Part shown: in pieces, positions 1 through 64,000 of the stretch
How positions within the stretch are numbered: the stretch's first letter is position 1
Layout: every line of letters begins with the position of its first letter
DNA from: Paracoccus sp. MBLB3053
Lineage (GTDB): Bacteria > Pseudomonadota > Alphaproteobacteria > Rhodobacterales > Rhodobacteraceae
Length of the DNA: 64,000 bases
Direction: 5' to 3'
NCBI RefSeq assembly: GCF_031822435.1
Contig: NZ_JAVQLW010000001.1
Coordinates: 186,001 to 250,000, forward strand
Notes under the pieces: generated by a model
The model's database searches: none
Seen by the model: the letters and a program-made list of their open reading frames with translations, nothing else
What the model was told of the DNA's origin: nothing
Translations under genes and position numbers: made by a program

Positions 1-134
1 GCATGGCGCCACAGGCGACCATGCTGGGGGTGCTCATCGCGCTTTTGGGCACGGTTCCCCTGCTCAACATCGTCGTACCGGTGCTGGCGGCGGCGGGGTT
101 CACCCACCTGTTCCATCTGGGGCGTGGTCGCTAG
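1..134 (+). CDS. EI24-domain membrane protein, C-terminal end only
   Basis: Only the last 43 or so codons are in the window; the reading frame runs from base 3 to a TAG at 132-134. The hydrophobic tail contains NIVVPVLAAAGFTHLFH, which resembles the end of EI24 (CysZ-like) integral membrane proteins. In related alphaproteobacteria this family commonly sits beside a DUF1467 gene, as here. The start and most of the protein lie upstream of the window. Its stop overlaps the stop of the convergent DUF1467 gene. The family call rests on a short tail plus context, so it is moderately secure. Confidence 0.6.
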   Translation, partial: MAPQATMLGVLIALLGTVPLLNIVVPVLAAAGFTHLFHLGRGR

Positions 135-391
135 CTCGTCCAGGCTTCGATATCGGCGCGGGTGATCACACCCGCAAGGATGACATAGGCGATCACACCC
201 CAGATCACCGCGGTGATCAGCGTGGCCCACAACATCTTCTTCTTCAGCTTCGGTTCGTGCGGCGCGCCGGCAGGCGTTCCGGGCGTCACCTCTCCGACAT
301 CTGCCTGGCTTTTCTGTCCGATCGGCAAGAGCACGAAAAGAACAAGAAACCAGAGCACCGCATAAAGGACGATTCCGCCGGTCAGGTTCAT
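131..391 (-). CDS. DUF1467 family small membrane protein
   Basis: An 86-residue protein with two membrane segments, around residues 5-24 and 52-75, separated by a polar loop rich in Gly, Pro and Lys. Length and pattern fit DUF1467, a family of unknown function in alphaproteobacteria. Its ATG overlaps the stop of the upstream methylmalonyl-CoA epimerase gene by one base (TGATG), so the two are probably co-transcribed and translationally coupled. No catalytic residues can be pointed to. The pairing with the epimerase is conserved in the group as I know it, but the reason is unknown. Confidence 0.85.
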   Translation of the reverse strand: MNLTGGIVLYAVLWFLVLFVLLPIGQKSQADVGEVTPGTPAGAPHEPKLKKKMLWATLITAVIWGVIAYVILAGVITRADIEAWTS

Positions 392-795
392 CAGACTTGC
401 TCCAATTCGATCAGGCAGCCGTTGAAATCCTTGGGATGCAGGAACAGGACCGGCTTGCCATGCGCACCAATCTTCGGCTCGCCATTGCCCAGCACTCGGG
501 CGCCCTCGGCTTTCAACCGGTCACGGGCCGCAAGGATATCCTCGACCTCGAAGCACATGTGATGGATGCCGCCCGAAGGATTCTTGTCAAGAAAACCGAG
601 AATCGGGCTGTCATCTCCCAAAGGATAAAGCAGTTCGACCTTGGTGTTGGGCAGCTCGATGAAAACGACCGTCACGCCATGGTCGGGCTCGTCCTGAGGA
701 GGACCGACCTTTGCCCCCAGCGTGCCCGAATATTGCCGAACCGCCGCGTCCAGATCCGGCACCGCGATCGCAATGTGGTTCAGACGTCCGATCAT
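391..795 (-). CDS. mce: methylmalonyl-CoA epimerase
   Basis: A 134-residue protein of the vicinal oxygen chelate (glyoxalase) fold. It should interconvert the R and S forms of methylmalonyl-CoA in propionyl-CoA assimilation and the ethylmalonyl-CoA pathway. Visible signatures are the N-terminal LNHIAIAVPDLDAAV, the central PSGGIHHMCFEVEDI with the metal-binding His, and the C-terminal GKPVLFLHPKDFNGCLIELEQ with the terminal Glu ligand. Length is normal for the family. It is the first gene of a two-gene minus-strand unit with DUF1467. It diverges from the response regulator gene across a 144-base gap that must hold both promoters. Confidence 0.93.
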   Translation of the reverse strand: MIGRLNHIAIAVPDLDAAVRQYSGTLGAKVGPPQDEPDHGVTVVFIELPNTKVELLYPLGDDSPILGFLDKNPSGGIHHMCFEVEDILAARDRLKAEGARVLGNGEPKIGAHGKPVLFLHPKDFNGCLIELEQV

Positions 796-939
796 GCGCT
801 TTCTCCCCCGATGCGCTGATGTTCTAGGACGCCGCGCCGCGCGACGAAAGCCGAAATGCAGCAGGCCGCCGTTAACCGCTTTTTAGGGGAATCGGGCGAA
901 TTTGAATCAATCTGGCGATTCATTTGAAGGTTACCGGCT

Positions 940-1671
940 ATGACGAACGATCTGACAAAGGACCTGGATTACATTCCGCCATGGCGCAGCGCCCTGCCCG
1001 ACCGACCGCTGACCGGGCTGACCGTTCTGGTCGTCGAGGATTCGCGCTTCGCTTCGGAAGCGGTGCGCCTGCTCTGCCTGCGCTCGGGCGCGCGCATCCG
1101 GCGGGCCGACACGATCCGCGCCGCGCTTCGCCACCTCCAGACCTATCGGCCCGGCGCGATCATCGTGGATATGGGCCTGCCCGATGGCGATGGCGCCGAC
1201 ATGATCCGCACGATCGCCCTCGCCTCGCCAAGGGTTCCCGTGATCCTGGGCATATCGGGCGATGCATCCCGTCGCGAAGCCGCGCTGACCGCGGGCGCGG
1301 ATGGTTTCATTGCGAAGCCGATCGAAAACCTCGCGCTGTTTCAGCAAACCATCCTGAACGCCCTTCCCGCCGAGGACCGGCCTTGCGGAGTGCGCTCGCT
1401 TCCGAATGAGGTGATCGTGCCGGACCGCACCGCCCTGCGCGACGATCTGACCCATGTCGCCGAGGTTCTGGCCATGGCCGACGATATCGCCGCCATCGAA
1501 TATATCGCCCGATTTCTTGCCGGCGTTGCCCGTTCGGCCCATGATGCGCCGCTGGAGCACGCAGCCAGCGCTCTGGCAAGCGCTCCGCGCGCGGGTGGAT
1601 CACTTGCAGTCGATCTCGCGCGGATCAGCGGCATGGTCCAGGACAGGCTTTCGGCCGTTCAGGGCCTTTGA
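940..1671 (+). CDS. response regulator receiver-domain protein
   Basis: A 243-residue protein with one CheY-like receiver domain at about residues 27-145. The acidic pocket is VVEDS near the start, the phospho-acceptor Asp lies in IIVDMGLPDGDG, and the conserved Lys is in GFIAKPIENL. No DNA-binding or enzymatic output domain is recognisable. The C-terminal ~90 residues are alpha-helical and Ala-rich, with some resemblance to a phosphotransfer or dimerisation helix bundle. No histidine kinase is adjacent, so the partner is unknown. The gene ends convergently with the GNAT gene, overlapping it by 13 bases. The ATG at 940 lies in GGCTATGACG without a strong ribosome-binding site. Confidence 0.85.
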   Translation: MTNDLTKDLDYIPPWRSALPDRPLTGLTVLVVEDSRFASEAVRLLCLRSGARIRRADTIRAALRHLQTYRPGAIIVDMGLPDGDGADMIRTIALASPRVPVILGISGDASRREAALTAGADGFIAKPIENLALFQQTILNALPAEDRPCGVRSLPNEVIVPDRTALRDDLTHVAEVLAMADDIAAIEYIARFLAGVARSAHDAPLEHAASALASAPRAGGSLAVDLARISGMVQDRLSAVQGL

Positions 1672-2354
1672 CCAGCGGCTGCGACCTGTTCCGAAAGACG
1701 CGTGCGCTGCGTGCCATCCTCCGCGAAATTCCCTGGGGCCAGCCACGTATCATAGGCCGCCCTCAGCGCGGGCCATTCGCCGTCGATGATCGAGAACCAG
1801 GCACTGTCGCGATTATGTCCGCGTCTCAGCATGTGCTGACGGAACGTGCCCTCATAGGTGAAACCATAGCGTTTTGCGGCGGCGACCGAGGGCGCGTTCA
1901 GCGCATCGCACTTCCACTCGACCCGGCGATATCCGCTGTCGAAAGCCCAGCGGATCATCAGCATGATCGCCTCGGTCGACGCGGCGCTGCGCTGGAGCGT
2001 CGGCGCAATCTGGATATGGCCGATTTCGATCACCCCGTTCGGGCGGTCGATGCGCAGGAAGGACGCAACCCCGCCCACCCTGTCGGTCGCATTGTCGCGC
2101 AGGGCGTAGAAGAACGGATCGGCCTTTCCCGCGGCCTCTGCCTGCCAGGCGCGATAGTCGTCAAGGGACGCGAAGGGGCCATAGGGCAGATAGTCCCAGA
2201 CCCAATCCTGCCCCAGATTGGCCGCGAAGATATCTGCCGCGTGGCAATTCGCCTCCAGCGGTTCAAGCGTCACGAACCGACCTTGCAGCGTCGGTCCGGG
2301 CGCAGGCGGCGGTTCGAACCCCGCAACTTGGGGGCCGATCGGGCGATCTTTCAT
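1659..2354 (-). CDS. GNAT family N-acetyltransferase (RimJ/RimL type)
   Basis: A 231-residue acyl-CoA-dependent N-acetyltransferase. The N-terminal part reads LQGRFVTLEPLEANCHAADIF and the core reads IEIGHIQIAPTLQRSAASTEA, followed by YRRVEWKCDALNAPSVAAAKRYGFTYEG-type residues of the AcCoA-binding region. This layout (RimJ/RimL, acetyltransf_3) modifies protein N-termini or small amines. The pattern with a large N-terminal extension and RxVEWKCD is common among bacterial proteins of unknown substrate. It lies 24 bases upstream of the DUF1501 stop on the same side but has no functional link to it. The substrate cannot be inferred. Confidence 0.88.
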   Translation of the reverse strand: MKDRPIGPQVAGFEPPPAPGPTLQGRFVTLEPLEANCHAADIFAANLGQDWVWDYLPYGPFASLDDYRAWQAEAAGKADPFFYALRDNATDRVGGVASFLRIDRPNGVIEIGHIQIAPTLQRSAASTEAIMLMIRWAFDSGYRRVEWKCDALNAPSVAAAKRYGFTYEGTFRQHMLRRGHNRDSAWFSIIDGEWPALRAAYDTWLAPGNFAEDGTQRTRLSEQVAAAGQRP

Positions 2355-2378
2355 CCTGTCCTCGGGCAGTGGAGAAAT

Positions 2379-3560
2379 TCAGGCGAGGATCTTCGGATCT
2401 CCGCCAAGGTCAAGCCCCGGAAAGACGGATTGCTCGATCGCCGCAAGCTCGGTCCCGAAAAGGCCTCGCATCGCCCAGCCCGCATAGGCCCGGATATCGC
2501 GCGTGGGCATCAGGTCGCGATCGGCGTAAAGCTGGCCTTCGCCCAGCCCCGGCCAGTCACCATAGGCGCGCCCGCCCCGGATCGCGCCACCTGACATGAT
2601 CAGCGCCCCGCCGGTGCCGTGATCGGTCCCGCTCGATCCGTTTTCCCGAACGGTGCGGCCGAATTCCGTCATCGCAAGCACGGTGGTCCTGCCCCAGTTC
2701 TCGCCCAGCCCCTCACGCAGTGCGAGGATCGCGCCCGACAGCCGCTCGAGCGCCCTGCCGATCACCGCCCCCTGGTTCGCATGGCTGTCCCAGCCCGTGA
2801 TCGAAAAGGCGGCGATCCGCGCCTCGGCATTCAGCCGATCGGCCGCGAAACGGCCCAGCGCCACGGCCTCGGCATCGGCCCCCTTGCCGACATCGGTGCG
2901 CTCCGTTTCGGAACTGATGCGAAAGGCATCGCGTGCGGTATCACGAAAAAGCGGATCGTCGTGATAGATATGCTCCAGCAGAAGCTGAGCCTGCGCCGAA
3001 AAGTTCAGCGAGGATTGCGGCGCCCAGCCCAGATGCGCGGCCTCGCCGCTGAGGATCTTCATCTGCTCCAGCCCGACCGCATAGGCGGTCTCGGCCTTGC
3101 TTCCCGGCATGGCCTGCAAAAGACGGTTCAGCCAGCCGCCGACCTGCCAGTTCACCGGCAGGTCATGCCCAGTTCCCGCCTCAAGCAGGTCCTGGCCATC
3201 GAAATGGCTGCGCTTGTCGCGATAGGGGGTTGAAACCGCGTGGGCAAAGGCCAGTTCCCCCTTCTGCCAAAGCGGCAGAAGCGGCGCGAGGCTCGGGTGC
3301 AGGGCATAGAACCCGTCAAGGTCCAGGGCGCCCCTGTCCGGCCCGACCGAGATATTCTGGCGAAGCTTTGCCAGCATCGGATCGCCATAGGGTTGGATCG
3401 CATCCAGCCCGTCCATGGCACCGCGCAGGATGATGACGACCAGCCGGTTGTCCGAAGGGACCGAGGCAAAGGTCATCGAGGTCATCAGCGGATGTGCCGC
3501 GGCGGAACAGCCGATGAGGGCTGCGGATTTCAGGAACAGGCGCCGGTTCAGCTCGATCAT
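2379..3560 (-). CDS. DUF1501 family exported protein
   Basis: A protein of about 393 residues beginning MIELNRRLFLKSAALIG, a twin-arginine-like (RR-x-F-L-K) export signal followed by a hydrophobic stretch. The start at 3560 is preferred because AGGAG precedes it at correct spacing and the signal peptide then begins at once; an in-frame ATG at 3599 would add 13 unlikely residues. DUF1501 belongs to the alkaline-phosphatase/sulfatase fold superfamily. Visible motifs are VVIILRGAMDGLDAIQPYGDP near the N-terminus and EFGRTVRENGSSGTDHGTGG-type metal-binding residues (residues ~310-330). It follows DUF1800 by 10 bases, and the two families are regular partners. Function is unknown. Confidence 0.88.
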   Translation of the reverse strand: MIELNRRLFLKSAALIGCSAAAHPLMTSMTFASVPSDNRLVVIILRGAMDGLDAIQPYGDPMLAKLRQNISVGPDRGALDLDGFYALHPSLAPLLPLWQKGELAFAHAVSTPYRDKRSHFDGQDLLEAGTGHDLPVNWQVGGWLNRLLQAMPGSKAETAYAVGLEQMKILSGEAAHLGWAPQSSLNFSAQAQLLLEHIYHDDPLFRDTARDAFRISSETERTDVGKGADAEAVALGRFAADRLNAEARIAAFSITGWDSHANQGAVIGRALERLSGAILALREGLGENWGRTTVLAMTEFGRTVRENGSSGTDHGTGGALIMSGGAIRGGRAYGDWPGLGEGQLYADRDLMPTRDIRAYAGWAMRGLFGTELAAIEQSVFPGLDLGGDPKILA

Positions 3561-3570
3561 GCGGGATCTC

Positions 3571-4938
3571 CTATCGGCGGTTGAAATCGTTCGAGGCAAG
3601 GATCAGCGCCACGCCTTCGGCCTGACTTTCGGCCTTGGGCACCGCCCAGGCCAAGCCGTCCGACCGGGTGCTGCCAAGCGTCGTGACCAGCATCTCGCGC
3701 GGATCGGGAAGCTTCTTCAGCATCCGCTGCGGCATCTGCGTGGCCCAGGTGATCCGCGCGGCAAGAAGCTGCGGCGCGATCCAGGCCTGCGGGTCTTCGG
3801 GCCAGCCATCGGGTCCGTTCTGGTTCATCCAGCGCTGCCCCATCCGGGCCATCGGATCAAAGGCGAAGGCACGGAACTTCTTGAACTCCAGATCCCGCAC
3901 ATCCTTGCCGGTGATGCCAAGCGCCCGAAACCCCGCCACGACGAGATCGAAGGGCTGGCGCACCTTGGCACGCAGATTGGCCGCCAGATCAGGATGGGTC
4001 GCCAGCACGCGGTAGACTTGCGGCAAATCGCCCCCGGTTTCGCGCCAGACCGATGCCATGGCCTCGACAAGCTCGGGCGAAGGATCGTCCGAGACGAAAT
4101 GCACCGCGAGCTTGCGCGAAAGATATTGGGCCGTTTCGGGCCTGCGGGCGATATCGCGGAAGGCGGCGCGGATATCGTCGAGGCTCGCGCGCTTCTCACC
4201 GCCGTAATTGACCCCTAGAACCTGTTCCGCGCCCGGCTCGGCGATCTGCGGCCGATAGGCAAAGCCTTTCTTCGAATCATAGGTCAGCCCGGTCAGGAGC
4301 TCCGCCAGTTCGCGCACATCATCCTGCGTATAGGGTGCGCCAGCGCCGAGCGAATGAAGCTCCATCGCCTCGCGAGCCAAATTCTCGTTCAGGCCAAGCT
4401 TCTTGTCCTTGCGGTTGCGCGCGGCCATGGAATTCGGCCCGCGGCTGGTGTTCTGGTCGAGATAGACCAGCATCATCGGATGAGTGTCGGCGGCAAAGAA
4501 CATGTCCTCGAACCGACCTGCGATATGGGGCCGGATCGCCTCGTCCACAAAGGCCATGGCGAGCGGGTTGCGCCCTACACCCATCGGCCGGATTGTGAAA
4601 TGGTCGGCCCAGAACTGGACCAGGCGCTCACCGAACCCGGTCGGATCATCCACGGCGCGGGCCATTCTCAGCCGCAGATCGAAGGCGATCGTCCGCCCCA
4701 TGCGCTGATTGAATGCCTTGAATTCCTTTTCGCTGCGCTCGTCCTGCCGGCGCACGGCGCGCAACGCCATGAGTTCGTTCTGAAGTTCCTGTGCCTTGGC
4801 GGTCGTCACGGCCCCCGGCCCCGGCGCGGAACGGGCTAGTCCGGCAAGAAGCGCATCCACATCCGGCGGTGGCGCCATGATCGGCGACAATCCGAACCCA
4901 AGGCGGATCGCGGCGAGTTCCGGGAAATCAATCGTCAT
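3571..4938 (-). CDS. DUF1800 family protein
   Basis: A protein of about 455 residues. The second ATG (4938) is chosen because AAAGGG lies six bases before it; the first ATG at 4944 abuts that site. Family marks include the N-terminal AAIRLGFGLSP, FWADHFTIRP, NENLAREAMELHSLGAG and YTQDDVRELAELLTGLTYD, then KLAVHFVSDDPSPELVEAM. DUF1800 proteins are large helical proteins of unknown activity, almost always encoded beside DUF1501, as here. No clear signal peptide is visible, unlike its partner. The pair forms a two-gene operon read leftward from the gap downstream of aspS. Confidence 0.88.
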   Translation of the reverse strand: MTIDFPELAAIRLGFGLSPIMAPPPDVDALLAGLARSAPGPGAVTTAKAQELQNELMALRAVRRQDERSEKEFKAFNQRMGRTIAFDLRLRMARAVDDPTGFGERLVQFWADHFTIRPMGVGRNPLAMAFVDEAIRPHIAGRFEDMFFAADTHPMMLVYLDQNTSRGPNSMAARNRKDKKLGLNENLAREAMELHSLGAGAPYTQDDVRELAELLTGLTYDSKKGFAYRPQIAEPGAEQVLGVNYGGEKRASLDDIRAAFRDIARRPETAQYLSRKLAVHFVSDDPSPELVEAMASVWRETGGDLPQVYRVLATHPDLAANLRAKVRQPFDLVVAGFRALGITGKDVRDLEFKKFRAFAFDPMARMGQRWMNQNGPDGWPEDPQAWIAPQLLAARITWATQMPQRMLKKLPDPREMLVTTLGSTRSDGLAWAVPKAESQAEGVALILASNDFNRR

Positions 4939-5045
4939 GCGCATCCCTTTGCGATGGGGGGCATCTGCCCCGGTCGCACTATCTCACGAAGCCCGCGAGA
5001 GGTCAGTTCACGCTTTTGAAAGATCATGCCGCATGGCAGCATTCT

Positions 5046-5070
5046 GCCGAAAGCCGCAGCGGCTTTCGGC
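5046..5070 (-). terminator. perfect hairpin downstream of aspS
   Basis: Two 12-base arms (5046-5057 and 5059-5070) around one unpaired base form a perfect inverted repeat, GCCGAAAGCCGC with its complement. It lies in the gap between the aspS stop (5094) and the DUF1800 start. On the plus strand it is followed by ATTTTCC; on the minus strand (the aspS direction) there is no clear T run. It is probably the aspS transcript end or a 3' stabilising stem. Confidence 0.5.
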
Positions 5071-5093
5071 ATTTTCCAATCACTTGCCCGAAA

Positions 5094-6872
5094 TCACTCT
5101 TTCGGGAGGACGCGCAGGCGCAATTCGCGCAGCTGCTCGTTCAGGGGCTCGCTGGGCGCGCCCATCATCAGGTCCTCGGCGCGCTGGTTCATCGGGAACA
5201 TGATGACCTCGCGGATGTTCTGCTCATCGGCCAGCAGCATGACGATGCGGTCGATCCCTGCCGCGCAGCCGCCGTGGGGCGGGGCGCCATAGCGGAAGGC
5301 TTTGACCATGCCGCCGAAGCGCTTCTCGACCTCGTCATGGCCGTAGCCGGCCAGTTCGAAGGCCTTGAACATGATTTCCGGCTTGTGGTTCCGGATCGCG
5401 CCCGAGATCAGCTCATAGCCGTTGCAGGCGAGGTCGTACTGGTAGCCCTTGACGGCAAGCGGGTCGCCCGACAGCGCGTCGAGACCGCCCTGCGGCATCG
5501 AGAACGGGTTGTGGCTGAAGTCGATGCGGCCATCGTCGCCCTTCTCGTACATCGGGAAGTCGACGATCCATGCGAACTTGAACTGACCCTCGTCGGTCAG
5601 ACCCAGTTCCTTGCCGATCTCGTTCCGGGCACGACCAGCGACGGCTTCGAAATTCTCGGGCTTGCCGCCAAGGAAGAAGGCGGCATCGCCCTCGCCCAGG
5701 CCCAGCTGGACGCGGATGGCTTCGGTTTTCTCGGCACCCAGCGCCTTGGCGATCGGGCCGGCGGCCTCGGTCGAACCGTCCTCGGCCTTGCGCCAGAAGA
5801 TATAGCCCATGCCCGGCAGGCCCTGGGCCTGCGCAAAGGCGTTCATGCGATCGGCGAATTTGCGCGAACCACCGGTCGGGGCCGGGATCGCGCGAACCTC
5901 GGTGCCGTCCTGCTCAAGCAGTTTCGCGAAGATCGCGAAGCCCGAGTCGCGGAAGTGATCCGAGACGATCTGCATCTCGATCGGGTTGCGCAGGTCCGGC
6001 TTGTCGCTGCCGTATTTCAGCATCGACTCGGCATAGGGAATGCGCGGCCATTCGGTATCGACGCGGCGGCCATTGCCGAATTCCTCGAACAAACCCTGAA
6101 CGACAGGCTGGATCGCGGCGAAGACGTCTTCCTGCTCGACGAAGGACATCTCGAGGTCGAGCTGGTAAAAATCGGTCGGCGAGCGGTCGGCGCGCGGGTC
6201 TTCGTCGCGGAAGCAGGGCGCGATCTGGAAATACTTGTCGAAGCCCGCGACCATGATCAGCTGCTTGAACTGCTGCGGCGCCTGCGGCAGCGCGTAGAAC
6301 TTGCCCGGATGCAGGCGCGAGGGCACGAGGAAGTCGCGCGCACCTTCAGGGCTGGATGCCGTGATGATCGGGGTCTGGAACTCGGTGAAGCCCTGGTCCC
6401 ACATGCGGTTGCGGATCGAGCGGACGACCTTCGAGCGCAGCATGATGTTGTTGTGCAGCGTCTCGCGGCGCAGGTCGAGGAAGCGATAGGTGAGGCGGGT
6501 TTCCTCGGGATAGTCCTGGTCGCCAAAGACCGGCAGCGGCAGGTCGTCGGATGCGCCCAGCACTTCCATGTCGGTCGCGTAAACTTCGATCTCGCCGGTC
6601 GGCAGCTTCGGGTTCACCAGCGAGGCATCGCGCAGCTTGACCTTGCCGTCGATGCGGATGACGGTTTCGGCCCTCAGCTTCTCGAGCCCTGCAAAGGCGG
6701 GCGAGTCGCTGTCGGCGATGACCTGGGTGATGCCGTAATGGTCGCGCAGGTCGATGAACAGCACGCCGCCGTGATCCCGGACCCTGTGGACCCAGCCGGA
6801 CAGACGGATTTCGGACCCGGCATTCGCGGCGGTCAGCTCGCCGCAGGTATGGCTGCGATAGACGCTCATCAT
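5094..6872 (-). CDS. aspS: aspartate--tRNA ligase
   Basis: A 592-residue class II aminoacyl-tRNA synthetase of the bacterial type, charging tRNA-Asp (and tRNA-Asn if non-discriminating). The N-terminal OB-fold anticodon-binding domain contains [21 protein letters not shown]. The catalytic core has [20 protein letters not shown] (motif 1) and [11 protein letters not shown] (motif 2). The bacterial GAD insertion follows, and then [13 protein letters not shown] (motif 3). A Shine-Dalgarno-like AAGGGG precedes the paired ATG codons at 6872/6869. It appears monocistronic. Length is normal and nothing is missing. Confidence 0.98.
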
Positions 6873-6931
6873 GATTTCCCCTTGGTTTCAGCGCACGCAT
6901 CAACCGCGCAATGGCCGGGAAGTCAAGTTAT

Positions 6932-7597
6932 CTAGAAGGGTCGCACGACGTTACCCGAGTAGAAATAGGCCCCCATCCCGACGGCAAAGAGCACGTTTCC
7001 CGCCACCGCATGCAAGACCCAGGCGGCCGGGAAGCCGTGACGCAGATAGGCGCGGGCGAAGAACCAGCCCCCGACAAAGGTCAGGATCGCGACGATCCAG
7101 GACCAGTACATGAGATGCGCGAAAGAAAACACCACCGCGTTCAAGGTGATCGCCGACCGGCCGATCGGCAGCAGCGAAGCATAGCGATGAAAGAACAGGG
7201 GGCGAAAGATCAGCTCCTGCGGCAGAGCCGACAGGAACGGATAGAAGACCCAGATCACCGGCAGGAAGCCGGGCCGCGTCCTAAGCGTATGGAACAGTGC
7301 ATTGGGGTTCGTACTGCCCAGGACAAGGAGTCCGATCAGGAGGGTGATCACCGCAATGCCGCCGATCTCGCGCCACGGCAGGCGCGACCAGCCGCGCACC
7401 AGGGTCACGAAGTTGAACCCCCCGGTTCGCCACAAGAGCACGAGACCGACGAGCGACAGAACGGCCAGCGCCTCGAACAGCCGGTGGCCCGGCATGAACA
7501 ATGCGATCAGAAGTGGCGCCCCGAAATAGAGCGCCACGAATTCGATGAGAAGGCGACGCCGCCTTACTGCAATCGCTGCCGAAGCCATAGGCGCCAC
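6932..7597 (-). CDS. CPBP family intramembrane protein (type II CAAX protease-like)
   Basis: A 221-residue membrane protein with about six to seven hydrophobic segments. The three CPBP motifs can be followed: QELIFR at about 127-132 (normally EExxxR), FSFAH at 157-161, and HAVAGN near residue 198. The first of the two catalytic-site glutamates is Gln here, so glutamic-protease activity is uncertain, though the second Glu, the Arg and both His remain. It overlaps the downstream GH25 lipoprotein gene: its start at 7597 lies upstream of the GH25 stop at 7564. The two are therefore co-transcribed with the lysozyme gene first. The role is unknown. Confidence 0.8.
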   Translation of the reverse strand: MAPMASAAIAVRRRRLLIEFVALYFGAPLLIALFMPGHRLFEALAVLSLVGLVLLWRTGGFNFVTLVRGWSRLPWREIGGIAVITLLIGLLVLGSTNPNALFHTLRTRPGFLPVIWVFYPFLSALPQELIFRPLFFHRYASLLPIGRSAITLNAVVFSFAHLMYWSWIVAILTFVGGWFFARAYLRHGFPAAWVLHAVAGNVLFAVGMGAYFYSGNVVRPF

Positions 7598-8355
7598 TGC
7601 TCGGCGCTGCCGGCAAATACGTTCAGATCGACATTGCCCTGGATGCCCGGAACGATGCCCGTGCCGGTATATTGCCAGAAGCTGAAAGGCTGGCCGGGAT
7701 AGACGATGCGGGGATGACCCGCGACCGAGCGCAGCCAGAATTCCTCGGGCCAGCTGCCAAGGTTGTTGTCGCGGTAGAAATCGACCGTGGTGTAGATGAT
7801 CGGGCGCTGCCCGTAGTGGCGATGCAGGATATCCTTGAAGATGCGCGCCTCGCGCAGGACTTCATGACTCGGCGGGCGGCGCGGACAGGTCTTGGACGCA
7901 GTCCATTCCAGGTCAAGCACCGGAGGCAGCGCGCCCCGCTCTCGCGGAACATTGGCAATGAACCATGCCGCCTGCTCGGCGCCCGAGCGGCAGAAGTAGA
8001 AATAGTGGTATGCGCCGCGCGGGATGCGCGCCTGCCCCGCCTCGTACCAATAGCGGCGGAAGTTGGGATCGGCATGGTCCGCGCCCTCGGTGGCCTTGAT
8101 GAAGGCAAAGCTGATCCCTGAAGTACGCACCCGTCCCCAGTCGATATTGCCCTGCCAGCGCGAAATGTCGATCCCGTGAACCCGGTGGTCATAGGGATGG
8201 CCGCCCACCCATTCATGCGGGGCGGAATCCCCGAACTGCGGCCCGGTGCCATGGCCCACGGACACACCCGCCGGCCGGTAGGTTCGTCCCCCGCCGCAAG
8301 CGGCCAGGGCCACCACAAGCAATATCCCCAGAATTCTGCCCAGAAGTTTCATCAC
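7564..8355 (-). CDS. GH25 family lysozyme-like lipoprotein
   Basis: A 263-residue protein with a lipoprotein signal: the hydrophobic segment ILGILLVVALAAC ends in a lipobox with the acylated Cys at about residue 20. The mature part is a glycoside hydrolase family 25 (N-acetylmuramidase) domain. It shows HGIDISRWQGNIDW with the first catalytic-site Asp, FAFIKATEGADH, the acidic VLDLEW, and the closing SFWQYTGTG. It should cut peptidoglycan or a related polymer at the outer membrane or in the periplasm. The CPBP gene overlaps its 3' end. Direct and inverted copies of GTCACGAT at about 8418-8445 lie upstream and may be regulatory. Confidence 0.9.
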   Translation of the reverse strand: MMKLLGRILGILLVVALAACGGGRTYRPAGVSVGHGTGPQFGDSAPHEWVGGHPYDHRVHGIDISRWQGNIDWGRVRTSGISFAFIKATEGADHADPNFRRYWYEAGQARIPRGAYHYFYFCRSGAEQAAWFIANVPRERGALPPVLDLEWTASKTCPRRPPSHEVLREARIFKDILHRHYGQRPIIYTTVDFYRDNNLGSWPEEFWLRSVAGHPRIVYPGQPFSFWQYTGTGIVPGIQGNVDLNVFAGSAEQWRLWLRQRLQ

Positions 8356-8417
8356 TGCCCCTTGCCCAATGCCCGCGTTTCCGGCGCTTCAGGTCTTTAT
8401 CGCAAAGGTGCAGGTTT

Positions 8418-8437
8418 CTGTCACGATGGCGTGACAG
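8418..8437 (-). promoter_or_regulatory. short inverted repeat between D-lactate dehydrogenase-type and GH25 genes
   Basis: CTGTCACG (8418-8425) and its complement (8430-8437) flank four bases, and the motif GTCACGAT recurs immediately to the right (about 8437-8444). It lies downstream of the FAD oxidase and upstream of the GH25 gene. It could be a weak terminator for the former or a binding site for the latter. No T run supports termination. Confidence 0.3.
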
Positions 8438-8466
8438 TCACGATAGCGTCAGGGTTGAAAATGGCA

Positions 8467-9846
8467 TCAGTTCGCCTCGGGGATCAGCTTGCCCGGGTTC
8501 ATGATATTGCCTGGGTCCAGCGCCGCCTTGATTGCAGCCATCACGCCGATCGCCTCGCCGTGCTGGGCGCGCATCAGGGGCCGCTTGCCGATCCCGACGC
8601 CATGTTCGCCCGTGATGGTGCCGCCGACCGCCAGCGCGCGCTCTGCCATCCGGTTCGCCACGCGCTTGGCAGCCGCCAGTTCCTCGGCATTGCCCGGCAT
8701 GACCAGAAGCTGCGCGTGAAAATTCCCGTCTCCGACATGGCCCACCATCGGGCCGACAAGGCCTTCGGCCCTGATATCGGCCGCAGCAGCAGCAACCGCC
8801 TCGGCCAGATGCGACATCGGCACGCAGACATCTGTGACCACGGCCGTCGCGCCCGGGCGCAGGGCAAGGCAGGCGCGATAGGCGCCGTGGCGCATCTTCC
8901 AAAGCGCTGCGCGTTCTTCGGGCGTCGTGGCCCAGTCGAAGCCCTGGCCGCCGAATTCCGCCGCAAGCTCGCCGAACTTCTCGGCATCGTCCTTGACCGA
9001 GGCGGGCGAGCCGTGGAACTCTACCATCAGGTGCGGCCCCTCGTGCAGATGGGTTCCGTTCTGCATGTTGAAGGCCCTGGCCGCGTCACCATCGACGAAT
9101 TCGATGCGCGCCATGGGAATCCCCATCTGGATCGTCGCGGTCACGCATTCCACTGCCTCTTCCAGGGTGGCAAAGGCGCAAACGGCCGAAGCGACCTCTT
9201 CGGGCTGGCCATGCAGCCGCAGGGTCAGTTCTGTGATGATGCCAAGCGTGCCTTCCGAGCCGACGAACAGTCCGGTTAGGTCATAGCCCGCGCTGGATTT
9301 CGCAGCCCGCGTGCCGGTGCGGATCACCGTGCCGTCGGCCAGCACGACCTCGAGCGCCAGGACGTTGTCGCGCATCGTGCCATAGCGCACCGCGGCAGTG
9401 CCGCTGGCCCGCGTCGCGGCCATGCCGCCAAGGCTTGCATTGGCGCCGGGATCGACCGGGAAGAACAGCCCGGTCGCGCGCAAATCAAGGTTCAGCGCCT
9501 CGCGCGTGACGCCGGGCTGGACGCTCGCCTGCAGATCGCCTGCGCGCACCTCTAGGACGCGGTCCATCTTCATCAGGTCCATGACGATGCCGCCATGCAC
9601 CGCAAGCGCATGGCCTTCCAGCGAGGTTCCCGTTCCCCAGCCGATCACCGGAACGCGATGTTCGTGGCAGATCCGCATGATTGCCGAGACCTCATCTGTC
9701 GAGATGGGCCAGACCACCGCCTCGGGCGGCGGGGCGCGGTGAAAGGTTTCGGATTGGCCATGCAGGTCGCGATCGGCCTCTGATTGCGAAAAGCGCGCGC
9801 CCAGAAGCTGGCCAAGCGCGTCTGCGGCCTGAAGGGAAATCGGCAT
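8467..9846 (-). CDS. FAD-linked D-lactate/2-hydroxyacid dehydrogenase (GlcD/Dld-like)
   Basis: A protein of about 459 residues. The ATG at 9846 is chosen because AGGAGGAC precedes it, and the family's usual N-terminus begins here. The N-terminal FAD_binding_4 (VAO/PCMH) half has VPVIGWGTGTSLEGHALAVHGG and GLFVGSEGTLGIITELTLRL. The C-terminal FAD-oxidase half has MVGHVGDGNFHAQLLV and GEHGVGIGKRPLM. These enzymes oxidise D-lactate, glycolate or related 2-hydroxyacids and pass electrons to cytochrome c or quinone. No GlcE/GlcF subunits are adjacent, so a stand-alone D-lactate dehydrogenase (cytochrome) is most likely. It diverges from the CLC gene. Confidence 0.88.
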   Translation of the reverse strand: MPISLQAADALGQLLGARFSQSEADRDLHGQSETFHRAPPPEAVVWPISTDEVSAIMRICHEHRVPVIGWGTGTSLEGHALAVHGGIVMDLMKMDRVLEVRAGDLQASVQPGVTREALNLDLRATGLFFPVDPGANASLGGMAATRASGTAAVRYGTMRDNVLALEVVLADGTVIRTGTRAAKSSAGYDLTGLFVGSEGTLGIITELTLRLHGQPEEVASAVCAFATLEEAVECVTATIQMGIPMARIEFVDGDAARAFNMQNGTHLHEGPHLMVEFHGSPASVKDDAEKFGELAAEFGGQGFDWATTPEERAALWKMRHGAYRACLALRPGATAVVTDVCVPMSHLAEAVAAAAADIRAEGLVGPMVGHVGDGNFHAQLLVMPGNAEELAAAKRVANRMAERALAVGGTITGEHGVGIGKRPLMRAQHGEAIGVMAAIKAALDPGNIMNPGKLIPEAN

Positions 9847-9980
9847 TGGGGGTCCTCCTCGAGACTTGCGCGTTGATAATCCCGCTGTTGCCCAAAGGGC
9901 AAGCTTGGCCCGATAAGGTGGCAGGGCGGTGGACCTGATCCGCGCAACATGGTTCCTTCGGGCCAAACGGGTCGGCGAAG

Positions 9981-11675
9981 ATGGGCGAACGACAAAGGGA
10001 TCAGCTATCGAAGGGCTGGGGGCGGCAGGGCATCAGGCATCTGCGCCGACATCTTGCGCAGGGGTGGAACGTGCTTTTGATGCGCGGCCCCGGACAGATC
10101 GAATTCTGGGTCATCGCGCTGATGATCGGGATCTGCGCGGGCCTCGCCGCGCTGGCCTTCCGGCTGGGAATCGCGGCGCTGCAACGGCTCGCCTATGGGA
10201 CCGACGATCTGACCATGGCGACCGTGGCTGGCCACTTGCCCTGGTGGTGGGTGCTGGCCGTTCCGATCATGGGCGGGCTTGTCGTCGGCCTGGTGCTGGA
10301 CCGCTTCACCCCCGATGGCAGGGTACGCGCCGTCGCCGACGTGATCGAGGGCGCCGCGCTCGAGGGCGGCCGTGTCGAACTGCGCGAAGGGCTGGCATCG
10401 GCCGCGGCTTCGGTGATCACGCTGGGCACCGGCGGCTCGTCCGGTCGCGAAGGGCCTGTTGTCCACCTTGCGGGCGTGATCTCGACGCTGGTCGCCAACC
10501 GGATCAAGGCAAGCCCCGTGACCGGGCGCGAGCTGCTGGGTTGCGCCGTGGCAGGCGCGGTCGCGGCAAGTTTCAACGCACCGATCGCGGGCGCGCTTTT
10601 TGCCCACGAAGTGGTGCTGCGCAATTTCGCGATCCGCGCCTTTGCCCCGATCGCGATTTCCGCCGTCGCCGGGACGGTCATCAATCGATTGCGTTTCGGG
10701 GGCATGACCGAATTCAACCTTCCGCAGGCGGGGACTCTCAGCTTTTACATCGAACTCCCGGCCTTCATGATTCTCGGCTTGATCTGCGCACTGGTCGCGG
10801 CTGCGCTGATGGCCGCCATATTCCGCGCGGAAACCGTCGCCAACCGGATCATGAGCCGCACTGGCTGGCCTCGCTGGCTGCGTCCCACCGTCGCGGGGGC
10901 ACTGCTGGGTCTGATCGCCATCCCCTACCCTCATATCATCGGCGTGGGCTACGAGGCCACTTCGGCCGCACTGACCGGGCGGCTGGATCTGTGGACGGCC
11001 GTCGTTTTCGCCCTGGTCAAGGCCGTCGCCGTGGCGATCACCCTGGGCGGGCGGATGGGCGGGGGGGTGTTTTCGCCTGCATTGGTGATGGGCGCGCTGA
11101 CAGGGCTGGCATTCGGCATTCTGGCGACCTCGATCGCGCCGCAATCCTCGGGGAATGAAACGCTATACGCGCTCGCCGGGATGGGCGCGGTCGGCGCGGC
11201 CGTGCTGGGCGCGCCGATTTCCACGGCCATGATCGTCTTTGAACTGACCGGCGACTGGCAGACCGGAATCGCCGTGATGACCTCGATTTCGCTCAGCACC
11301 GCGCTGGCCTCTCGCATGGTGCACCGGTCCTTCTTCCTGACCCAGCTCAAGCGGCGCGGGGTGCATATCGCGGAAGGGCCACAGGTCTGGCTGCCACAGA
11401 AGATGCGGGTGACGGCGGTGATGCGCGACATCGGCAGCAAGACGGCGCCTTCGGCCGATCTGCTGCGCAACATGGTCGCGGACGGCCAGATGATGGCCGA
11501 CACCCTCACGCTGGAACAGGCGCTGAGACACTTTGACCAATCCGGCGGTGCCTTCTTCCCCGTCGTGCGCGAGGACGGCCCCACCCCCGAGATCCTCGGC
11601 GCCGTCTACCATATCGACGCGCTGCGCGCCCTCAATGCCGCATTGGGCGAAGCCGCCGCCGAACAGCACGGCTAG
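9981..11675 (+). CDS. CLC family chloride channel/transporter with CBS-like tail
   Basis: A 564-residue integral membrane protein of the CLC fold. The gating-glutamate motif is intact: GSSGREGP with Glu near residue 157. The GVFSP anion-site motif lies at about 362-366. Where the H+/Cl- antiporter ClC-ec1 has the intracellular proton glutamate after GILFIIE, this protein reads GALFAHEV with Val near 211, as in CLC channels. The GSGIP motif is not recognisable in the first half. The C-terminal ~100 residues carry a CBS-like regulatory region. It is probably a chloride conductance, but this rests on comparison by eye. It ends convergently with DUF808, overlapping by four bases. Confidence 0.88.
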   Translation: MGERQRDQLSKGWGRQGIRHLRRHLAQGWNVLLMRGPGQIEFWVIALMIGICAGLAALAFRLGIAALQRLAYGTDDLTMATVAGHLPWWWVLAVPIMGGLVVGLVLDRFTPDGRVRAVADVIEGAALEGGRVELREGLASAAASVITLGTGGSSGREGPVVHLAGVISTLVANRIKASPVTGRELLGCAVAGAVAASFNAPIAGALFAHEVVLRNFAIRAFAPIAISAVAGTVINRLRFGGMTEFNLPQAGTLSFYIELPAFMILGLICALVAAALMAAIFRAETVANRIMSRTGWPRWLRPTVAGALLGLIAIPYPHIIGVGYEATSAALTGRLDLWTAVVFALVKAVAVAITLGGRMGGGVFSPALVMGALTGLAFGILATSIAPQSSGNETLYALAGMGAVGAAVLGAPISTAMIVFELTGDWQTGIAVMTSISLSTALASRMVHRSFFLTQLKRRGVHIAEGPQVWLPQKMRVTAVMRDIGSKTAPSADLLRNMVADGQMMADTLTLEQALRHFDQSGGAFFPVVREDGPTPEILGAVYHIDALRALNAALGEAAAEQHG

Positions 11676-12640
11676 GCGCTTGCGCCGAACATGCCCTTGA
11701 CCGCGCCAATGGCCGGCGAAACGATGTAGTTTGCGACCGGGATCAGCATGAAGCCAAGGATCAGGCCGAAAATGCCGTCTAGAAACGCGGTTACGACCCA
11801 GGCTGCGAAACCGGGCGCCGCAGGCAGCGCCTGGGCCGCCCGTTCGGACATGTGATGCACCCATTCATAGGGCTGGTGCTGACCCAGCTCATGCAGGCCA
11901 TGGACGATGATCTGACCGCCCACCCAGATCATTGCGGCAGTCCCGACGATCGTCAGCACGCGCATGAAGCCCGGCATGAAATGCACGAGCGCGCGGCCGA
12001 ACCCGGCCAGGGGGCCGCCCTGTTCGTGCAGATGCAGCCCGACATCATCCGCTTTGACGATCAGCGCGACAAAGCCGTAGACGACGAAGGTGATGCCCAG
12101 GCCCACCACGGCAAGGATCAGCCCCTCCATCCAGATCGGATCGCCCGGCGGGATGGCGGCCAGCGCGATGGTCATGATCTCGGCCGAAAGGATGAAGTCG
12201 GTCTTGATCGCGCCCTTGACGCGTTCCTCTTCCAGACCGGCGCCGCCCTCGGGCGTCACCTGCAGATGTGGTTCGTTCACCTTGTGATGGCTGACCGCGT
12301 GGAGGACCTTTTCGGCGCCCTCGAAGCACAGATAAGCCCCCCCGAGCATCAGCAGCGGCGAAATCGCGCCGGGTGCGAGCGCCGAAAGCGCCAACGCCAC
12401 GGGCAACAGGATCACCAGCTTGTTGAAGATCGAGCCGCGCGCGATCTTCAACACGATCGGCAATTCGCGGGCCGCCGAAAAGCCGTGGACATATTTGGGC
12501 GAGACGGCGGCATCATCAATCACCGCGCCCGCAGCCTTTGCCCCGGCCTTGGCCGCCTGGCCGGCGACATCGTCGACCGAGGCCGCGGCGATCTTGGCGA
12601 TCCCCGCGACGTCATCCAGCAGCGCCAGCAATCCGCTCAT
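11672..12640 (-). CDS. DUF808 family (YedI-like) membrane protein
   Basis: About 322 residues, starting at the ATG at 12640 behind GGGGGAC; an upstream in-frame ATG would add 11 non-conserved residues. The N-terminus MSGLLALLDDVAGIAKIAA plus DDAAVSPKYVHGF is the DUF808 hallmark. Several membrane helices and the HxxxEPH-type region (HHKVNEPHLQ) follow. E. coli YedI belongs to this family; its function is unknown, with transport suspected. It stands alone, with the ECF/anti-sigma pair upstream on the same strand and a gap of about 117 bases. Confidence 0.92.
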   Translation of the reverse strand: MSGLLALLDDVAGIAKIAAASVDDVAGQAAKAGAKAAGAVIDDAAVSPKYVHGFSAARELPIVLKIARGSIFNKLVILLPVALALSALAPGAISPLLMLGGAYLCFEGAEKVLHAVSHHKVNEPHLQVTPEGGAGLEEERVKGAIKTDFILSAEIMTIALAAIPPGDPIWMEGLILAVVGLGITFVVYGFVALIVKADDVGLHLHEQGGPLAGFGRALVHFMPGFMRVLTIVGTAAMIWVGGQIIVHGLHELGQHQPYEWVHHMSERAAQALPAAPGFAAWVVTAFLDGIFGLILGFMLIPVANYIVSPAIGAVKGMFGASA

Positions 12641-12757
12641 GCGTCCCCCATTTGGCACATTTCGACCGATCACGGCCGGGTGATCGGGAATTCCTGGTCA
12701 GGAACGCCGCGTCGGCGGTCCGGGTTCACGACGTTTTGCCGAAAAGACGCGCGCCCC

Positions 12758-13138
12758 TTAGCCCATGGCCCAGAAAACCAGGGCGGCCAGGCCAAGCAGC
12801 ACGACCAGAACGGACAGCAGGGCGCCCGGCCTCTGCCACCAGCGGATGCGGCTGTCCAGCGGCTGGCTGAAGGGGGCGCTTGCCAGACCAAGCTCTTCTC
12901 GGATGCGCTGGCGCGCGCGTGCAGGGGGCATCACCGGCACAAGCCCGTCTGCGATGCCCGCGAAACGGCCCTGCCATTCCTGCACGCGGCGGGCAAAATC
13001 TTCATCCCCCGCCAGCCGCGCCATCAAAAGCTGCGCCTCGTCGCCGTCGAGCAGGCCAAGCGCCAGTTCTGCGGCAAGCAGTTCGTCCAGTTCCTCGGGC
13101 GAAAGGCCGGGCGGGGTCATGGGTTCGTCTTCGTCCAT
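12758..13138 (-). CDS. short membrane-anchored anti-sigma factor
   Basis: About 126 residues from the ATG at 13138 (MDEDEPMTPP); the second ATG at 13120 is an alternative. The N-terminal ~50 residues (LSPEELDELLAAELALGLLDGDEAQ) resemble the sigma-binding domain of RskA-type anti-sigma factors. A single hydrophobic helix at about residues 105-125 ends the protein. Full-length RskA proteins carry a periplasmic domain after this helix, and none is present here. It starts eight bases after the stop of the ECF sigma gene, so the pair is one operon. It probably holds the sigma factor at the membrane; how the signal would be sensed without an outer domain is unclear. Confidence 0.78.
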   Translation of the reverse strand: MDEDEPMTPPGLSPEELDELLAAELALGLLDGDEAQLLMARLAGDEDFARRVQEWQGRFAGIADGLVPVMPPARARQRIREELGLASAPFSQPLDSRIRWWQRPGALLSVLVVLLGLAALVFWAMG

Positions 13139-13146
13139 TTCTCGGG

Positions 13147-13668
13147 TCAATTCCTGAGCCTCAGCAGCGCCCCGCGCATCCAGTGGCGCAGGTCGTCGAC
13201 GGCAACATTCTCGCGCAAGGCCAGATCGGCATAGGTCAGCCCGTTCAGAAAGACATCGCGGATCGCCTCGGCCTGCGCCTCGTCCAGATCCGACAGGATC
13301 GGGGCGGCGGCGCTGCCCTCGATCTCGGCGGGAACGGCGGCCAGGGCTCCGGCCTTTCTCGCGCCCTCTCCCGAAGAGGTGCCCGCCTGGCGCGCGCGCA
13401 GCCTCTCGATCGCGCGATATCGGGCCAAGGCCGTCAACCATTGCAGGGCCGCCGCCCCCTGCGGCGGCTGTCCGGCCGAGCCCTGCCATAACGCGACGTA
13501 AAGCCGTTCAAGCGTCGTCTCGGCCTCGGGCCTGTCCTTGAGGATCGAAAGGCACAGCGCATAAAGCCGGGCGGAGGTCGCGGCGTATAGCGCATCGAAC
13601 GCCTCTCGGTTTCCCTGGGCGGTTTTCGCGATCATGTCGTCAATTGCGATCCGGCGCGCTTCTGGCAA
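13147..13668 (-). CDS. ECF-type RNA polymerase sigma factor (pair 1)
   Basis: A 173-residue sigma-70 family protein with region 2 (NREAFDALYAATSARLYALCLSIL, about residues 20-45) and region 4 (VFLNGLTYADLALRENVAVDDLRHWMRGALLRLR) at the C-terminus. Only these two regions are present, as in extracytoplasmic-function sigma factors. The linker is Ala/Gly-rich. It is followed directly by a membrane anti-sigma factor of RskA type, so it is presumably released upon an envelope or oxidative signal. A 156-base gap separates it from divergent cobS; whether it autoregulates cannot be judged. The regulon is unknown. Confidence 0.85.
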   Translation of the reverse strand: MPEARRIAIDDMIAKTAQGNREAFDALYAATSARLYALCLSILKDRPEAETTLERLYVALWQGSAGQPPQGAAALQWLTALARYRAIERLRARQAGTSSGEGARKAGALAAVPAEIEGSAAAPILSDLDEAQAEAIRDVFLNGLTYADLALRENVAVDDLRHWMRGALLRLRN

Positions 13669-13824
13669 GGCGGTCTTCCTTCGTGCTGCGGTCGCGGGCG
13701 AGATTAGGAAGGCCGCCCCCGGGCGTCAACGAAACGAACCGGCAAAGATCCGCCAATGCGCGGGGTGCTTGCACGTCCTGCCCGAATGCGCGATCAAGGC
13801 CGGGTTGCGAGAAAGGGCTGACAG

Positions 13825-14799
13825 ATGCTGGACGTGAACGCGAAACCCACCGAAGAAATCGACCTGCGCGAAGTCTTCGGCCTCGACAGTGACATGAAGG
13901 TCAAGGGCTTTGCCGAGCGAACCGACCGCGTGCCCGAGATCGACCCGACCTACAAGTTCGACCCCGATACGACCCATGCGATCCTGGCGGGCTTTGCCTA
14001 TAACCGCCGGGTGATGATCCAGGGCTATCACGGCACCGGGAAATCCACCCATATCGAACAGGTCGCGGCGCGGCTGAACTGGCCCTGCGTGCGGGTCAAC
14101 CTCGACAGCCATGTCAGCCGGATCGACCTGATCGGCAAGGACGCGATCAAGCTCGTGGACGGCAAGCAGGTGACGGTGTTCCACGAAGGCATCCTGCCCT
14201 GGGCGCTCAGGAACCCGACCGCCATCGTCTTCGACGAATACGACGCCGGCCGCGCCGACGTGATGTTCGTGATCCAGCGCGTGCTGGAAGCCGACGGCAA
14301 GCTGACCCTGCTGGACCAGAACGAGGTCATCACGCCGAACCCCTATTTCCGTCTCTTCGCGACCGCGAACACCGTGGGCCTGGGCGACACGACCGGGCTT
14401 TACCACGGCACCCAGCAGATCAACCAGGGCCAGATGGACCGCTGGTCGCTGGTCTCGACCCTGAACTACCTGAGCCATGACGCCGAAGCCGCGATCGTTC
14501 TGGCCAAGAACCCGACCTACAACACCGAAAAAGGCCGCAAGATCATCGGCCAGATGGTGACGCTTGCCGATCTGACCCGGACCGCCTTCATGCAGGGCGA
14601 CCTGTCCACGGTCATGTCGCCGCGCACGGTGATCGCCTGGGCCCAGAACGCCCGGATCTTCGGCGACAACGTGGGCTACGCCTTCCGCCTGACCTTCCTG
14701 AACAAATGCGACGAGCTCGAGCGCCAGACCGTGGCCGAGTTCTACCAGCGCCTGTTCGACGAGGAACTTCCGGAAAGCGCCGCGGTCAAGGCGGGGTGA
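13825..14799 (+). CDS. cobS: aerobic cobaltochelatase subunit CobS
   Basis: A 324-residue AAA+ ATPase subunit of the cobaltochelatase that inserts cobalt into hydrogenobyrinic acid a,c-diamide (aerobic B12 route). Walker A is [10 protein letters not shown] (about residues 70-79) and Walker B is [10 protein letters not shown]. The N-terminal [18 protein letters not shown] segment is typical of CobS. Length is normal. CobT follows after 77 bases on the same strand, giving the two ATPase/VWA components that drive the large CobN subunit, which is not in the window. No cobalamin riboswitch structure was recognised upstream. Confidence 0.97.
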
Positions 14800-14876
14800 T
14801 TCCCGCCCCCTGCTGAACCGAGGCGGGGCCGCCCCCGCCTCATTGCGACCAGATTGCGCTCTCTTGGGGGGACGAC

Positions 14877-16745
14877 ATGAAAAATTCCGACAACCCCGCC
14901 GATCCGTTCAAGAAGGCTCTGACCGAGGCGACCCGCGCCATGGCCGAAGAGCATGAGCTGAACGTGACCTTCAGCGCCGATCCGTCGGGCGTTTCGGGCG
15001 ATACGATGCGTCTGCCGCAGGTCAGCCGCCGGATGACCCGCGACGAAGTGCTGCTCGCGCGCGGCACAGCCGATGCGCTGGCGATGAAGCTGCGCCATCA
15101 CAACTCGGCGACCCATGCGAAATACGTTCCCGCCGGACCGATGGCCCGCGATCTCTACGAGGCGATGGAAACCGCCCGCTGCGAGGCGCTTGGCGCGCGC
15201 GACATGCCCGGAGCGCTGTCGAACATCGACGCCAAGCTCGGGCAGGAAGCTGATCGCAAGGGCTACGGCCAGATCAAGGCCCCGGCCGATGCGCCGCTTT
15301 CGGTCGCCGCGGGCTACATCCTGCGGCAGATGGCGACGGGGCGCAGCCTGCCCCCTGCTGCCCAGCATGTCGCGGATCTGTGGCGGCCCTTCGTCGAACA
15401 GCAGGCCGGCGGCGATCTGCAGGACCTGTCGACGAGCCTGGCCGATCAGGCGGCCTTCGCGCGGCTTGCGCGCAAGGTCATCTCGGACCTTGGCTATGGC
15501 GACCAGCTGGGCGAGGACCCTGACGAGCCACAGGAGGACGAGGCCGAGGAAAACGCCGAACAGGACGAGGAATCCGGCGACAACCAGTCGCGCGATCAGT
15601 CCGAGGAAGACGAGGCCGAGGCTGCGCCCGAACGCACCCAGGAACAGACCCAGGACGAGCGTCAGGCCCAGGTCAGCATGGACGACCAGTCGGACGAGGA
15701 AATGGCCGACGAGGCCGAGATGTCCGAGGCCGAATCTCCGCCCGACATCCCGCCGCCGGTCAGCGACGCCAACCCTGATTATCGTGTCTATACGCAGGAA
15801 TTCGACGAGGAAATTCGCGCCGAGGACCTGGCCGATCCGCAGGAACTCGAACGCCTGCGCGCCTATCTGGACAAGCAGCTTGAGCCCCTGCGCGGCGCGG
15901 TTTCGCGGCTGGCGAACAAGCTGCAGCGCCGCCTGCAGGCACAGCAGAACCGCAGTTGGGAATTCGACAAGGAAGAAGGCGTTCTGGATGCGGGACGCCT
16001 TGCGCGCGTGGTGGCGAACCCGACCACGCCGCTCAGCTTCAAGGTCGAGAAGGATACCGAATTCCGCGACACGGTGGTGACGCTGCTTCTGGACAATTCG
16101 GGTTCGATGCGGGGTCGGCCGATCTCGATTGCCGCGATTTGCGCCGACGTTCTGGCACGCACGCTCGAGCGCAGCCAGGTGAAGGTCGAGATCCTGGGCT
16201 TCACCACCCGCGCCTGGAAAGGCGGGCAAAGCCGCGAGAAATGGCTGGCGGGCGGTCGCAGCGCCCATCCCGGTCGGCTGAACGACCTGCGCCACATCAT
16301 CTACAAGGCGGCCGACGCCCCCTGGCGGCGGGTGCGCCCTAACCTGGGCCTGATGATGAAAGAAGGGCTGCTCAAGGAAAACATCGACGGCGAAGCGCTT
16401 GAATGGGCGCATCGTCGGCTTGCCCGCCGCCCCGAGGCACGCCGCATCCTGATGGTGATTTCCGATGGCGCGCCGGTCGACGATTCGACCCTGTCGGTGA
16501 ACCCGGCGAACTATCTGGAAAAGCACCTGCGCGACGTGATCGCCATGATCGAAAAGCGCCGCCAGGTCGAATTGCTTGCCATCGGCATCGGCCATGACGT
16601 GACGCGTTATTACCAGCGTGCCGTGACGATCACCGATGCGGAACAGCTTGCCGGCGCGATCACCGAACAGCTTGCCGCGCTGTTCGAGGCTGACCCGCGC
16701 AAGCGCGCCCGCGTGCTTGGCATGAACGCAATGCGCCGGCCCTGA
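14877..16745 (+). CDS. cobT: aerobic cobaltochelatase subunit CobT
   Basis: A 622-residue partner of CobS. The N-terminal region contains the [14 protein letters not shown] segment. A long, strongly acidic Glu/Asp/Gln-rich linker spans roughly residues 215-300. The C-terminal von Willebrand A domain carries the MIDAS motif [11 protein letters not shown] near residue 405 and later [11 protein letters not shown]. CobS-CobT form the chaperone-like complex that activates CobN for cobalt insertion. The long antisense open frame over this gene is a shadow caused by high GC. A 180-base non-coding gap follows, then the M24 peptidase gene. Confidence 0.97.
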
Positions 16746-16925
16746 GGGGCCCGCGCCGCCACAACCGCCGCTCGTGGAATTCTCAGACATGCGCGTCTTG
16801 GCGGGCATTCGCTTCGTTGCAACGCTGCGGCCGTCGCGCAGGGGCTTGCAGAGACCCCGCCCCATGCCGCAAACACCTTGCGACCAGGTTCGAAGACGAC
16901 CTGAAAGCAAGAAAATGAGGTGACC

Positions 16926-18737
16926 ATGTTCCAGCGTTTCGAAAGCCACGCGAGCCCCGCGCAACATGTCCCGAGGCTGGCCGCGCTGCGTGCCGAGATG
17001 GCTGCGCGCAAGCTGGACGGCTTCATCGTGCCCCGTGCCGATGCCCACCAAAGCGAATATGTCGCGGATCGCGATGCGCGCCTGGGTTGGCTCACCGGCT
17101 TTACCGGCAGCGCGGGCTTTGCCATCGTGACGCCCGACCTGGCCGGGGTTTTCATCGACGGGCGCTATCGCGTGCAGGTGAAATCCGAAATAGATCTGGG
17201 TCATTTCACCCCCGTCAACTGGCCCGAGACCAAGCCGGCTGCCTGGCTGCGCAAAGCTCTGCCCGAAGGTGGCATGATCGGCTTTGACCCTTGGCTGCAT
17301 ACTCGCCGCGAGATCCGCGAGCTTGAGGCCGGGCTTGCCGGTTCGGAAATCGCCCTGGTGCCGGTCGATACGAACCCGGTCGATGCGATCTGGCAGGATC
17401 AGCCCGAAGCCCCGATCGGCTCTGTCCGGCTATGGCCCGACGCACTTGCGGGTGAAACCGCCGCAGAGAAGCGCCAGCGGATCGGCGCCAAGCTGCGCGA
17501 TGGCAAGGCAAATGCCGCCGTTCTGACCCTGCCGGATTCGATCTCGTGGCTGCTGAACATCCGCGGCGCGGATGTGCCCAAGAACCCGGTCGTGCTGTCC
17601 TTTGCCATCATCGAGGCCAATGGCCGCGTCGCGGTCTTTGCCGATCCGCGCAAGTTTTCCCCTGAAATACGCTCGGCGCTCGGCAATGAGGTCACCATCC
17701 TGCCGCCCGAGGCGCTGACCCCTGCCCTCACCAACCTGACAGGCCCAGTCGTGGTCGATCCGGGCACTGCGCCCGAGCAGGTCTTCCGCCTGATCGAAAG
17801 CATGAAGACCGAGATCGCCGAGGGCGCCGACCCGGTGATCCTGCCGAAAGCCACCAAGAACGCCTATGAAATCGCCGGAATGCGCAGCGCCCATCTGCGC
17901 GACGGGGTCGCGGTGACGGAACTGCTGTGCTGGCTCGACGCGCAGGCCCCGCGCATCGCCGACGAGCCACTGACCGAAATCGACATTTGCCGCAAGCTCG
18001 AAGAGCTGCGCGTGGCACAAGGCATCCTGGATGTCAGCTTCGACACCATCCTTGGTTCGGGGCCTAACGGTGCGATCAACCACTACCATGTGACCGAGGC
18101 GACCGACCGGCGCATCATGCCCGGCGACATCGTGCTGGTCGATTCCGGTGGCCAGTACAATGACGGCACCACCGACATCACCCGCACCCTACCCATGGGC
18201 GAATTCGACCAGGCGATCCGTCGGCCCTATACCCGCGTGCTGCAAGGCATGATCGCCGTCTCGCGCGCGAAATTTCCGCGCGGTGTCGCGGGGGCGCATA
18301 TCGACGCGCTGGCCCGCGCGCCGCTGTGGATGGAAGGCATGGATTACGACCACGGCACCGGCCATGGCGTGGGCGCCGGCCTGTCGGTGCATGAAGGCCC
18401 GGTCCGCATCTCGCGCATCTCGGAAATTCCCTTGCAGACCGGCATGATCCTGTCGAACGAACCGGGTTATTACCGCGAGGGCGAATACGGCATCCGGATC
18501 GAGAACCTGATCGTCGTCGAGCCCGCCGAAAGCCCCGACGGGCGCGACATGCTGGGCTTCGAGACGCTGACCCTGGCCCCGATCGACAAGCGCCTGATCG
18601 ACCCCGCGTTGATGTCCTCGGCCGAGATCGAATGGTTTGATGCCTATCACGCCTGGGTCCGGACCGAGCTTGAGCCGCTCGTCTCGGATGCGACGCGCGG
18701 CTGGCTTGAGGCCGCCACCAGCCCGCTTCTGGGCTGA
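16926..18737 (+). CDS. M24 family aminopeptidase P (Xaa-Pro aminopeptidase)
   Basis: About 603 residues starting at ATG 16926, with AGGTGA just before it; the GTG at 16920 overlaps that site. Two creatinase-N-like domains (residues ~1-300) precede a pita-bread catalytic domain. All five dinuclear metal ligands are visible: the two Asp in VLVDSGGQYNDGTTDITR, His in GHGVGAGLSVHEGP, Glu in ILSNEPGYY and Glu in YGIRIENL. The protein removes N-terminal residues ahead of proline and is the long three-domain form shared with eukaryotic XPNPEP1. It is monocistronic and ends at a good hairpin terminator. Confidence 0.95.
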   Translation: MFQRFESHASPAQHVPRLAALRAEMAARKLDGFIVPRADAHQSEYVADRDARLGWLTGFTGSAGFAIVTPDLAGVFIDGRYRVQVKSEIDLGHFTPVNWPETKPAAWLRKALPEGGMIGFDPWLHTRREIRELEAGLAGSEIALVPVDTNPVDAIWQDQPEAPIGSVRLWPDALAGETAAEKRQRIGAKLRDGKANAAVLTLPDSISWLLNIRGADVPKNPVVLSFAIIEANGRVAVFADPRKFSPEIRSALGNEVTILPPEALTPALTNLTGPVVVDPGTAPEQVFRLIESMKTEIAEGADPVILPKATKNAYEIAGMRSAHLRDGVAVTELLCWLDAQAPRIADEPLTEIDICRKLEELRVAQGILDVSFDTILGSGPNGAINHYHVTEATDRRIMPGDIVLVDSGGQYNDGTTDITRTLPMGEFDQAIRRPYTRVLQGMIAVSRAKFPRGVAGAHIDALARAPLWMEGMDYDHGTGHGVGAGLSVHEGPVRISRISEIPLQTGMILSNEPGYYREGEYGIRIENLIVVEPAESPDGRDMLGFETLTLAPIDKRLIDPALMSSAEIEWFDAYHAWVRTELEPLVSDATRGWLEAATSPLLG

Positions 18738-18752
18738 GTTCCCAAAAACCGG

Positions 18753-18780
18753 AAGGCGCCGCCCCTCGCGGCGCCTTTTT
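18753..18780. terminator. bidirectional intrinsic terminator
   Basis: Perfect 10-base arms, AAGGCGCCGC (18753-18762) and its complement (18768-18777), enclose a five-base loop. T runs follow the stem on the plus strand, and on the minus strand as CCGGTTTTTGGG. It separates the convergent M24 peptidase and DUF475 genes and should serve both. It is the clearest terminator in the window. Confidence 0.88.
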
Positions 18781-18781
18781 C

Positions 18782-19843
18782 TCAGTCGCTCTCGGCCCAT
18801 TCCGGGTGACGGCGGCGCCATTCCAGCGAATTGATGAAGGCGACCGCAATGAAGCCCGCGCCCAGAAGCCCGGTCACGAATTCCGGGATATGGATCAGGG
18901 TCTGGACGAACATGATGATCGACAGCACGAAGATCGACCAGAATGCCCCGTGCTCGAGATAGCGGAACTGCGCCAGGGTGCCCTTTTCGACCAGCATCAC
19001 GGTCATCGAGCGGACATAGATCGCCCCGATGCCCAAACCGATCGCGATCAGGAAAAGGTTCTGGGTCAGCGCGAAGGCTCCGATCACCCCGTCGAAACTG
19101 AACGAGGCATCCAGCACTTCAAGATACAGGAACGCGCCAAATCCGCCTCGGGCCATGTCCCCGGCCGAAACGCCGCCACCTCCCCATCGGTCCAGCACAT
19201 GCCCCAGCGCATCGACCAGCAGATAGGTGATGACGCCCCAGGTCGCCGCGACGATGAAGGCATGTTCCTTTCCGTCGGGCAGGAACCGCAGGATGATCAT
19301 CATGCAGACGAGGACAAAGCCGACCTCCATGCCGCGGATTTCGCCGATCCTGCGCAAGGCGCGTTCGATCCCTGCGATCCAGTCGACTTCCTTGCTCTGG
19401 TCAAAGAAATAGTTCAGCGCCACCAGCATCAGGAAGGCGCCGCCGAAGCCCGCGATGGGCAGATGGGCCTCGTGGATGATGCGGGCATATTCGACGGGCT
19501 GGGTCGCCGCCAGTCGAAGGGCCTCGATCGGGCCAAGGCGCGCCGCGATCACGACCACCAATAGCGGAAAGATCACCCGCATCCCGAAGACCGCGATCAC
19601 GATGCCCCAGGTCAGGAAGCGATGCTGCCAAAGCGGCGTCATCTGCTTGAGCTTGTTGGCGTTCACGATCGCATTGTCGAAGCTGAGCGAGATTTCGAGC
19701 ACCGCGAGAACGGCAGCGATCATGAAGAACGTCAGAGTTCCGGAAACCGTGCCGGAATATTGCCAGCCGATCAGACCGGCAAGCGCAAGTCCCACCCCTG
19801 TCAGGATGAATGGCCAGGTCATGTAGCGAAGTGTGGATTTCAT
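18782..19843 (-). CDS. DUF475 family (TerC-like) integral membrane protein
   Basis: A 353-residue protein with about nine membrane segments. Diagnostic repeats are AVLAVLEISLSFDNAIVNANKLKQM near residues 42-68 and EVLDASFSFDGVIGAFAL near 245-262. The acidic-Ser-Phe-Asp motif in each half is shared with the TerC/LysE-type superfamily, whose members are linked to metal (Mn2+) export or tellurite resistance. Only the family can be named; the substrate is not shown by sequence. It is monocistronic, diverging from the DUF1045 gene and ending at the shared terminator. Confidence 0.92.
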   Translation of the reverse strand: MKSTLRYMTWPFILTGVGLALAGLIGWQYSGTVSGTLTFFMIAAVLAVLEISLSFDNAIVNANKLKQMTPLWQHRFLTWGIVIAVFGMRVIFPLLVVVIAARLGPIEALRLAATQPVEYARIIHEAHLPIAGFGGAFLMLVALNYFFDQSKEVDWIAGIERALRRIGEIRGMEVGFVLVCMMIILRFLPDGKEHAFIVAATWGVITYLLVDALGHVLDRWGGGGVSAGDMARGGFGAFLYLEVLDASFSFDGVIGAFALTQNLFLIAIGLGIGAIYVRSMTVMLVEKGTLAQFRYLEHGAFWSIFVLSIIMFVQTLIHIPEFVTGLLGAGFIAVAFINSLEWRRRHPEWAESD

Positions 19844-19965
19844 CCGGCGTCCCCGATTGTGGACCAGCCCTTGCAGCCATAAGCTCGCCTCGACGCACGG
19901 ACAAGCCGCCGGGCACAGATTTCGCCGGATGCAATGCGGAATTGCCCGGCATGCAGGAGACAGGG

Positions 19966-20661
19966 ATGACTTTCACGCGCCTGGCCATCTATCACATGCC
20001 CGAGGGCGATCTTGGCGAGTTCGGAAGCGCGTGGCTTGGCTGGGATGCCCGGCGGGCGGCGACCGTTCCACGGCCGCAGATCGACAACCTTCCGGCGAGC
20101 CCGCAAGAGCTGACCTCGACCCCGATGCGATACGGATTTCACGCCACCCTGAAGGCGCCCTTCCGCCTGGCCGCAGGGCATGACCTAGACGATCTCATGC
20201 GGCAGATCGAACTGGTCTGTGACCATCTGGCGCCCTTCACGCTTGATCTTGAACTGCGCGCCGACTGGAGCTTCGTCGCACTGCGCCCACGCAACAGGCC
20301 CGCCGAACTGATGGCGCTAGAACAGGCCCTGGTCACGCGGTTGGATCATCTGCGTGCGCCGCTGAGCCCGCAGGAACGCGATCGCCGCAATCCCGACAAG
20401 CTGCCCGAGCGGGCGCGCATGCATCTTGAGCACTGGGGCTATCCTTTCGTGCTGGATCTGTTCAATTACCATCTCACCCTTTCGAACAGCCTGTCGCCCG
20501 AGACAGAAGAACAGCTGCGCGAAGCGCTGGCGCCGGTGATCGCCCCCCTTATCGCCGAGCCGATGCCGGTCCGCTCGGTTGCGCTGCTGGGCGAGGATAA
20601 GAGCCGGCATATGCGCGTCATTCGCGAATTTCCTCTGCTCGGGCGAGAAACCGCCCAGTAA
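19966..20661 (+). CDS. DUF1045 family protein, 2H phosphoesterase-like
   Basis: About 231 residues from ATG 19966, behind AGGAGACAGG. Two H-x-T/S motifs, FHATLKAP near residue 59 and YHLTLSN near 169, are the signature of 2H phosphoesterases. This matches DUF1045, a family usually found in phosphonate (phn) operons. The next gene on the same strand is a PhnM-like protein, but no C-P lyase genes occur in the window. A role in handling cyclic phosphate sugar intermediates is plausible from family knowledge (2H enzymes open cyclic phosphates) but remains inference. Confidence 0.85.
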   Translation: MTFTRLAIYHMPEGDLGEFGSAWLGWDARRAATVPRPQIDNLPASPQELTSTPMRYGFHATLKAPFRLAAGHDLDDLMRQIELVCDHLAPFTLDLELRADWSFVALRPRNRPAELMALEQALVTRLDHLRAPLSPQERDRRNPDKLPERARMHLEHWGYPFVLDLFNYHLTLSNSLSPETEEQLREALAPVIAPLIAEPMPVRSVALLGEDKSRHMRVIREFPLLGRETAQ

Positions 20662-20733
20662 ATACGGGCCGATGTCACGCATTCTTCATCACGTGACGGC
20701 ATGATCCGGGGAACAACTGGCCCGAGAGTTGCG

Positions 20734-21864
20734 ATGCCCTACCTGCCCCCGATGCGTCTTGTTGGCGCGACCATTCTTCGCGAAGGTGAATTGCGTCAGC
20801 GGTCCGTTTCCCTGGCGGCGGGACGCATCACCAAGGGCCCCTTGCCGGCCATCGACCTCGAAGGATATCTCGTCCTGCCCGGCATCATCGACCTGCTGCA
20901 TGTCCCGGCCAGGGGCAGCGACATGGTCACCCGGCTCAAACGCAGCAGGGTTGCGGCCTCGTCCGCCGGGATCTCCACGGCCTGGCTGGCCCCACGCTGG
21001 TCCTGGGAAAACGGCTTTGACGCGCCCGCTTCGGCAAGGGAACTCTTGTCGCTTCTGCCGCGTCACGGCCTTCCCGATCTGCGCCCTGCGATCCGGATCG
21101 AAAGCTACCGGACCGACACGACCGAGGATCTGATCGAGCTCTTCGCGGCCCAGGGGCCCGAGCTTGCCTGGTTCGAAAGCGATTTCGCGCGGCTGAACGA
21201 CCTGCGGCTGAACGATCCCGCCCAACTCGCCTTCGAGGCCGGACGCCTTGGAACGCGTCCCCAGCTTCTGGCGCAGGCGCTTGACGAAGCTTCGGGACGC
21301 CGCCGCGAGGTGCCCCGACATCTTTGCCGACTGGCCGAAGCGCTTGACGAAATCCGCGCGCGCTATGGAAGCGTCGGCGATACCGGCGGGGCAATGCGCG
21401 AGACCCATTCGATGATCGGCGCGGGCCTCGCCGCCTGCCCGGCTGCACATTCCGCCGCCGCTGCAGCACGTGCGATGGGCGATCCCGTCCTGCTCTCGGC
21501 CGCAGACGAGGATCGGCTGCGCGACATGCTGCGCAGCCATCTGGGCGACGCGATCGTCTCGGACGGTGCACCCGCTGCCATGGTACCGCTGGCGCTTTCC
21601 CTGGCCGGACCCGAGCTTGCCGAACTGCCCCGCATCTGGGCAATGCTGTCATCGCGCCCGGCCGAGATCATGGGCCTTGCCGATCGCGGGCGGCTGGATC
21701 TGGGATGCAGGGCAGATCTGGCCATCATTTCACGTCGTACAGGCCGGGTCGAGGCGACCATCTGCGCGGGGCGCTTGATCCATCTGGCCGGAGAGGCGCG
21801 TCGCCGCTTCGCGATGATGGCCACGAACGGGACGCCCGACGATCCCCGCATCGCGGCCGAATAA
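20734..21864 (+). CDS. PhnM-like amidohydrolase-family protein with missing metal ligands
   Basis: About 376 residues from ATG 20734; an upstream ATG at 20701 is possible. The C-terminal half follows PhnM (ribose 1-methylphosphonate 5-triphosphate diphosphatase): IVSDGAPAAMVPLAL, then PAEIMGLADRGRLDLGCRADLAII. The N-terminal metal-binding DxHxD region, expected after LPGIID, reads IDLLHVPARGSD instead. The usual His-rich SHDD segment is not seen either. The protein therefore looks like a degenerate, possibly inactive or repurposed PhnM relative. It follows DUF1045 by 72 bases on the same strand. Its stop is three bases from the convergent glycerate kinase stop. Confidence 0.72.
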   Translation: MPYLPPMRLVGATILREGELRQRSVSLAAGRITKGPLPAIDLEGYLVLPGIIDLLHVPARGSDMVTRLKRSRVAASSAGISTAWLAPRWSWENGFDAPASARELLSLLPRHGLPDLRPAIRIESYRTDTTEDLIELFAAQGPELAWFESDFARLNDLRLNDPAQLAFEAGRLGTRPQLLAQALDEASGRRREVPRHLCRLAEALDEIRARYGSVGDTGGAMRETHSMIGAGLAACPAAHSAAAAARAMGDPVLLSAADEDRLRDMLRSHLGDAIVSDGAPAAMVPLALSLAGPELAELPRIWAMLSSRPAEIMGLADRGRLDLGCRADLAIISRRTGRVEATICAGRLIHLAGEARRRFAMMATNGTPDDPRIAAE

Positions 21865-21867
21865 GCA

Positions 21868-23094
21868 TCAGGCCCGGACGAGAACCGCCAGGTCCGCGAC
21901 ATTCGTGCCGGTCGCCCCGGTCACGACCAGCGCGCCGCCTGCATCCAGCGCGGGCGTGGAATCGTTGCGCGACAGCGCTTCGGCAGGGTCTATCCCGGCG
22001 GCGCGTATCGCCGAAATGCTTTGCGGGCCGACCAGCCCGCCTGCTGCCTCACCCGGCCCGTCGCGCCCGTCACTGCCGACCGAGGCGAAGGCCCAGTCGA
22101 AATCCACCGGTTCCTGTTCGGCCAGCATGGCCAGTCGCAGGGCGAGTTCCTGGTTGCGGCCGCCCATACCGTCGCCAACCAGGCGGACGGTCGTTTCCCC
22201 GCCGAAAACCAAAGCCTGATGCGCACGAAGGCCCTTGGCCAAGGCCCAGATCGCGCGGGCGCAGTCCTGCACCTCCCCCTCAAGCGCGATGGGCGCGATC
22301 TCTCCCCCCGCCTCGACCATCGCGGAGACCGAAATCGCGTTCGACCCCACCAGAATGTTCCGCGCATCGGGCAAGGATCGGGCGTCGTCGGGCCGCTGCA
22401 GGGCGATGCGCGCCGGCTCGGGCATTCTGTCCCAGATCGCGAGTTCCCGGGCCAGGGCAACGGCCTCGGCCCGTGACCCGACCGGGGCGACAGTCGGGCC
22501 AGAAGCAATCACCCGCAGGTCGTCGCCAGGAACATCCGAAAGGATCAGCGCGGTGACGGGCGCGCGCGACAGGCGCAACCAGCCGCCGCCCTTCAGGCGG
22601 GACAGGCCCTGCCGGATCAGGTTCACCTGCGAAATATCCGCCCCAGAAGCCAGCAGGAGCCTGTTGACCTCTTGCTTGTCAGCAAGCGTCATGCCCTCGA
22701 CCGGGGCCGGCAGCATGGCCGAGCCGCCACCCGAGATCAGCGCAAGGACACGATCGTTGGGGCCCGTCGACTGCAGGATGCGCTGCACCTCGTCTGCGGC
22801 AGCCGCGCCGTCGGCATCGGGTTGCGGATGTCCCGCGCGCATGACCCGCGCACCCGCAAGCGGATCGTCATTGCCGACATTCGTGACCACCAGGACCTCG
22901 GCCCCGGGCAGTGCTTCAAATGCGGTGGCGGCCATGGCGCGGGCAGCCTTGCCCAATGCAATGATCTTCCATTTCCCCCCCGGTCCCGGTGGGTCGGCCA
23001 GCACATCCGCCATGCCCCGACTGACAGCCGCGGCCGGATCGGCGGCCGCGATCCCTGCGCGGATCAGGGCCATCGCGCGATCGTCCGGCCGCAT
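21868..23094 (-). CDS. glycerate 2-kinase (MOFRL/DUF4147 type)
   Basis: A 408-residue class II glycerate kinase, often misnamed hydroxypyruvate reductase TtuD. The DUF4147 N-terminal half includes KWKIIALGKAARAMA and GHPQPDADG plus LALISGGGSAMLPAPVEGMTLADK. The MOFRL C-terminal half contains LVFGGETTVRLVGDGMGGRNQELALR and FASVGSDGRDGP. It phosphorylates D-glycerate to 2-phosphoglycerate. Its start overlaps the stop of the 2-hydroxyacid dehydrogenase gene (TGATG). The pair would turn glyoxylate or hydroxypyruvate into glycerate and then into glycolysis, as in serine/glyoxylate assimilation. Confidence 0.93.
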   Translation of the reverse strand: MRPDDRAMALIRAGIAAADPAAAVSRGMADVLADPPGPGGKWKIIALGKAARAMAATAFEALPGAEVLVVTNVGNDDPLAGARVMRAGHPQPDADGAAAADEVQRILQSTGPNDRVLALISGGGSAMLPAPVEGMTLADKQEVNRLLLASGADISQVNLIRQGLSRLKGGGWLRLSRAPVTALILSDVPGDDLRVIASGPTVAPVGSRAEAVALARELAIWDRMPEPARIALQRPDDARSLPDARNILVGSNAISVSAMVEAGGEIAPIALEGEVQDCARAIWALAKGLRAHQALVFGGETTVRLVGDGMGGRNQELALRLAMLAEQEPVDFDWAFASVGSDGRDGPGEAAGGLVGPQSISAIRAAGIDPAEALSRNDSTPALDAGGALVVTGATGTNVADLAVLVRA

Positions 23095-24047
23095 CAGTTC
23101 ACCTGGTCGGGCAGCGGCCGTCCCTCGTGGAATGCAACGAGATTGTTCAACGCACGCATCGCCATGGCCGTGCGCACCTCTTCGGCAGCCGTCCCCAGAT
23201 GGGGCAGCAGCGTCACGTTCTCCAGCCCGCAGAGCTCCGGCGAGACATGGGGTTCACGCTCGTAGACATCGAGCCCTGCCCCCGCGATCCCGCCCTGCTG
23301 AAGGGCATCGACCAGCGCAGCCTCATCCACGACATCGCCGCGCGCAATATTGATCAGGAAGGAATTCTTGCCCAGTTGGCCCAGCTCCCGTGCCCCGATC
23401 AGGTGACGCGTCGCCGCCCCACCCGGCACGGCGATCACCGCGAAATCGGATTGGGTCAGCAATTCGTCCAGGCTTTCGGTCTGCCGCGCAGGGATATCCA
23501 GCGCCGATACGACCGAACGATTGTGGAACAGCACCCGCATGCCGAAGCCCAGATGGCAGCGCCGGGCAATGGCCTTGCCGATCCGCCCCATGCCGATGAT
23601 GCCGACAGTTGCGCCGGTGACATGCCGCCCCAGAAGCTGCGTCGGTTGCCAGCCGGTCCAATCCCCGCGCCGAAGCATCCGCTCTCCCTCGCCGGCGCGG
23701 CGTGCGGTCATCAGCATCAACGTCAGCGCGATGTCAGCGGTGGCCTCGGTCACCGCCTCGGGTGTATTCGACACTGCGACACCGGCATTCGCGGCTGCAG
23801 CCACGTCGATATGGTTGAAGCCCGCGCCGAAATTCGCGATCAGCTTGCAGCGCAGGTCGCCCTGGAATGCATCCGCGGCGAACTGATCCCCAAGCGTTGG
23901 CATCACCGCGTCGAATTCGCGCATCGCCGCACCCGCCTCGTCCGGGCTGAGCCCCTGCTTGCGGTCAAGGATCACGGTCTCGAACCGGTCCGACAGGGCA
24001 CGTTCGGCCGCATCGGTCATGCGGCGGGTCACCAAAAGCTTCATCAA
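23094..24047 (-). CDS. D-isomer 2-hydroxyacid dehydrogenase (glyoxylate/hydroxypyruvate reductase type)
   Basis: A 317-residue NAD(P)-dependent dehydrogenase. The Rossmann loop reads VGIIGMGRIGKAIARR near residues 147-162, the catalytic Arg is in INIARGDVVDEAAL, and the catalytic His is in LLPHLGTAAEEVR. Length and motifs fit glyoxylate/hydroxypyruvate reductase, which agrees with translational coupling to a glycerate kinase downstream. Its start overlaps the stop of the CsaA-like gene by four bases (ATGA). The exact substrate is inferred from context. Confidence 0.92.
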   Translation of the reverse strand: MMKLLVTRRMTDAAERALSDRFETVILDRKQGLSPDEAGAAMREFDAVMPTLGDQFAADAFQGDLRCKLIANFGAGFNHIDVAAAANAGVAVSNTPEAVTEATADIALTLMLMTARRAGEGERMLRRGDWTGWQPTQLLGRHVTGATVGIIGMGRIGKAIARRCHLGFGMRVLFHNRSVVSALDIPARQTESLDELLTQSDFAVIAVPGGAATRHLIGARELGQLGKNSFLINIARGDVVDEAALVDALQQGGIAGAGLDVYEREPHVSPELCGLENVTLLPHLGTAAEEVRTAMAMRALNNLVAFHEGRPLPDQVN

Positions 24048-24403
24048 TACATCCTCCCCCCGTCCGGCACGGGCTTGTCCGGCGCGATCAGCACCACCTC
24101 GCCCGCCTCGTCAGGCAGGCCCAGCACCAGCACCTCGGACCTGAAGGGCCCGATCTGGCGCGGAGGAAAGTTGACCACGGCCAGCACCTGTTTGCCAACC
24201 AGCGTCTCGGGAGAATAATGCCGGGTGATCTGGGCCGAGGATTTTCGCTCTCCGATCTCGGCACCGAAATCCAGCCACAGCTTGATCGCGGGCTTGCGCG
24301 CCTCGGGGAAGGGCTCGGCCCGGACGATACGTCCCGCGCGAATATCGACCGATGCGAAATCGTCCCAGCTGATCTGTGGGCTGGCAACCTGCGCGCCGCT
24401 CAC
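24044..24403 (-). CDS. CsaA-like tRNA-binding domain protein
   Basis: A 119-residue stand-alone tRNA-binding OB-fold of the CsaA type. Family marks are FASVDIRAGRIVRAEPFPEARKPA near the N-terminus, AQITRHYSPETLVGKQVLAVVNFPPRQIG in the middle, and LVLGLPDE...VLIAPDKPVPDGGR at the end. The same domain occurs at the end of MetRS. CsaA has been linked to chaperone-like and protein-export roles. It overlaps both neighbours (proC and the dehydrogenase) by ATGA junctions, so it is part of a tightly coupled four-gene unit running from proC to the glycerate kinase. Confidence 0.93.
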   Translation of the reverse strand: MSGAQVASPQISWDDFASVDIRAGRIVRAEPFPEARKPAIKLWLDFGAEIGERKSSAQITRHYSPETLVGKQVLAVVNFPPRQIGPFRSEVLVLGLPDEAGEVVLIAPDKPVPDGGRMY

Positions 24404-25206
24404 TTGCCCAGTTCCCGACCACGCTCTGCGGCGGCGGCGATCGTGCGGCGCATCAACGGCGGCAGTCCCGTCTCGGCATCCATCAGCCTGCTCAGGCCCG
24501 CGGCGGTCGTCCCGCCCGGAGAGGTGACATTTTCGCGCAGCTTCGCCGGGTCCTCATCGGCGTGAACGGCAAGGGCGCCGGCCCCTGCGACGGTCGCGCG
24601 GGCCAGCGCCAGCGCCAGTTCGGGCGAAAGCCCCTCGGCCTCGCCGGCTGCCGCCATTGCCTCGATCATGTGGAAAACATAGGCCGGGCCCGAACCGGAA
24701 AGCGCTGTCACCGCATCCATCTGCTCCTCTGCTTCCAGCCGGACGACACGACCGACCGCGGAAAGAAGCGACTCGGCCAGATCCATCTCGGCTTCGCCCG
24801 CCTTGGCATTGCCGATGATCGCAGTGATGCCCTGGCCGATCGCTGCCGGAGTGTTCGGCATCGAGCGCACGATGGGCGAGGTCGGGAAGGCCGCCTCATA
24901 GGCGGCGATGGTGACGCCCGCCGCCACGGACAGCACAAGAGTACCGGCCCCGAACCCAGAAAGCTGCGGCAGAACGCCCGACATCATCTGGGGCTTCACG
25001 GCAATGACCAGCACGGCGGGCGATTGCGGCAGCTTGCCATTGACCGAGATCCCGATCTGCGACAGCTCGGGTCGTGCATTCGGGTCGACCACATGGACGG
25101 CATGAGGTTCGAGCCCGTTCCTCAGCCAGCCGTCTAGAAGTGCCCCGCCCATGCGACCGCAACCGATCAAAACCAGACCGCGGGCGTTCAACGCCGAGAT
25201 ATCCAT
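24400..25206 (-). CDS. proC: pyrroline-5-carboxylate reductase
   Basis: A 268-residue NAD(P)H-dependent enzyme catalysing the last step of proline synthesis. The N-terminal dinucleotide-binding loop LVLIGCGRMGGALLDGW is clear. VLVIAVKPQMM, SIVRSMPNTPAAIGQG, and the C-terminal ALSGSGPAYVF and VTSPGGTTAAGL segments mark ProC. It is the first gene of the coupled unit proC-csaA-dehydrogenase-glycerate kinase. A 46-base gap separates it from the YbjN gene upstream, so those may also share a transcript. Confidence 0.96.
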   Translation of the reverse strand: MDISALNARGLVLIGCGRMGGALLDGWLRNGLEPHAVHVVDPNARPELSQIGISVNGKLPQSPAVLVIAVKPQMMSGVLPQLSGFGAGTLVLSVAAGVTIAAYEAAFPTSPIVRSMPNTPAAIGQGITAIIGNAKAGEAEMDLAESLLSAVGRVVRLEAEEQMDAVTALSGSGPAYVFHMIEAMAAAGEAEGLSPELALALARATVAGAGALAVHADEDPAKLRENVTSPGGTTAAGLSRLMDAETGLPPLMRRTIAAAAERGRELGK

Positions 25207-25252
25207 TGCATTCCCCCTGCTTGGCCGCCCGAACCGGTTTCAGGGGCGGCTC

Positions 25253-25756
25253 TCAGGCCCGTCCGTAGGCCTCGGACATGGCGATGTCCAGAGCCGCCTC
25301 GGGAGAAGCGTCGCCCCAGCAGGCAAGCTGGAAGCAGGGATAGAAGCGTTCGCAATATTCGATCGCGTTGCGGATCATCTGGTCGATCTGTTCGGGGCTG
25401 GCGATCGCGTCGCCCGACAGCACCAGACCGTAGCGCCAGACCATCAGTTTTTGCGATGCCCAGAAGGTGAAGCCGCCATCCCAGACCTCGTCATTGGCCA
25501 GGTTCAGCACCTCGTACAGCGCTGGAAGACGATCGGCAGGCGGGTCCATGTCGAACGTGCAGATCAGCCGCAGGACCTCTTCCCGCGGGGACCATGCCAA
25601 TGTGATCGAGTAGTTGCGCCATTGCCCCTCGACCGCCATCGCGATCTGATCTTCGGCAAGCCGGTCGAAATCCCATGCGTGATGGGCCGCGACCGTCTCG
25701 ACAATATCGATGGGATGGATCTCGTCGCTGTGGATGAAGTCACTAAGCTGCGCCAT
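25253..25756 (-). CDS. YbjN domain-containing protein
   Basis: About 167 residues starting at ATG 25756, with GGGGGA upstream; the longer frame to 25924 has no conserved content. The YbjN fold (related to type III secretion chaperones) is suggested by WRNYSITLAWSPREEVLRLICTFDMD and the helical ending LDIAMSEAYGRA. The family is linked to sensory or motility phenotypes in other bacteria, but the molecular role is unknown. An imperfect hairpin (CCCACC at 25787 with GGTGGG at 25801) lies in its leader. It sits upstream of proC on the same strand. Confidence 0.85.
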   Translation of the reverse strand: MAQLSDFIHSDEIHPIDIVETVAAHHAWDFDRLAEDQIAMAVEGQWRNYSITLAWSPREEVLRLICTFDMDPPADRLPALYEVLNLANDEVWDGGFTFWASQKLMVWRYGLVLSGDAIASPEQIDQMIRNAIEYCERFYPCFQLACWGDASPEAALDIAMSEAYGRA

Positions 25757-25962
25757 GTTCCCCCTGCCTTTCCAGAGTAAGGCCAACCCACCCAATTTTT
25801 GGTGGGCTTCGACTACACCCGGCGTTATCCCCCGAGCGCGCCTACCATATATCGTGTTCTTCTTCCAACTGGGTGTAAAGAGAAAATGATACCTATGCCT
25901 CCGGTTTTGCTGCATGTGCATCATCAGGAAGGCGATCCAGAAAGGTCAGGGCGGAACAAAAC

Positions 25963-26940
25963 ATGACGATTCTTGGCAAACGCGATCACGGCGGCGACAT
26001 CGACAGGGCGGCACGGGAATTCGGCGGTGCAGCATGGATCGACCTGTCCACGGGAATCAATCGGCGTCCCTATCCTGTGCCCGGCTTCTCGTCCCATTCC
26101 CTGACAGCACTGCCCATGCGGACGGATGAAGCGGGGCTGATCAAGGCAGCATCGCGGTTTTTCGGCGCGCCAACGGACCAGATCCTGCCCGTGGCCGGGG
26201 CATCCGCAGCGATCCAGCTTTTGCCCCATGTGCTTCGGGGCAAGACCGCGACGTGCCTCGGGCCGACCTATAACGAACATGCGGCCAGCCTGCGCGCGGC
26301 AGGCTGGCAGGTCGAGGAGCGGCAGGATGCTGGCTTGCTGGCGGGCGATCTGGCCGTGGTGGTCAATCCCAACAACCCGGATGGCAGAAACCTTTCCCCA
26401 CAGCAGATCACCGAGATTGCGGCCCGCGTCGGGCACCTCGTCGTCGATGAAAGTTTCGCGGATGCCCGGCCCGATCTTTCCGTCGCTGCCCGCAGACCGG
26501 AAAATGTCACGGTGCTGCGCTCATTCGGGAAGTTCTGGGGACTTGCCGGTCTTCGGCTGGGCTTCGTGATCGGCGCGCCCGAATTGCTTGCCCGGCTGGC
26601 CGAACGCGCGGGTCCCTGGTCGGTCTCGGGCCCGGCGATCGAGATCGGAACCCTCGCACTTGCCGATCAGAACTGGCGCGAGGCGACGGTGACCTGGCTG
26701 GCCGAAGCCAGTCTTCATCTCGACCGGATCGTGGCGGCGGCTGGCTGGCAATTTGTCGGCGGGACGCATCTCTTCAGGCTTTATGAAACCCCGGATGCGG
26801 AAGCGGCGCGGGACAGACTTGCCCGCGCCGCGATCTGGAGCCGGATCTTTCCCTGGCACCCGCGCTGGATACGTCTTGGCATCCCCGCGGATCGTCAGGA
26901 ATTCGACCGCATCGAGGCGGCGCTTACAGCACCCGGTTGA
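25963..26940 (+). CDS. cobC: CobC-type threonine-phosphate decarboxylase / PLP aminotransferase
   Basis: A 325-residue fold-type I PLP enzyme. It begins with RDHGGDIDRAAREFGG and WIDLSTGINRRPYP, the pattern of CobC/CobD enzymes that make aminopropanol phosphate for the B12 nucleotide loop. Further motifs are VVVNPNNPDGRN and HLVVDESFAD; the PLP Lys is in RSFGKFWGLAGLRLG. Histidinol-phosphate aminotransferase is the related alternative. The usual partner CbiB is not adjacent. The gene diverges from ybjN and ends convergently with purK, overlapping it by 17 bases. Confidence 0.85.
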   Translation: MTILGKRDHGGDIDRAAREFGGAAWIDLSTGINRRPYPVPGFSSHSLTALPMRTDEAGLIKAASRFFGAPTDQILPVAGASAAIQLLPHVLRGKTATCLGPTYNEHAASLRAAGWQVEERQDAGLLAGDLAVVVNPNNPDGRNLSPQQITEIAARVGHLVVDESFADARPDLSVAARRPENVTVLRSFGKFWGLAGLRLGFVIGAPELLARLAERAGPWSVSGPAIEIGTLALADQNWREATVTWLAEASLHLDRIVAAAGWQFVGGTHLFRLYETPDAEAARDRLARAAIWSRIFPWHPRWIRLGIPADRQEFDRIEAALTAPG

Positions 26941-27967
26941 CGTGGCCCATCTTGCGGCCGGGGCGCGCGTCGCCCTTGCCGTAAAGATGGATCTGCGTGC
27001 GCGGACGCTTCAGAAGTTCGGGGATGCGGTCCACATCTTCACCGATCAGGTTCTCCATCTCGACATCGGCATAGCGCTGGCCGTCGCCCAGGGGCAACCC
27101 AGCGACTGCGCGGATATGCTGTTCGAACTGGTCGACCACGCAACCCGCCTGCGTCCAGTGGCCAGAATTGTGCACGCGCGGCGCAATCTCGTTGACGACC
27201 AGCCCTTCGCGGGTGACGAAAAGCTCGACCCCCATCACCCCGACGTAATCCAGCGCGTTCACGATCTTGGCCGCGATCAGGACCGCATCGGTCAGCATGG
27301 CCTGCGGCAGACCGCATGGCACGGTGGTCGTGCGCAGGATGCCTTCGCGGTGGACATTCAGGCCCGGATCAAAGGCCGCGACCTGACCATCCGTTCCGCG
27401 GGCCACGATGACGCTGATTTCGGCCGAGAACTCGACGAACCCTTCCAGCACCGAAGGCGCGCCGGTCCAGTCGCGGCTCTCCGCATCCTTGAAGCGGATC
27501 TGGCCCTTGCCGTCATAGCCCATGCGCCGGGTCTTGAGGATCGCGGGAGCGCCCAGTTCGGCCAAGGCGGCGGGCAGGTCGGCTTCGGTTTCCACGTTGC
27601 GATAGGGCGCGGTGGTCAGCCCGATCTTGGACAGGAAGTCCTTTTCCGTCAGACGGTCCTGCGAGACAGCCAGCGCACGGCGGTTCGGGCGGATCGGCCG
27701 GATCGATTCCAAGAGGTCCAGCGCGGCCGTGGGCACGTTCTCGAATTCATAGGTGATCACATCGACCGATTCGGCAAAGGCGCGCAGCGCAGCCTCGTCC
27801 TCGTAGGGTGCGTTCGTCACGGCATGGGCCACGTCGGCGGCAGGCGAGGCGCCCGGTTCGTAGACATGGCAGCGATAGCCCAGACGGCTGGCTGCCACCG
27901 AAAGCATGCGCCCAAGCTGGCCGCCGCCCAGGATGCCGATCGTGGAACCCGGTTTCAGTTCAGTCAT
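26924..27967 (-). CDS. purK: 5-(carboxyamino)imidazole ribonucleotide synthase
   Basis: About 347 residues from ATG 27967 ([22 protein letters not shown]). PurK is an ATP-grasp enzyme that carboxylates AIR with bicarbonate in purine synthesis. The N-terminal [34 protein letters not shown] and [14 protein letters not shown] segments are typical. It overlaps the 3' end of purE by eight bases, giving a coupled purE-purK operon. Upstream in-frame ATGs lie inside purE and are not needed. Confidence 0.96.
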
Positions 27968-28445
27968 CCTTCGGCTCCTCGGGGATCGAGGCCGACAGTG
28001 CCTCGCGCCACGCATCCAGACGCGCGGCAAGTTCAGGGTCGTTGATCGCAAGGATGCCCGCGGCCATCAGCCCGGCATTCGCAGCACCGGCCGCGCCGAT
28101 CGCCATGGTCGCGACGGGATAGCCCTTGGGCATCTGCAGGATCGAGTAAAGCGAATCCACGCCCGAAAGTGCCTTGGTCTGGACCGGCACACCGATGACC
28201 GGAACCCGGGTCTTCGACGCCATCATGCCCGGCAGGTGCGCGGCACCGCCCGCCCCCGCGATGATGACCTTGAGCCCGCGCGAGACGGCGGTCTTGCCAT
28301 ATTCCCACAGGCGGTCGGGCGTGCGATGCGCACTGACGATCCTTGCCTCATAGCCTATGCCAAGCTCATCCAGAATGACCGCAGCCTCGCGCATGGTCGG
28401 CCAGTCCGACTGGCTTCCCATGATGATTCCGACGGGTTTTTCCAT
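27960..28445 (-). CDS. purE: N5-carboxyaminoimidazole ribonucleotide mutase
   Basis: A 161-residue class I PurE. The active-site loop [14 protein letters not shown] lies near the start; [28 protein letters not shown] and the VPVIGVPVQ strand follow in order. It converts N5-CAIR, made by PurK, to CAIR. It is the first gene of the purEK operon, with the DUF465 gene 61 bases upstream on the same strand. Length is normal. Confidence 0.97.
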
Positions 28446-28506
28446 GGCACCGTCCCCTTTTCGCGCATGTTTCCCCCGCCCTAGCGCGGCGGGGGCAGCG
28501 ATGCAA

Positions 28507-28725
28507 TCAGGCGATGATGTCCGGGGTCAGCTCATCTTCCAGCCGTGCGATGCGATCCTTGAGCGCAAGCTTCTGCTTCTTGAGCCGTTGCAGCGTCAGC
28601 GAATGGGTCAGGCTCTGGTCCGAAAGGGCGGCGATCGCTTCGTCAAGGTCACGATGCTCGCGCCTGAGCACGGCCAGCCGCGTGCGGGCGATTTCATCGT
28701 GGGACATCTCGTGATGGGCATTCAT
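28507..28725 (-). CDS. DUF465 (YdcH-like) small coiled-coil protein
   Basis: A 72-residue, highly charged helical protein: [22 protein letters not shown], then [23 protein letters not shown]. The pattern xLxxxHRxLDxxI...LKKxKLxLKDxI is the DUF465/YdcH signature. It is predicted to be a short coiled coil with no known activity. It sits directly upstream of purE on the same strand, a common arrangement in alphaproteobacteria, and may share its transcript. It diverges from the Hsp20 gene. Confidence 0.92.
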
Positions 28726-28893
28726 CTCGGGCCTCGGGCTGGATCGTTTCCCTTATAACGCACAGCAATCGCGGTGTTAATGGGCAAGAAGCCGCAGCAC
28801 TTGCGGACTGCCCGCCGCGCCCACATATTGGAAATGCCGGATCGCCATCCTGGGGTCCGGCCGACAGTCGCTTTGATGCAAAGGGCTTGGGAA

Positions 28894-29304
28894 ATGACCA
28901 AGATCAGTCTGGCCGCTCATCCGTTCCTGCTGGGGTTCGACCAGCTTGAGCGTCTGGCCGAACGGGCCGCCAAGGGCGCCGAGGGCTATCCGCCCTACAA
29001 TATCGAACATCAGGGGCCGAACGGGTTCCGGATCACGCTTGCCGTTGCCGGGTTCTCGGATGACGATCTCGCCATCACGCTCGAGGATCGCCAACTGGTG
29101 ATTCGGGGCCGCCAGGTCGAGTTGGACGAAAGTCGCGTCTTCCTGCATCGCGGCATCGCCTCGCGCGCTTTCCAGCGCAGTTTCGTGCTGGCCGATGGCG
29201 TCGAGGTCGTATCCGCAGGACTTGAAAACGGGCTTTTGAACATCGACCTGCGCCGATCCGTTCCGGACAGCATTGTGCAGACCATTCCGATCAGCCGCAA
29301 ATGA
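28894..29304 (+). CDS. Hsp20/alpha-crystallin family small heat-shock protein
   Basis: About 136 residues from ATG 28894; the open frame upstream to 28774 is not conserved. The alpha-crystallin domain runs from YPPYNIEHQGPNGFRITLAVAGF through LVIRGRQVE and FLHRGIASRAFQRSFVLADGV to the C-terminal GLLNIDLRR, followed by an I-x-I-like tail (TIPISRK). It is an IbpA-type ATP-independent holdase. The DUF1150 gene follows after 13 bases, the usual alphaproteobacterial pair. No CIRCE or RpoH promoter was identified with confidence in the 168-base gap upstream. Confidence 0.93.
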   Translation: MTKISLAAHPFLLGFDQLERLAERAAKGAEGYPPYNIEHQGPNGFRITLAVAGFSDDDLAITLEDRQLVIRGRQVELDESRVFLHRGIASRAFQRSFVLADGVEVVSAGLENGLLNIDLRRSVPDSIVQTIPISRK

Positions 29305-29317
29305 AAGGGGATCGCAA

Positions 29318-29545
29318 ATGAACGAGAAATTTGATTTCGGCCCGCAAACGGCGGGCAATATCGTCTATATCCGGCGCGTCGAGATGGACACGCTTCCCGA
29401 CGAGGTGCGCGAACAGGTTCCCGATGCCGAGGCGCTTTACGCCGTCCACGGTATCGATGGCGAACGCCTTGCGCTGGTCAAGGACCGTCAGATGGCCTTC
29501 ATGCTGGCACGCCAGAACGAGTTGACGCCGGTCAGCGTGCACTGA
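29318..29545 (+). CDS. DUF1150 family protein
   Basis: About 75 residues from ATG 29318, behind AAAGGGG. The sequence NIVYIRRVEMDTLPDEV and the GERLALVKDRQMAFMLARQNEL ending fit DUF1150, a small family seen almost only in alphaproteobacteria next to Hsp20. Function is unknown; its constant pairing suggests a link to heat-shock protein behaviour. It is the second gene of the Hsp20 operon. Confidence 0.9.
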   Translation: MNEKFDFGPQTAGNIVYIRRVEMDTLPDEVREQVPDAEALYAVHGIDGERLALVKDRQMAFMLARQNELTPVSVH

Positions 29546-29595
29546 ACAGACGCGCCGCCGCCTCTGGGGCCTGGCGGCGCGCGGGAACGCGGCGC

Positions 29596-29979
29596 TTACT
29601 GGGCCGCCTCGGCCTCGGCTACGGCCTTTTGATAGGCCACGGTGCCGGTAATATCCTTCACCCCGCCAACGCAGGTCGCGGTGAATTCCGTCAGCCCGTC
29701 GGCGCCCACCATTTCGCTATAGGTATCGACGCTTCCGCCGACGCACCCCCTGTCGAGCACGCTCCTGACGACCGACTGGCTGAAGCTGTTCGCGTCGTAT
29801 TTCCCGATCAGGCTGCCATCCTCGGCAAGCGTCACCACGAAATGGTTGCTGTCCGCGGTCGGCGGAGGGGTTTCTTCGGTCGTGGCGCAGGCGGTAAGCA
29901 GCGCGCAGGACGCCAACGCGGCCCCAAGTGCGAAAAGGCCGCGGGTCGAAACAGTCTTAGTCTCAGGCAGGATCGTCAT
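29596..29979 (-). CDS. small predicted lipoprotein
   Basis: A 127-residue protein with a lipoprotein signal: the hydrophobic stretch GLFALGAALASCALLTAC ends in a lipobox with the lipidated Cys near residue 31. The mature part is short and polar and contains two Cys (RGCVGG and ATCVGG) that could form a disulfide. It ends in an Ala/Glu-rich tail. I do not recognise the family. It is monocistronic, facing the end of DUF1150, with the glycosyltransferase genes downstream on the same strand after an 81-base gap. Confidence 0.7.
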   Translation of the reverse strand: MTILPETKTVSTRGLFALGAALASCALLTACATTEETPPPTADSNHFVVTLAEDGSLIGKYDANSFSQSVVRSVLDRGCVGGSVDTYSEMVGADGLTEFTATCVGGVKDITGTVAYQKAVAEAEAAQ

Positions 29980-30059
29980 GCTGATCTCCAGAAGCTAACG
30001 GTTTGGCAAGATTACGATTGCAGAGGCTTCTGCCCGCGTCAACGAGGCTGGCAAGCCGC

Positions 30060-30869
30060 TCAGCCCGGAAATCCGTAATACTCCAGCATGGCACGGACGG
30101 CCCGGTCATTCCCGTCGCCCGCGAGATTGGTGCCGCGCAGGTTCTGTTCCTGGGTTCCCGGCCATTCCGTGATGCGAAAGCGCCCGCCGATCTTGGCAGG
30201 TTTCGACCCGGCAAGCCGGTGCATCCAGTAAAGCCAGACATCATCGGCCGATGGCGCCAGCCGCTGGAACAGTTGGGCATTCGTCACGTCGGGATGGAAC
30301 GCCCCCGGCGCATAAAGCACGCCTCCCACCCCGGTCGGAAAGATCAGCCCGGACCGCTCGGGCGCGGCGATGTTGCGCTGCCAGTCATCGTAGCTGGCGG
30401 GCTGCCCGTCGCGCATCGTAACCCGGTGCGCCCTGTGGCACACCACGCCCGCATCCGCCCGCTCGACCATCTGGCGCAGCCAGTCGGGGCCGTAATACAC
30501 ATCATCATCCGCCGTGACGACATGGGCATCCGGCCATTCCAGAAGGGTCGGGACGATTTTCTTGTAGGATCGCCAGGCCGGGCAGATCCGGATCTCGACA
30601 TCAAGCGCGATGATCTCGGCAGGCAGCAGCGCCTCATCCCCTGCGTCGAGCCAAAGGATCACCCGATCAGCACGCACCGATTGCGACAGAAGCGAGCGCA
30701 GGACCAGATGCAGATGGGCAAAACGCGCCGGATAGCTGGTCAGGCTTATGATCAGCGGCGCGGGCAGACCGTGCGGCGAAGCCGGTTCATTCCCCCGCGC
30801 AAGGATTTCGGCCTCGGCGCGGGCGATGCGGCGGGATTGCTTCCAGCGCCGGAAGGCATCGGCGATCAT
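30060..30869 (-). CDS. putative glycosyltransferase (GT2-like)
   Basis: About 269 residues from ATG 30869, which overlaps the stop of the upstream glycosyltransferase gene as ATGA. The core reads PLIISLTSYPARFAHLHLVLRSLL, then ILWLDAGDEALLP, then AHVVTADDDVYYGPDWL with a D-D-D metal/nucleotide-sugar motif near residue 118. This suits a GT-A fold enzyme. No membrane segments are visible. It may act on a cell-surface glycan with its coupled partner. The acceptor and sugar are unknown. Confidence 0.75.
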   Translation of the reverse strand: MIADAFRRWKQSRRIARAEAEILARGNEPASPHGLPAPLIISLTSYPARFAHLHLVLRSLLSQSVRADRVILWLDAGDEALLPAEIIALDVEIRICPAWRSYKKIVPTLLEWPDAHVVTADDDVYYGPDWLRQMVERADAGVVCHRAHRVTMRDGQPASYDDWQRNIAAPERSGLIFPTGVGGVLYAPGAFHPDVTNAQLFQRLAPSADDVWLYWMHRLAGSKPAKIGGRFRITEWPGTQEQNLRGTNLAGDGNDRAVRAMLEYYGFPG

Positions 30870-31645
30870 CCCTGCCAGGCCTTGCGCAGCCAGTCGATAT
30901 TGCCGATGCGGCGGTACCATGTGGCGCCGCGCCCGGCAAAGACGTCCTCCATCTTGGGGGCGCCGGCGAACAGGACGATCTTGGCGCCCGCAGGCAACAC
31001 CGGGTCGCCGAAAAAGCTCAGGACGTGTCGCGGGACGCAATCGTTCTTGAAGCTGACGCACCAGCCCTTGGGCCAGTAATGCAGATTGCCATGCGCGGCC
31101 AGCTGCGCGCTCTGGAACTGCTGGCTGATCTCGTAATTCGAGGTCGCGGCCTCGGGATCGGCAAGATAGGCGTCAAGAATATAGGAATGCGCCCCGACCT
31201 CGTAGCGAAAGACCGAGGAATTGCCGACCGAATGCAGGAAACGATCGCGCTCGGCATTGATCTTGCGCAGCGGCTTCGGGCGGAAAAGGTCGTCATCGCG
31301 AATGATGAAGAAATCGCCCGGCAAATCGAAGAAGGGCGCAAGATCGTCGACCACCACCAGATCGAGGTCGAGAAACAGCGCCGTCATCCCGGCAAAACCG
31401 CCCAGATCGGGACGGAACAGCGCAAGCTTGCGCCAACGCGTGTCGCCATGCCCCTTGGGCAGGCCCAGTTCGGGCAGCGGCAGGGCTTCGACGCCGGGAT
31501 CGATGCCTGCCGCATCGTCGGTGAAGCAGATGAAGCGATGCGGACGATCGAGATGGCGCCTGACCTGCCTGTAAAGGCGGTTCACGTCCTCTGCCCCGTA
31601 GATCGTGCCCCATTTCATGGTCAGGATGAGAATGGGCTCGGTCAT
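30866..31645 (-). CDS. putative glycosyltransferase with DxD motif
   Basis: About 259 residues starting at ATG 31645, with AAGGAG upstream. The N-terminus ILILTMKWGTIYGAEDVNRLY and the central ALFLDLDLVVVDDLAPFF (DxD near residue 95) resemble GT8-like or capsule-type transferases. The end contains KNDCVPRHVLSFFGDP. It is the first gene of a coupled two-gene glycosyltransferase unit. It lies 90 bases downstream of the sat-cysC stop on the same strand, so read-through is possible. Donor and acceptor are unknown. Confidence 0.75.
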   Translation of the reverse strand: MTEPILILTMKWGTIYGAEDVNRLYRQVRRHLDRPHRFICFTDDAAGIDPGVEALPLPELGLPKGHGDTRWRKLALFRPDLGGFAGMTALFLDLDLVVVDDLAPFFDLPGDFFIIRDDDLFRPKPLRKINAERDRFLHSVGNSSVFRYEVGAHSYILDAYLADPEAATSNYEISQQFQSAQLAAHGNLHYWPKGWCVSFKNDCVPRHVLSFFGDPVLPAGAKIVLFAGAPKMEDVFAGRGATWYRRIGNIDWLRKAWQG

Positions 31646-31735
31646 CTGCGCTCCTTGGCTGGACATGCCCCGGCGATATTCCAAGGGGCCGCGCCGGTCA
31701 ACGTCAGCCCGGCCCCTTGGGTTCTGCACTTGGGC

Positions 31736-33445
31736 TCATTCCGCGCCGATCAGGCCCATGGATTCCAGTTTCAGCAGCACCTGATGGGCCGCATAATCCA
31801 CGTCGAACCCTTCTGTCTGGATGCGCAATTCGGGGTTCAGGGGCTCTTCGTAAGGGTCAGATATGCCGGTGAACTCCTTGATCTTCCCCTCGCGTGCAAG
31901 CTTGTAGAGCCCCTTGCGATCGCGCCGTTCGCATTCCTCGACCGAGGTTGCGACATGCACCTCGATGAAGGCGCCGTAATCCTCGATCATCTCGCGCACG
32001 GCGCGGCGCGTTGCCGCATAGGGCGCAATTGGCGCGCAGATGGCGATACCCGCATTCTTGGTGATCTCGCTCGCGACATAGCCGATCCGGCGGATGTTGA
32101 CGTCACGGTGTTCCTTCGAAAAGCCGAGTTCGGACGAAAGATGCTTGCGCACCACGTCCCCATCCAGAAGCGTCACCGGACGGCCGCCCATTTCCATCAG
32201 CTTGACCATCAGCGCATTCGCGATCGTGGACTTGCCTGAGCCCGAGAGCCCGGTGAAGAACACGGTGAAGCCCTGCTTGCTGCGCGGCGGAGAGGTCCGG
32301 CGCAACTGGGTGACGACCTCGGGGAAGCTGAACCATTCCGGGATCTCGAGCCCCTCGCGCAGGCGACGGCGCAGCTCGGTCCCCGAGATGTTCAACACGG
32401 TGACATCGCCGTTGATCTCGTCGGCCGGTTCGTATTGCGCGCGTTCCTGCACATAGACCATGTGCTTGAAATCGACCATCTCGATGCCGATTTCGTCCTG
32501 GTGCCTGCGAAACAGTTCCTGCGCGTCATAGGGGCCGTAGAAATCCTCGCCCTTGCTGTTCTTGCCCGGCCCCGCATGGTCGCGACCCACGATCATGTGG
32601 GTCAGGCCGTGATTGCGGCGGATGATCCCGTGCCAGACCGCCTCGCGCGGGCCCGCCATGCGCATTGCAAGGTTCAGCAGGCTCAGATGCGTGGTCGCAT
32701 GGGGATATTTGTCCAGCACCGCCTCATAGCAGCGGACCCGGGTGAAATGATCGACATCGCCCGGCTTGGTCATGCCGACGACCGGGTGGATAAGCAGGTT
32801 GGCCTGCGCCTCGCGCGCTGCGCGGAAGGTCAGTTCCTGATGGGCACGATGCAGCGGGTTGCGGGTCTGGAAGGCCACGATGCGGCGCCAGCCCATCTTG
32901 CGGAAATGCGCCCGCAATTCGTTCGGCGAATCCCTGCGCGCGCGGAAATCGTAATGCGTCGGTTGCTGCAATCCGGTGACGGGACCGCCCAGATAGACCG
33001 CGCCCGCGGAATGGTGCAGATAGTTCACCGCGGGATGCGCCAGATCATCGGCCCCATAGACGGCCTCGGCCTCGCGCGATTTGTCCGGCGTCCATTTGTC
33101 GGTCACGGACAGGATGGCCAGGATGACGCCTTCCTGGTCGCGCAGGGCGATATCCTGCCCCGGCTCGACGGTCTCGGCAAAGGCCTCGCTGACATCCAGC
33201 GTGACAGGCATGGGCCAGAGCCCGCCCCAGCTAAGCCGCATGTCTTCCAGAACGCAGTTGTAATCCGCCTCGGTCAGAAAGCCCTTGAGCGGGTGGAAGC
33301 CGCCATTCATCAGCAGTTCCAGATCACAGATCTGGCGCGGCGTCAGATCCCAGGAAAGCATCTGCGCGGCCTCGGCCTTGAGCTTCTGCGCGGATTCGGC
33401 ACTGACGTAAAGTTCTGGAACAGGGGCAAGATTCGGCTGGGTCAT
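31736..33445 (-). CDS. bifunctional sulfate adenylyltransferase/adenylylsulfate kinase
   Basis: About 569 residues from ATG 33445; the upstream frame to 33505 is not conserved. The N-terminal ATP sulfurylase half has QTRNPLHRAHQELTFRAA and MIVGRDHAGPG, the two nucleotide-binding motifs. The C-terminal APS kinase half has the P-loop GLSGSGKSTIANALM and LLDGDVVRKHLSSELGFS. The pair makes PAPS from sulfate and ATP in assimilatory sulfate metabolism. Where APS kinases usually have ISPY with the phospho-Ser, this reads IAPY. Such Sat-CysC fusions occur in Rhodobacteraceae. It is probably the first gene before the two glycosyltransferases. Confidence 0.95.
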   Translation of the reverse strand: MTQPNLAPVPELYVSAESAQKLKAEAAQMLSWDLTPRQICDLELLMNGGFHPLKGFLTEADYNCVLEDMRLSWGGLWPMPVTLDVSEAFAETVEPGQDIALRDQEGVILAILSVTDKWTPDKSREAEAVYGADDLAHPAVNYLHHSAGAVYLGGPVTGLQQPTHYDFRARRDSPNELRAHFRKMGWRRIVAFQTRNPLHRAHQELTFRAAREAQANLLIHPVVGMTKPGDVDHFTRVRCYEAVLDKYPHATTHLSLLNLAMRMAGPREAVWHGIIRRNHGLTHMIVGRDHAGPGKNSKGEDFYGPYDAQELFRRHQDEIGIEMVDFKHMVYVQERAQYEPADEINGDVTVLNISGTELRRRLREGLEIPEWFSFPEVVTQLRRTSPPRSKQGFTVFFTGLSGSGKSTIANALMVKLMEMGGRPVTLLDGDVVRKHLSSELGFSKEHRDVNIRRIGYVASEITKNAGIAICAPIAPYAATRRAVREMIEDYGAFIEVHVATSVEECERRDRKGLYKLAREGKIKEFTGISDPYEEPLNPELRIQTEGFDVDYAAHQVLLKLESMGLIGAE

Positions 33446-33667
33446 CAAGGCTCTCGACAGTTGCAAGGGTGACGGAGTGCAGGCCAACCGGGTCAGGCTA
33501 GACATGCAATCCGGCGCCTTTCAACTGCCGTGTCTCGACAAGACGGTCGAAATCGCGAATCTGGCAAGGAATTGCGTGTGCTTGCGCCCAGACGGCCGCG
33601 GGATGGCTGCCCGCCCGGCAGGGCGCAAAGACGGAGGCGCGGACGGGCGCGCCCCCAAGAGCCTTCA

Positions 33668-34681
33668 TCAGGCCGGGATCTCGGCGCTGTCGGGGTTCGG
33701 CGCGCCCGCCATGTGATGCTCGGCCAGCCAGCGCTCGGCATCCAGCGCCGCCATGCAGCCCATGCCCGCCGAGGTGACGGCCTGACGATAGACGTGATCG
33801 GTCAGGTCGCCCGCCGCAAAGACGCCGGGGATCGAGGTGCGGGTGGTGCCCGGCTCGACCTTCACATAGCCGCCATTGTGCAATTCAAGCTGGTCCTTGA
33901 CCAATTCCGAAGCCGGGGCATGGCCGATCGCGACGAAGACGCCATCGGCACCGATCACCTGCTCGGCCCCGCTCTTGACGTGGCGCACGCGCACGCCAGT
34001 CACGCCCAGCGGCTGCTCGCTGCCCTGCACCTCGGCCAGTTCGTGATCCCAGAGGATCTCGACCTTGGGATGCTTGAACAGGCGTTCCTGCAGGATCTTC
34101 TCGGCCCGCAGGCTGTCGCGGCGATGCACCAAGGTCACCTTGCTCGCGAAATTGGTCAGGAACAGGGCTTCCTCGACGGCGGTGTTGCCGCCACCCAGCA
34201 CCACGACCTCGCGGTTGCGATAGAAGAAGCCGTCGCAGGTCGCGCAGGCCGAAACGCCGAAGCCCTTGAACTTCTCTTCCGATTCCAGGCCCAGCCAGCG
34301 CGCCTGGGCACCGGTGGCCAGGATCACGGCATCCGCGGTGATCTTCGCTCCCGAATCCAGCTCGGCGACAAAGGGACGCACCGACAGGTCAAGCTTCGTG
34401 ACCGTGTCGATGAAGATGCGCGCGCCCATGGCCTTCGCATGCGCCTCCATCTTGACCATCAGGTCGGGGCCCTGGATCTCGGTCTCGCCCGGCCAGTTCT
34501 CGACCTCGGTGGTGATGGTCAGCTGCCCGCCCGGCTGCATGCCCTGGATCAGCACGGGCTCGAGCATCGCGCGCGAGGCATAGACCGCGGCCGTGTAACC
34601 GGCCGGCCCAGAGCCCACGATAAGGACGCGCGTATGCGACGGAAGGGAAGGTGCGGTAAAATCGGCGGGGGCATGGGACAT
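33668..34681 (-). CDS. trxB: thioredoxin-disulfide reductase
   Basis: A 337-residue low-molecular-weight flavoprotein that passes electrons from NADPH to thioredoxin. It shows the FAD loop [17 protein letters not shown], the redox-active CATC in [11 protein letters not shown] near residue 150, the NADPH loop [13 protein letters not shown], and the C-terminal FAD motif [21 protein letters not shown]. All key residues are present. It diverges from the Lrp/AsnC gene across 165 bases, an arrangement seen in related bacteria. A 222-base region between its end and sat-cysC holds no gene I can support. Confidence 0.97.
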
Positions 34682-34846
34682 GGCAACTGGACCTTTTGAT
34701 TTTCCCGCCCTAGGTAGTCACCCCCGCCGCGCGATGCAATGCGCCCGCAAGCCCCTTGCCCCGGCGGAAACAATGTTGCGCAACAAAGCCCGGCAAGATA
34801 GCTTCCGGCAAGGTTTCGGGCGATGGAAAGGCCCAAGAGGAAAAGC

Positions 34847-35347
34847 ATGAGCGTCGCCCGACTGGACGAGATCGACCGGAAGATCCTTGCAGAACTACAG
34901 GCCGACGGCCGCATGACCAATGTCGAACTGGCGCGTCGCGTGGGCATCTCGGCCCCGCCCTGCCTGCGCCGTGTCCGCACGCTCGAAGAATTGGGTTTCA
35001 TCCGTGGCTACCACGCTGAAATCGACCCGCGCGAACTGGGTTTCGAAGTTCAGGTCTTTGCCATGGTGCGTCTGGTGAGCCAGTCCGAAAAGGACCTTGC
35101 CGCCTTCGAGACGCTGGCGCGCGAATGGCCGCTTGTGCGCGAATGCCACATGCTGAATGGCGAGATAGATTTCATCCTGAAATGCGTCTCGCCCGACCTG
35201 CCGAGCTTCCAGCGTTTCCTGACGGAAAGCCTGACGGCTGCGCCGAATGTCGCATCGGTCAAGACAAGCCTCGTCATCCGCTGTGCCAAGGACGAGCCGG
35301 GCGTGCCCTTCAGCGTGGTCGAAGCCCGCGCCGCCGCGCAGGGTTAG
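34847..35347 (+). CDS. Lrp/AsnC family transcriptional regulator
   Basis: About 166 residues starting at ATG 34847 behind AAGAGGAAA. The N-terminal winged helix reads LDEIDRKILAELQADGRMTNVELARRVGISAPPCLRRVRTLEE, followed by the RAM effector-binding domain (VFAMVRLVSQSEKDL, HMLNGEIDFILKC). These proteins act as feast/famine regulators binding amino acids. Its position opposite trxB suggests it may regulate trxB, itself, or both; this is inference. A perfect hairpin follows its stop. Confidence 0.95.
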   Translation: MSVARLDEIDRKILAELQADGRMTNVELARRVGISAPPCLRRVRTLEELGFIRGYHAEIDPRELGFEVQVFAMVRLVSQSEKDLAAFETLAREWPLVRECHMLNGEIDFILKCVSPDLPSFQRFLTESLTAAPNVASVKTSLVIRCAKDEPGVPFSVVEARAAAQG

Positions 35348-35386
35348 GCGCAAGGCCGCCATGGACCCTCGGGGCAGGAAGACAAC

Positions 35387-35419
35387 GCCCCGCGGATCCA
35401 GGGGATCAATCCGCGGGGC
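35387..35419. terminator. hairpin between lrp and DUF2076 genes
   Basis: Perfect 11-base arms, GCCCCGCGGAT (35387-35397) and its complement (35409-35419), have an 11-base loop. It lies between the convergent lrp-family gene and the DUF2076 gene. There is no good T run on the plus strand; the minus strand continues GTTGTCTTCC. It is probably a shared transcript end, with modest support. Confidence 0.5.
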
Positions 35420-35483
35420 CTGAACCAAGCAATCGTTACCTGGCAGCCAAGGGGAGGAGAGGCTGCCTTGGCGCGGGAATTTC

Positions 35484-36023
35484 TTAGAATTCCTCGTCCC
35501 AGCCGCCGGCATCCTCAAAGGCGCCGGTGTCTTCTTCTTCCGTTTCCTCGGGTGCGGGGGCTGGGGCCGCTTCGGCCTCGCCCGCGAACATGCCCATCAC
35601 GGCATTGCCCAGCATGACGCCGCCCGCGACGCCCATTGCCGTCTGCGCCGCACCGGCCAGAAAACCGCCGCCCTGCCCCGGCTGCGCCATCGATGCGCCA
35701 GCTTGCGGACGCGCCGCCATGCGCGGGGCCGGAGCCGTTGCACCACCACCACCGAACATGCGCGAAAGGAAACCGCCCTGTCCCGCGCCCTGACGCGAGG
35801 ATTGAAGCTGGTGCTCCAACTCCTCGATCCGCGATTGCGCGGCGTTCAGCGCATGTTCCTGCACGATGATGGTCTGCGCCATGAAATACGGAGCGCCCGG
35901 CTGGCGTGCGATCTGGCCCGAGATGAACTGCTCGGCCTCGCCGTCGCGGGCGGCGCTTTGGCGTTCGACCTGCCCAAGCTTGTCGAACAGGCCCTCGATG
36001 GCCTGCCTGTCGTTATGATCCAT
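35484..36023 (-). CDS. DUF2076 family protein
   Basis: A 179-residue protein. The N-terminal half, MDHNDRQAIEGLFDKLGQVE then QIARQPGAPYFMAQTIIVQEHAL, is the DUF2076 core and is followed by a coiled-coil stretch. The middle is Gly/Ala/Pro-rich with a hydrophobic GGFLAGAAQTAMGVAGGVMLGNAVMGMF segment, and the end is strongly acidic (EETEEEDTGAFEDAGGWDEEF). The family is probably periplasmic or membrane-associated and of unknown function. It lies 22 bases downstream of the Bax-inhibitor-like gene on the same strand. Confidence 0.9.
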   Translation of the reverse strand: MDHNDRQAIEGLFDKLGQVERQSAARDGEAEQFISGQIARQPGAPYFMAQTIIVQEHALNAAQSRIEELEHQLQSSRQGAGQGGFLSRMFGGGGATAPAPRMAARPQAGASMAQPGQGGGFLAGAAQTAMGVAGGVMLGNAVMGMFAGEAEAAPAPAPEETEEEDTGAFEDAGGWDEEF

Positions 36024-36045
36024 GCCTCATTATCCTTCTGGCGGG

Positions 36046-36759
36046 TTATTCCTCCTGCTGGCCCGTCAGGCTCAGCAGAAGCTGGAAAATATTGATGAAA
36101 TTCAGGTAGAGCGACAGCGCCCCCATGACGGCCAGCTTCTGGCGGGTCTCATCGTCGTGGTGCTCGGCATATTGCAGCTTGATCGACTGGGTGTCCCAGG
36201 CCGTCAGGCCGACGAAGACCAGGATGCCGATGATCGAGATCGCGAATTGCAGCGCCGACGATCCCAGGAAGATGTTGATGATGCTGGCAATGATCACGCC
36301 GATCAGGCCCATCATCAGGAAGCTGCCGAATTTGCTCAGGTCGCGCTTGGTCGTGTAGCCGTAAAGGCTCATGCCCGCGAACATGGCTGCAGCGCCGAAG
36401 AAGGCCCGGGCGATCGAGGTGCCGGTGAAAACCAGAAAGACCGAGGCCAGCGACAGGCCCATGATGCCGCAAAATACCCAGAACAGGGTCTGCGCGGTCG
36501 CGCCCGAGATGGCTTCGATGCGGAAAGACAGGAACATCACGAAGCCCAGCGGGGCGAGCATCACCAGCCATTTCAGCGGCGAGCTGAAGATCGGAACGTA
36601 GATTGCAGGGACCGACGCGACAAGCACAGCGACCAGCCCGGTCAGCACAAGGCCAAGCCCCATGTAGTTGTAGATGCGCAGCATATGCGCCCGAAGTCCG
36701 TCATCATAGGCCGCGCTGGGTGAAAAGCCGGCGCTGCGGCCTCTGGTGATTTGGTCCAT
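36046..36759 (-). CDS. Bax inhibitor-1/YccA family membrane protein
   Basis: About 237 residues from ATG 36759 behind GGAGATC; the longer open frame upstream overlaps the anti-sigma gene and is not real. Seven hydrophobic segments, the N-terminal DDGLRAHMLRIYNYMGLGL, and the C-terminal GLTAWDTQSIKL and FINIFQLLLSL match BI-1/YbhL proteins. These are membrane proteins linked to ion (Ca2+/H+) leak and stress. It sits between the second anti-sigma gene and DUF2076 and could share their transcript. Confidence 0.95.
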   Translation of the reverse strand: MDQITRGRSAGFSPSAAYDDGLRAHMLRIYNYMGLGLVLTGLVAVLVASVPAIYVPIFSSPLKWLVMLAPLGFVMFLSFRIEAISGATAQTLFWVFCGIMGLSLASVFLVFTGTSIARAFFGAAAMFAGMSLYGYTTKRDLSKFGSFLMMGLIGVIIASIINIFLGSSALQFAISIIGILVFVGLTAWDTQSIKLQYAEHHDDETRQKLAVMGALSLYLNFINIFQLLLSLTGQQEE

Positions 36760-36782
36760 GGTGATCTCCGCTGTTGTTGGAT

Positions 36783-37556
36783 TCAGTAAAGGGTCGAGGA
36801 CAGGTTTTCGGCGACCTTGAGCAGCGCCGCCCCATCCCCGCGGTCCGAGATCAGGACATGCGCCGTCTCGCCGATCTGGAACCAGGCGACATTGTCGCCC
36901 CGATGGGTTTCCAGATGCGGCAGGGTCACGGCAAAGCTGCCCGTCCTGACCGCGAAATGGGTAAGCCGCCCAAGCTCGCCCGCATCGAACACGATCTCGA
37001 TCCCCGGCCCTTGCGGCGACGGAAATACCTGCGCATCGCGGATCTCCCATGCCCGGTCGAAGCGCGGCAGCAAGATGCCGGTCGCCGCCCGCAATTCGGC
37101 AGGGTCGAGTTCGTGGATCTGGGGCTGTGACCGCATGGGCAGGCGGATGATGCTGGCCTCGCGCGCGGAAAGCGCGGCGGCGATCACGGGATGCGGCGGC
37201 TGCGAGGCGACGACGCGGCCCACCGAAAGCGGGCCGAGCCCCTCATTGGCAAGCCATCCCGCAAGGACGAGCGCCGCGACCGGCACAAGCCGGATCACGC
37301 CCCGCAGACGCTGGTCGCGGCGAAGCGCCCGCGAAAGCCGGGTCGCGGCCGCGCGCTGCGTGCCCGGCGTGTCACGGCCGGGCGCGAAGGCCAGCCGCAA
37401 TTCCCTGCGCAGATGCAGATCCTGCATCACCCTTGCCGCCGCCTCGGGCTGATGCGAAAGATATTCCTCGACACGCAATCGCTGCCAGTCGTCAAGCTGG
37501 TCATCGACATATGCATTCAGGTCCAGTTCGGAAATCGCGTCACTTGCCGGCTGCAT
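36783..37556 (-). CDS. anti-sigma factor (pair 2)
   Basis: A 257-residue protein: a cytoplasmic N-terminal domain (ISELDLNAYVDDQLDDWQRLRVEEYLSHQPEAA) typical of ECF anti-sigma factors, one membrane helix at about residues 89-105 (LVPVAALVLAGWLANEG), and a periplasmic domain of ~150 residues. The HxxxCxxC zinc motif is absent. Its start overlaps the end of the ECF sigma gene by 17 bases. The pair should form a membrane-gated regulatory switch. The outer domain ends in GETAHVLISDRGDGAALLKVAENL. Confidence 0.85.
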   Translation of the reverse strand: MQPASDAISELDLNAYVDDQLDDWQRLRVEEYLSHQPEAAARVMQDLHLRRELRLAFAPGRDTPGTQRAAATRLSRALRRDQRLRGVIRLVPVAALVLAGWLANEGLGPLSVGRVVASQPPHPVIAAALSAREASIIRLPMRSQPQIHELDPAELRAATGILLPRFDRAWEIRDAQVFPSPQGPGIEIVFDAGELGRLTHFAVRTGSFAVTLPHLETHRGDNVAWFQIGETAHVLISDRGDGAALLKVAENLSSTLY

Positions 37557-38073
37557 CGCGCCCTCCCACCAGTTTCAGCGGCCTTGGCCTTGCCCCGCCT
37601 TCCTCGAACTCTCGAAGCCGTGCGCGGGCGCGCCCCACCCGCGACATCAGCGTGCCCACAGGCACACCGGCAAGCGCCGCGACCTCGGAATAGGTCAGCC
37701 CTTCGATCGCGACGAGCAAAAGCGCCTCACGCTGGTCATCGGGCAGGATCATGAAGGCCTGCCGCAACTGCGCGAGGCGCAGCGCGTGATCCTGCGGCGC
37801 CTCGATCACGTCGGGGGCATAGGCCGCGACCGCCTCTTCCCGCTTGCGTTCGGCCCGGCGGCTGCGGTTTCGATCCAGAAACACATTCCGCAGGATCGAG
37901 AACAGCCAGCCCCGCAGGTTTCCACCTGCGCGAAAGCTCCGCCGATTTTCATGACCGCGCAGAAGTGCCTCCTGCACGAGATCGTCGGCCTCCCCCTCGT
38001 CTCGCGACAGGGCAAGGGCATAGCGGCGCAGCGCCGGCAGTTGATCCAGGATCGGGTCAGGCTTCGTCGTCAT
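37540..38073 (-). CDS. ECF-type RNA polymerase sigma factor (pair 2)
   Basis: A 177-residue ECF sigma factor. Region 2 includes ALSRDEGEADDLVQEALLRGHENRRSF and GNLRGWLFSILRNVFLDRNR; region 4 is LPDDQREALLLVAIEGLTYSEVAALAGVPVGTLMSRVGRARARL. It is a close match to the short sigma factors paired with membrane anti-sigma factors in alphaproteobacteria. It is followed by and overlaps its anti-sigma gene. Its promoter lies in the 136-base gap before the divergent CDP-alcohol phosphotransferase gene. The stimulus is unknown. Confidence 0.92.
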   Translation of the reverse strand: MTTKPDPILDQLPALRRYALALSRDEGEADDLVQEALLRGHENRRSFRAGGNLRGWLFSILRNVFLDRNRSRRAERKREEAVAAYAPDVIEAPQDHALRLAQLRQAFMILPDDQREALLLVAIEGLTYSEVAALAGVPVGTLMSRVGRARARLREFEEGGARPRPLKLVGGRDAAGK

Positions 38074-38209
38074 CTTGAACTATATACGTAGCCGAGCCGC
38101 ATTCTCTTCCCGGCAGTTGCGAAAAAACTTTCGGGGCAGGTGCTATGTCTGGAAAATCCCTTCCAATGCTGGCGCTTGACCGATGCCCGGCTGCGCGTAG
38201 GATTTCCTG

Positions 38210-38959
38210 ATGCGGAAATTGCAGCCCCTTTCTTCGACGGATGCCGGCCAATCGGGGCCGACGCGGCCTCGCGAGCCTGCGACCTGTCGCGTCACCGGCT
38301 ATCCTGTCGCGGTCGCGATCGGAACAGCGGCGCTGGTGGCCTGTCTTGCCATCTTGCCCGGACCGTTGATGCCGAGCCTCGCCACATACGCGCTTCTTGT
38401 CGCAGTGCTGCCGCGCCTGATCCGGCACTTCTATCCGCATCCCGCATTCGGCGCCTGCAACACCATCACTTTGGCGCGTGCGGCCATGACGCTTGCGCTG
38501 CTTGCTCCGCTTGCATCGGGCGAAGGCGGGGGAAGGCTGGTCGCGGGCATCGCCGCGCTGGCACTGCTGCTCGACGGTCTCGACGGCTGGCTTGCCCGTC
38601 GCAGCGGCCTGGTCTCGGCCTTCGGCGCGCGGTTCGACATGGAGGTCGATTCTGCCCTGGCCCTGATCATGTCGCTGCACCTGCTGAGCGCGGGACGGAC
38701 CGGAGGTGAAATCCTGATCCTCGGTTTCGCGCGGCCCGTCTTCATGTTCGCATCCTGGGTCTTCCCCTGGATCGGGCGCCCCCTGCCCCAACGGTTCCGG
38801 CGCAAGGCGATCTGCGTGCTGCAACTCGCGACCTTGCTGGTCCTGCAACTTCCGGTGGCCGATGACCCGGCCTTCGACTGGCTGGCCCGCATCGCGGCGG
38901 GGTTCCTGCTGTGGTCCTTCGCGACAGATATTCTCTGGCTTCGCAGACATCGCCAATGA
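38210..38959 (+). CDS. CDP-alcohol phosphatidyltransferase family protein
   Basis: A 249-residue membrane protein with about six hydrophobic segments. The family motif DxxDGxxARxxxxxxxxGxxxDxxxD is present as LDGLDGWLARRSGLVSAFGA followed by RFDMEVD (about residues 121-147), with all Asp ligands. Enzymes of this fold join a CDP-linked alcohol to another alcohol to form a phosphodiester, as in phospholipid synthesis. Its stop overlaps the start of the next gene (ATGA), which in turn overlaps the glycosyltransferase gene. The alcohol acceptor is unknown; the coupled genes suggest an unusual lipid or phospho-decorated surface molecule. Confidence 0.88.
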   Translation: MRKLQPLSSTDAGQSGPTRPREPATCRVTGYPVAVAIGTAALVACLAILPGPLMPSLATYALLVAVLPRLIRHFYPHPAFGACNTITLARAAMTLALLAPLASGEGGGRLVAGIAALALLLDGLDGWLARRSGLVSAFGARFDMEVDSALALIMSLHLLSAGRTGGEILILGFARPVFMFASWVFPWIGRPLPQRFRRKAICVLQLATLLVLQLPVADDPAFDWLARIAAGFLLWSFATDILWLRRHRQ

Positions 38960-40500
38960 GCACGCGCCAACTGATTTCTCTGATCCTCGCCGCGCTCGCG
39001 CTCTATCTTGCGCTCGTCCTGTCGAACCATCCACAACACTGGCTGCCCGCCGAATTCCCCATGATCCTGCTAGCATTGCTGGCATTTGGTTCCTACCGGG
39101 GGGTGAAGGTGGCGCTGTTCCTGCTCCTTGTGATCAGCGACATCTGGAGCGCGGCCGACCTCATCAGCCTGCAGATGCTTGGCCGAAAATTCGACCCGGT
39201 CGCCGACCTTGCCCTGATCGGGCCGCTGACCAGCCTTCTGGCATCCAGCTTCGGCAGGCTTGCCGCAATCACCGCTGTTCTTGCAGCGATCCTGCTGCTT
39301 GCGCTCGGATGTCGCGTGATCTGGTGGAGCATTGGGGTATGGGCCGCGCTGAGGCCGGGGCTTTTGAGCAAGCCTCGCACCGCCGCGACCGTCGCAGCAG
39401 GTCTTTGCGGATTTGCGCTGCTGGGCAGCGCCGCCCCGTCGCATGGCATGATCGAGAGGGTCGGAGCGATCCGCCAAGGCATCGAAACCGCCCGGAGCTT
39501 TCGCGCGGAAATCCGTGATGATCCAATAAGCCCCGCGCTGCGGCTGGACCTTCTTGATGCCGATCTGATGGTCATCTTCGTCGAAAGCTATGGCCGAACC
39601 AGCTTCGACACCGCTTTCTTTGCCCAAAAGCATCTTGGGACATTGCGCCGCACCGAAACGGCCCTGGCGGCCTCGGGCCTGGCAGCGCGCTCGGGCTTTC
39701 TGACATCTCCGACCCATGGCGGGCAAAGCTGGCTTGCGCATGCGACCTTCGCCAACGGGCTCTGGATCGCGAACCAGGTGCAATATCGCGCGGCGCTTGC
39801 GAGCGGTCGCCGCACGGTTTTCCATATCGCCCAACAGGCCGGGTTCGAAACCGCGGCTATCGTTCCCGGCATTACGCGGCCCTGGCCGGAGGCGGCCCGG
39901 ATGGGCTTCGACCGGGTGATGGCCGCGGCCGATCTGGGCTATGGCGGCGCGGCGTTCAACTGGGTCACCATGCCCGACCAGTTCACCCTTGCCGCATCCG
40001 AGCGGTTGCTGCCTCGGCAGGACGGGAAACGGCTTGCCACGCAGATCGTCCTGATCTCGTCCCACGCCCCTTGGGTTCCCGTGCCGCGCTTGCTGGACTG
40101 GGACCGGATCGGCGACGGGCGGGTCTTTGACGAACAGGCGAGATCGGGCGACAGCCCAGAAACCGTCTGGCGTGATCGCGACCGGGTTCGGATGCAATAT
40201 CGCGAGGCAATCGACTACAGCCTGAACGCGGCATTGCAATATTGCCTGCGCCACGCCCATGAAAGACGGCTTGTCGTGCTGCTCGGAGATCATCAGGCCG
40301 CCAGTTCGATCGGGCTGGACGACCGGCGCGAGGTGCCGGTCCATGTGATCGGACCTGCGGACCTGGTCGGGCGCACCGCGGAATGGGGCCTTGCGCCGGG
40401 CCTTGTTCCGCCGACAACCACTCGGGCCTTGCCCATGGAGCGGATGCGCGATCTGATCCTGCGCAGCTATTCTTCTACGACCAAGGCGCCGCCCGCATGA
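38956..40500 (+). CDS. membrane-bound sulfatase-fold protein of unknown substrate
   Basis: About 514 residues from ATG 38956, coupled to the previous gene. Four or so N-terminal membrane helices (to residue ~170) precede a periplasmic domain of the alkaline-phosphatase/sulfatase type. ADLMVIFVESYGRTSFD near residue 210 supplies the metal Glu and a Thr/Ser nucleophile region (TSFD). LTSPTHGGQSWLAHATF resembles the second motif and VVLLGDHQAAS the metal-binding DH. The layout resembles LtaS- or EptA-like enzymes that transfer phospho-alcohols, which fits the neighbouring CDP-alcohol enzyme. The true substrate is unknown. Confidence 0.78.
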   Translation: MSTRQLISLILAALALYLALVLSNHPQHWLPAEFPMILLALLAFGSYRGVKVALFLLLVISDIWSAADLISLQMLGRKFDPVADLALIGPLTSLLASSFGRLAAITAVLAAILLLALGCRVIWWSIGVWAALRPGLLSKPRTAATVAAGLCGFALLGSAAPSHGMIERVGAIRQGIETARSFRAEIRDDPISPALRLDLLDADLMVIFVESYGRTSFDTAFFAQKHLGTLRRTETALAASGLAARSGFLTSPTHGGQSWLAHATFANGLWIANQVQYRAALASGRRTVFHIAQQAGFETAAIVPGITRPWPEAARMGFDRVMAAADLGYGGAAFNWVTMPDQFTLAASERLLPRQDGKRLATQIVLISSHAPWVPVPRLLDWDRIGDGRVFDEQARSGDSPETVWRDRDRVRMQYREAIDYSLNAALQYCLRHAHERRLVVLLGDHQAASSIGLDDRREVPVHVIGPADLVGRTAEWGLAPGLVPPTTTRALPMERMRDLILRSYSSTTKAPPA

Positions 40501-41558
40501 TCCCATTACACAAAGCCGCCCTTGCCGTTCCCGGCAGCATCACGACGCTGACCGGGGGGTTCATCTATGACCGCCACCTGCTCGAAGGGCTGCGAGACGC
40601 GGGCCGCGATGTCGAGTTGATCGAATTGTCTGGCGGTTTCCCAGACCCGACCCCCGAGGAATGCGAAGCCGCTTTCGAGCGACTGGCAAAGGTGCCCAAG
40701 GATCGGATCGTCATCCTGGACGGGCTCGCGCTGGGGTCCCTGCCGACGCAGGGCTTTGCCAGGATCGGCGCGGCGATCGTCGCGATGATCCATCATCCGC
40801 TGGCGCATGAAGGTGGCCTGGAGCCGACGACGAAGGACCGGCTGTTTCGGACCGAGCGCGACAACCTGCGCCTGGCCCGCCATGTTCTTGTGCCCAGCCC
40901 CCATACCCGCGCCATTCTCATCAAGGAATACGGCGTACCGCCCAAGGCGATCACCGTCGCGCGGCCCGGCACGAACCGCCCCGTAGATCTGCGGCGCGAT
41001 CCCGCCAGCCCGCCGCTGATCCTGTCGGTCGGCAATCTCTTGCCCCGCAAGGGGCATGACATTCTGGTCACGGCACTGGCCCAGATCGCCGATCTCGATT
41101 GGCAGGCCGCGATCGTGGGAACACCCCTTGATCCGTCATGCGCCGCGGACCTGGGTCGCCGCATCGACGAAAGCGGCCTTTCCAGCCGCATCCAGATGCC
41201 GGGCCGGTTGATGGCAGAGGAATTGCAGGCGCATTACCGGCGGGCTTCGATTTTCGCGCTGGCCACCCGCTACGAGGGTTACGGCATCGTCTTTGACGAG
41301 GCCCTGCTCCACGGTCTGCCCATCGTGAGCACGCTGACGGGGGCCGTGCCGGATACGGTGCCGGGGGATGCGGGAATTCTGGTGCCCTGCGACGACGCGA
41401 AAGCCCTTGCCTCCGCCTTGCGGCAGCTTCTGACCGACCATGCGAGCTACGCGCGCATGTCCGAAGCGGCCGCCCTTGCCGGTGCGGCGCTGCCCGGTTG
41501 GGATGAAACCGCACGGATCGCGGGTACGGCACTGGACGGGATTGCGCTGCCTGCCTGA
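40497..41558 (+). CDS. GT4 family glycosyltransferase
   Basis: About 353 residues from ATG 40497, overlapping the previous stop (ATGA). The GT-B fold is shown by the N-terminal VPGSITTLTGGFIYDRHLLEGLRDAG, and by the C-terminal donor domain: LILSVGNLLPRKGHDILVTAL, then ATRYEGYGIVFDEALLHGLPIV with the E-x7-E motif, and GAVPDTVPGDAGILVP. It would transfer a sugar from an activated donor. It is the third gene of the coupled CDP-alcohol/sulfatase-fold/GT4 trio. The SDR gene follows after 63 bases. Confidence 0.88.
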   Translation: MIPLHKAALAVPGSITTLTGGFIYDRHLLEGLRDAGRDVELIELSGGFPDPTPEECEAAFERLAKVPKDRIVILDGLALGSLPTQGFARIGAAIVAMIHHPLAHEGGLEPTTKDRLFRTERDNLRLARHVLVPSPHTRAILIKEYGVPPKAITVARPGTNRPVDLRRDPASPPLILSVGNLLPRKGHDILVTALAQIADLDWQAAIVGTPLDPSCAADLGRRIDESGLSSRIQMPGRLMAEELQAHYRRASIFALATRYEGYGIVFDEALLHGLPIVSTLTGAVPDTVPGDAGILVPCDDAKALASALRQLLTDHASYARMSEAAALAGAALPGWDETARIAGTALDGIALPA

Positions 41559-41621
41559 TTTCGGGCTGCCCTTCGGCACCGGCCGGGCTTAACCTGCGCC
41601 CGAAGCAAGGGGAGAGCGCAG

Positions 41622-42410
41622 ATGCAGGAGACGGAATTCAGCGGCAAGGTCGCGCTGGTAACGGGCACGACGGGCATCGGGCGAGCCGCGGCAATCCGGC
41701 TGGCCGCCGCAGGCGCCGATGTGTTGGCCTGCGGCATTGATGTCGGAGCCAATCAGGAGCTTGCCGCGATCGGAATTGCCCGTGGGCTCTCACTTGTGAC
41801 ACGCAGGTCGGATGTTTCGAAGGAAGAAGATGTGCGTGATGCCGTGAACGAGATCCTGGATCAGTTCGGCGGACTCGACATCATCGTGAACGCCGCCGCC
41901 GTGCATCCCTATGGCACGGTGCTGACCACCGAACCCGAGGATTGGGCGCAGTGCATGGCCGTCAATGTCGGGGGCATCTACCTGACCGGGCGTTTCGGCA
42001 TTCCCGAGATGGAGAAGCGCGGCGGGGGCGCGATCGTCAACCTTTCCTCGGTCCAGGGGCATGGCTGCCAGGCGGGGGTCGCGGCCTATGTCGCGAGCAA
42101 GGGCGCGATCCATGCGCTGACCCGTGCCATGGCAATCGACCACGCTGCGGCTTCCATTCGCGTCAATTCCGTTTCGCCGGGATCGGTCCGCACCCCGATC
42201 CTCGAGCTTGCCGCCCGGAAACTGGGCAGCGATCAGGCCGAAGACGAGGTTTTCGCCCGCTTCGGGGCCGCCCACCCGCTGGGCCGGATCGGCGAACCGG
42301 ACGAGGTCGCCGAGCTGATCGCATTTCTCTGCTCGGATCGCGCGGCCTTCATCACCGGCGCCGATTACCTGATCGATGGCGGTCTCAACGCGGGTCTGGC
42401 GGTCCGCTAG
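41622..42410 (+). CDS. short-chain dehydrogenase/reductase (SDR)
   Basis: A 262-residue classical SDR. The cofactor loop reads ALVTGTTGIGRAAAIRLAAAG. The NAxxH-like IIVNAAAVHPYG, the catalytic Ser in VNLSSVQGHG, Tyr-x-x-x-Lys in AAYVASKGA, and the C-terminal ITGADYLIDGGLNAG complete the set. It reduces or oxidises a carbonyl or alcohol with NAD(P)H. It may belong with the upstream glycosyltransferase trio, or with the convergent pentose operon whose stop it overlaps by four bases; a sugar or polyol dehydrogenase role is plausible. Confidence 0.92.
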   Translation: MQETEFSGKVALVTGTTGIGRAAAIRLAAAGADVLACGIDVGANQELAAIGIARGLSLVTRRSDVSKEEDVRDAVNEILDQFGGLDIIVNAAAVHPYGTVLTTEPEDWAQCMAVNVGGIYLTGRFGIPEMEKRGGGAIVNLSSVQGHGCQAGVAAYVASKGAIHALTRAMAIDHAAASIRVNSVSPGSVRTPILELAARKLGSDQAEDEVFARFGAAHPLGRIGEPDEVAELIAFLCSDRAAFITGADYLIDGGLNAGLAVR

Positions 42411-43987
42411 CGCACCGCCGATCCGGCAAGGCGGAAGTCACGCAGCTTGGGCAGGACGCTGGCGAGATCCACGGGCCGGCCTTCGCCAAAGCCGTGATAA
42501 AGCTCGCTGAAAACCGAGAACAGGCGATCATAGGCTTCCCGCGATTCCGCGCGGGGAACGAAGACCCGACTGGGTGGGCAAAGCACGGCCTGCGCCGCCT
42601 CGAAGGTCTCGAACGCGCCCGCAGCCATGGCCGCGAAGATGCAGGAGCCGGTTCCGACAGGCGAATGCGCCGGAACATGGACCTCGCGGTCAAGCACATC
42701 GGCATAGACCTGGTTCAGCACGTCGTTCCTTTGCGGAATGCCCCCCGCATTGACGATCCGCGCCGTTTGCATTCCGCCGCTTTCGATCCTTTCGGTGATG
42801 ATGCGCACATGCATGGCCATGCCCTCGATCGCGGCATGCATCTCGTCGGCGGCAGTATGGTTCAGATCCCAGCCCAGCGTGACCGCGCCCAGATCCGAGC
42901 GCACCAGAACCGTCCGGTCGCCATTGTCCCAGTTGAGCCGCAAGAGCCCGCTGCCGCCCGGGGGCAGCATTTCCAAGCCCTGGCAAAGCGTCGCGACATC
43001 GCTGCCCGCCCGCTTCGCGATCGCCTCGAAGACGTCGCCCGTGGCGGATTGTCCGGCCTCGATCCCGGCCCAGCCCGGCAGCACGCTGCCCGGCACGACG
43101 CCGCAAAGTCCCGGAACAGGCGGGAATTCCGCCGGCCCCATGGCGATGATGCAGGTCGAGGTCCCGACGACGTTGACGATATCGCCCGGCCGCGCCCCCG
43201 CCCCGATCGCATCCCAATGCGCGTCGAAGGCGCCGACCGGAATCGGAATGCCCGCTTTCAGGCCCAGCTTATCGGCCCATTCGGGCGAAAGATGGCCGGC
43301 GATCGCATCCGAGGTGACGAAACGCCCTGAAAGCCGGTCATTGATCCCTTCGAACAGCGGATCTACCCGGCTCAGGAAGTCCTGCGGCGGCAAGCCCCCC
43401 CACCCCGCGCCATACATCCACTTGTGACCGGCCGCGCAGATGCTGCGGGGCAAGTCGGCAAGATCGGTGATGCCGCAAAGCGTCGCCGCGACCATGTCGC
43501 AATGTTCGAGCGCGGTGGCGAAACGCGCACGCAGGCCCGGATTGTGACGCAGGAAATGCAGGACCTTGGCATAGCCCCATTCATGCGAATAGGTGCCGCC
43601 GCACCAGTCGAGCGCCTCGAGCCCCTCGGCCCGGCCCAGCGCGGTGATCTCGGCGGCCTCGTGATGGGCGCGGTGATCGCACCACAAGTAGTAATCCGCC
43701 AGCGGCTGCAGGTCCTTGTCGACCATCACCACGCTGGACCCTGTGGTATCGCAGGCCAGGGCCGCGACCTGCTCGCCGTCGATCCCCGCCTTGGCGACAG
43801 CCTCGCGCATGGCCGCGGCAAGTCCGGTCATGTGATCGGCATGGGCCTGCGCGCCCAGCAGCGGGTCGGCCGCGCTGCGCTTCAGCGCATAGCCCGCCGT
43901 CGCGCCGGCAAGGGTCGCGCCGGTCTCGGTCTCCATCAGGGTCACGCGCACGCTGAGCGTGCCGAAATCGACGCCGGCGACGATCAT
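42407..43987 (-). CDS. FGGY family ribulokinase-like sugar kinase
   Basis: A 526-residue carbohydrate kinase. VAGVDFGTLSVRVTLMETETG opens the actin-like fold, ALACDTTGSSVVMVD and CDHRAHHEA follow, and the FGGY_C part has GWDLNHTAADEMHAAIEGMA and VNAGGIPQRNDVLNQVYADV. Motifs and length fit ribulokinase (AraB-type). It lies two bases after araD, so it should phosphorylate L-ribulose or a similar ketopentose to the AraD substrate. It is the last gene of the minus-strand pentose operon. Confidence 0.92.
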   Translation of the reverse strand: MIVAGVDFGTLSVRVTLMETETGATLAGATAGYALKRSAADPLLGAQAHADHMTGLAAAMREAVAKAGIDGEQVAALACDTTGSSVVMVDKDLQPLADYYLWCDHRAHHEAAEITALGRAEGLEALDWCGGTYSHEWGYAKVLHFLRHNPGLRARFATALEHCDMVAATLCGITDLADLPRSICAAGHKWMYGAGWGGLPPQDFLSRVDPLFEGINDRLSGRFVTSDAIAGHLSPEWADKLGLKAGIPIPVGAFDAHWDAIGAGARPGDIVNVVGTSTCIIAMGPAEFPPVPGLCGVVPGSVLPGWAGIEAGQSATGDVFEAIAKRAGSDVATLCQGLEMLPPGGSGLLRLNWDNGDRTVLVRSDLGAVTLGWDLNHTAADEMHAAIEGMAMHVRIITERIESGGMQTARIVNAGGIPQRNDVLNQVYADVLDREVHVPAHSPVGTGSCIFAAMAAGAFETFEAAQAVLCPPSRVFVPRAESREAYDRLFSVFSELYHGFGEGRPVDLASVLPKLRDFRLAGSAVR

Positions 43988-43989
43988 GC

Positions 43990-44685
43990 TCAGTTCCCCT
44001 GACCGTAGGTCGCCTGCGCGCCATGCTTGCGCAGGTAATGACGATCCAGAAGCGCCTGCGAGATCGGCTGCGGCGCGGGGTTCAGCGCCATGACATGCCA
44101 GGCCATGCGCGCGACCTCTTCAAGGATCACGGCGTTATGCACGGCCTCGGCCGGCGTCCTGCCCCAGACAAAGGGCCCGTGCCCTGCAACCAGGACCGCA
44201 GGGATCGACAGCGGATCGACGTCCTTGAAGGTTTCGACGATGACATTGCCGGTATTCAGGACGTAATCATCGGCGATCTCGTCCGGTGTCAGGTCGCGTG
44301 TCACGGGGATCGTGCCGTAGAAGTAATCTGCATGAGTCGTACCCAGCGCCGGGACAGGACGACGTGCTTGCGCCATTATGGTGGCGAAGGTCGAATGGGT
44401 ATGAATGACCGCCCCGATACCCTGGAAGGCGCGGTAAAGCACCGCATGGGTCGCCAGATCGGACGAGGGCCTCAACCGGTTGTCGAGCGCGCGCCCGTCG
44501 AGATCGCAAGGCACCATGTCGGCGGCGGTAAGGCTGTCATAGGGCACACCGCTGGGCTTGATCAGGATGCGGCCGGTTTCGCGGTCGATGCCGCTGGCAT
44601 TTCCGAATGTCGAAAGCACCAGCCCGTGCCGTACGGTGTCGAGATTGGCCTGCAGGACGGCGTCGCGAAGGGTTTCGTCAGTCAT
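43990..44685 (-). CDS. araD: L-ribulose-5-phosphate 4-epimerase
   Basis: A 231-residue class II aldolase-fold enzyme converting L-ribulose 5-phosphate to D-xylulose 5-phosphate. Key pieces are LSTFGNASGIDRETG and IKPSGVPYDSLTAADMV for phosphate and substrate binding, zinc ligands HTHSTFATIMAQA and the later GHGPFVWG, and TTHADYFYGTIP. Length is normal. Together with the kinase it feeds a pentose into the pentose-phosphate pathway. No L-arabinose isomerase gene is present in the operon. Confidence 0.95.
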   Translation of the reverse strand: MTDETLRDAVLQANLDTVRHGLVLSTFGNASGIDRETGRILIKPSGVPYDSLTAADMVPCDLDGRALDNRLRPSSDLATHAVLYRAFQGIGAVIHTHSTFATIMAQARRPVPALGTTHADYFYGTIPVTRDLTPDEIADDYVLNTGNVIVETFKDVDPLSIPAVLVAGHGPFVWGRTPAEAVHNAVILEEVARMAWHVMALNPAPQPISQALLDRHYLRKHGAQATYGQGN

Positions 44686-44714
44686 TGGGAAGCGCCTTGA
44701 AAGAAATCGGATGG

Positions 44715-44740
44715 GGCCGCGCGGAACGATCCGCGCGGCC
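44715..44740 (-). terminator. intercistronic hairpin after the binding-protein gene
   Basis: Perfect 11-base GC-rich arms, GGCCGCGCGGA (44715-44725) and its complement (44730-44740), enclose a four-base loop. It lies just after the stop of the sugar-binding protein gene and before araD, on the minus-strand transcript, followed by CCATCCGATTTCTTT. Such stems after binding-protein genes often raise their mRNA level by protecting the 3' end or partly ending transcription. Confidence 0.6.
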
Positions 44741-44748
44741 GCTTGCCC

Positions 44749-45687
44749 TTAGCGGGGCGACGTCCAGCCCTTGTAGCTGTCGATGTTCTCATTGGTGATC
44801 AGTTCGGGCTCAAGCAGGACGGTGTCCTGCTCGGGCGTCTCGCCCTGCAGAACCTTGTAGCCCATTTCGAGCGCCTGACCCGCCATGGTGTAGGGGTCCT
44901 GCGAGGCCGAGGCCTTGATCAGGCCATCGCCCGACTTCAGCTCGTTCTCGATGTCCGGGGCACCGTCCACGGCAGTGATGATGAACTCGTCGCGGCCAGC
45001 CTGCTTGGCAGCCAGCGCGAAGCCGATCCCGGTCGGGTCGTTGATCGCGAAGACGCCGTCGATCTTGTCGAAGCGGGTCAGCAGGTTCTGGCCGACATTC
45101 ATGCCGCCGTCGCGCGAGCCCTGGGCGTTCTGATCGTCCGACAGGATCTTGATATCGGGATGCTTGGCGAACTCGTCCTTGCAGCCCTTGACCCGGTCGA
45201 GGATCGAGGACGAGGCCGGGCCGTTGACGATCACCACGTCGCCCTTGCCGCCAAGCGCCTCGGAGATATAGGCGCAGGCCTTTTCGCCGGCCTGGACGTT
45301 GTTCGTCATGACCGTGACATCCGCGCCGGGGGCCGAGACGTCAAAGGCCGCGACGACAACGCCCGCGTCCCGCGCGCGCTTGACCGCAGGCGCGATGGCG
45401 GCGGCATCCACCGCGTTCAGCATGATGATGTCGACGCCCGCCGCGATGAAGCTGTCGATCTGGCCGACCTGCTTGTTCAGGTCGTAATCGGCCGAAACCG
45501 AAGTCACCTTGACGTCGGGATTGATCTTCTTGGCCGCGTCCTCGATGCCCTTGATCGTGGCGACGAAGAAGGGGTTGCCCAAGAGCCCGACCGAGATGCC
45601 GATGCTGTTGAGATCCTTGGCTGCGGCAGGCACCGCAGAGACAGCCGCCAGCGCCAGTGCCGAGGCCAGGGTTTTCGCAAAACGCAT
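44749..45687 (-). CDS. ABC sugar transporter, periplasmic binding protein (RbsB family)
   Basis: About 312 residues from ATG 45687 behind GGAGGAAA. A Sec signal peptide (FAKTLASALALAAVSAVPAAAK) is followed by a type I periplasmic-binding fold: IGISVGLLGNPFFVATIKGIED, AAGVDIIMLNAVDAAAIAP, VFAINDPTGIGFALAAKQ and ITAVDGAPDIENELKSGDG. The class binds pentoses, hexoses or polyols. Operon partners suggest a pentose such as L-arabinose, or L-ribulose. It is the fourth gene of the operon, with a stabilising hairpin after its stop. Confidence 0.93.
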   Translation of the reverse strand: MRFAKTLASALALAAVSAVPAAAKDLNSIGISVGLLGNPFFVATIKGIEDAAKKINPDVKVTSVSADYDLNKQVGQIDSFIAAGVDIIMLNAVDAAAIAPAVKRARDAGVVVAAFDVSAPGADVTVMTNNVQAGEKACAYISEALGGKGDVVIVNGPASSSILDRVKGCKDEFAKHPDIKILSDDQNAQGSRDGGMNVGQNLLTRFDKIDGVFAINDPTGIGFALAAKQAGRDEFIITAVDGAPDIENELKSGDGLIKASASQDPYTMAGQALEMGYKVLQGETPEQDTVLLEPELITNENIDSYKGWTSPR

Positions 45688-45730
45688 GAGGTTTCCTCCC
45701 ATTATGATGCGTTGTTGGAACAGGGTTCGC

Positions 45731-46717
45731 TCAGGTCCGCGCGCCGGTCTGGCGGTAGCGGTCGAGTGCCACGGCCGCGATGATGACGAGGCCCTTGACG
45801 ATGTATTGCCAGATATCCGAGACGCCGATCAGGATCAGGCCGTTCGACAGCACGGCGATGATCAATGCGCCGATCAGCGTGCCCCAGATCGAGCCGACAC
45901 CGCCGACAAAGCTGGTGCCCCCCAGGATGACAGCCGCGATCGCGTCGAGTTCATAGGCCTGACCAAGCTGCAGACCGTTAGCCGCATAAAGGCGCGCCGC
46001 CGCCATTGCCCCGCCAAGACCCGCGAACAGCCCCGAGACGCCATAGACGAACAGAAGGACCAGCGGCACCTTGATGCCGGTCAGCCGCGCCGCCTCGGGG
46101 TTGCCGCCGGTGGCATAGATCCAGGTGCCCAGCACGGTGCGCTTGAGAACGAACCACGAGATCAGCACGACCGCCACGGCAATGATCGCAAGCCACGGGA
46201 TGCCGAAGAGGCTGCCATTGCCGATGACGTCGAAGGGCAGGTCCGGGTTGAAGACGGTCGTGTCATTGCCCAGAAGCCGGGCTATGCCTCGAACCGCTGT
46301 CAGTGATCCCAATGTCACGATGAAAGGTGGCAATTTCAATGCCGATATGAGGATGCCGTTGGCAAGCCCGCAAGCAAGCCCGATGCCCATTCCGGCCGGA
46401 ACGCCCAGCCAGCCGATCCCCGGAATAAGCGAGACGATGACCGCGACCATCGCCGATGTCGCTAGGATCGAGCCGACCGACAGGTCGATCCCCCCGGTCA
46501 GGATGACAAAGGTCATCCCCGAGGCCAGCACGATGTTGATCGAGGCCTGCTGCATCACGTTCGAGATGTTGTTGACGCTCATGAAGCGCCCGCTCATGAC
46601 CTCGAAGATGATCGCGAGGATGATCAGCACCGGCAGCATGCCCACGATGCTCATCATCGTGCGCAGGCGCTGTTTGGCGGCGACCGAGGCGGGGGCGGTT
46701 GTCTTGGTTTCTGTCAT
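45731..46717 (-). CDS. ABC sugar transporter permease (RbsC family)
   Basis: A 328-residue inner-membrane protein with about nine to ten hydrophobic segments. Typical marks are [28 protein letters not shown] near residues 53-80, [28 protein letters not shown] (the coupling loop contacting the ATPase), and [26 protein letters not shown] near the C-terminus. Its start overlaps the ATPase stop (ATGA). The stretch at about 46,260-46,330 is part of the same continuous frame. It forms the membrane pore of the pentose transporter. Confidence 0.94.
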
Positions 46718-48249
46718 AGCGTTGCTCCTTCCGTCGCCGGAGCCGGTTCGGAGACCGAACCGGTCGAAAGTTCCATGATGGCCTCCTGGCTGATCGCCTG
46801 GCCGGGCCCCGAGGGGACCTGCCCCGCGATATGCCCTTCGCGCATGACCAGCACGCGATCGGCCACACCGATGATCTCGGCGAGTTCGCTCGAGATCATG
46901 ACGACGCCGACGCCATTGCGCGCCAGCCCGTCGATCAGCTTGTAGATTTCGGATTTGGCGCCGACATCGACGCCGCGTGTGGGCTCGTCCAGGATCACGA
47001 CCTTCGGACCCGTCTCGAGCAGGCGTGCGATCAGCACCTTCTGCTGGTTGCCGCCCGAAAGGCCGCCGACCGGCACGCGGGCGCTTGGTGTCTTGACCGC
47101 AAGCGCCTTGATCGCGTCATTGGCGCGCCGCGCGGCCGCCCGGAAATCGAGCCGGCCACCGGATTTCGCATCTTTCTCGATCACGCCGATATTGACGTTC
47201 TCCGATATCGTCATGTCGAGAAACAGGCCCAGCTTCTTGCGATCTTCGGTCAGGTAGGCAATCCCCGCGGCAAGCGCGGCGCGCGGGCTGGAACTGTCGA
47301 CCTCGGCCCCCTGCACCGCAACCGTACCGCTGCTGCGGGCATCGGCCCCGTAGATCAGGCGCGCAAGCTCGGTCCTGCCCGATCCGACAAGACCGGCGAT
47401 CCCCAGCACCTCGCCGCGATAAAGATCGAAGGAACAGCCCTTTACCAGCCCTCCATCCGACATGTCGCGCACCGATAGCAGCGGCGTTCCGCTGTGATCG
47501 GGCGAAGCGACGTGTTCCTTCTTGTAGAAGCTGTCGAGATCGCGCCCGACCATCATCGAGACAAGCTTTTGCGCCGACAGTTCGGACCGGTCGAGCGTCC
47601 CGATATAGACGCCGTCTCGCAAGACCGAACAGCGGTCGGCCAATGCATAGATTTCCTCCATGCGGTGGCTGATATAGATGATCGCGATGCCATGAGATTT
47701 CAGGCGCGCGATCACCTCGAAGAGGCGTTCGGTTTCTCGCGCGGAAAGCGACGTCGTCGGCTCATCCATGACGATCAGGCGCGCATCCGTGGTCAGGGCG
47801 CGGGCGATTTCGACCATCTGGCGCTCGCCCAGAGACAGGTCACCGACGCTGGTACGCGCATCGAAGCTGACGCCCAGCCGCTCGAGGATCGGTCGCGCGC
47901 GATCCAGCGTCTCGCGCCGGTTCAGAACGCCACGGTTCGCGATTTCTCGTCCAAGGAACATGTTCTCGGCCACCGTGAGGTTCGGGGCCAGCGACAATTC
48001 CTGATAGATGACGGCGACGCTTCCGGCGGCCTCGTGCTGGGGCTTGCCCTCGATCACGACGGTTCCGCCCGGATCGGCGATATAGGCCCCGGACAGGATC
48101 TTCATCAGCGTGGACTTGCCCGCGCCGTTCTCGCCCATCAGGGCATGCAGTTCACCCGGAAGGACGGTCAGGCTGACATCCTTGAGCGCCTTCACGGCGC
48201 CGAAGGTTTTCGAGATGTTGCGCATCTCCAGAATGGGGGGCTGGCTCAT
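46714..48249 (-). CDS. ABC sugar transporter ATP-binding protein (RbsA/AraG family)
   Basis: A 511-residue protein with two tandem nucleotide-binding domains. The first has [16 protein letters not shown] (Walker A), the signature [15 protein letters not shown] and Walker [14 protein letters not shown]. The second has a degenerate P-loop ([16 protein letters not shown]), [15 protein letters not shown] and [17 protein letters not shown]. This tandem form with a weak second P-loop is normal for carbohydrate class 2 (CUT2) importers. Its start overlaps the DeoR gene stop (ATGA), coupling regulator and transporter. Confidence 0.95.
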
Positions 48250-49019
48250 TGTTCCCTCTCGGTCTGGGCAATGATGACTTCGACCCCGGCCCGTTCAAGC
48301 ATCCGGGCATGGGAATCGGCAAGACCGTCATCTGTCACGACACGCGCGATGCGTGAAAACGGAAGCGAAACGGTCGGCGGGCGGATCGAGAACTTGCGGC
48401 TGTCGGCCAGCAGGATCACCTCGGAAACGGTCTGACTCATCTCATCGGCAAGCCGGACCAGCAGCGGGTGCTGTTCAAGGATGCCCTGTTCGCTGATGCC
48501 GAGCGCGCCGACGAAGAACTGAGCCGCATAGAACAGATGCTCATCCGAGCGCACGTCGTAAAGAATCCCCGGCTCGCGATGCAGATCGCCCCCGCCGACC
48601 GTAAGCTGACACGAACCATGCTCGCCCAGATAGGCCGCCAGCGGCAGCGAATTCGTGAAGACGCGCAGGTTACGATTGGCAATCCGGCAGCCGAAATGAA
48701 AACAGGTCGAACCGCCATGGATGATGATCGCGCTGCCGTCCCGGACGAGCTTTTCGGCCTCACGCGCGATGGCGCGCTTGGCACCGACGGCAATATCGCG
48801 GTTCTCGACGAAGGGCAGCGAAGCCGCGCGCACGCCCCGTTCGACCGCGGCCACACCGCCATACACCTTGCGTGCGCGCCCGGCCTCGTTCAGCTTTTCG
48901 ATATCACGCCGAATGGTCGCGCCAGATACGCCGATCAGATGCTGCAAGTCGCGGACTGATGCGAAAGGTCGCTCATCCAGCAACGAGACGATCTTCTCCT
49001 GGCGCTCAAAATCGCTCAA
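48246..49019 (-). CDS. DeoR family transcriptional regulator, TTG start
   Basis: About 257 residues. The helix-turn-helix is [29 protein letters not shown]. The C-terminal sugar-phosphate sensor contains [16 protein letters not shown] and [12 protein letters not shown] place the start at the TTG at 49019 (Leu-Ser-Asp-Phe-Glu-Arg-Gln). The frame remains open to ATGs at 49091 and 49109, but the added residues are Cys-rich and unlike DeoR proteins. A strong promoter at 49052-49080 would also put those ATGs outside the transcript. It is the first gene of the pentose operon and presumably its repressor, responding to a phosphorylated pentose. Confidence 0.88.
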
Positions 49020-49051
49020 CTGACGACCCAATCTGCAACAGACTTGAGCAT

Positions 49052-49080
49052 TTATTATCTTGCAGCATCCAATTTGTAAA
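49052..49080 (-). promoter_or_regulatory. sigma-70-type promoter of the pentose operon
   Basis: On the minus strand TTTACA (49080-49075) and TAATAA (49057-49052) are separated by exactly 17 bases, close to the -35/-10 consensus in an unusually AT-rich stretch. The transcript would start near 49045, about 25 bases before the TTG start of the DeoR gene. It probably drives the whole six-gene operon. Confidence 0.72.
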
Positions 49081-49087
49081 CACTTCG

Positions 49088-49101
49088 TCATCACGTGATG
49101 A
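49088..49101. promoter_or_regulatory. 14-bp palindrome, candidate operator
   Basis: TCATCACGTGATGA is a perfect palindrome lying eight bases upstream of the -35 box of the pentose-operon promoter. The position suits a binding site for the encoded DeoR regulator or another controller. Repeated GCAGCAT words occur on both sides (around 49062 and 49111). No binding is shown. Confidence 0.5.
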
Positions 49102-49278
49102 TACTGCATCGCAGCATTTCAAGGATCACTCTGGCCTACTTGCTGCATGGTTTCGAGCAATTGATCTGCCGCACATCCGGGCGGGTCCGGAAATCGGCGA
49201 TTTTCGGTAACTTATTGTTGAATTTCTCTGTATTTAACGAAAACATCAGGCATCACCAACACATCAAAGGACGGGAGA

Positions 49279-49560
49279 ATGCTGAGACTTGCACTTTTGG
49301 CAGCCGTTGTATCGGTCTGCGCATGCGATAAAACCGAATACGAATCCGCGACCGTCACCGTCGACACCGTCGAAGGTCCTGTCACCTGCCAGCTTTACCG
49401 CAGGGACATGGTGCTTTGGGATCGCGCGCTGACCCGCCCTGCAACCATGACCGACAGCGCCGCGAACGAAGCCTGCAGGACCGAAGGCTATCGCGAGAAA
49501 AGCGGTGCCCCCGTTGCGACCGGGGTGGAAGGCGAAGTTCCCGCCGAGCCAGCACTTTGA
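49279..49560 (+). CDS. small predicted lipoprotein
   Basis: A 93-residue protein with a short hydrophobic signal (LRLALLAAVVSVCAC), ending in a Cys that could be lipidated near residue 16. It starts behind GGGAGA. The remainder is polar, with pairs of Cys (VTCQLYRR and NEACRTEGYR) that could form a disulfide. I do not recognise the family. It diverges from the pentose operon across about 260 bases of AT-rich DNA holding the operon promoter, and may have its own promoter there. Confidence 0.65.
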   Translation: MLRLALLAAVVSVCACDKTEYESATVTVDTVEGPVTCQLYRRDMVLWDRALTRPATMTDSAANEACRTEGYREKSGAPVATGVEGEVPAEPAL

Positions 49561-49762
49561 TTTCGTGTAATTATCGACTGCCTGACACAGGACGAATGCT
49601 TTACGTGCGGCTCTCGACCTGAGATTTCTGGTTCGTGCCGTGGCCGCCGCGACCGTCGGCGCTTGACCGGTGTGGCCGCGTGGTGGCTTCAACCTTCGTG
49701 CGGCGCAGCAGCATCGCTCAAGCAGCAAGCCCCCTGAAACATGAAAGCCCGGATCAAACGAA

Positions 49763-49791
49763 CCGCCGTCGCGAAATGGCCGCGACGGCGG
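49763..49791 (-). terminator. terminator-like hairpin after the glycan operon
   Basis: Perfect 11-base arms, CCGCCGTCGCG (49763-49773) and its complement (49781-49791), enclose a seven-base loop. It sits 30 bases past the stop of the last gene of the leftward glycosyltransferase operon, and the minus strand continues TTCGTTTGATCC. It is probably the operon's terminator. Confidence 0.6.
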
Positions 49792-49820
49792 AGATTTCGG
49801 CACTTTTCCAGAACCCTCTC

Positions 49821-51086
49821 TCAGGCGACCTTGGCGCCTTTCACGATACGCGCCTTCGTGCCCGAAAGTTCGCAGGCTTCTCGCCATGCTTCGGTGAACC
49901 CCGCCAGATCCAGGGGCGGATCGATCATGGCGACATGTTCCTTCAGTCGCTCGACATTGCCGTGCACGGACAAAATTGCTTCAGCCAGCGCTGCGGGGTC
50001 CGCGACGCGGAATTGGATGCCCCAACCCATCGTCTTCTCAGCCATGCCGCCGATATCCGAGGCGATCATCGGCGTTCGGGCGGCCCGGGCTTCCTGGATG
50101 ACGACCGGTGAGTTTTCCCACCAGACCGACGGTATGATGATCCAACCATAGCCGCGCATGATGTTCACGCAATCCTGCGGACGATATCGACCGCGGAAGT
50201 GAACCGATTTGGGAACTTCAAGATCAGGCCACATCCGCGCGAAGCTGTCCTTGTCCACACCGTGGATCTCGATGCTGAGAGGCCGATCCAGTTCGACCTC
50301 CCGCGCTTCGATCAACGCTGCGGCGCGGATCAGCACATCAAGACCCTTTGTCGGCGTCGCCTGTCCGAAGAAAGCGAAGCGACCCGACCTTTGCGCAAGC
50401 ATGGCTTCGCTTTCCACGACTTCGTCATGCCGGTGATCCAGCCCGTTCTCGATCACGCCGATACGACCTTTCGGCACGCCCCAATCCTCGAAGCGATCCT
50501 TCAGGAACTGGCTTGGTGACAGCAGGTGGTCGAAAAGCGCCAGCATCTCGATCATGCGGGCGCGACGCAGCACGAAATCGATGGGCGGGCGCGACAGGCA
50601 TGCGGCGCAGGCAACCTCGCTCGAGGCATAGCAAAGCTCACCCGATCGTTTCACCATCTGGCCATGATTGGCACAGATCGCGGTCAGTTCGTGCAGGGTG
50701 CAGATGAACCTGGCTTCGGGCAAAAGCTTGCGCAGCCGGCGGATGGTGCCGGCCCCGATGTTCCAGAAATGGTGGAAATGGTAGACATCGGCCTTGAAGG
50801 CGGCAAGGAACTCGACAAGCCAGTCCTCATCCGAGACCTTCGCCTGCTCCATCTTGAAGGAATCCATCCCCTTGCCCTGAAGGCAGAAATCCCTCGGGCT
50901 GAAGCTGATGACCTGCTGCCCGCGGCCAAAGAATTTCTCGCTGTCCTCGGGACCGATGGTCGAGCCGACGAAGAACGCGTCTTCGCCCAGCGACAACAGG
51001 TGCTGGAACTGCCGATAGGCCGCAACCTCGCCCCCGCCGTAACGCAGGTTGGGATGCGAGTGTGAAATGATGACGATGCGGGTCAT
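49821..51086 (-). CDS. GT4 family glycosyltransferase
   Basis: A 421-residue GT-B fold enzyme. The N-terminal acceptor domain begins RIVIISHSHPNLRYGGGEVAAYRQF, and VYHFHHFWNIGAGTIRRLRKLLP continues it. The donor domain has RFAFFGQATPTKGLDVLIRAAAL and IIPSVWWENSPVVIQEARAARTPMIASDIGGM, where Glu-Asn-Ser-Pro and the following Glu form the donor-binding motif. It is the last gene of the five-gene operon. Its start overlaps the stop of the 521-residue unknown gene by four bases. It probably builds a surface or capsular glycan. Confidence 0.9.
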   Translation of the reverse strand: MTRIVIISHSHPNLRYGGGEVAAYRQFQHLLSLGEDAFFVGSTIGPEDSEKFFGRGQQVISFSPRDFCLQGKGMDSFKMEQAKVSDEDWLVEFLAAFKADVYHFHHFWNIGAGTIRRLRKLLPEARFICTLHELTAICANHGQMVKRSGELCYASSEVACAACLSRPPIDFVLRRARMIEMLALFDHLLSPSQFLKDRFEDWGVPKGRIGVIENGLDHRHDEVVESEAMLAQRSGRFAFFGQATPTKGLDVLIRAAALIEAREVELDRPLSIEIHGVDKDSFARMWPDLEVPKSVHFRGRYRPQDCVNIMRGYGWIIIPSVWWENSPVVIQEARAARTPMIASDIGGMAEKTMGWGIQFRVADPAALAEAILSVHGNVERLKEHVAMIDPPLDLAGFTEAWREACELSGTKARIVKGAKVA

Positions 51087-52648
51087 ACCGGGGTCCGAGC
51101 CTCCATCAGTTTGCGGCTTTCGGCGTCAAAGCCGTGCCAGTCGAGCCCGCCGGGAAGATTCTGGCTGAACGGGCCTGACTTGCCCGAGAAATGCAGGGTG
51201 CTGTCGACCCCGTTGCTGCTGGCGCCGCCGCTTTGCATCAACCGTTCTGCCAGGTAACGCAGGCGGGCTTCCTCGGTCAGGAATTCGCGGGGCGCGAGTT
51301 CAAGAAGGGAAAGCAGCGTCGAGGTTGGCCCGCTGATCGCGAAGGGCAGAAGATCGCGGGCAAAACGCTCGGGCGAAGGGGATTGTTCGCCCGTCAGGCT
51401 GCCGATCGGGTCAAGAACGGTGACATGGACCGGCTGACGATCCGCCGCGGCGTCAAAGACCATGTCTTCCGGCTCGAGCAGGAAAAACGTCGAGCTTCGC
51501 CCGAAAAGCAGGAAATCTCCGGCATGGCTTGCCGGCTCGAACTGCATGGCGACGCCCTGCAATTGCAACCCGTGCTCCATTTCCCGCGACGCTCCGCCGA
51601 TCGCCTCGGAAAGCTCGGCCGTCAGCGTGCTGCGCAGCAGGAACAGGTCTACGGGCCGGGCGACGGCGGCCCCGATCCGGCGCAGGATATCGCGCAGGTC
51701 GCTGTCGGCAAGGTCGTGATCGAGCACCAGAGACACCTTGCCCGCGCGGGAAAGCGGCGCATCCTGCGGAGCTTTCCAGGGCGCGAGTGAGCCCAGCATC
51801 GCACCGCGGAAACGGCGTTGCAGCGCGGGGTCGGGAAGCGCCTGCCCGGCCTCGCTGATTGCCGAAGCAAGCTCGGCGGGCTGGACCGGATCGGCGACCA
51901 CGACGACACCGGCTGCCGCGTCCTGCCCCGGGATGATCAGCAGCAGCTTGAGAGGACCGCGCGCGGGATTGGGCAGAACGAATGCGCCGCAAAAGCCATC
52001 CATCCCGCTATAGCGATAGCGCGGCGAATAGGCCTGCAGGTCTTCTCGCGGCAGGGAATTTGCAAGCAGGTCGATGCTGCAGATCTGGTTTTCGTCAATG
52101 GCCAGCGCGCGCAGCGGCTCGCGAAGACCGGAAGCGCCCAGATACCAGCCCGAGACGATCCCCTGTCCGTCCGCCGTCACCACGCCGCGATCGACGCCAA
52201 GGGCGAAATCCTCGCTTTCGCGCGGAAGCAGGGGCGCAAAGCGCAGCCGGTTCGCAGCCGCCTGTGCCACCTCGCCGATCGGCAGATTCAGTCGACCGGT
52301 CGCCAGAACGCGAAGATAGGCAAAGAACGCCTCGTCCACGCCGATTTCGATCAGGCGCATCTCGTCGGTGATCAGCCGCTCGGGCGTGATCTCGGAAAAT
52401 TCGTGCCCGGTCTTGAGATGCAAGGTCCCGTCAACCGAATTATCCACGGCGGAAAGGTTGAAAATCGCAAGGAAACCCATCGGCTCGGCTGACCGAAGAT
52501 CGCGGCGGGTATGTCGCGTGACGATCTCGGGCTTGAACCGGGTGTCATCGGCATAAAGCTCGAGGTCGAGGCTTTGTTCACTGCTCCATCCCGCAACGAC
52601 CAGCGTCCCGTTCGCATCCGCAAAGCAGAAATCGGTGTTCAGACCCAA
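51083..52648 (-). CDS. unrecognised 521-residue protein in glycan operon
   Basis: No known family is evident. The N-terminus (ADANGTLVVAGWSSEQSLDLEL) and a second segment (GVVTADGQGIVSGWYLGASG) look like two beta-rich repeats built around a G-W core, reminiscent of carbohydrate-binding or immunoglobulin-like modules. Later parts (VSLVLDHDLADSDLRDILRRIG) are alpha/beta. No signal peptide or membrane helix is visible, so it may be cytosolic or leave by another route. It is coupled by a four-base overlap to the downstream glycosyltransferase. A glycosyltransferase partner or glycan-modifying role is inference from context only. Confidence 0.75.
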   Translation of the reverse strand: MGLNTDFCFADANGTLVVAGWSSEQSLDLELYADDTRFKPEIVTRHTRRDLRSAEPMGFLAIFNLSAVDNSVDGTLHLKTGHEFSEITPERLITDEMRLIEIGVDEAFFAYLRVLATGRLNLPIGEVAQAAANRLRFAPLLPRESEDFALGVDRGVVTADGQGIVSGWYLGASGLREPLRALAIDENQICSIDLLANSLPREDLQAYSPRYRYSGMDGFCGAFVLPNPARGPLKLLLIIPGQDAAAGVVVVADPVQPAELASAISEAGQALPDPALQRRFRGAMLGSLAPWKAPQDAPLSRAGKVSLVLDHDLADSDLRDILRRIGAAVARPVDLFLLRSTLTAELSEAIGGASREMEHGLQLQGVAMQFEPASHAGDFLLFGRSSTFFLLEPEDMVFDAAADRQPVHVTVLDPIGSLTGEQSPSPERFARDLLPFAISGPTSTLLSLLELAPREFLTEEARLRYLAERLMQSGGASSNGVDSTLHFSGKSGPFSQNLPGGLDWHGFDAESRKLMEARTPV

Positions 52649-52712
52649 GAAGAAGACCTTTCGTCAGTTACCGCTGCCCGCGCAGGCGCGAGCAGCAGGC
52701 GGCAGTAGAAGT

Positions 52713-53279
52713 TCAGACCAGCGTCACACAAAGCCCGCCGATCAGCAGTCGGTGCGAGGGCTGGCGAAGATGCACGATCACGCGACGTTCGGCCGCAGCC
52801 TCGTCGAATTCGGGCAGATCGATACGGCAGAGCGAGAGAGACCCCGGACGGATATGCCATTCGACATGTCCGGCATCCTCGACGGAGCCGTCCTTTGCGA
52901 AATTGCGGACGAAGACGTCTGCAACCAGCGGGAAGTCGCTGCCGGCCTCGCATTCGACATAGCAGCGGGTCGCCGTCTCGAATTTCGAGGGCAGCGTCGC
53001 TTCGAGCGTCATCCAGTTCAGGCCGGAACTGCGCAGCTCGACCGTGTTGCCCTCGGTCGACCCGAGAACATCACAGCGGGTTCCATCCGGCAGGCATGCG
53101 CCAAAGGTGTTGGTAATCGCGTTGTAGCCGCCGCTGAGAGCCAGCTTCGGGCGGCCAACCAGCGCGGCATTGATTTCAGGCACAAGGTCCATCCGACCTT
53201 CCTGAAGGGCCACCAGGACGTCGGCAGCAGCCTGGTAAGACTTGACGGCGGCGGAATAAATGGTCGTCACTTCAATCAT
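52713..53279 (-). CDS. unrecognised 188-residue protein in glycan operon
   Basis: No family was recognised. An N-terminal helical part (IYSAAVKSYQAAADVLVALQEGRMD) precedes a mostly beta-rich body (LNWMTLEATLPSKFETATRCYVE, VADVFVRNF, HVEWHIRPGSLSL), which ends LLIGGLCVTLV. No signal peptide or membrane segment is visible. Its start overlaps the stop of the large bifunctional glycosyltransferase gene by four bases, so it is translated with it. A small carbohydrate-binding or assembly partner is possible but unproven. Confidence 0.72.
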   Translation of the reverse strand: MIEVTTIYSAAVKSYQAAADVLVALQEGRMDLVPEINAALVGRPKLALSGGYNAITNTFGACLPDGTRCDVLGSTEGNTVELRSSGLNWMTLEATLPSKFETATRCYVECEAGSDFPLVADVFVRNFAKDGSVEDAGHVEWHIRPGSLSLCRIDLPEFDEAAAERRVIVHLRQPSHRLLIGGLCVTLV

Positions 53280-55903
53280 CCTTCACTGCTTAAAAATGGC
53301 GCTTGCGCCTCCTCGCACGCGCGGCCCTCCCATCTCGCATCGAGCCACTGCTGCAACGGCTGGATCGCATCGCTCCAGCTGCGCGCATCACGCTCTGCCG
53401 CCCGCGACACGCGCTGCAAAAGCGCGCGGTCCTGATCCAGGGCCAGTATCTGCGTGATGAACAGTTCCTCGCAATTTTCCTCGGGCATGACGAAGCCGTT
53501 CGAGCCATCCTCGATCGCTTCGCGCATCGCGCCCACATCCGTGGCGATCACGACGACGCCGCAACGCTGCGCTTCCAGAACCGAAAGCGGCAGCCCCTCG
53601 TAAAGCGAGGGCAGCACGACGACATCCGTTTCGGCAAGCAGCTCGGTCAGCGCTTCGGGGCCGCGGACCGCGCCAAGCATCCTGGTATGCTTGGGGAAAC
53701 CGAAACCCCCGCCCGCCTCGTTGATGACGGATTGTCCGGCGATCGAAAGCTGGATCGAGGGCGCGCGCAGGGCCAGCCCGTTATAGATTTCGACCAGACG
53801 ATGGACGCCCTTCTGCGGATCAAGCCGCCCCATGAACAAGACGCGCAGCGGCCCGTTGGCCTTGGCACGGGATCTTCTGCCTTTCAGCACGCTCGCGATC
53901 CTGCTCGGCGCCAGGGGATAACCGGGTGCATTGACCACCGGGCAAAGCTTTTCGCGGGGAATGCCGTTCGCGCCCAACCAGTAGCGCAGCGATTCCGAAC
54001 AGGTCAGGAACAGGTCATAGGCATATTCATAGGCCAGCGCGAGCTTCGGCGGGCCGTATCCCCGACCATAGATGCTGCGTTCCAGCAGATGTTCGTGGTC
54101 GATCATGATCGTGCCCTGCCGCCGCAGCCGGTCTGCCACCTTGTGAAGGGCACCGGAATGCGCGTTGATCACGACATCCATCGACGAAAGGAGCCCGCAA
54201 AGATCCGCGCGTTCATGCGCGTTGCCCCAGCTTGGCTCGGCAGTGCCCAGGAACTCGGGCCCCGTCCAGTCGATGGTGCTAGGATCGGGCAACCAGTTCA
54301 CGGTCGAGAACGCCTCGAGCGTCCAGACATCGCGATGGATCGGGCGGTCGCTGGCGACCACGAGATGCACCCGATCCCCGGCCGCGGCGAATTCGCGTGC
54401 CATGCTGGCCGCGACCTTCTCGACCCCGCCGAAATCAAAGATGGGGAGCACGAAGGCAATGTCACGGCGTCCTTTCTGCTTCAGAAGCGGAAACACGACC
54501 CCGCCCGATGTCGCCTTGCGCGGGATCTCCGACGCCATGGCGCGCGACGCGGCCCCTCCGGGTTCGCGCCACGACCAGCGCTGACTTAAGGCGGCCCGGT
54601 AACGGCTGCGTAACAGGGTGAAAAGGAAATTCCGGAAAACCTCGTTTCCGGCATCGCTATAGGGTTTCGGTTGGGAAATGCCGTCCAGCGCCATGTCCCA
54701 GCTTGAAACCTGATGCGGGCAGGGCACGCGATCGACGTCGCGAACCCAGTTCGCGTCGCGGTCAACGATGATCCTTCGCAGCTGCTCAAGGGAAACGATG
54801 ACCCCATCCGCAGCGCGTTCGGGATTGCCCGCATCGTTTCGAATGGCGTGGCTTCCCTCGGCGGAATCAAGGAAGAAAAGTTCATAATCCGGATACCAGT
54901 TCCGCCGGGTCGAACGCCGCTCGCAGTTCCAAAGGAAATTGCGCAGCACGCGTGCCTCGGCCAGGCGCGCGGTCACCCCCTCGCGCAGAAACACGAAATA
55001 GGCCGGGACATGATGGGAATAGGGATCGCCGAGATGCGCGAAAAGCTTGCGTTCCAGTTCACCGATCGCGACGGTTTCGCCCCGTTCCGGGTCAGTACAC
55101 AGCAGGGCAGTGTCGTCGCTGCCCTCGATGATCGCGTAGCGGGGGAACTGCTCTGCCTCGAGCGCCAGAAGGGAACGGGTCGAAAACAGCCAGCTATGCT
55201 TCTTTTCAAGAAAGCGCCGCAACTCGCCGTCGACATCATGCGAGTTCGACAACATGCTGACCGGGCGCTTGCGGTAAAGCAGCATGGGCTGGGCAAAGGG
55301 CTGGCCGCGGAACCCCTTGCGCGAAGCCGAAAGCCAGAAGTCCCAATCCTCGTATCCCTGCCGCATCGCCTCGTCGAAACGGATGCCCGCTTCGAAGACG
55401 CGGCGGCGGATCAGGCTTCCTGCCTCGCAGATATTGATATGGGCGTGGAAAAGCAGCGAGGGTTCGCGCTCGGTGACATAGTTGCCCTTCTGGCCGAAAA
55501 AGTCGAAATCCGGATAGAACCAGTCCTTGTCGGGATAGGTTTCCAGAACCTGTCGCATGGCCGCGCTGGCGCCCTCTGCCAGCATGTTATCCGCATCCAG
55601 AAGCAGGATGCCGGCAATGTCGGGGTCGATCTCCAGGGCGCGATCGATGCCGCGATTGCGCGCTCCGCTAAGCCCAGCGTTCGGGATCTCGATCGCGTGC
55701 ATCGCCTCGCCCAGCACGGCCTGCCAAGCCGCGATGCTGGCGCGGGTTTCCTCATAGCGGCAACCATCGTTCACCACGACTATTCGCCGGATCACGCCAT
55801 GGGCCAGTTCGCGCTGCACGGCACCGATCGCATCGTCAAGAAGAACGGGATGACCCTTGACCGGGATGACGACGCTGATCTGATCCCGCGCGCGCTTGGT
55901 CAT
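53276..55903 (-). CDS. bifunctional GT2-GT4 glycosyltransferase
   Basis: An 875-residue two-domain enzyme. The N-terminal GT2 domain (about 1-270) has ISVVIPVKGHPVLLDDAIGAV, VVVNDGCRYEET, NAGLSGARNRGID, the metal motif DADN at 103-106 and EDWDFWLSASRKGFRG. A linker leads to a GT4 domain (about 490-860): VFPLLKQKGRRDIAFVLPIF, LRVLFMGRLDPQKGVHRLVEIY, and LPSLYEGLPLSVLEAQRCGVV with the E-x7-E donor motif. One polypeptide could add two sugars in sequence. It overlaps its neighbours by four bases on both sides. Surface polysaccharide or glycoprotein assembly is likely. Confidence 0.9.
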   Translation of the reverse strand: MTKRARDQISVVIPVKGHPVLLDDAIGAVQRELAHGVIRRIVVVNDGCRYEETRASIAAWQAVLGEAMHAIEIPNAGLSGARNRGIDRALEIDPDIAGILLLDADNMLAEGASAAMRQVLETYPDKDWFYPDFDFFGQKGNYVTEREPSLLFHAHINICEAGSLIRRRVFEAGIRFDEAMRQGYEDWDFWLSASRKGFRGQPFAQPMLLYRKRPVSMLSNSHDVDGELRRFLEKKHSWLFSTRSLLALEAEQFPRYAIIEGSDDTALLCTDPERGETVAIGELERKLFAHLGDPYSHHVPAYFVFLREGVTARLAEARVLRNFLWNCERRSTRRNWYPDYELFFLDSAEGSHAIRNDAGNPERAADGVIVSLEQLRRIIVDRDANWVRDVDRVPCPHQVSSWDMALDGISQPKPYSDAGNEVFRNFLFTLLRSRYRAALSQRWSWREPGGAASRAMASEIPRKATSGGVVFPLLKQKGRRDIAFVLPIFDFGGVEKVAASMAREFAAAGDRVHLVVASDRPIHRDVWTLEAFSTVNWLPDPSTIDWTGPEFLGTAEPSWGNAHERADLCGLLSSMDVVINAHSGALHKVADRLRRQGTIMIDHEHLLERSIYGRGYGPPKLALAYEYAYDLFLTCSESLRYWLGANGIPREKLCPVVNAPGYPLAPSRIASVLKGRRSRAKANGPLRVLFMGRLDPQKGVHRLVEIYNGLALRAPSIQLSIAGQSVINEAGGGFGFPKHTRMLGAVRGPEALTELLAETDVVVLPSLYEGLPLSVLEAQRCGVVVIATDVGAMREAIEDGSNGFVMPEENCEELFITQILALDQDRALLQRVSRAAERDARSWSDAIQPLQQWLDARWEGRACEEAQAPFLSSEG

Positions 55904-57276
55904 TGCAGGATGGCCTCCTGGCGATCGCTCCGCCCGATCCGAAAACCGCGGAAGAGCCCCCAGCTCATGTCATTGGGCCGATCGCTTGCCAGCGAGGCGG
56001 CAAGGATGATGTCGGCCTTGCCCTCGATCGGCTCGATCGGAATGCAATGCGCCTGCGCCCAGCCATGGGGCGGAACGCCGATGACCCAGGGGCCCAGCCG
56101 ACGCTGCCAGTAGCCGTCTTCGTCGACGAGCCCGCTTGGCGCCACACCGATGCTGAAGTTCAGGTTCGGCGAACGCGGGTGACCGACATTGACCAGCGCC
56201 GAGATATGGGAAAGCGCCGGCAGTTCGACGTCACGGATGATGGCGCAGACCGGGCCCTGCCGCGACGGGTGAACCATGATCGCATCTTCGTTTTCCCAGA
56301 ACTGCGTCGAGATATGATCGTTGGCCAGGTTCGGGACCGAGAAAATGCTTGGCTCGGGAAGCGCGCCGGGTGAGATGAAGTTCGATTCCCCGATGCTCAC
56401 GAGACGGCCCCGTGCAGTGACGGGCGCGCATTGCGGCAGCTTCACACCGGGAAGCGATTTCCAGGCACGCAAGGCAAGGGTTTGGTCCTTGGCGTTCATG
56501 CCGTTGACCTTCACCCCGAAATGCGGATCAGGCACGGCATTGCCCAGCCCCAGCAGCAGAGGCTGGGTGCCGCTCCAGCTGATCTCAAGCTGGCAATCGC
56601 GCTCGACGCCAAAGATCGGCTCGGGCGTGGTGAACCGCAGCCAGCCGGTTTCGAGCCCGGTATCTGCGAGATTTGCATGCAGCCCATGGCGCTGCCCCGA
56701 CGCGTCTACCAGAACGGCCTGAAGCCGGCTTGAAAATGCCGCGACGACCTCGGGCAGCCAGAGATCGACGGCGGATACGCCCACATCACTGATCGGCAGC
56801 ATCTGCGTCACCGTCTCTCCGGGCGAAATCGACAGGATCTCCCCTGCCGGGTTCCACACCAGCGATTGCAGGAAGCGCGGATTGCCGAGGCCGTAAAGGA
56901 AATCCTCGACGCCCTTGAAATTCGCTTCAAGCGTCTGGATTTCCGACCTAAGCACCGAGGCCGCCATGCGCGACGTTCCTGCATCCTTCTGGCTGGCCTG
57001 CACCTGGTCGATGAGCAGTTCGATGATCCGTGCGGCGGCACCCGCCGGTTCGGCCGGGTCAAGCTCGATCCTGGGCAGCGTCGTCAGTTCCTCGGGCAAG
57101 CTCGCGTCAAATCCGGCAGGCAGGACGACGCCGGCAGCACGACGGCCCAACAAGGATTTGAGCGCCTTGCGATCGAATTCCCGCAGATCCGTGAACAATG
57201 CAGCGCCGTCAGGAAGGAACGATGAAACCTGAGGTTTCAGATCTTCATGCACAAAGAAAACGGTGGGCATTGTCAT
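55900..57276 (-). CDS. unrecognised ~458-residue protein leading the glycan operon
   Basis: The start at 57276 is chosen because GGAGG lies five bases upstream, and the TVFFVHEDLKP segment then follows. The first ~120 residues look like an alpha/beta domain (RIELDPAEPAGAAARIIELLIDQ), a coiled-coil stretch follows (VLRSEIQTLEANFKGVEDFL), and the rest is beta-rich with Gly-Trp pairs. It may correspond to a DUF6212-type family, but I am not certain. No signal peptide is seen. As the first gene of the operon it could organise the glycosyltransferases. Confidence 0.7.
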   Translation of the reverse strand: MTMPTVFFVHEDLKPQVSSFLPDGAALFTDLREFDRKALKSLLGRRAAGVVLPAGFDASLPEELTTLPRIELDPAEPAGAAARIIELLIDQVQASQKDAGTSRMAASVLRSEIQTLEANFKGVEDFLYGLGNPRFLQSLVWNPAGEILSISPGETVTQMLPISDVGVSAVDLWLPEVVAAFSSRLQAVLVDASGQRHGLHANLADTGLETGWLRFTTPEPIFGVERDCQLEISWSGTQPLLLGLGNAVPDPHFGVKVNGMNAKDQTLALRAWKSLPGVKLPQCAPVTARGRLVSIGESNFISPGALPEPSIFSVPNLANDHISTQFWENEDAIMVHPSRQGPVCAIIRDVELPALSHISALVNVGHPRSPNLNFSIGVAPSGLVDEDGYWQRRLGPWVIGVPPHGWAQAHCIPIEPIEGKADIILAASLASDRPNDMSWGLFRGFRIGRSDRQEAILQ

Positions 57277-57908
57277 GAAAACCTCCGGCGAATTCAGCTG
57301 ACACCCGGCACGGGATGTCGGGTTGTTACCCTGAGGCAGCGAAGTGACAAAGCCGTGTCGCCTGAGCACCCGACGAAAGATCTAGCCCTTGCCGGATCGG
57401 CAAGCGTGGAAACGGCCAAGGGGAACCGTTCGATCAGTCTTTTGCCGCACGACAACGATGTTCTTCCAGTTAGCTCTCGAGTCCCGAAAACTGATACGAA
57501 GAATGCAAATTTCGGTCAATACGAACGACGCCCGCCGGTTAAGACTTTGTTCCTCAGTTTTGGGCAGACAATCAGCGATAGCAGATCACCAGTACCCGGA
57601 ACGATGAAGAAATCTGCATGTAATTCCCACGATTACCGAGATTTAAACGAAGCCTGAGGCGCGGGGCCCAAGCTTGGCCGGTTTCCGCCTCTCTGCACGA
57701 ACTGCAACCAGTTGGTGAGAAATGGGGCAGTCCCTGATACCTTGCGCAATGACTGCGGCCGGGTGCCAGAGCGCGGAACATTTCGCCCTGTCGTGATGTT
57801 TGTTACGGTGAATCTCGCATTTTCCCGGGAAAGTCAGATGCCGCCATCCGCCCCGAACCCGCTGCGGGACATGCCCCTCGCCAGGCGCCGCAAAGGCCCG
57901 AGCGCGGC
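57277..57908. other. non-coding intergenic region between divergent operons
   Basis: 632 bases separate the leftward glycan operon from the rightward pterin-like operon. It is less GC-rich than its surroundings, especially at 57,440-57,650, and must hold both promoters. Short open frames here lack ribosome-binding sites and coding character. I saw no tRNA, riboswitch or strong terminator. Confidence 0.6.
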
Positions 57909-58847
57909 ATGACCGCATCGGCGCTCTGGTGCATCGCCCCTGGCGAGGTGGAAATTCGGCCAGGCACGGAGGGAGCGGGAACGCTTGTCGAAACCGCCTT
58001 CACCGGGATCAGCCGCGGCACGGAACGGCTCGTCAGCGAAGGCCGCGTTCCCCGCGACGAATGGCACCGCATGCGCGCGCCTTTCCAGGAGGGAGATTTT
58101 CCCTTCCCTGTCAAATACGGATATTCGGCCGTCGGGGTCGCGCAGGACGGCCGCCATGCCGGAAACCCCGTTTTTGCCCTTTTCCCCCATCAGGATCGTT
58201 TTCGGCTGCCCGAGACGAACCTGATCCCGCTTCCGCCACGCGTTCCGCCGGAACGTGCGGTGCTCGCCGCGAACATGGAAACGGCGTTGAACATCATCTG
58301 GGACAGCCAGGCGGGTGCGGGTGACCGCATCGCGATCATTGGCGCGGGGCTTGTCGGGCTGCTCACCGGCTATCTGGCGGCCCGGCTTCCGGGCGCCGAG
58401 GTCACGCTGGTCGATCCCCTGCGGCAACGTGCGAGGCCCGCCCGGAACCTGGGATGCGAATTCGCGATCAGCCCGCCTGCCGGGCAGGACGTCGTCATCC
58501 ATTGCAGCGCAACGCAAGCAGGGCTCGCCTCGGCAATCGATGCGGCGGGTCCCGGCGCGGTGGTCGTCGAGGCAAGCTGGCATGGGCGCGGCCTGACGGC
58601 CCTGCCCCTGGGTGGCGCCTTTCACAGCCGCAGGCTGAGGCTTATCAGTTCGCAGGTCGGAACCCTTCCTTCCGAGCGGCTTCCGCGCTGGACGACGCGC
58701 CGCAGGCTGGAAAAGGCGCTCGAACTTCTGGCCGATCCCGTGCTCGACCTGCTGATTTCGGGGGAAACGGCGCTGATGGATCTCCCGTCCGAATATCCCC
58801 GCATCCTTGCCGATCCGGATACCCTCTGCCACCGCATCCGCTTTTGA
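57909..58847 (+). CDS. MDR family dehydrogenase without zinc-binding cysteines (BchC-like)
   Basis: A 312-residue medium-chain dehydrogenase/reductase. The Rossmann loop is IAIIGAGLVGLLTGYLAA near residues 140-157. The N-terminal segment reads FTGISRGTERLVSEG, where zinc enzymes carry a Cys ligand. No structural-zinc Cys cluster exists, so it is a zinc-independent type related to BchC and similar oxidoreductases. It opens a plus-strand four-gene set, with the PTPS-like gene starting 13 bases after its stop. Its ATG lacks a strong ribosome-binding site. The substrate is unknown. Confidence 0.8.
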   Translation: MTASALWCIAPGEVEIRPGTEGAGTLVETAFTGISRGTERLVSEGRVPRDEWHRMRAPFQEGDFPFPVKYGYSAVGVAQDGRHAGNPVFALFPHQDRFRLPETNLIPLPPRVPPERAVLAANMETALNIIWDSQAGAGDRIAIIGAGLVGLLTGYLAARLPGAEVTLVDPLRQRARPARNLGCEFAISPPAGQDVVIHCSATQAGLASAIDAAGPGAVVVEASWHGRGLTALPLGGAFHSRRLRLISSQVGTLPSERLPRWTTRRRLEKALELLADPVLDLLISGETALMDLPSEYPRILADPDTLCHRIRF

Positions 58848-58860
58848 ACCAGGAGAGACC

Positions 58861-59256
58861 ATGTTTGCCGTCGAAGTCCGCGACCATATCATGATTGCCC
58901 ACTCCCTGCGCTCGCCCGTCTTCGGGCCAGCCCAAGGCGTCCATGGGGCAACCTTCATCGTCGATGCCGCCTTCTATGCCACCGATCTTGATGCGGAAGG
59001 ACTGGTTGTCGATATCGGACTGGCGACCGAGGCGCTGTCTGAAGTGCTGGCACCGCTTCGTTACAAGAACCTTGACGAAGCCGCGGAATTCGCCGGACAG
59101 TTCACCACGACCGAGTTCCTCTGCCGCCATATTTTCGATCAGCTGGCAGCCCGCATTCGCGGCGGAGAGATGGGCGATGCGACCCGCGTCACGCGGCTGC
59201 GCATCACGCTGCACGAAAGCCATGTCGCACGCGCCTGGTTCGAACGAGAGGTCTGA
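58861..59256 (+). CDS. PTPS/QueD-fold protein lacking canonical catalytic residues
   Basis: About 131 residues from ATG 58861 behind GGAGAGACC. The fold (6-pyruvoyl-tetrahydropterin synthase / 6-carboxytetrahydropterin synthase) is supported by the N-terminal RDHIMIAHSL, GVHGATFIVDAAFYATDLDAEGLVVDIG, the TTTEFLCRHIFDQL helix and the C-terminal LRITLHESHVARAWFE with its Glu. Compared by eye with E. coli QueD, the zinc HGH motif reads HGA, the catalytic Cys is Ala, and the Asp-His pair reads Arg-Tyr. Normal pterin synthase chemistry is unlikely; a ligand-binding or altered enzymatic role on a pterin-like substrate fits better. Confidence 0.78.
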   Translation: MFAVEVRDHIMIAHSLRSPVFGPAQGVHGATFIVDAAFYATDLDAEGLVVDIGLATEALSEVLAPLRYKNLDEAAEFAGQFTTTEFLCRHIFDQLAARIRGGEMGDATRVTRLRITLHESHVARAWFEREV

Positions 59257-59258
59257 TC

Positions 59259-60026
59259 GTGTCTTTTTCCGCAGAATGGCTCGCGATGAGGGAAGCGGCG
59301 GATCAGTCTGCGCGCGACCCATATCTGCTTTCTCTTGCTGCGGATGCCGCGGGCCCCGACCCCTTGGTGCTCGATCTCGGCTCGGGAACCGGAGCAATGA
59401 TGCGAGCGCTTCGGCCCCATCTGCCGGCCTCTGCGTCATGGCGTCTTGTCGATCATGACCCGGCCTTGCTTTCTTACGCCTCGAAAGCGACCCAGAGGAA
59501 TATCGAATGCCTGATGCAGGATCTGGGGAATGTCGATGCGCTTCCGTTGGAGGGGGCGACGCTCGTGACGGCTTCTGCGCTGCTTGACCTCATGCCTGCG
59601 CGATGGATTTCCGCCCTGTCGCGGCGGCTGCTCGACGCAAGGCTGCCGTTCTATGCCGCCCTGTCCTATGACGGCTGCATGGAATGGGATCCAATGCTGC
59701 CTGACGACGTTATTGTAACGGCGGCCTACAATCGCCATCAGAAACGCGACAAGGGGCTGGGGCCTGCGCTTGGCCCGGATGCCGGGCGACAGGCCGTCGA
59801 GACGTTCCGGCTGGCCGGGTTCCAGGTCCTTCGAGCGGATAGCAACTGGGATCTCGGAATCGAACATGCCGGACTTCAGCGAGAATTGCTTCAAGGAATT
59901 GCGACAGTCGCCGCCGAGGCGGGCCTGCGCGACGCGCAGGAATGGGCGAGCCTCAGGATGGCGCGGATCGAGACAACCCGCTGGGAGATCGGCCATGTCG
60001 ATCTGCTGGCCCTCCCCCCCGGCTAG
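59259..60026 (+). CDS. class I SAM-dependent methyltransferase, GTG start
   Basis: A 255-residue protein starting with GTG at 59259, two bases after the PTPS-like stop. The SAM-binding motif VLDLGSGTGAMMRAL lies near residues 36-50, followed by WRLVDHDPALL (acidic residue for the SAM ribose) and LVTASALLDLMPARWI. The later region, with PDDVIVTAAYNRHQKRDKGLG, is family-specific. It probably methylates an intermediate or product of the surrounding pathway. It is tightly packed between the PTPS-like and RibD-like genes. Confidence 0.85.
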   Translation: MSFSAEWLAMREAADQSARDPYLLSLAADAAGPDPLVLDLGSGTGAMMRALRPHLPASASWRLVDHDPALLSYASKATQRNIECLMQDLGNVDALPLEGATLVTASALLDLMPARWISALSRRLLDARLPFYAALSYDGCMEWDPMLPDDVIVTAAYNRHQKRDKGLGPALGPDAGRQAVETFRLAGFQVLRADSNWDLGIEHAGLQRELLQGIATVAAEAGLRDAQEWASLRMARIETTRWEIGHVDLLALPPG

Positions 60027-60029
60027 ACC

Positions 60030-60860
60030 ATGAAAGACAACGCGGTCATGCGCTCGGTCGAAGTTACCCCACGCATCTGGAACCACATTCTGGCCATCAG
60101 GAACGGGGCACGCCCGCCGGGCGATTTCGGCTGGACGAAAGCCGAGCGCGCGGCACTGGCCCTTTACGGCCCCGTCGCGCGCCGAGATGGCGATGCGCGG
60201 GTCGTGGCGCAGATCGGGCAATCCCTCGATGGCCGGATCGCCACGGTTTCCGGAGATTCGGCCAGCGTTTCGGGCCCGGACGGGCTGGCGCATCTTCATC
60301 GGCTCAGGGCACTGGTCGATGGCATCGTGATCGGCGTCAAGACTGCGCTTCTGGACAAGCCAAGGCTTACCGTTCGTCTTTGCACGGGTCGGAACCCGGC
60401 ACGCATCATCATCGACCCCAAGGGCCGCCTGCCCGATGACGCCACGGTCTTTCGCTCGGACGGAGCACGCCGGATCGTGGTTCAGGGGATCGACAGGCCC
60501 AGGCCGCATGGCGTCGAGATCCTGCGGCTGGGCGCACGCGCTGGCTGGATCAACCCGGCCGAGATCCTGCCGCGACTTCAGGAAACCGGCCTTTCGTCGA
60601 TCCTCGTCGAAGGCGGCGGGACCACGATTGCCGGTTTCCTCGAGGCCGGGCAGCTGGACCGCATGCAGGTTTCCGTCGCCCCCCTGATCATAGGAGCGGG
60701 GCCGCAATCCCTGACGATGAGCTCGGCCGTCACGAGACTTTCGGACGCGCTTCGCCCGCCCACCTCGTTCTATGCCATCGGCAGCGACATCGTCTTCGAT
60801 TGCGTCATTCCCCGGCTGACCGAGGGCGTGGAGCAGACCTGCGTCGCGTCGCCGATATGA
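60030..60860 (+). CDS. RibD C-terminal-type reductase
   Basis: A 276-residue protein with the riboflavin-pathway reductase domain (RibD_C) and no deaminase domain. The domain begins RVVAQIGQSLDGRIAT near residue 56, then DGIVIGVKTALLDKPRLTVR, NPARIIIDPKGRLP, and SILVEGGGTTIAGFLEAGQLDRM. In riboflavin synthesis the domain reduces a ribosylamino-pyrimidine sugar with NADPH. The ~50-residue N-terminal extension is unusual. It is the last intact gene of the set; its stop is 76 bases before the IS remnant, so a longer operon may have been cut here. Confidence 0.85.
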   Translation: MKDNAVMRSVEVTPRIWNHILAIRNGARPPGDFGWTKAERAALALYGPVARRDGDARVVAQIGQSLDGRIATVSGDSASVSGPDGLAHLHRLRALVDGIVIGVKTALLDKPRLTVRLCTGRNPARIIIDPKGRLPDDATVFRSDGARRIVVQGIDRPRPHGVEILRLGARAGWINPAEILPRLQETGLSSILVEGGGTTIAGFLEAGQLDRMQVSVAPLIIGAGPQSLTMSSAVTRLSDALRPPTSFYAIGSDIVFDCVIPRLTEGVEQTCVASPI

Positions 60861-61016
60861 TCAGGGAAGGTGGCGGACACCGGGATCGGCACGAAGACTG
60901 TCGGGCGAGAAAAGGTGGCTGATCCACCTGTGATCTGCTCTGATCCCCGGAAACCGGACCGTTTGAACCTGGAGTTTTCCGCTACGCTTTCCCGGCCGGG
61001 AGAGGAGCGGAATCGT

Positions 61017-61297
61017 ATAAAGGCGAGCAAGTTTTCGGACGCGCAGAAGGCGTTCACCCTGAAGCAGGGCGAGGAAGGAACCCCAGTAGCCGAGATCTGC
61101 CGCAGTTGAAGCGTCAAGCGATTGATCCAGGGGATCGATCGCAGCGCCCAACGGGATCAGCCAGCCGACCTACCTTGCTTGGAAGAAGAAATATGCCGGA
61201 CGAGATGCGGCGGCTGAAGCATCTCGAGGACGAGAACGCCCGCCTGAAGAAGATCGTGACCAACCTGACCTTGGACCGGGAGATGGTGAGCATGTGA
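61017..61297 (+). pseudogene. IS3-type transposase OrfA remnant
   Basis: The likely start codon at 61017 is ATA, and GAGGAGCGG precedes it. Frame one reads KASKFSDAQKAFTLKQGEEG and then TPVAEICR before a stop at 61107. A second frame gives GISQPTYLAWKKKYAG, and a third gives EMRRLKHLEDENARLKKIV and LTLDREM. Put together these are the helix-turn-helix and leucine-zipper parts of OrfA, split by two frameshifts. It cannot make a working protein. Confidence 0.85.
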
Positions 61298-61334
61298 ACG
61301 CCACTGGTTCGAGAGAACATGCGAACGGAGGTCA

Positions 61335-61724
61335 TTCGCCGAAAGCCCTGAAGCCTGGTCGCAAGCGCGAAGTCGTTCGCGGGATGTGCAGCGGTGTCGA
61401 TCCGGACGGCCTGTCGCCGAAGACGATCAGGGTCGATCAGGGAACAGAGTTCGTGTCGCGCGACATGGATCTCTTAGCCTACCAGCGCGGCGGCGTCCTC
61501 GGCTTCTCGCCCCTGGAAAGCCGACCGACAATCCCTTCATCGAGAACAGCAAGCTGAGGTCTGAGTGCTTGGACACACGCTGGTTCATGAGCCCTGCGGA
61601 TGCGACCGAAAAGCTGGAGGCTTGGCGTAGGTACTAGAACGAGGAACGGCCACACGGCTCGATCGGTAACAAGGTTCCGATCATGCTGACGAAATCGGGG
61701 GGCGTCACCAACCCGTCCCCCTGA
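61335..61724 (+). pseudogene. IS3-type transposase OrfB (integrase core) remnant
   Basis: The first ~15 codons (LKPGRKREVVRG) are joined directly to the C-terminal part of the rve integrase core: PKTIRVDQGTEFVSRDMDLL, the DDE Asp-x-Gly region. A shifted frame continues GKPTDNPFIENSKLRSECLD, TRWFMSPADATEKLEAWRRY, a TAG at 61635, and NEERPHGSIGNKVP. Most of the core is deleted, one frameshift and one stop are present, and it is inactive. Confidence 0.85.
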
Positions 61725-61883
61725 GCGAAGCCAGAAGACTCTGCCTTCGGGCGGTAGAAAGTTCAGGGAGCAGAGCAGGCCGTGGCGCACCTACATCAGA
61801 GCGCGGCACGTTTCTGGCTGAGGTCATGGTGGTGAGTTCGGTGTTCGTTCGGAAGGGGGCCGAATTCCCTCGAACGCGGAGAT

Positions 61884-61903
61884 CGCCCCTTGGGGCGTTT
61901 TTT
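61884..61903 (+). terminator. intrinsic terminator-like stem with T run
   Basis: CGCCCC (61884-61889), two bases, and GGGGCG (61892-61897) are followed by six T. It faces the plus-strand direction and lies 24 bases left of the tRNA fragment. It probably ended transcription from the region now occupied by the IS remnant. Confidence 0.7.
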
Positions 61904-61925
61904 GTGTATTGATGTATTTTGATTT

Positions 61926-61971
<46 letters not shown>

Positions 61972-62096
61972 GCAACCCGACGGGGCCAGAATAGTCTTTC
62001 AAAAGCAAATATTTAGAGAGATTTTGGGTGGGCGACGTCAGCGTAGTGTCGCACGGAGCAGACGCAAACCATTGGGAATAAACGGGAAAGCCCCGC

Positions 62097-62840
62097 ATGT
62101 TCATGAATCAGCGAACCTCAATAGGTTACAGTCTATTGGCCGACTATGTGCGCAGCCCTTCCCTGCGTCATATGCGAGAGCAGCGCTCCCTGGCCAAGCT
62201 GGCCCTCGAGATCATCACGAGACTGGATCAGGACAGTTCCATTTGGAAGACATGGGAAGGCCCGCGGGACAAGGTCCTGGCCTCGGCGATAGAGTGCTGG
62301 ATCCCGAAGGACGACATGCTCGCCTTCCTGAATGGCCTGCCTGGCCCTGCCCTGACGATGACCGATATCGAGCAGCGCATGAAGGCCATAATCGAGGAGG
62401 AATACCTCGGAGATCCGGAACCGAAGCTCGAGGCCGAATGTCTGGCCATCTACCAGGCCGAGAAAGAGGCTGGCACGGAAATGCCCGCCATCATCGGGCG
62501 GCTGGCGGATTGTGTAGGCGCGCAGTGGCAGCGCCTGCGCGACGAGGAGCGTGCGGAGGCGGAGCGGCGGTCGGAAGCGGCGCGACTGGAGCGGGAGCGG
62601 CGACCCCTGTCCTACGCCGATTGTCCATGGGCCCAGATCAAGGGCTCGAAATTCTTCTATTACCGCAAGAACGGCCGGGTCTTCCAGCTCAAGCCCAACA
62701 GCGACAAGAGCCTTACGCTCTATCGGGTGCAGGAGGTCGACGACGCCGCCAGCGGCGACATGATTGGCCGCTATCGATTCCGCGGGGATGCCAGCAAGGT
62801 GATGGCCAAGGCGGCCTATGAGCCTGAGCCATTTCGATAG
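62097..62840 (+). CDS. unrecognised island-borne protein
   Basis: A 247-residue protein starting with ATG at 62097 or 62103. It contains a helical N-terminal half, a Glu/Arg-rich coiled coil near residues 165-190 (RDEERAEAERRSEAARLERE), and a C-terminal part with WAQIKGSKFFYYRKNGRVFQL and a DDAASGDMIGRYRFRGDASKV ending that resembles a small beta domain. No signal peptide or membrane segment is present. I do not recognise the family. It lies between the tRNA-Met fragment and the integrase fragment, so it is cargo of the integrated element. Confidence 0.72.
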   Translation: MFMNQRTSIGYSLLADYVRSPSLRHMREQRSLAKLALEIITRLDQDSSIWKTWEGPRDKVLASAIECWIPKDDMLAFLNGLPGPALTMTDIEQRMKAIIEEEYLGDPEPKLEAECLAIYQAEKEAGTEMPAIIGRLADCVGAQWQRLRDEERAEAERRSEAARLERERRPLSYADCPWAQIKGSKFFYYRKNGRVFQLKPNSDKSLTLYRVQEVDDAASGDMIGRYRFRGDASKVMAKAAYEPEPFR

Positions 62841-62938
62841 AGCGGCTCCAAGCCCCGCCACAGGGGCGTTGGTGAGGGCCGATCCCGGCCATACGGGTGA
62901 ACCGGGCGAAGCATCCAGCAGCCGCCGCTCGGAATCGG

Positions 62939-63438
62939 TCACCCCAGCAGCTTGGCCTCGACCTCGGCCATGGCGTTCTGGTGGTCGGGCGACGGGAACA
63001 GGTGGCCGTAGCGCTCCATGGTCATCTGGATCGAGGAATGGCCCGCGAAGGTCATCACCTCCTTGATCGAGATGCCCTGCTCGATCCAGAGCGATACCGC
63101 GAAATGGCGCAGGTCGTGCCAGCGCAGCTTCACGCCGACCTGCTCCTGCAGCTTGCGGAACCGGGACTGCGTGTTGGTGTGCTGGAGGACGCCGCCGCGC
63201 GGCGCGGGGAACACCAGCCCGAGGTCGCTCTTCGGGCAGCGCAGTTTCCAGCGGCGCAGGGCGTTCAGCACCATCGACCCGGCCGGGATGTCGCGATAGC
63301 CCGCGCGCGATTTCGGCTCACCCATCTGGTTGTAGGCGTCGGCGCGCTGGCGCACGTAGACGAAGCCCATCTCGAAATCCACGTCCTGCCAGCGCAGGGT
63401 GCGCAGTTCCGAGGCGCGCAGGCCGGTTACGCGAATGC
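62939..63438 (-). pseudogene. site-specific tyrosine recombinase (integrase), C-terminal part only
   Basis: The frame carries the catalytic domain: the first Arg in VTGLRASELRTLRWQDVDF, then LRWHDLRHFAVSLWIEQGIS with His-x-x-Arg, the GHSSIQMTMERYGHLF end with the nucleophilic Tyr, and a short tail. A full integrase would have about 390 residues; only the last ~165 remain. The frame meets a stop just upstream of GTA at 63430, and a one-base shift would restore a plausible continuation (MDAMML or DDVAFA). The N-terminal DNA-binding domain is missing. It presumably inserted the element at tRNA-Met. Confidence 0.82.
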
Positions 63439-63508
63439 AACATCATCGCGTCCATCCAGCTGCCCAGGAATACGTTTTTCAATACAGCGCAAAAGACTTA
63501 CATCCTCG
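63439..63508. other. junction between two broken genes
   Basis: This short stretch joins the truncated integrase to the 3' end of the unknown gene at the window's right edge. Another minus-strand frame (63427-63741) reads through it with coding-like sequence (GTEYGRARINICMSPLDSED). A frameshift or deletion probably fused two genes here. Confidence 0.45.
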
Positions 63509-64000
63509 CTATCGAGCGGCGACATACAGATGTTGATCCGCGCCCTCCCGTATTCTGTGCCATTGCTCGGTCCATCGGCGAAACGCTCGACTGGCAACGA
63601 ATTCCGACACCGGATGAGAATGATCTGGACGACATTGCTTCTCGCTCGGGGTCTTCGGGAGCGTGATGGAGTCCAGGCCGTCAAAACCCTTGTTCGCTTC
63701 AAGTCGGATATGCTTGTTGTCTGACTTCTCCGTATAGCCATGCCGGGCGAGGAGCGAAGTCAGTTCACTGGCAACCCGCTTGGGGTCTTTGGTTGCTCGC
63801 GCAAGATCCTGTGAGAGTTCGGCGAGCGCGGGCGACGCGGGTAAGCGTTCGACAACACGCTGAAAAATAGCTTTGGACCTTGCGTCAAGCCCGATCTGGT
63901 CTGCGACAGACAACGTCGTTTTTGCCGCAAGTCGGAGCCTATCGGATATCTCGCCAGAATAAACCTCCGGACCGACCCTCTGAACTAGATTGTCGGTGGA
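63509..64000 (-). CDS. unidentified gene, runs off the window's right edge
   Basis: The minus-strand frame is open from 64000 to a stop at 63509, so only the C-terminal ~163 residues are visible; a TTG at 63913 is an internal codon, not needed as a start. The visible part includes IGLDARSKAIFQRVVERLPA, a winged-helix-like DLARATKDPKRVASELTSLL, and HGYTEKSDNKHIRLEANKG then LDSITLPKTPSEKQ. The latter is slightly reminiscent of the small RNA-binding fold of HicA-type proteins. The last ~40 residues look out of frame. Function is unknown; it is island cargo, possibly defence-related by position only. Confidence 0.5.
   Translation of the reverse strand, partial: STDNLVQRVGPEVYSGEISDRLRLAAKTTLSVADQIGLDARSKAIFQRVVERLPASPALAELSQDLARATKDPKRVASELTSLLARHGYTEKSDNKHIRLEANKGFDGLDSITLPKTPSEKQCRPDHSHPVSEFVASRAFRRWTEQWHRIREGADQHLYVAAR

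Follow-up and report, generated by a model that had tools for sequence, protein, structure and literature searches.

A conserved gene set built on a zinc-less dehydrogenase and an SCO6650-type PTPS-like protein, probably for a decorated small molecule derived from GTP

The window, the whole stretch of 64,000 nucleotides analysed here from Paracoccus sp. MBLB3053, carries a conserved gene set whose probable role is to convert part of GTP into a small molecule that is decorated and may be attached to the membrane. The constant pair of this set is a zinc-less medium-chain dehydrogenase (MDR) and a PTPS-like protein of the SCO6650 type, which are joined by a RibD_C reductase, a GT4 glycosyltransferase, a methyltransferase and a cluster-specific CDP-alcohol phosphatidyltransferase. 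GTP cyclohydrolase II (RibA) is often a further partner, and a creatininase-family hydrolase, an IMPase-type phosphatase, a flippase-like protein and a sulfatase-like protein accompany the set in some hosts. The genes are almost certainly parts of one dedicated biosynthetic pathway, and this pathway is likely to handle a GTP-derived pyrimidine or pterin, while lipid linkage of its product is put forward tentatively. Among the top-ranked papers listed in searches of a library with few subscription journals, no description of the gene set was found, and the pathway may have been published.

Organization and conservation of the gene set

Four plus-strand genes are packed at 57909..60860 with gaps of 13, 2 and 3 bases, an arrangement noted in the original prediction and borne out by the ORF coordinates. 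They encode the MDR (57909..58847), with an SRGTE motif where the zinc-Cys region would stand; the PTPS-like T-fold protein (58861..59256), with an HGAT signature and without the PTPS/QueD zinc/catalytic motif; a class I SAM methyltransferase forming its own subfamily, with the region HQxxDKGxGxALGP (59259..60026); and a RibD_C reductase without a deaminase domain (60030..60860), for which the archaeal reductase 2azn is the closest chain of known structure. The start of the PTPS-like gene was placed by homology at the ATG at 58861, the program-made ORF list starting at a TTG at 58807, and homologues that begin with M(S/G)F support the GTG start of the methyltransferase gene at 59259.

The predicted limits of 57909-60860 proved too narrow: a second region, 38210-41558, is part of the same set, of which the four genes make up just one half within the window. 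On the plus strand of this second region lie genes for a CDP-alcohol phosphatidyltransferase of the cluster subfamily with an intact CDP-alcohol motif (38210..38959), a membrane sulfatase/LtaS-like protein of the cluster family, scoring 24.3 bits against Pfam Sulfatase (cut-off 25; 38956..40500), and a GT4 glycosyltransferase of the cluster family (40497..41558). The sulfatase-like gene starts with a 4-base overlap with the CDP-alcohol gene, and the GT4 gene does so with the sulfatase-like gene. A sugar-catabolism/ABC block and a minus-strand exopolysaccharide-type block (41622..57369), both outside the pathway, separate the two halves. An ECF sigma factor beside the window CDP-alcohol gene was considered as a conserved regulator and dropped, with 3 weak matches among the loci, 2 of them on plasmids with lone PTPS-like genes. 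Genes were clustered from the ORFs of a codon-score caller. The window proteins keep nearly all family-invariant columns (MDR 56/58, PTPS 34/34, methyltransferase 29/29, RibD 35/36, GT4 33/33, CDP-alcohol enzyme 24/26 and sulfatase-like protein 37/40).

Of 289 genomes, 36 have both the MDR and the PTPS-like gene and the rest have neither; in one of the 36 the two genes lie on different contigs. Counted at 199 bits or more (next match 167), the cluster RibD is present in 30 of these 36 genomes and in 1 of the 253 others, and the CDP-alcohol enzyme, counted at 177 bits or more (next match 58), in 20 of the 36 and in 1 of the 253, the same genome as holds the stray RibD; these are raw genome counts that ignore kinship, and the CDP-alcohol gene is unlinked in several genomes. 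Neither protein is obligatory, the RibD being missing in 6 and the CDP-alcohol enzyme in 16 of the 36. Core synteny was also seen in 55 fetched loci, searched with profiles built from 80 named loci and thresholds set by hand, with none of 20 controls above threshold (the controls held sub-threshold matches of IMP 90, GT4 104 and 76, and MDR 27 bits). One fetched locus, L143, repeats the named locus L007; with the repeat left out, MDR was found in 53, GT4 in 52, and methyltransferase and RibD each in 43 of 54 loci. In Rhizobiales-type loci, the GT4 gene sits between the PTPS and methyltransferase genes.

The same core is found on Streptomyces, Microbacterium, Methylosinus and Thiodictyon plasmids, no RibD being seen in the Streptomyces plasmid stretch that carries it. 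The spread is patchy: among the other same-family genomes listed in the phylum search, the only match was in one of the same genus. Distances among five core proteins correlate at 0.78-0.86 over 82 loci, a range from which species relatedness is not removed and to which little weight is given. Because of the synteny and the co-occurrence, the grouping of the genes is not due to chance. The neighbourhood search recovered the partners that had been expected to recur, namely GTP cyclohydrolase II, a glycosyltransferase, the CDP-alcohol enzyme and a creatininase, the last being restricted to loci other than the 80 close named ones. Singly scattered homologues or restored active sites, which would have spoken against the original prediction, were not found, with the exception of lone PTPS-like genes on two Streptomyces plasmids.

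Protein families of the core

The PTPS-like protein is a member of the T-fold PTPS superfamily, scoring 78 bits against Pfam PF01242 (cut-off 22.4), and reaches neither the NCBIfam QueD cut-off (33.5 against 89.25 bits) nor that of the NCBIfam PTPS model. Its predicted structure is a T-fold (pLDDT 90.9), for which comparison by VIA-align gave 3d7j as the best match and PTPS/QueD-type entries at all of ranks 1-17. The entry 3d7j is SCO6650, a PTPS homologue of Streptomyces coelicolor, which shares high full-length identity and the motifs FGPAQ and HGAT with the PTPS-like protein; its structure was made public in 2008, and the protein is not known to have an assigned function. A 2008 report on SCO6650 is said to have found no zinc and no PTPS activity, with pterin-binding residues retained. 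SCO6655 is mentioned once in a metabolic-model paper. The predicted absence of PTPS catalytic residues holds in both the alignment and the motif count: compared with the QueD of the same genome, the protein has other residues in place of the catalytic Cys, the Asp-His pair and the third zinc His, and HGAT is present in 143 of 143 family members and HGH in none. All 21 aligned sequences have Glu119. The term degenerate does not fit: the family is conserved and re-tooled, and the structure of one member has been solved.

The RibD_C reductase scores 129.3 bits against PF01872 (cut-off 24.1). As had been predicted, it lacks a deaminase domain; Pfam finds RibD_C only, at residues 58-234 of 276, and the N-terminal cytidine-deaminase-like domain of bifunctional RibD is absent. 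The protein does not reach the cut-offs of the NCBIfam RibD models, and among RibD_C matches the cluster RibD is cleanly set apart by score. The methyltransferase is a class I SAM enzyme with a Rossmann-like fold and motif I (Methyltransf_25, 29 bits). The CDP-alcohol enzyme is a CDP-alcohol phosphatidyltransferase (PF01066, 50.3 bits); DGxxARx8Gx3Dx3D, which we take to be the motif of that family, occurs in the window protein and in 57 of 58 members.

In one alternative, the genes are ordinary riboflavin, folate or queuosine paralogues lying together by chance, as their Pfam names and database annotations suggest and as the RibA gene adjoining many copies could indicate. This explanation is very improbable, given the score gap of the cluster RibD, the unmet NCBIfam cut-offs and the absence of HGH from all 143 members, and given that the genome has an ordinary QueD, adjoining QueC, and a separate bifunctional RibD with both deaminase and reductase halves (the deaminase half judged by eye). 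The gene set is supported as a conserved unit that stands apart from the riboflavin and queuosine genes of the same genome. The names 6-carboxytetrahydropterin synthase and RibD family protein are probably wrong for genes in such loci.

Partner genes, proposed pathway and alternatives

RibA was found in 20 and the creatininase in 11 of the 55 fetched loci, and the creatininase in 0 of the 80 named loci. The linkage of RibA may arise because it is a riboflavin enzyme. The stand-alone RibA of the window genome lies about 0.8 Mb away from the cluster, and its RibBA homologue lacks the GTP cyclohydrolase II Cys motif by eye, the domain still scoring 101 bits. Elsewhere in the window genome are an IMPase-type relative (49% identity) and a RibA-type relative (58%); FkbM and flippase-like partners gave no match elsewhere in that genome in a search run without a positive control. 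The Met form of RibA stops at the formylated product, and pairing of a Met-for-Tyr switch with the creatininase was considered and rejected. Sixty RibA sequences comprised 42 Tyr types, 1 Met type and 17 not read by the pattern, most of which show KMRAY by eye, a few being cut or different. In 6 loci the creatininase accompanies a Tyr-type RibA, and the Met form was seen once, so that there is no tidy deformylation pattern.

In the proposed pathway, RibA would open GTP to give 2,5-diamino-6-ribosylamino-pyrimidinone phosphate, with formate removed in some hosts, perhaps by the creatininase-family enzyme. The RibD_C enzyme would reduce the ribosyl to a ribityl group, as in archaeal and fungal riboflavin synthesis. 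The invariant Glu119 of the PTPS-like protein may grip the 2-amino-4-oxo edge of the pyrimidine, and this protein and the MDR could convert it into a pterin-like or otherwise modified heterocycle, which the methyltransferase and the GT4 enzyme would decorate. Where present, the CDP-alcohol enzyme may link the heterocycle to a lipid via a polyol hydroxyl or phosphate, and the membrane proteins would move or finish the product. A dedicated pathway in which a GTP-derived heterocycle is decorated, and joined to lipid where the CDP-alcohol enzyme is present, is the best explanation overall and somewhat favoured.

The same riboflavin-type enzymes could instead belong to a modified flavin or lumazine branch, with riboflavin intermediates diverted to a decorated flavin for export. 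The presence of RibA and RibD_C fits such a branch, as does the separation of secreted from internal flavin synthesis in Sinorhizobium reported in PMC9478397. It is nevertheless improbable; the PTPS-like protein would be left without an obvious role, and among the larger, annotated recurrent neighbour families there is no lumazine or riboflavin synthase.

Another alternative is a soluble glycosylated pterin, a cyanopterin-like cofactor or pigment, finished by the PTPS-like protein and the MDR and decorated by GT4 and the methyltransferase, the CDP-alcohol, sulfatase and flippase genes serving a neighbouring envelope function. In its favour, bacteria are known to make pterin glycosides, the tightest block of the set is MDR-PTPS-GT4-MT, and the cluster-type CDP-alcohol enzyme is missing from many PTPS genomes. 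However, this subfamily is confined almost wholly to PTPS genomes even if unlinked, and RibA, RibD_C and the creatininase would point to riboflavin-type GTP opening rather than to GTP cyclohydrolase I, making the soluble product rather unlikely.

The membrane partners, several of which are recurrent, also allow a lipid- or surface-glycan pathway comprising the MDR, GT4, methyltransferase, CDP-alcohol enzyme and sulfatase, with the PTPS and RibD_C folds recruited for a non-GTP substrate. Among the solved relatives of GT4, Tll1590 ranks first and MshA- and PimB-type inositol-phosphate/phosphatidylinositol glycosyltransferases are among the next, a generic GT4 similarity. Among class genomes, linkage of an MdoH-like enzyme is seen in 8 of 16 that lack the CDP-alcohol enzyme versus 0 of 19 that have it, although 3 of 9 loci from outside the class have both enzymes linked. 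The glycan pathway is unlikely, as two folds acting on 2-amino-4-oxo-pyrimidines share one unit with RibA and the creatininase, and as Glu119 of the PTPS-like protein does not vary.

Under the favoured GTP-derived reading, the product might be a pyrimidine or pterin that is glycosylated, methylated and anchored in the membrane, that is, a heterocycle-headed lipid from GTP, although this particular structure is doubtful. We know of no such class of bacterial lipid or redox carrier. If true, a heterocycle-headed lipid or redox carrier would be common to Alphaproteobacteria, Gammaproteobacteria and Actinomycetota, and the cytochrome b561 encoded close to a number of copies (in 13 of the 55 fetched and 30 of the 80 named loci) would suit an electron-carrying role; any lipid-linked product would represent a new type of membrane molecule. 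The SCO6650 family gains a pathway context, being tied to a fixed enzyme set across phyla with a constant dehydrogenase partner, and the gene set provides defined deletion targets and a defined class of candidate substrates.

Comparison with known enzymes

The MDR had been described as zinc-less and BchC-like. Alignment with one zinc ADH supports the former: the catalytic ligands are absent, Cys being replaced by Ser (TGISRGTE) and GHE by YGYS, and the 4-Cys lobe is missing; the score against Pfam ADH_zinc_N is 28.4 bits, under the cut-off of 31.8. The likeness to BchC stands as a weak match of the N-terminal motif to TIGR01202 (26.7 bits), far below the 291-bit cut-off.

The RibD_C reductase resembles archaeal 2,5-diamino-6-ribosylaminopyrimidinone 5'-phosphate reductase (2azn) in being a stand-alone RibD_C protein, and 2azn is its best solved match (E 2.3e-28). 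It differs in having about 57 residues ahead of the RibD_C match, and it reaches 99.7 of the 186 bits of the archaeal-enzyme NCBIfam cut-off.

The creatininase partner, PF02633 in the two proteins tested, is comparable to BrbF, the creatininase-family formamidase of riboflavin synthesis in Sinorhizobium meliloti, originally annotated as a creatininase according to PMC9478397, and a reaction like that of BrbF is plausible by analogy. In contrast, BrbF is reported in another locus with MarR and CobW neighbours (PMC9478397), and both tested partners fall nearest mycofactocin MftE among NCBIfam models, an identification rejected since both score below its cut-off.

The COG0720 enzymes of known reaction carry Cys or Glu before HGH (CxxxHGH, CxxxxxHGH or ExxHGH), and the function of PTPS-V is unclear, according to PMC5041015. 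None of these three zinc motifs is found in the PTPS-like protein, which differs from QueD and PTPS (COG0720, PTPS-I to VI) in that HGA replaces HGH, Ala stands at the position of the catalytic Cys and the Asp-His pair is missing, and which is 18% identical to the genome's own QueD. It nevertheless shares with them the T-fold and keeps two His positions and one Glu position, which we take to be the zinc ligands and the substrate Glu.

Gene organization of the set in the window

The set formed by a zinc-less medium-chain dehydrogenase (MDR) and an SCO6650-type PTPS-like protein, together with RibD, GT4, methyltransferase (MT) and CDP-alcohol phosphatidyltransferase genes, is a real, widespread biosynthetic unit. 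The original prediction is borne out at the level of a pathway. Its four plus-strand ORFs, encoding the MDR (57909–58847), PTPS-like protein (58861–59256), MT (59259–60026) and RibD_C reductase (60030–60860), were found as described, separated by gaps of 13, 2 and 3 bases. Pfam searches returned ADH_zinc_N (28.4 bits, under the cut-off), PTPS (78 bits), Methyltransf_25 (29 bits) and RibD_C (129.3 bits); the deaminase domain is absent from the last protein, as had been claimed. None of the four proteins reached the NCBIfam cut-offs of the BchC, QueD, PTPS and RibD models, and the genome separately encodes an ordinary QueD containing CxxxHGH and adjoining QueC, as well as a RibD with a reductase half and (by eye) a deaminase half. 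The four genes are distinct from the riboflavin and queuosine genes of this genome, in agreement with the prediction. A third RibD_C protein is also present. The RibBA homolog of this genome (L184:775–1908) lacks the cysteine motif by eye in its GTP cyclohydrolase II half, yet scores 101 bits; a stand-alone RibA (L183) may be the sole active GTP cyclohydrolase II.

Profiles built from 80 related loci revealed the missing half of the set at 38210–41558, where genes with overlapping starts and stops encode the CDP-alcohol enzyme (257 bits), a sulfatase-like protein (SULF, 586 bits) and GT4 (494 bits). The two halves are separated by SDR, FGGY kinase, class II aldolase, sugar-binding and DeoR genes, together with an exopolysaccharide-type block on the minus strand (49821–57369). 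This block encodes GT4, a protein of 521 aa that has no Pfam match, a DUF6212 protein and a GT2+GT4 fusion of 875 aa, and includes an ORF of 188 aa. As relatives (e.g., L006 and L010) keep both parts close together, this separation suggests an insertion or rearrangement in the window. On the minus strand, an ECF sigma factor gene and an overlapping 257-aa ORF without a Pfam match (36783–38073) adjoin the CDP-alcohol gene; the ORF may, from its position, encode an anti-sigma factor. In the profile survey of loci, the ECF sigma factor was not a conserved neighbor. A possible island edge at 60930–63382 comprises stop-codon-bearing remnants that resemble transposase genes by eye, a fragment from the C-terminal part of a phage integrase, and a sequence at approximately 61930–61975 that resembles the 3′ half of tRNA-Met by eye; ARAGORN reported no tRNA in 57000–64000.

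Co-occurrence across genomes

Of 289 genomes of the class, Alphaproteobacteria (224 genera), 36 encode the PTPS-like protein (E ≤ 1e-20). The genomes encoding the cluster MDR (E ≤ 1e-40) are precisely these 36, among them the window genome (hypergeometric 9e-47, phylogeny ignored). The two genes are on separate contigs in one of these genomes and approximately 1.6 kb apart on opposite strands in another. Cluster RibD, delimited by a clean score gap in the 289 genomes (at least 199 bits versus 167 for the next match), occurs in 31 genomes, namely 30 of the 36 and G127, a 74% complete genome outside the 36. The cluster CDP-alcohol enzyme (at least 177 bits versus 58) occurs in 21, namely 20 of the 36 and G127. 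Some genomes possess RibD (e.g., G028 and G035) or the CDP-alcohol gene (e.g., G015, G184 and G175) yet unlinked to PTPS. In a phylum search, the PTPS-like protein was found in 27 of 398 genomes, and was rare in the window's own family among the genomes listed.

Conservation of gene neighborhoods

A species-genome scan gave 355 confirmed loci, of which the best 80 were taken; this sample therefore leans to close relatives, and some of its loci end at contig ends. By tblastn of these loci and the window (n = 81), PTPS was detected in 81, MT in 80, MDR in 79 and RibD in 71. Profiles detected GT4 in 58 of the 80 loci, FkbM in 42, RibA and SULF in 38 each, IMPase in 37, the CDP-alcohol enzyme in 35, and flippase-like and cytochrome b561 proteins in 30 each. 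The usual order in Rhodobacterales is GT4-IMP-FkbM-RibA-MDR-PTPS-MT-RibD, with CDP-alcohol-SULF-flippase nearby in many; that in Rhizobiales is MDR-PTPS-GT4-MT, followed by RibD.

Class- and phylum-wide searches provided 55 further loci (all 35 non-own class matches and 20 of 23 new non-own phylum matches), one of which (L143) repeats the Paracoccus bogoriensis locus L007 of the first sample. With family thresholds set by hand, linked genes were MDR (54), GT4 (52), MT and RibD (44 each), RibA and CDP-alcohol (20 each), MdoH-like (17), b561 (13), FkbM (12), YceI (11), flippase and SULF (9 each) and IMPase (1); EEP was detected by profile in none of the 55. MDR, PTPS, GT4 and RibD occurred all together in 42. 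Of the predicted recurring partners, GT4, the CDP-alcohol enzyme and RibA recur in both samples, but creatininase, linked in 11 of the 55, was found in none of the 80 close loci. In twenty 20-kb control stretches from 20 of these genomes, chosen by hand outside the cluster but on the contigs that carry it, all 15 families were below threshold, with weak sub-threshold matches in three stretches, and creatininase was absent. Nine loci outside the class (two families) contained MDR, GT4 and CDP-alcohol (9 each), RibD and flippase (8 each), and MT and RibA (4 each).

Within the class, linkage of an MdoH-like membrane glucosyltransferase was seen in 8 of the 16 genomes without the cluster CDP-alcohol enzyme (L109, L110, L111, L113, L115, L120, L128 and L134) versus 0 of the 19 having it; both are linked together in some Rhodobacterales loci and in 3 of the 9 loci outside the class. 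The YceI-type gene (L114, L117, L119, L125, L126, L139, L140, L142, L155, L157 and L158) adjoins the CDP-alcohol or RibD gene in several loci. YceI proteins bind polyprenyl lipids.

The PTPS-like protein was also found in 20 plasmid records, 8 of which were examined for neighbors. Most of the set is present on five, from Streptomyces fungicidicus (RibD not seen in this stretch), Microbacterium, Methylosinus, Thiodictyon and Palleronia, and an unannotated Arthrobacter record contains MDR, PTPS and GT4 by profile. On two Streptomyces plasmids (L088 and L093), the rest of the set is missing and the PTPS-like gene has cupin, MEKHLA, MBL-fold and BTAD-regulator genes as neighbors; the fold may serve a different purpose there.

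Comparison with known systems

No description of the set was found among the literature matches listed, in which subscription journals are thinly covered. The function of PTPS-V is called unclear in one report (PMC5041015). Another describes BrbF, a formamidase that resembles creatininases and acts in riboflavin synthesis, in a locus different from the set (PMC9478397). By membership tests, the window proteins fall outside the PTPS/QueD enzymes with known reactions, bifunctional RibD and BchC, and the PTPS-like protein belongs to the SCO6650-type family.
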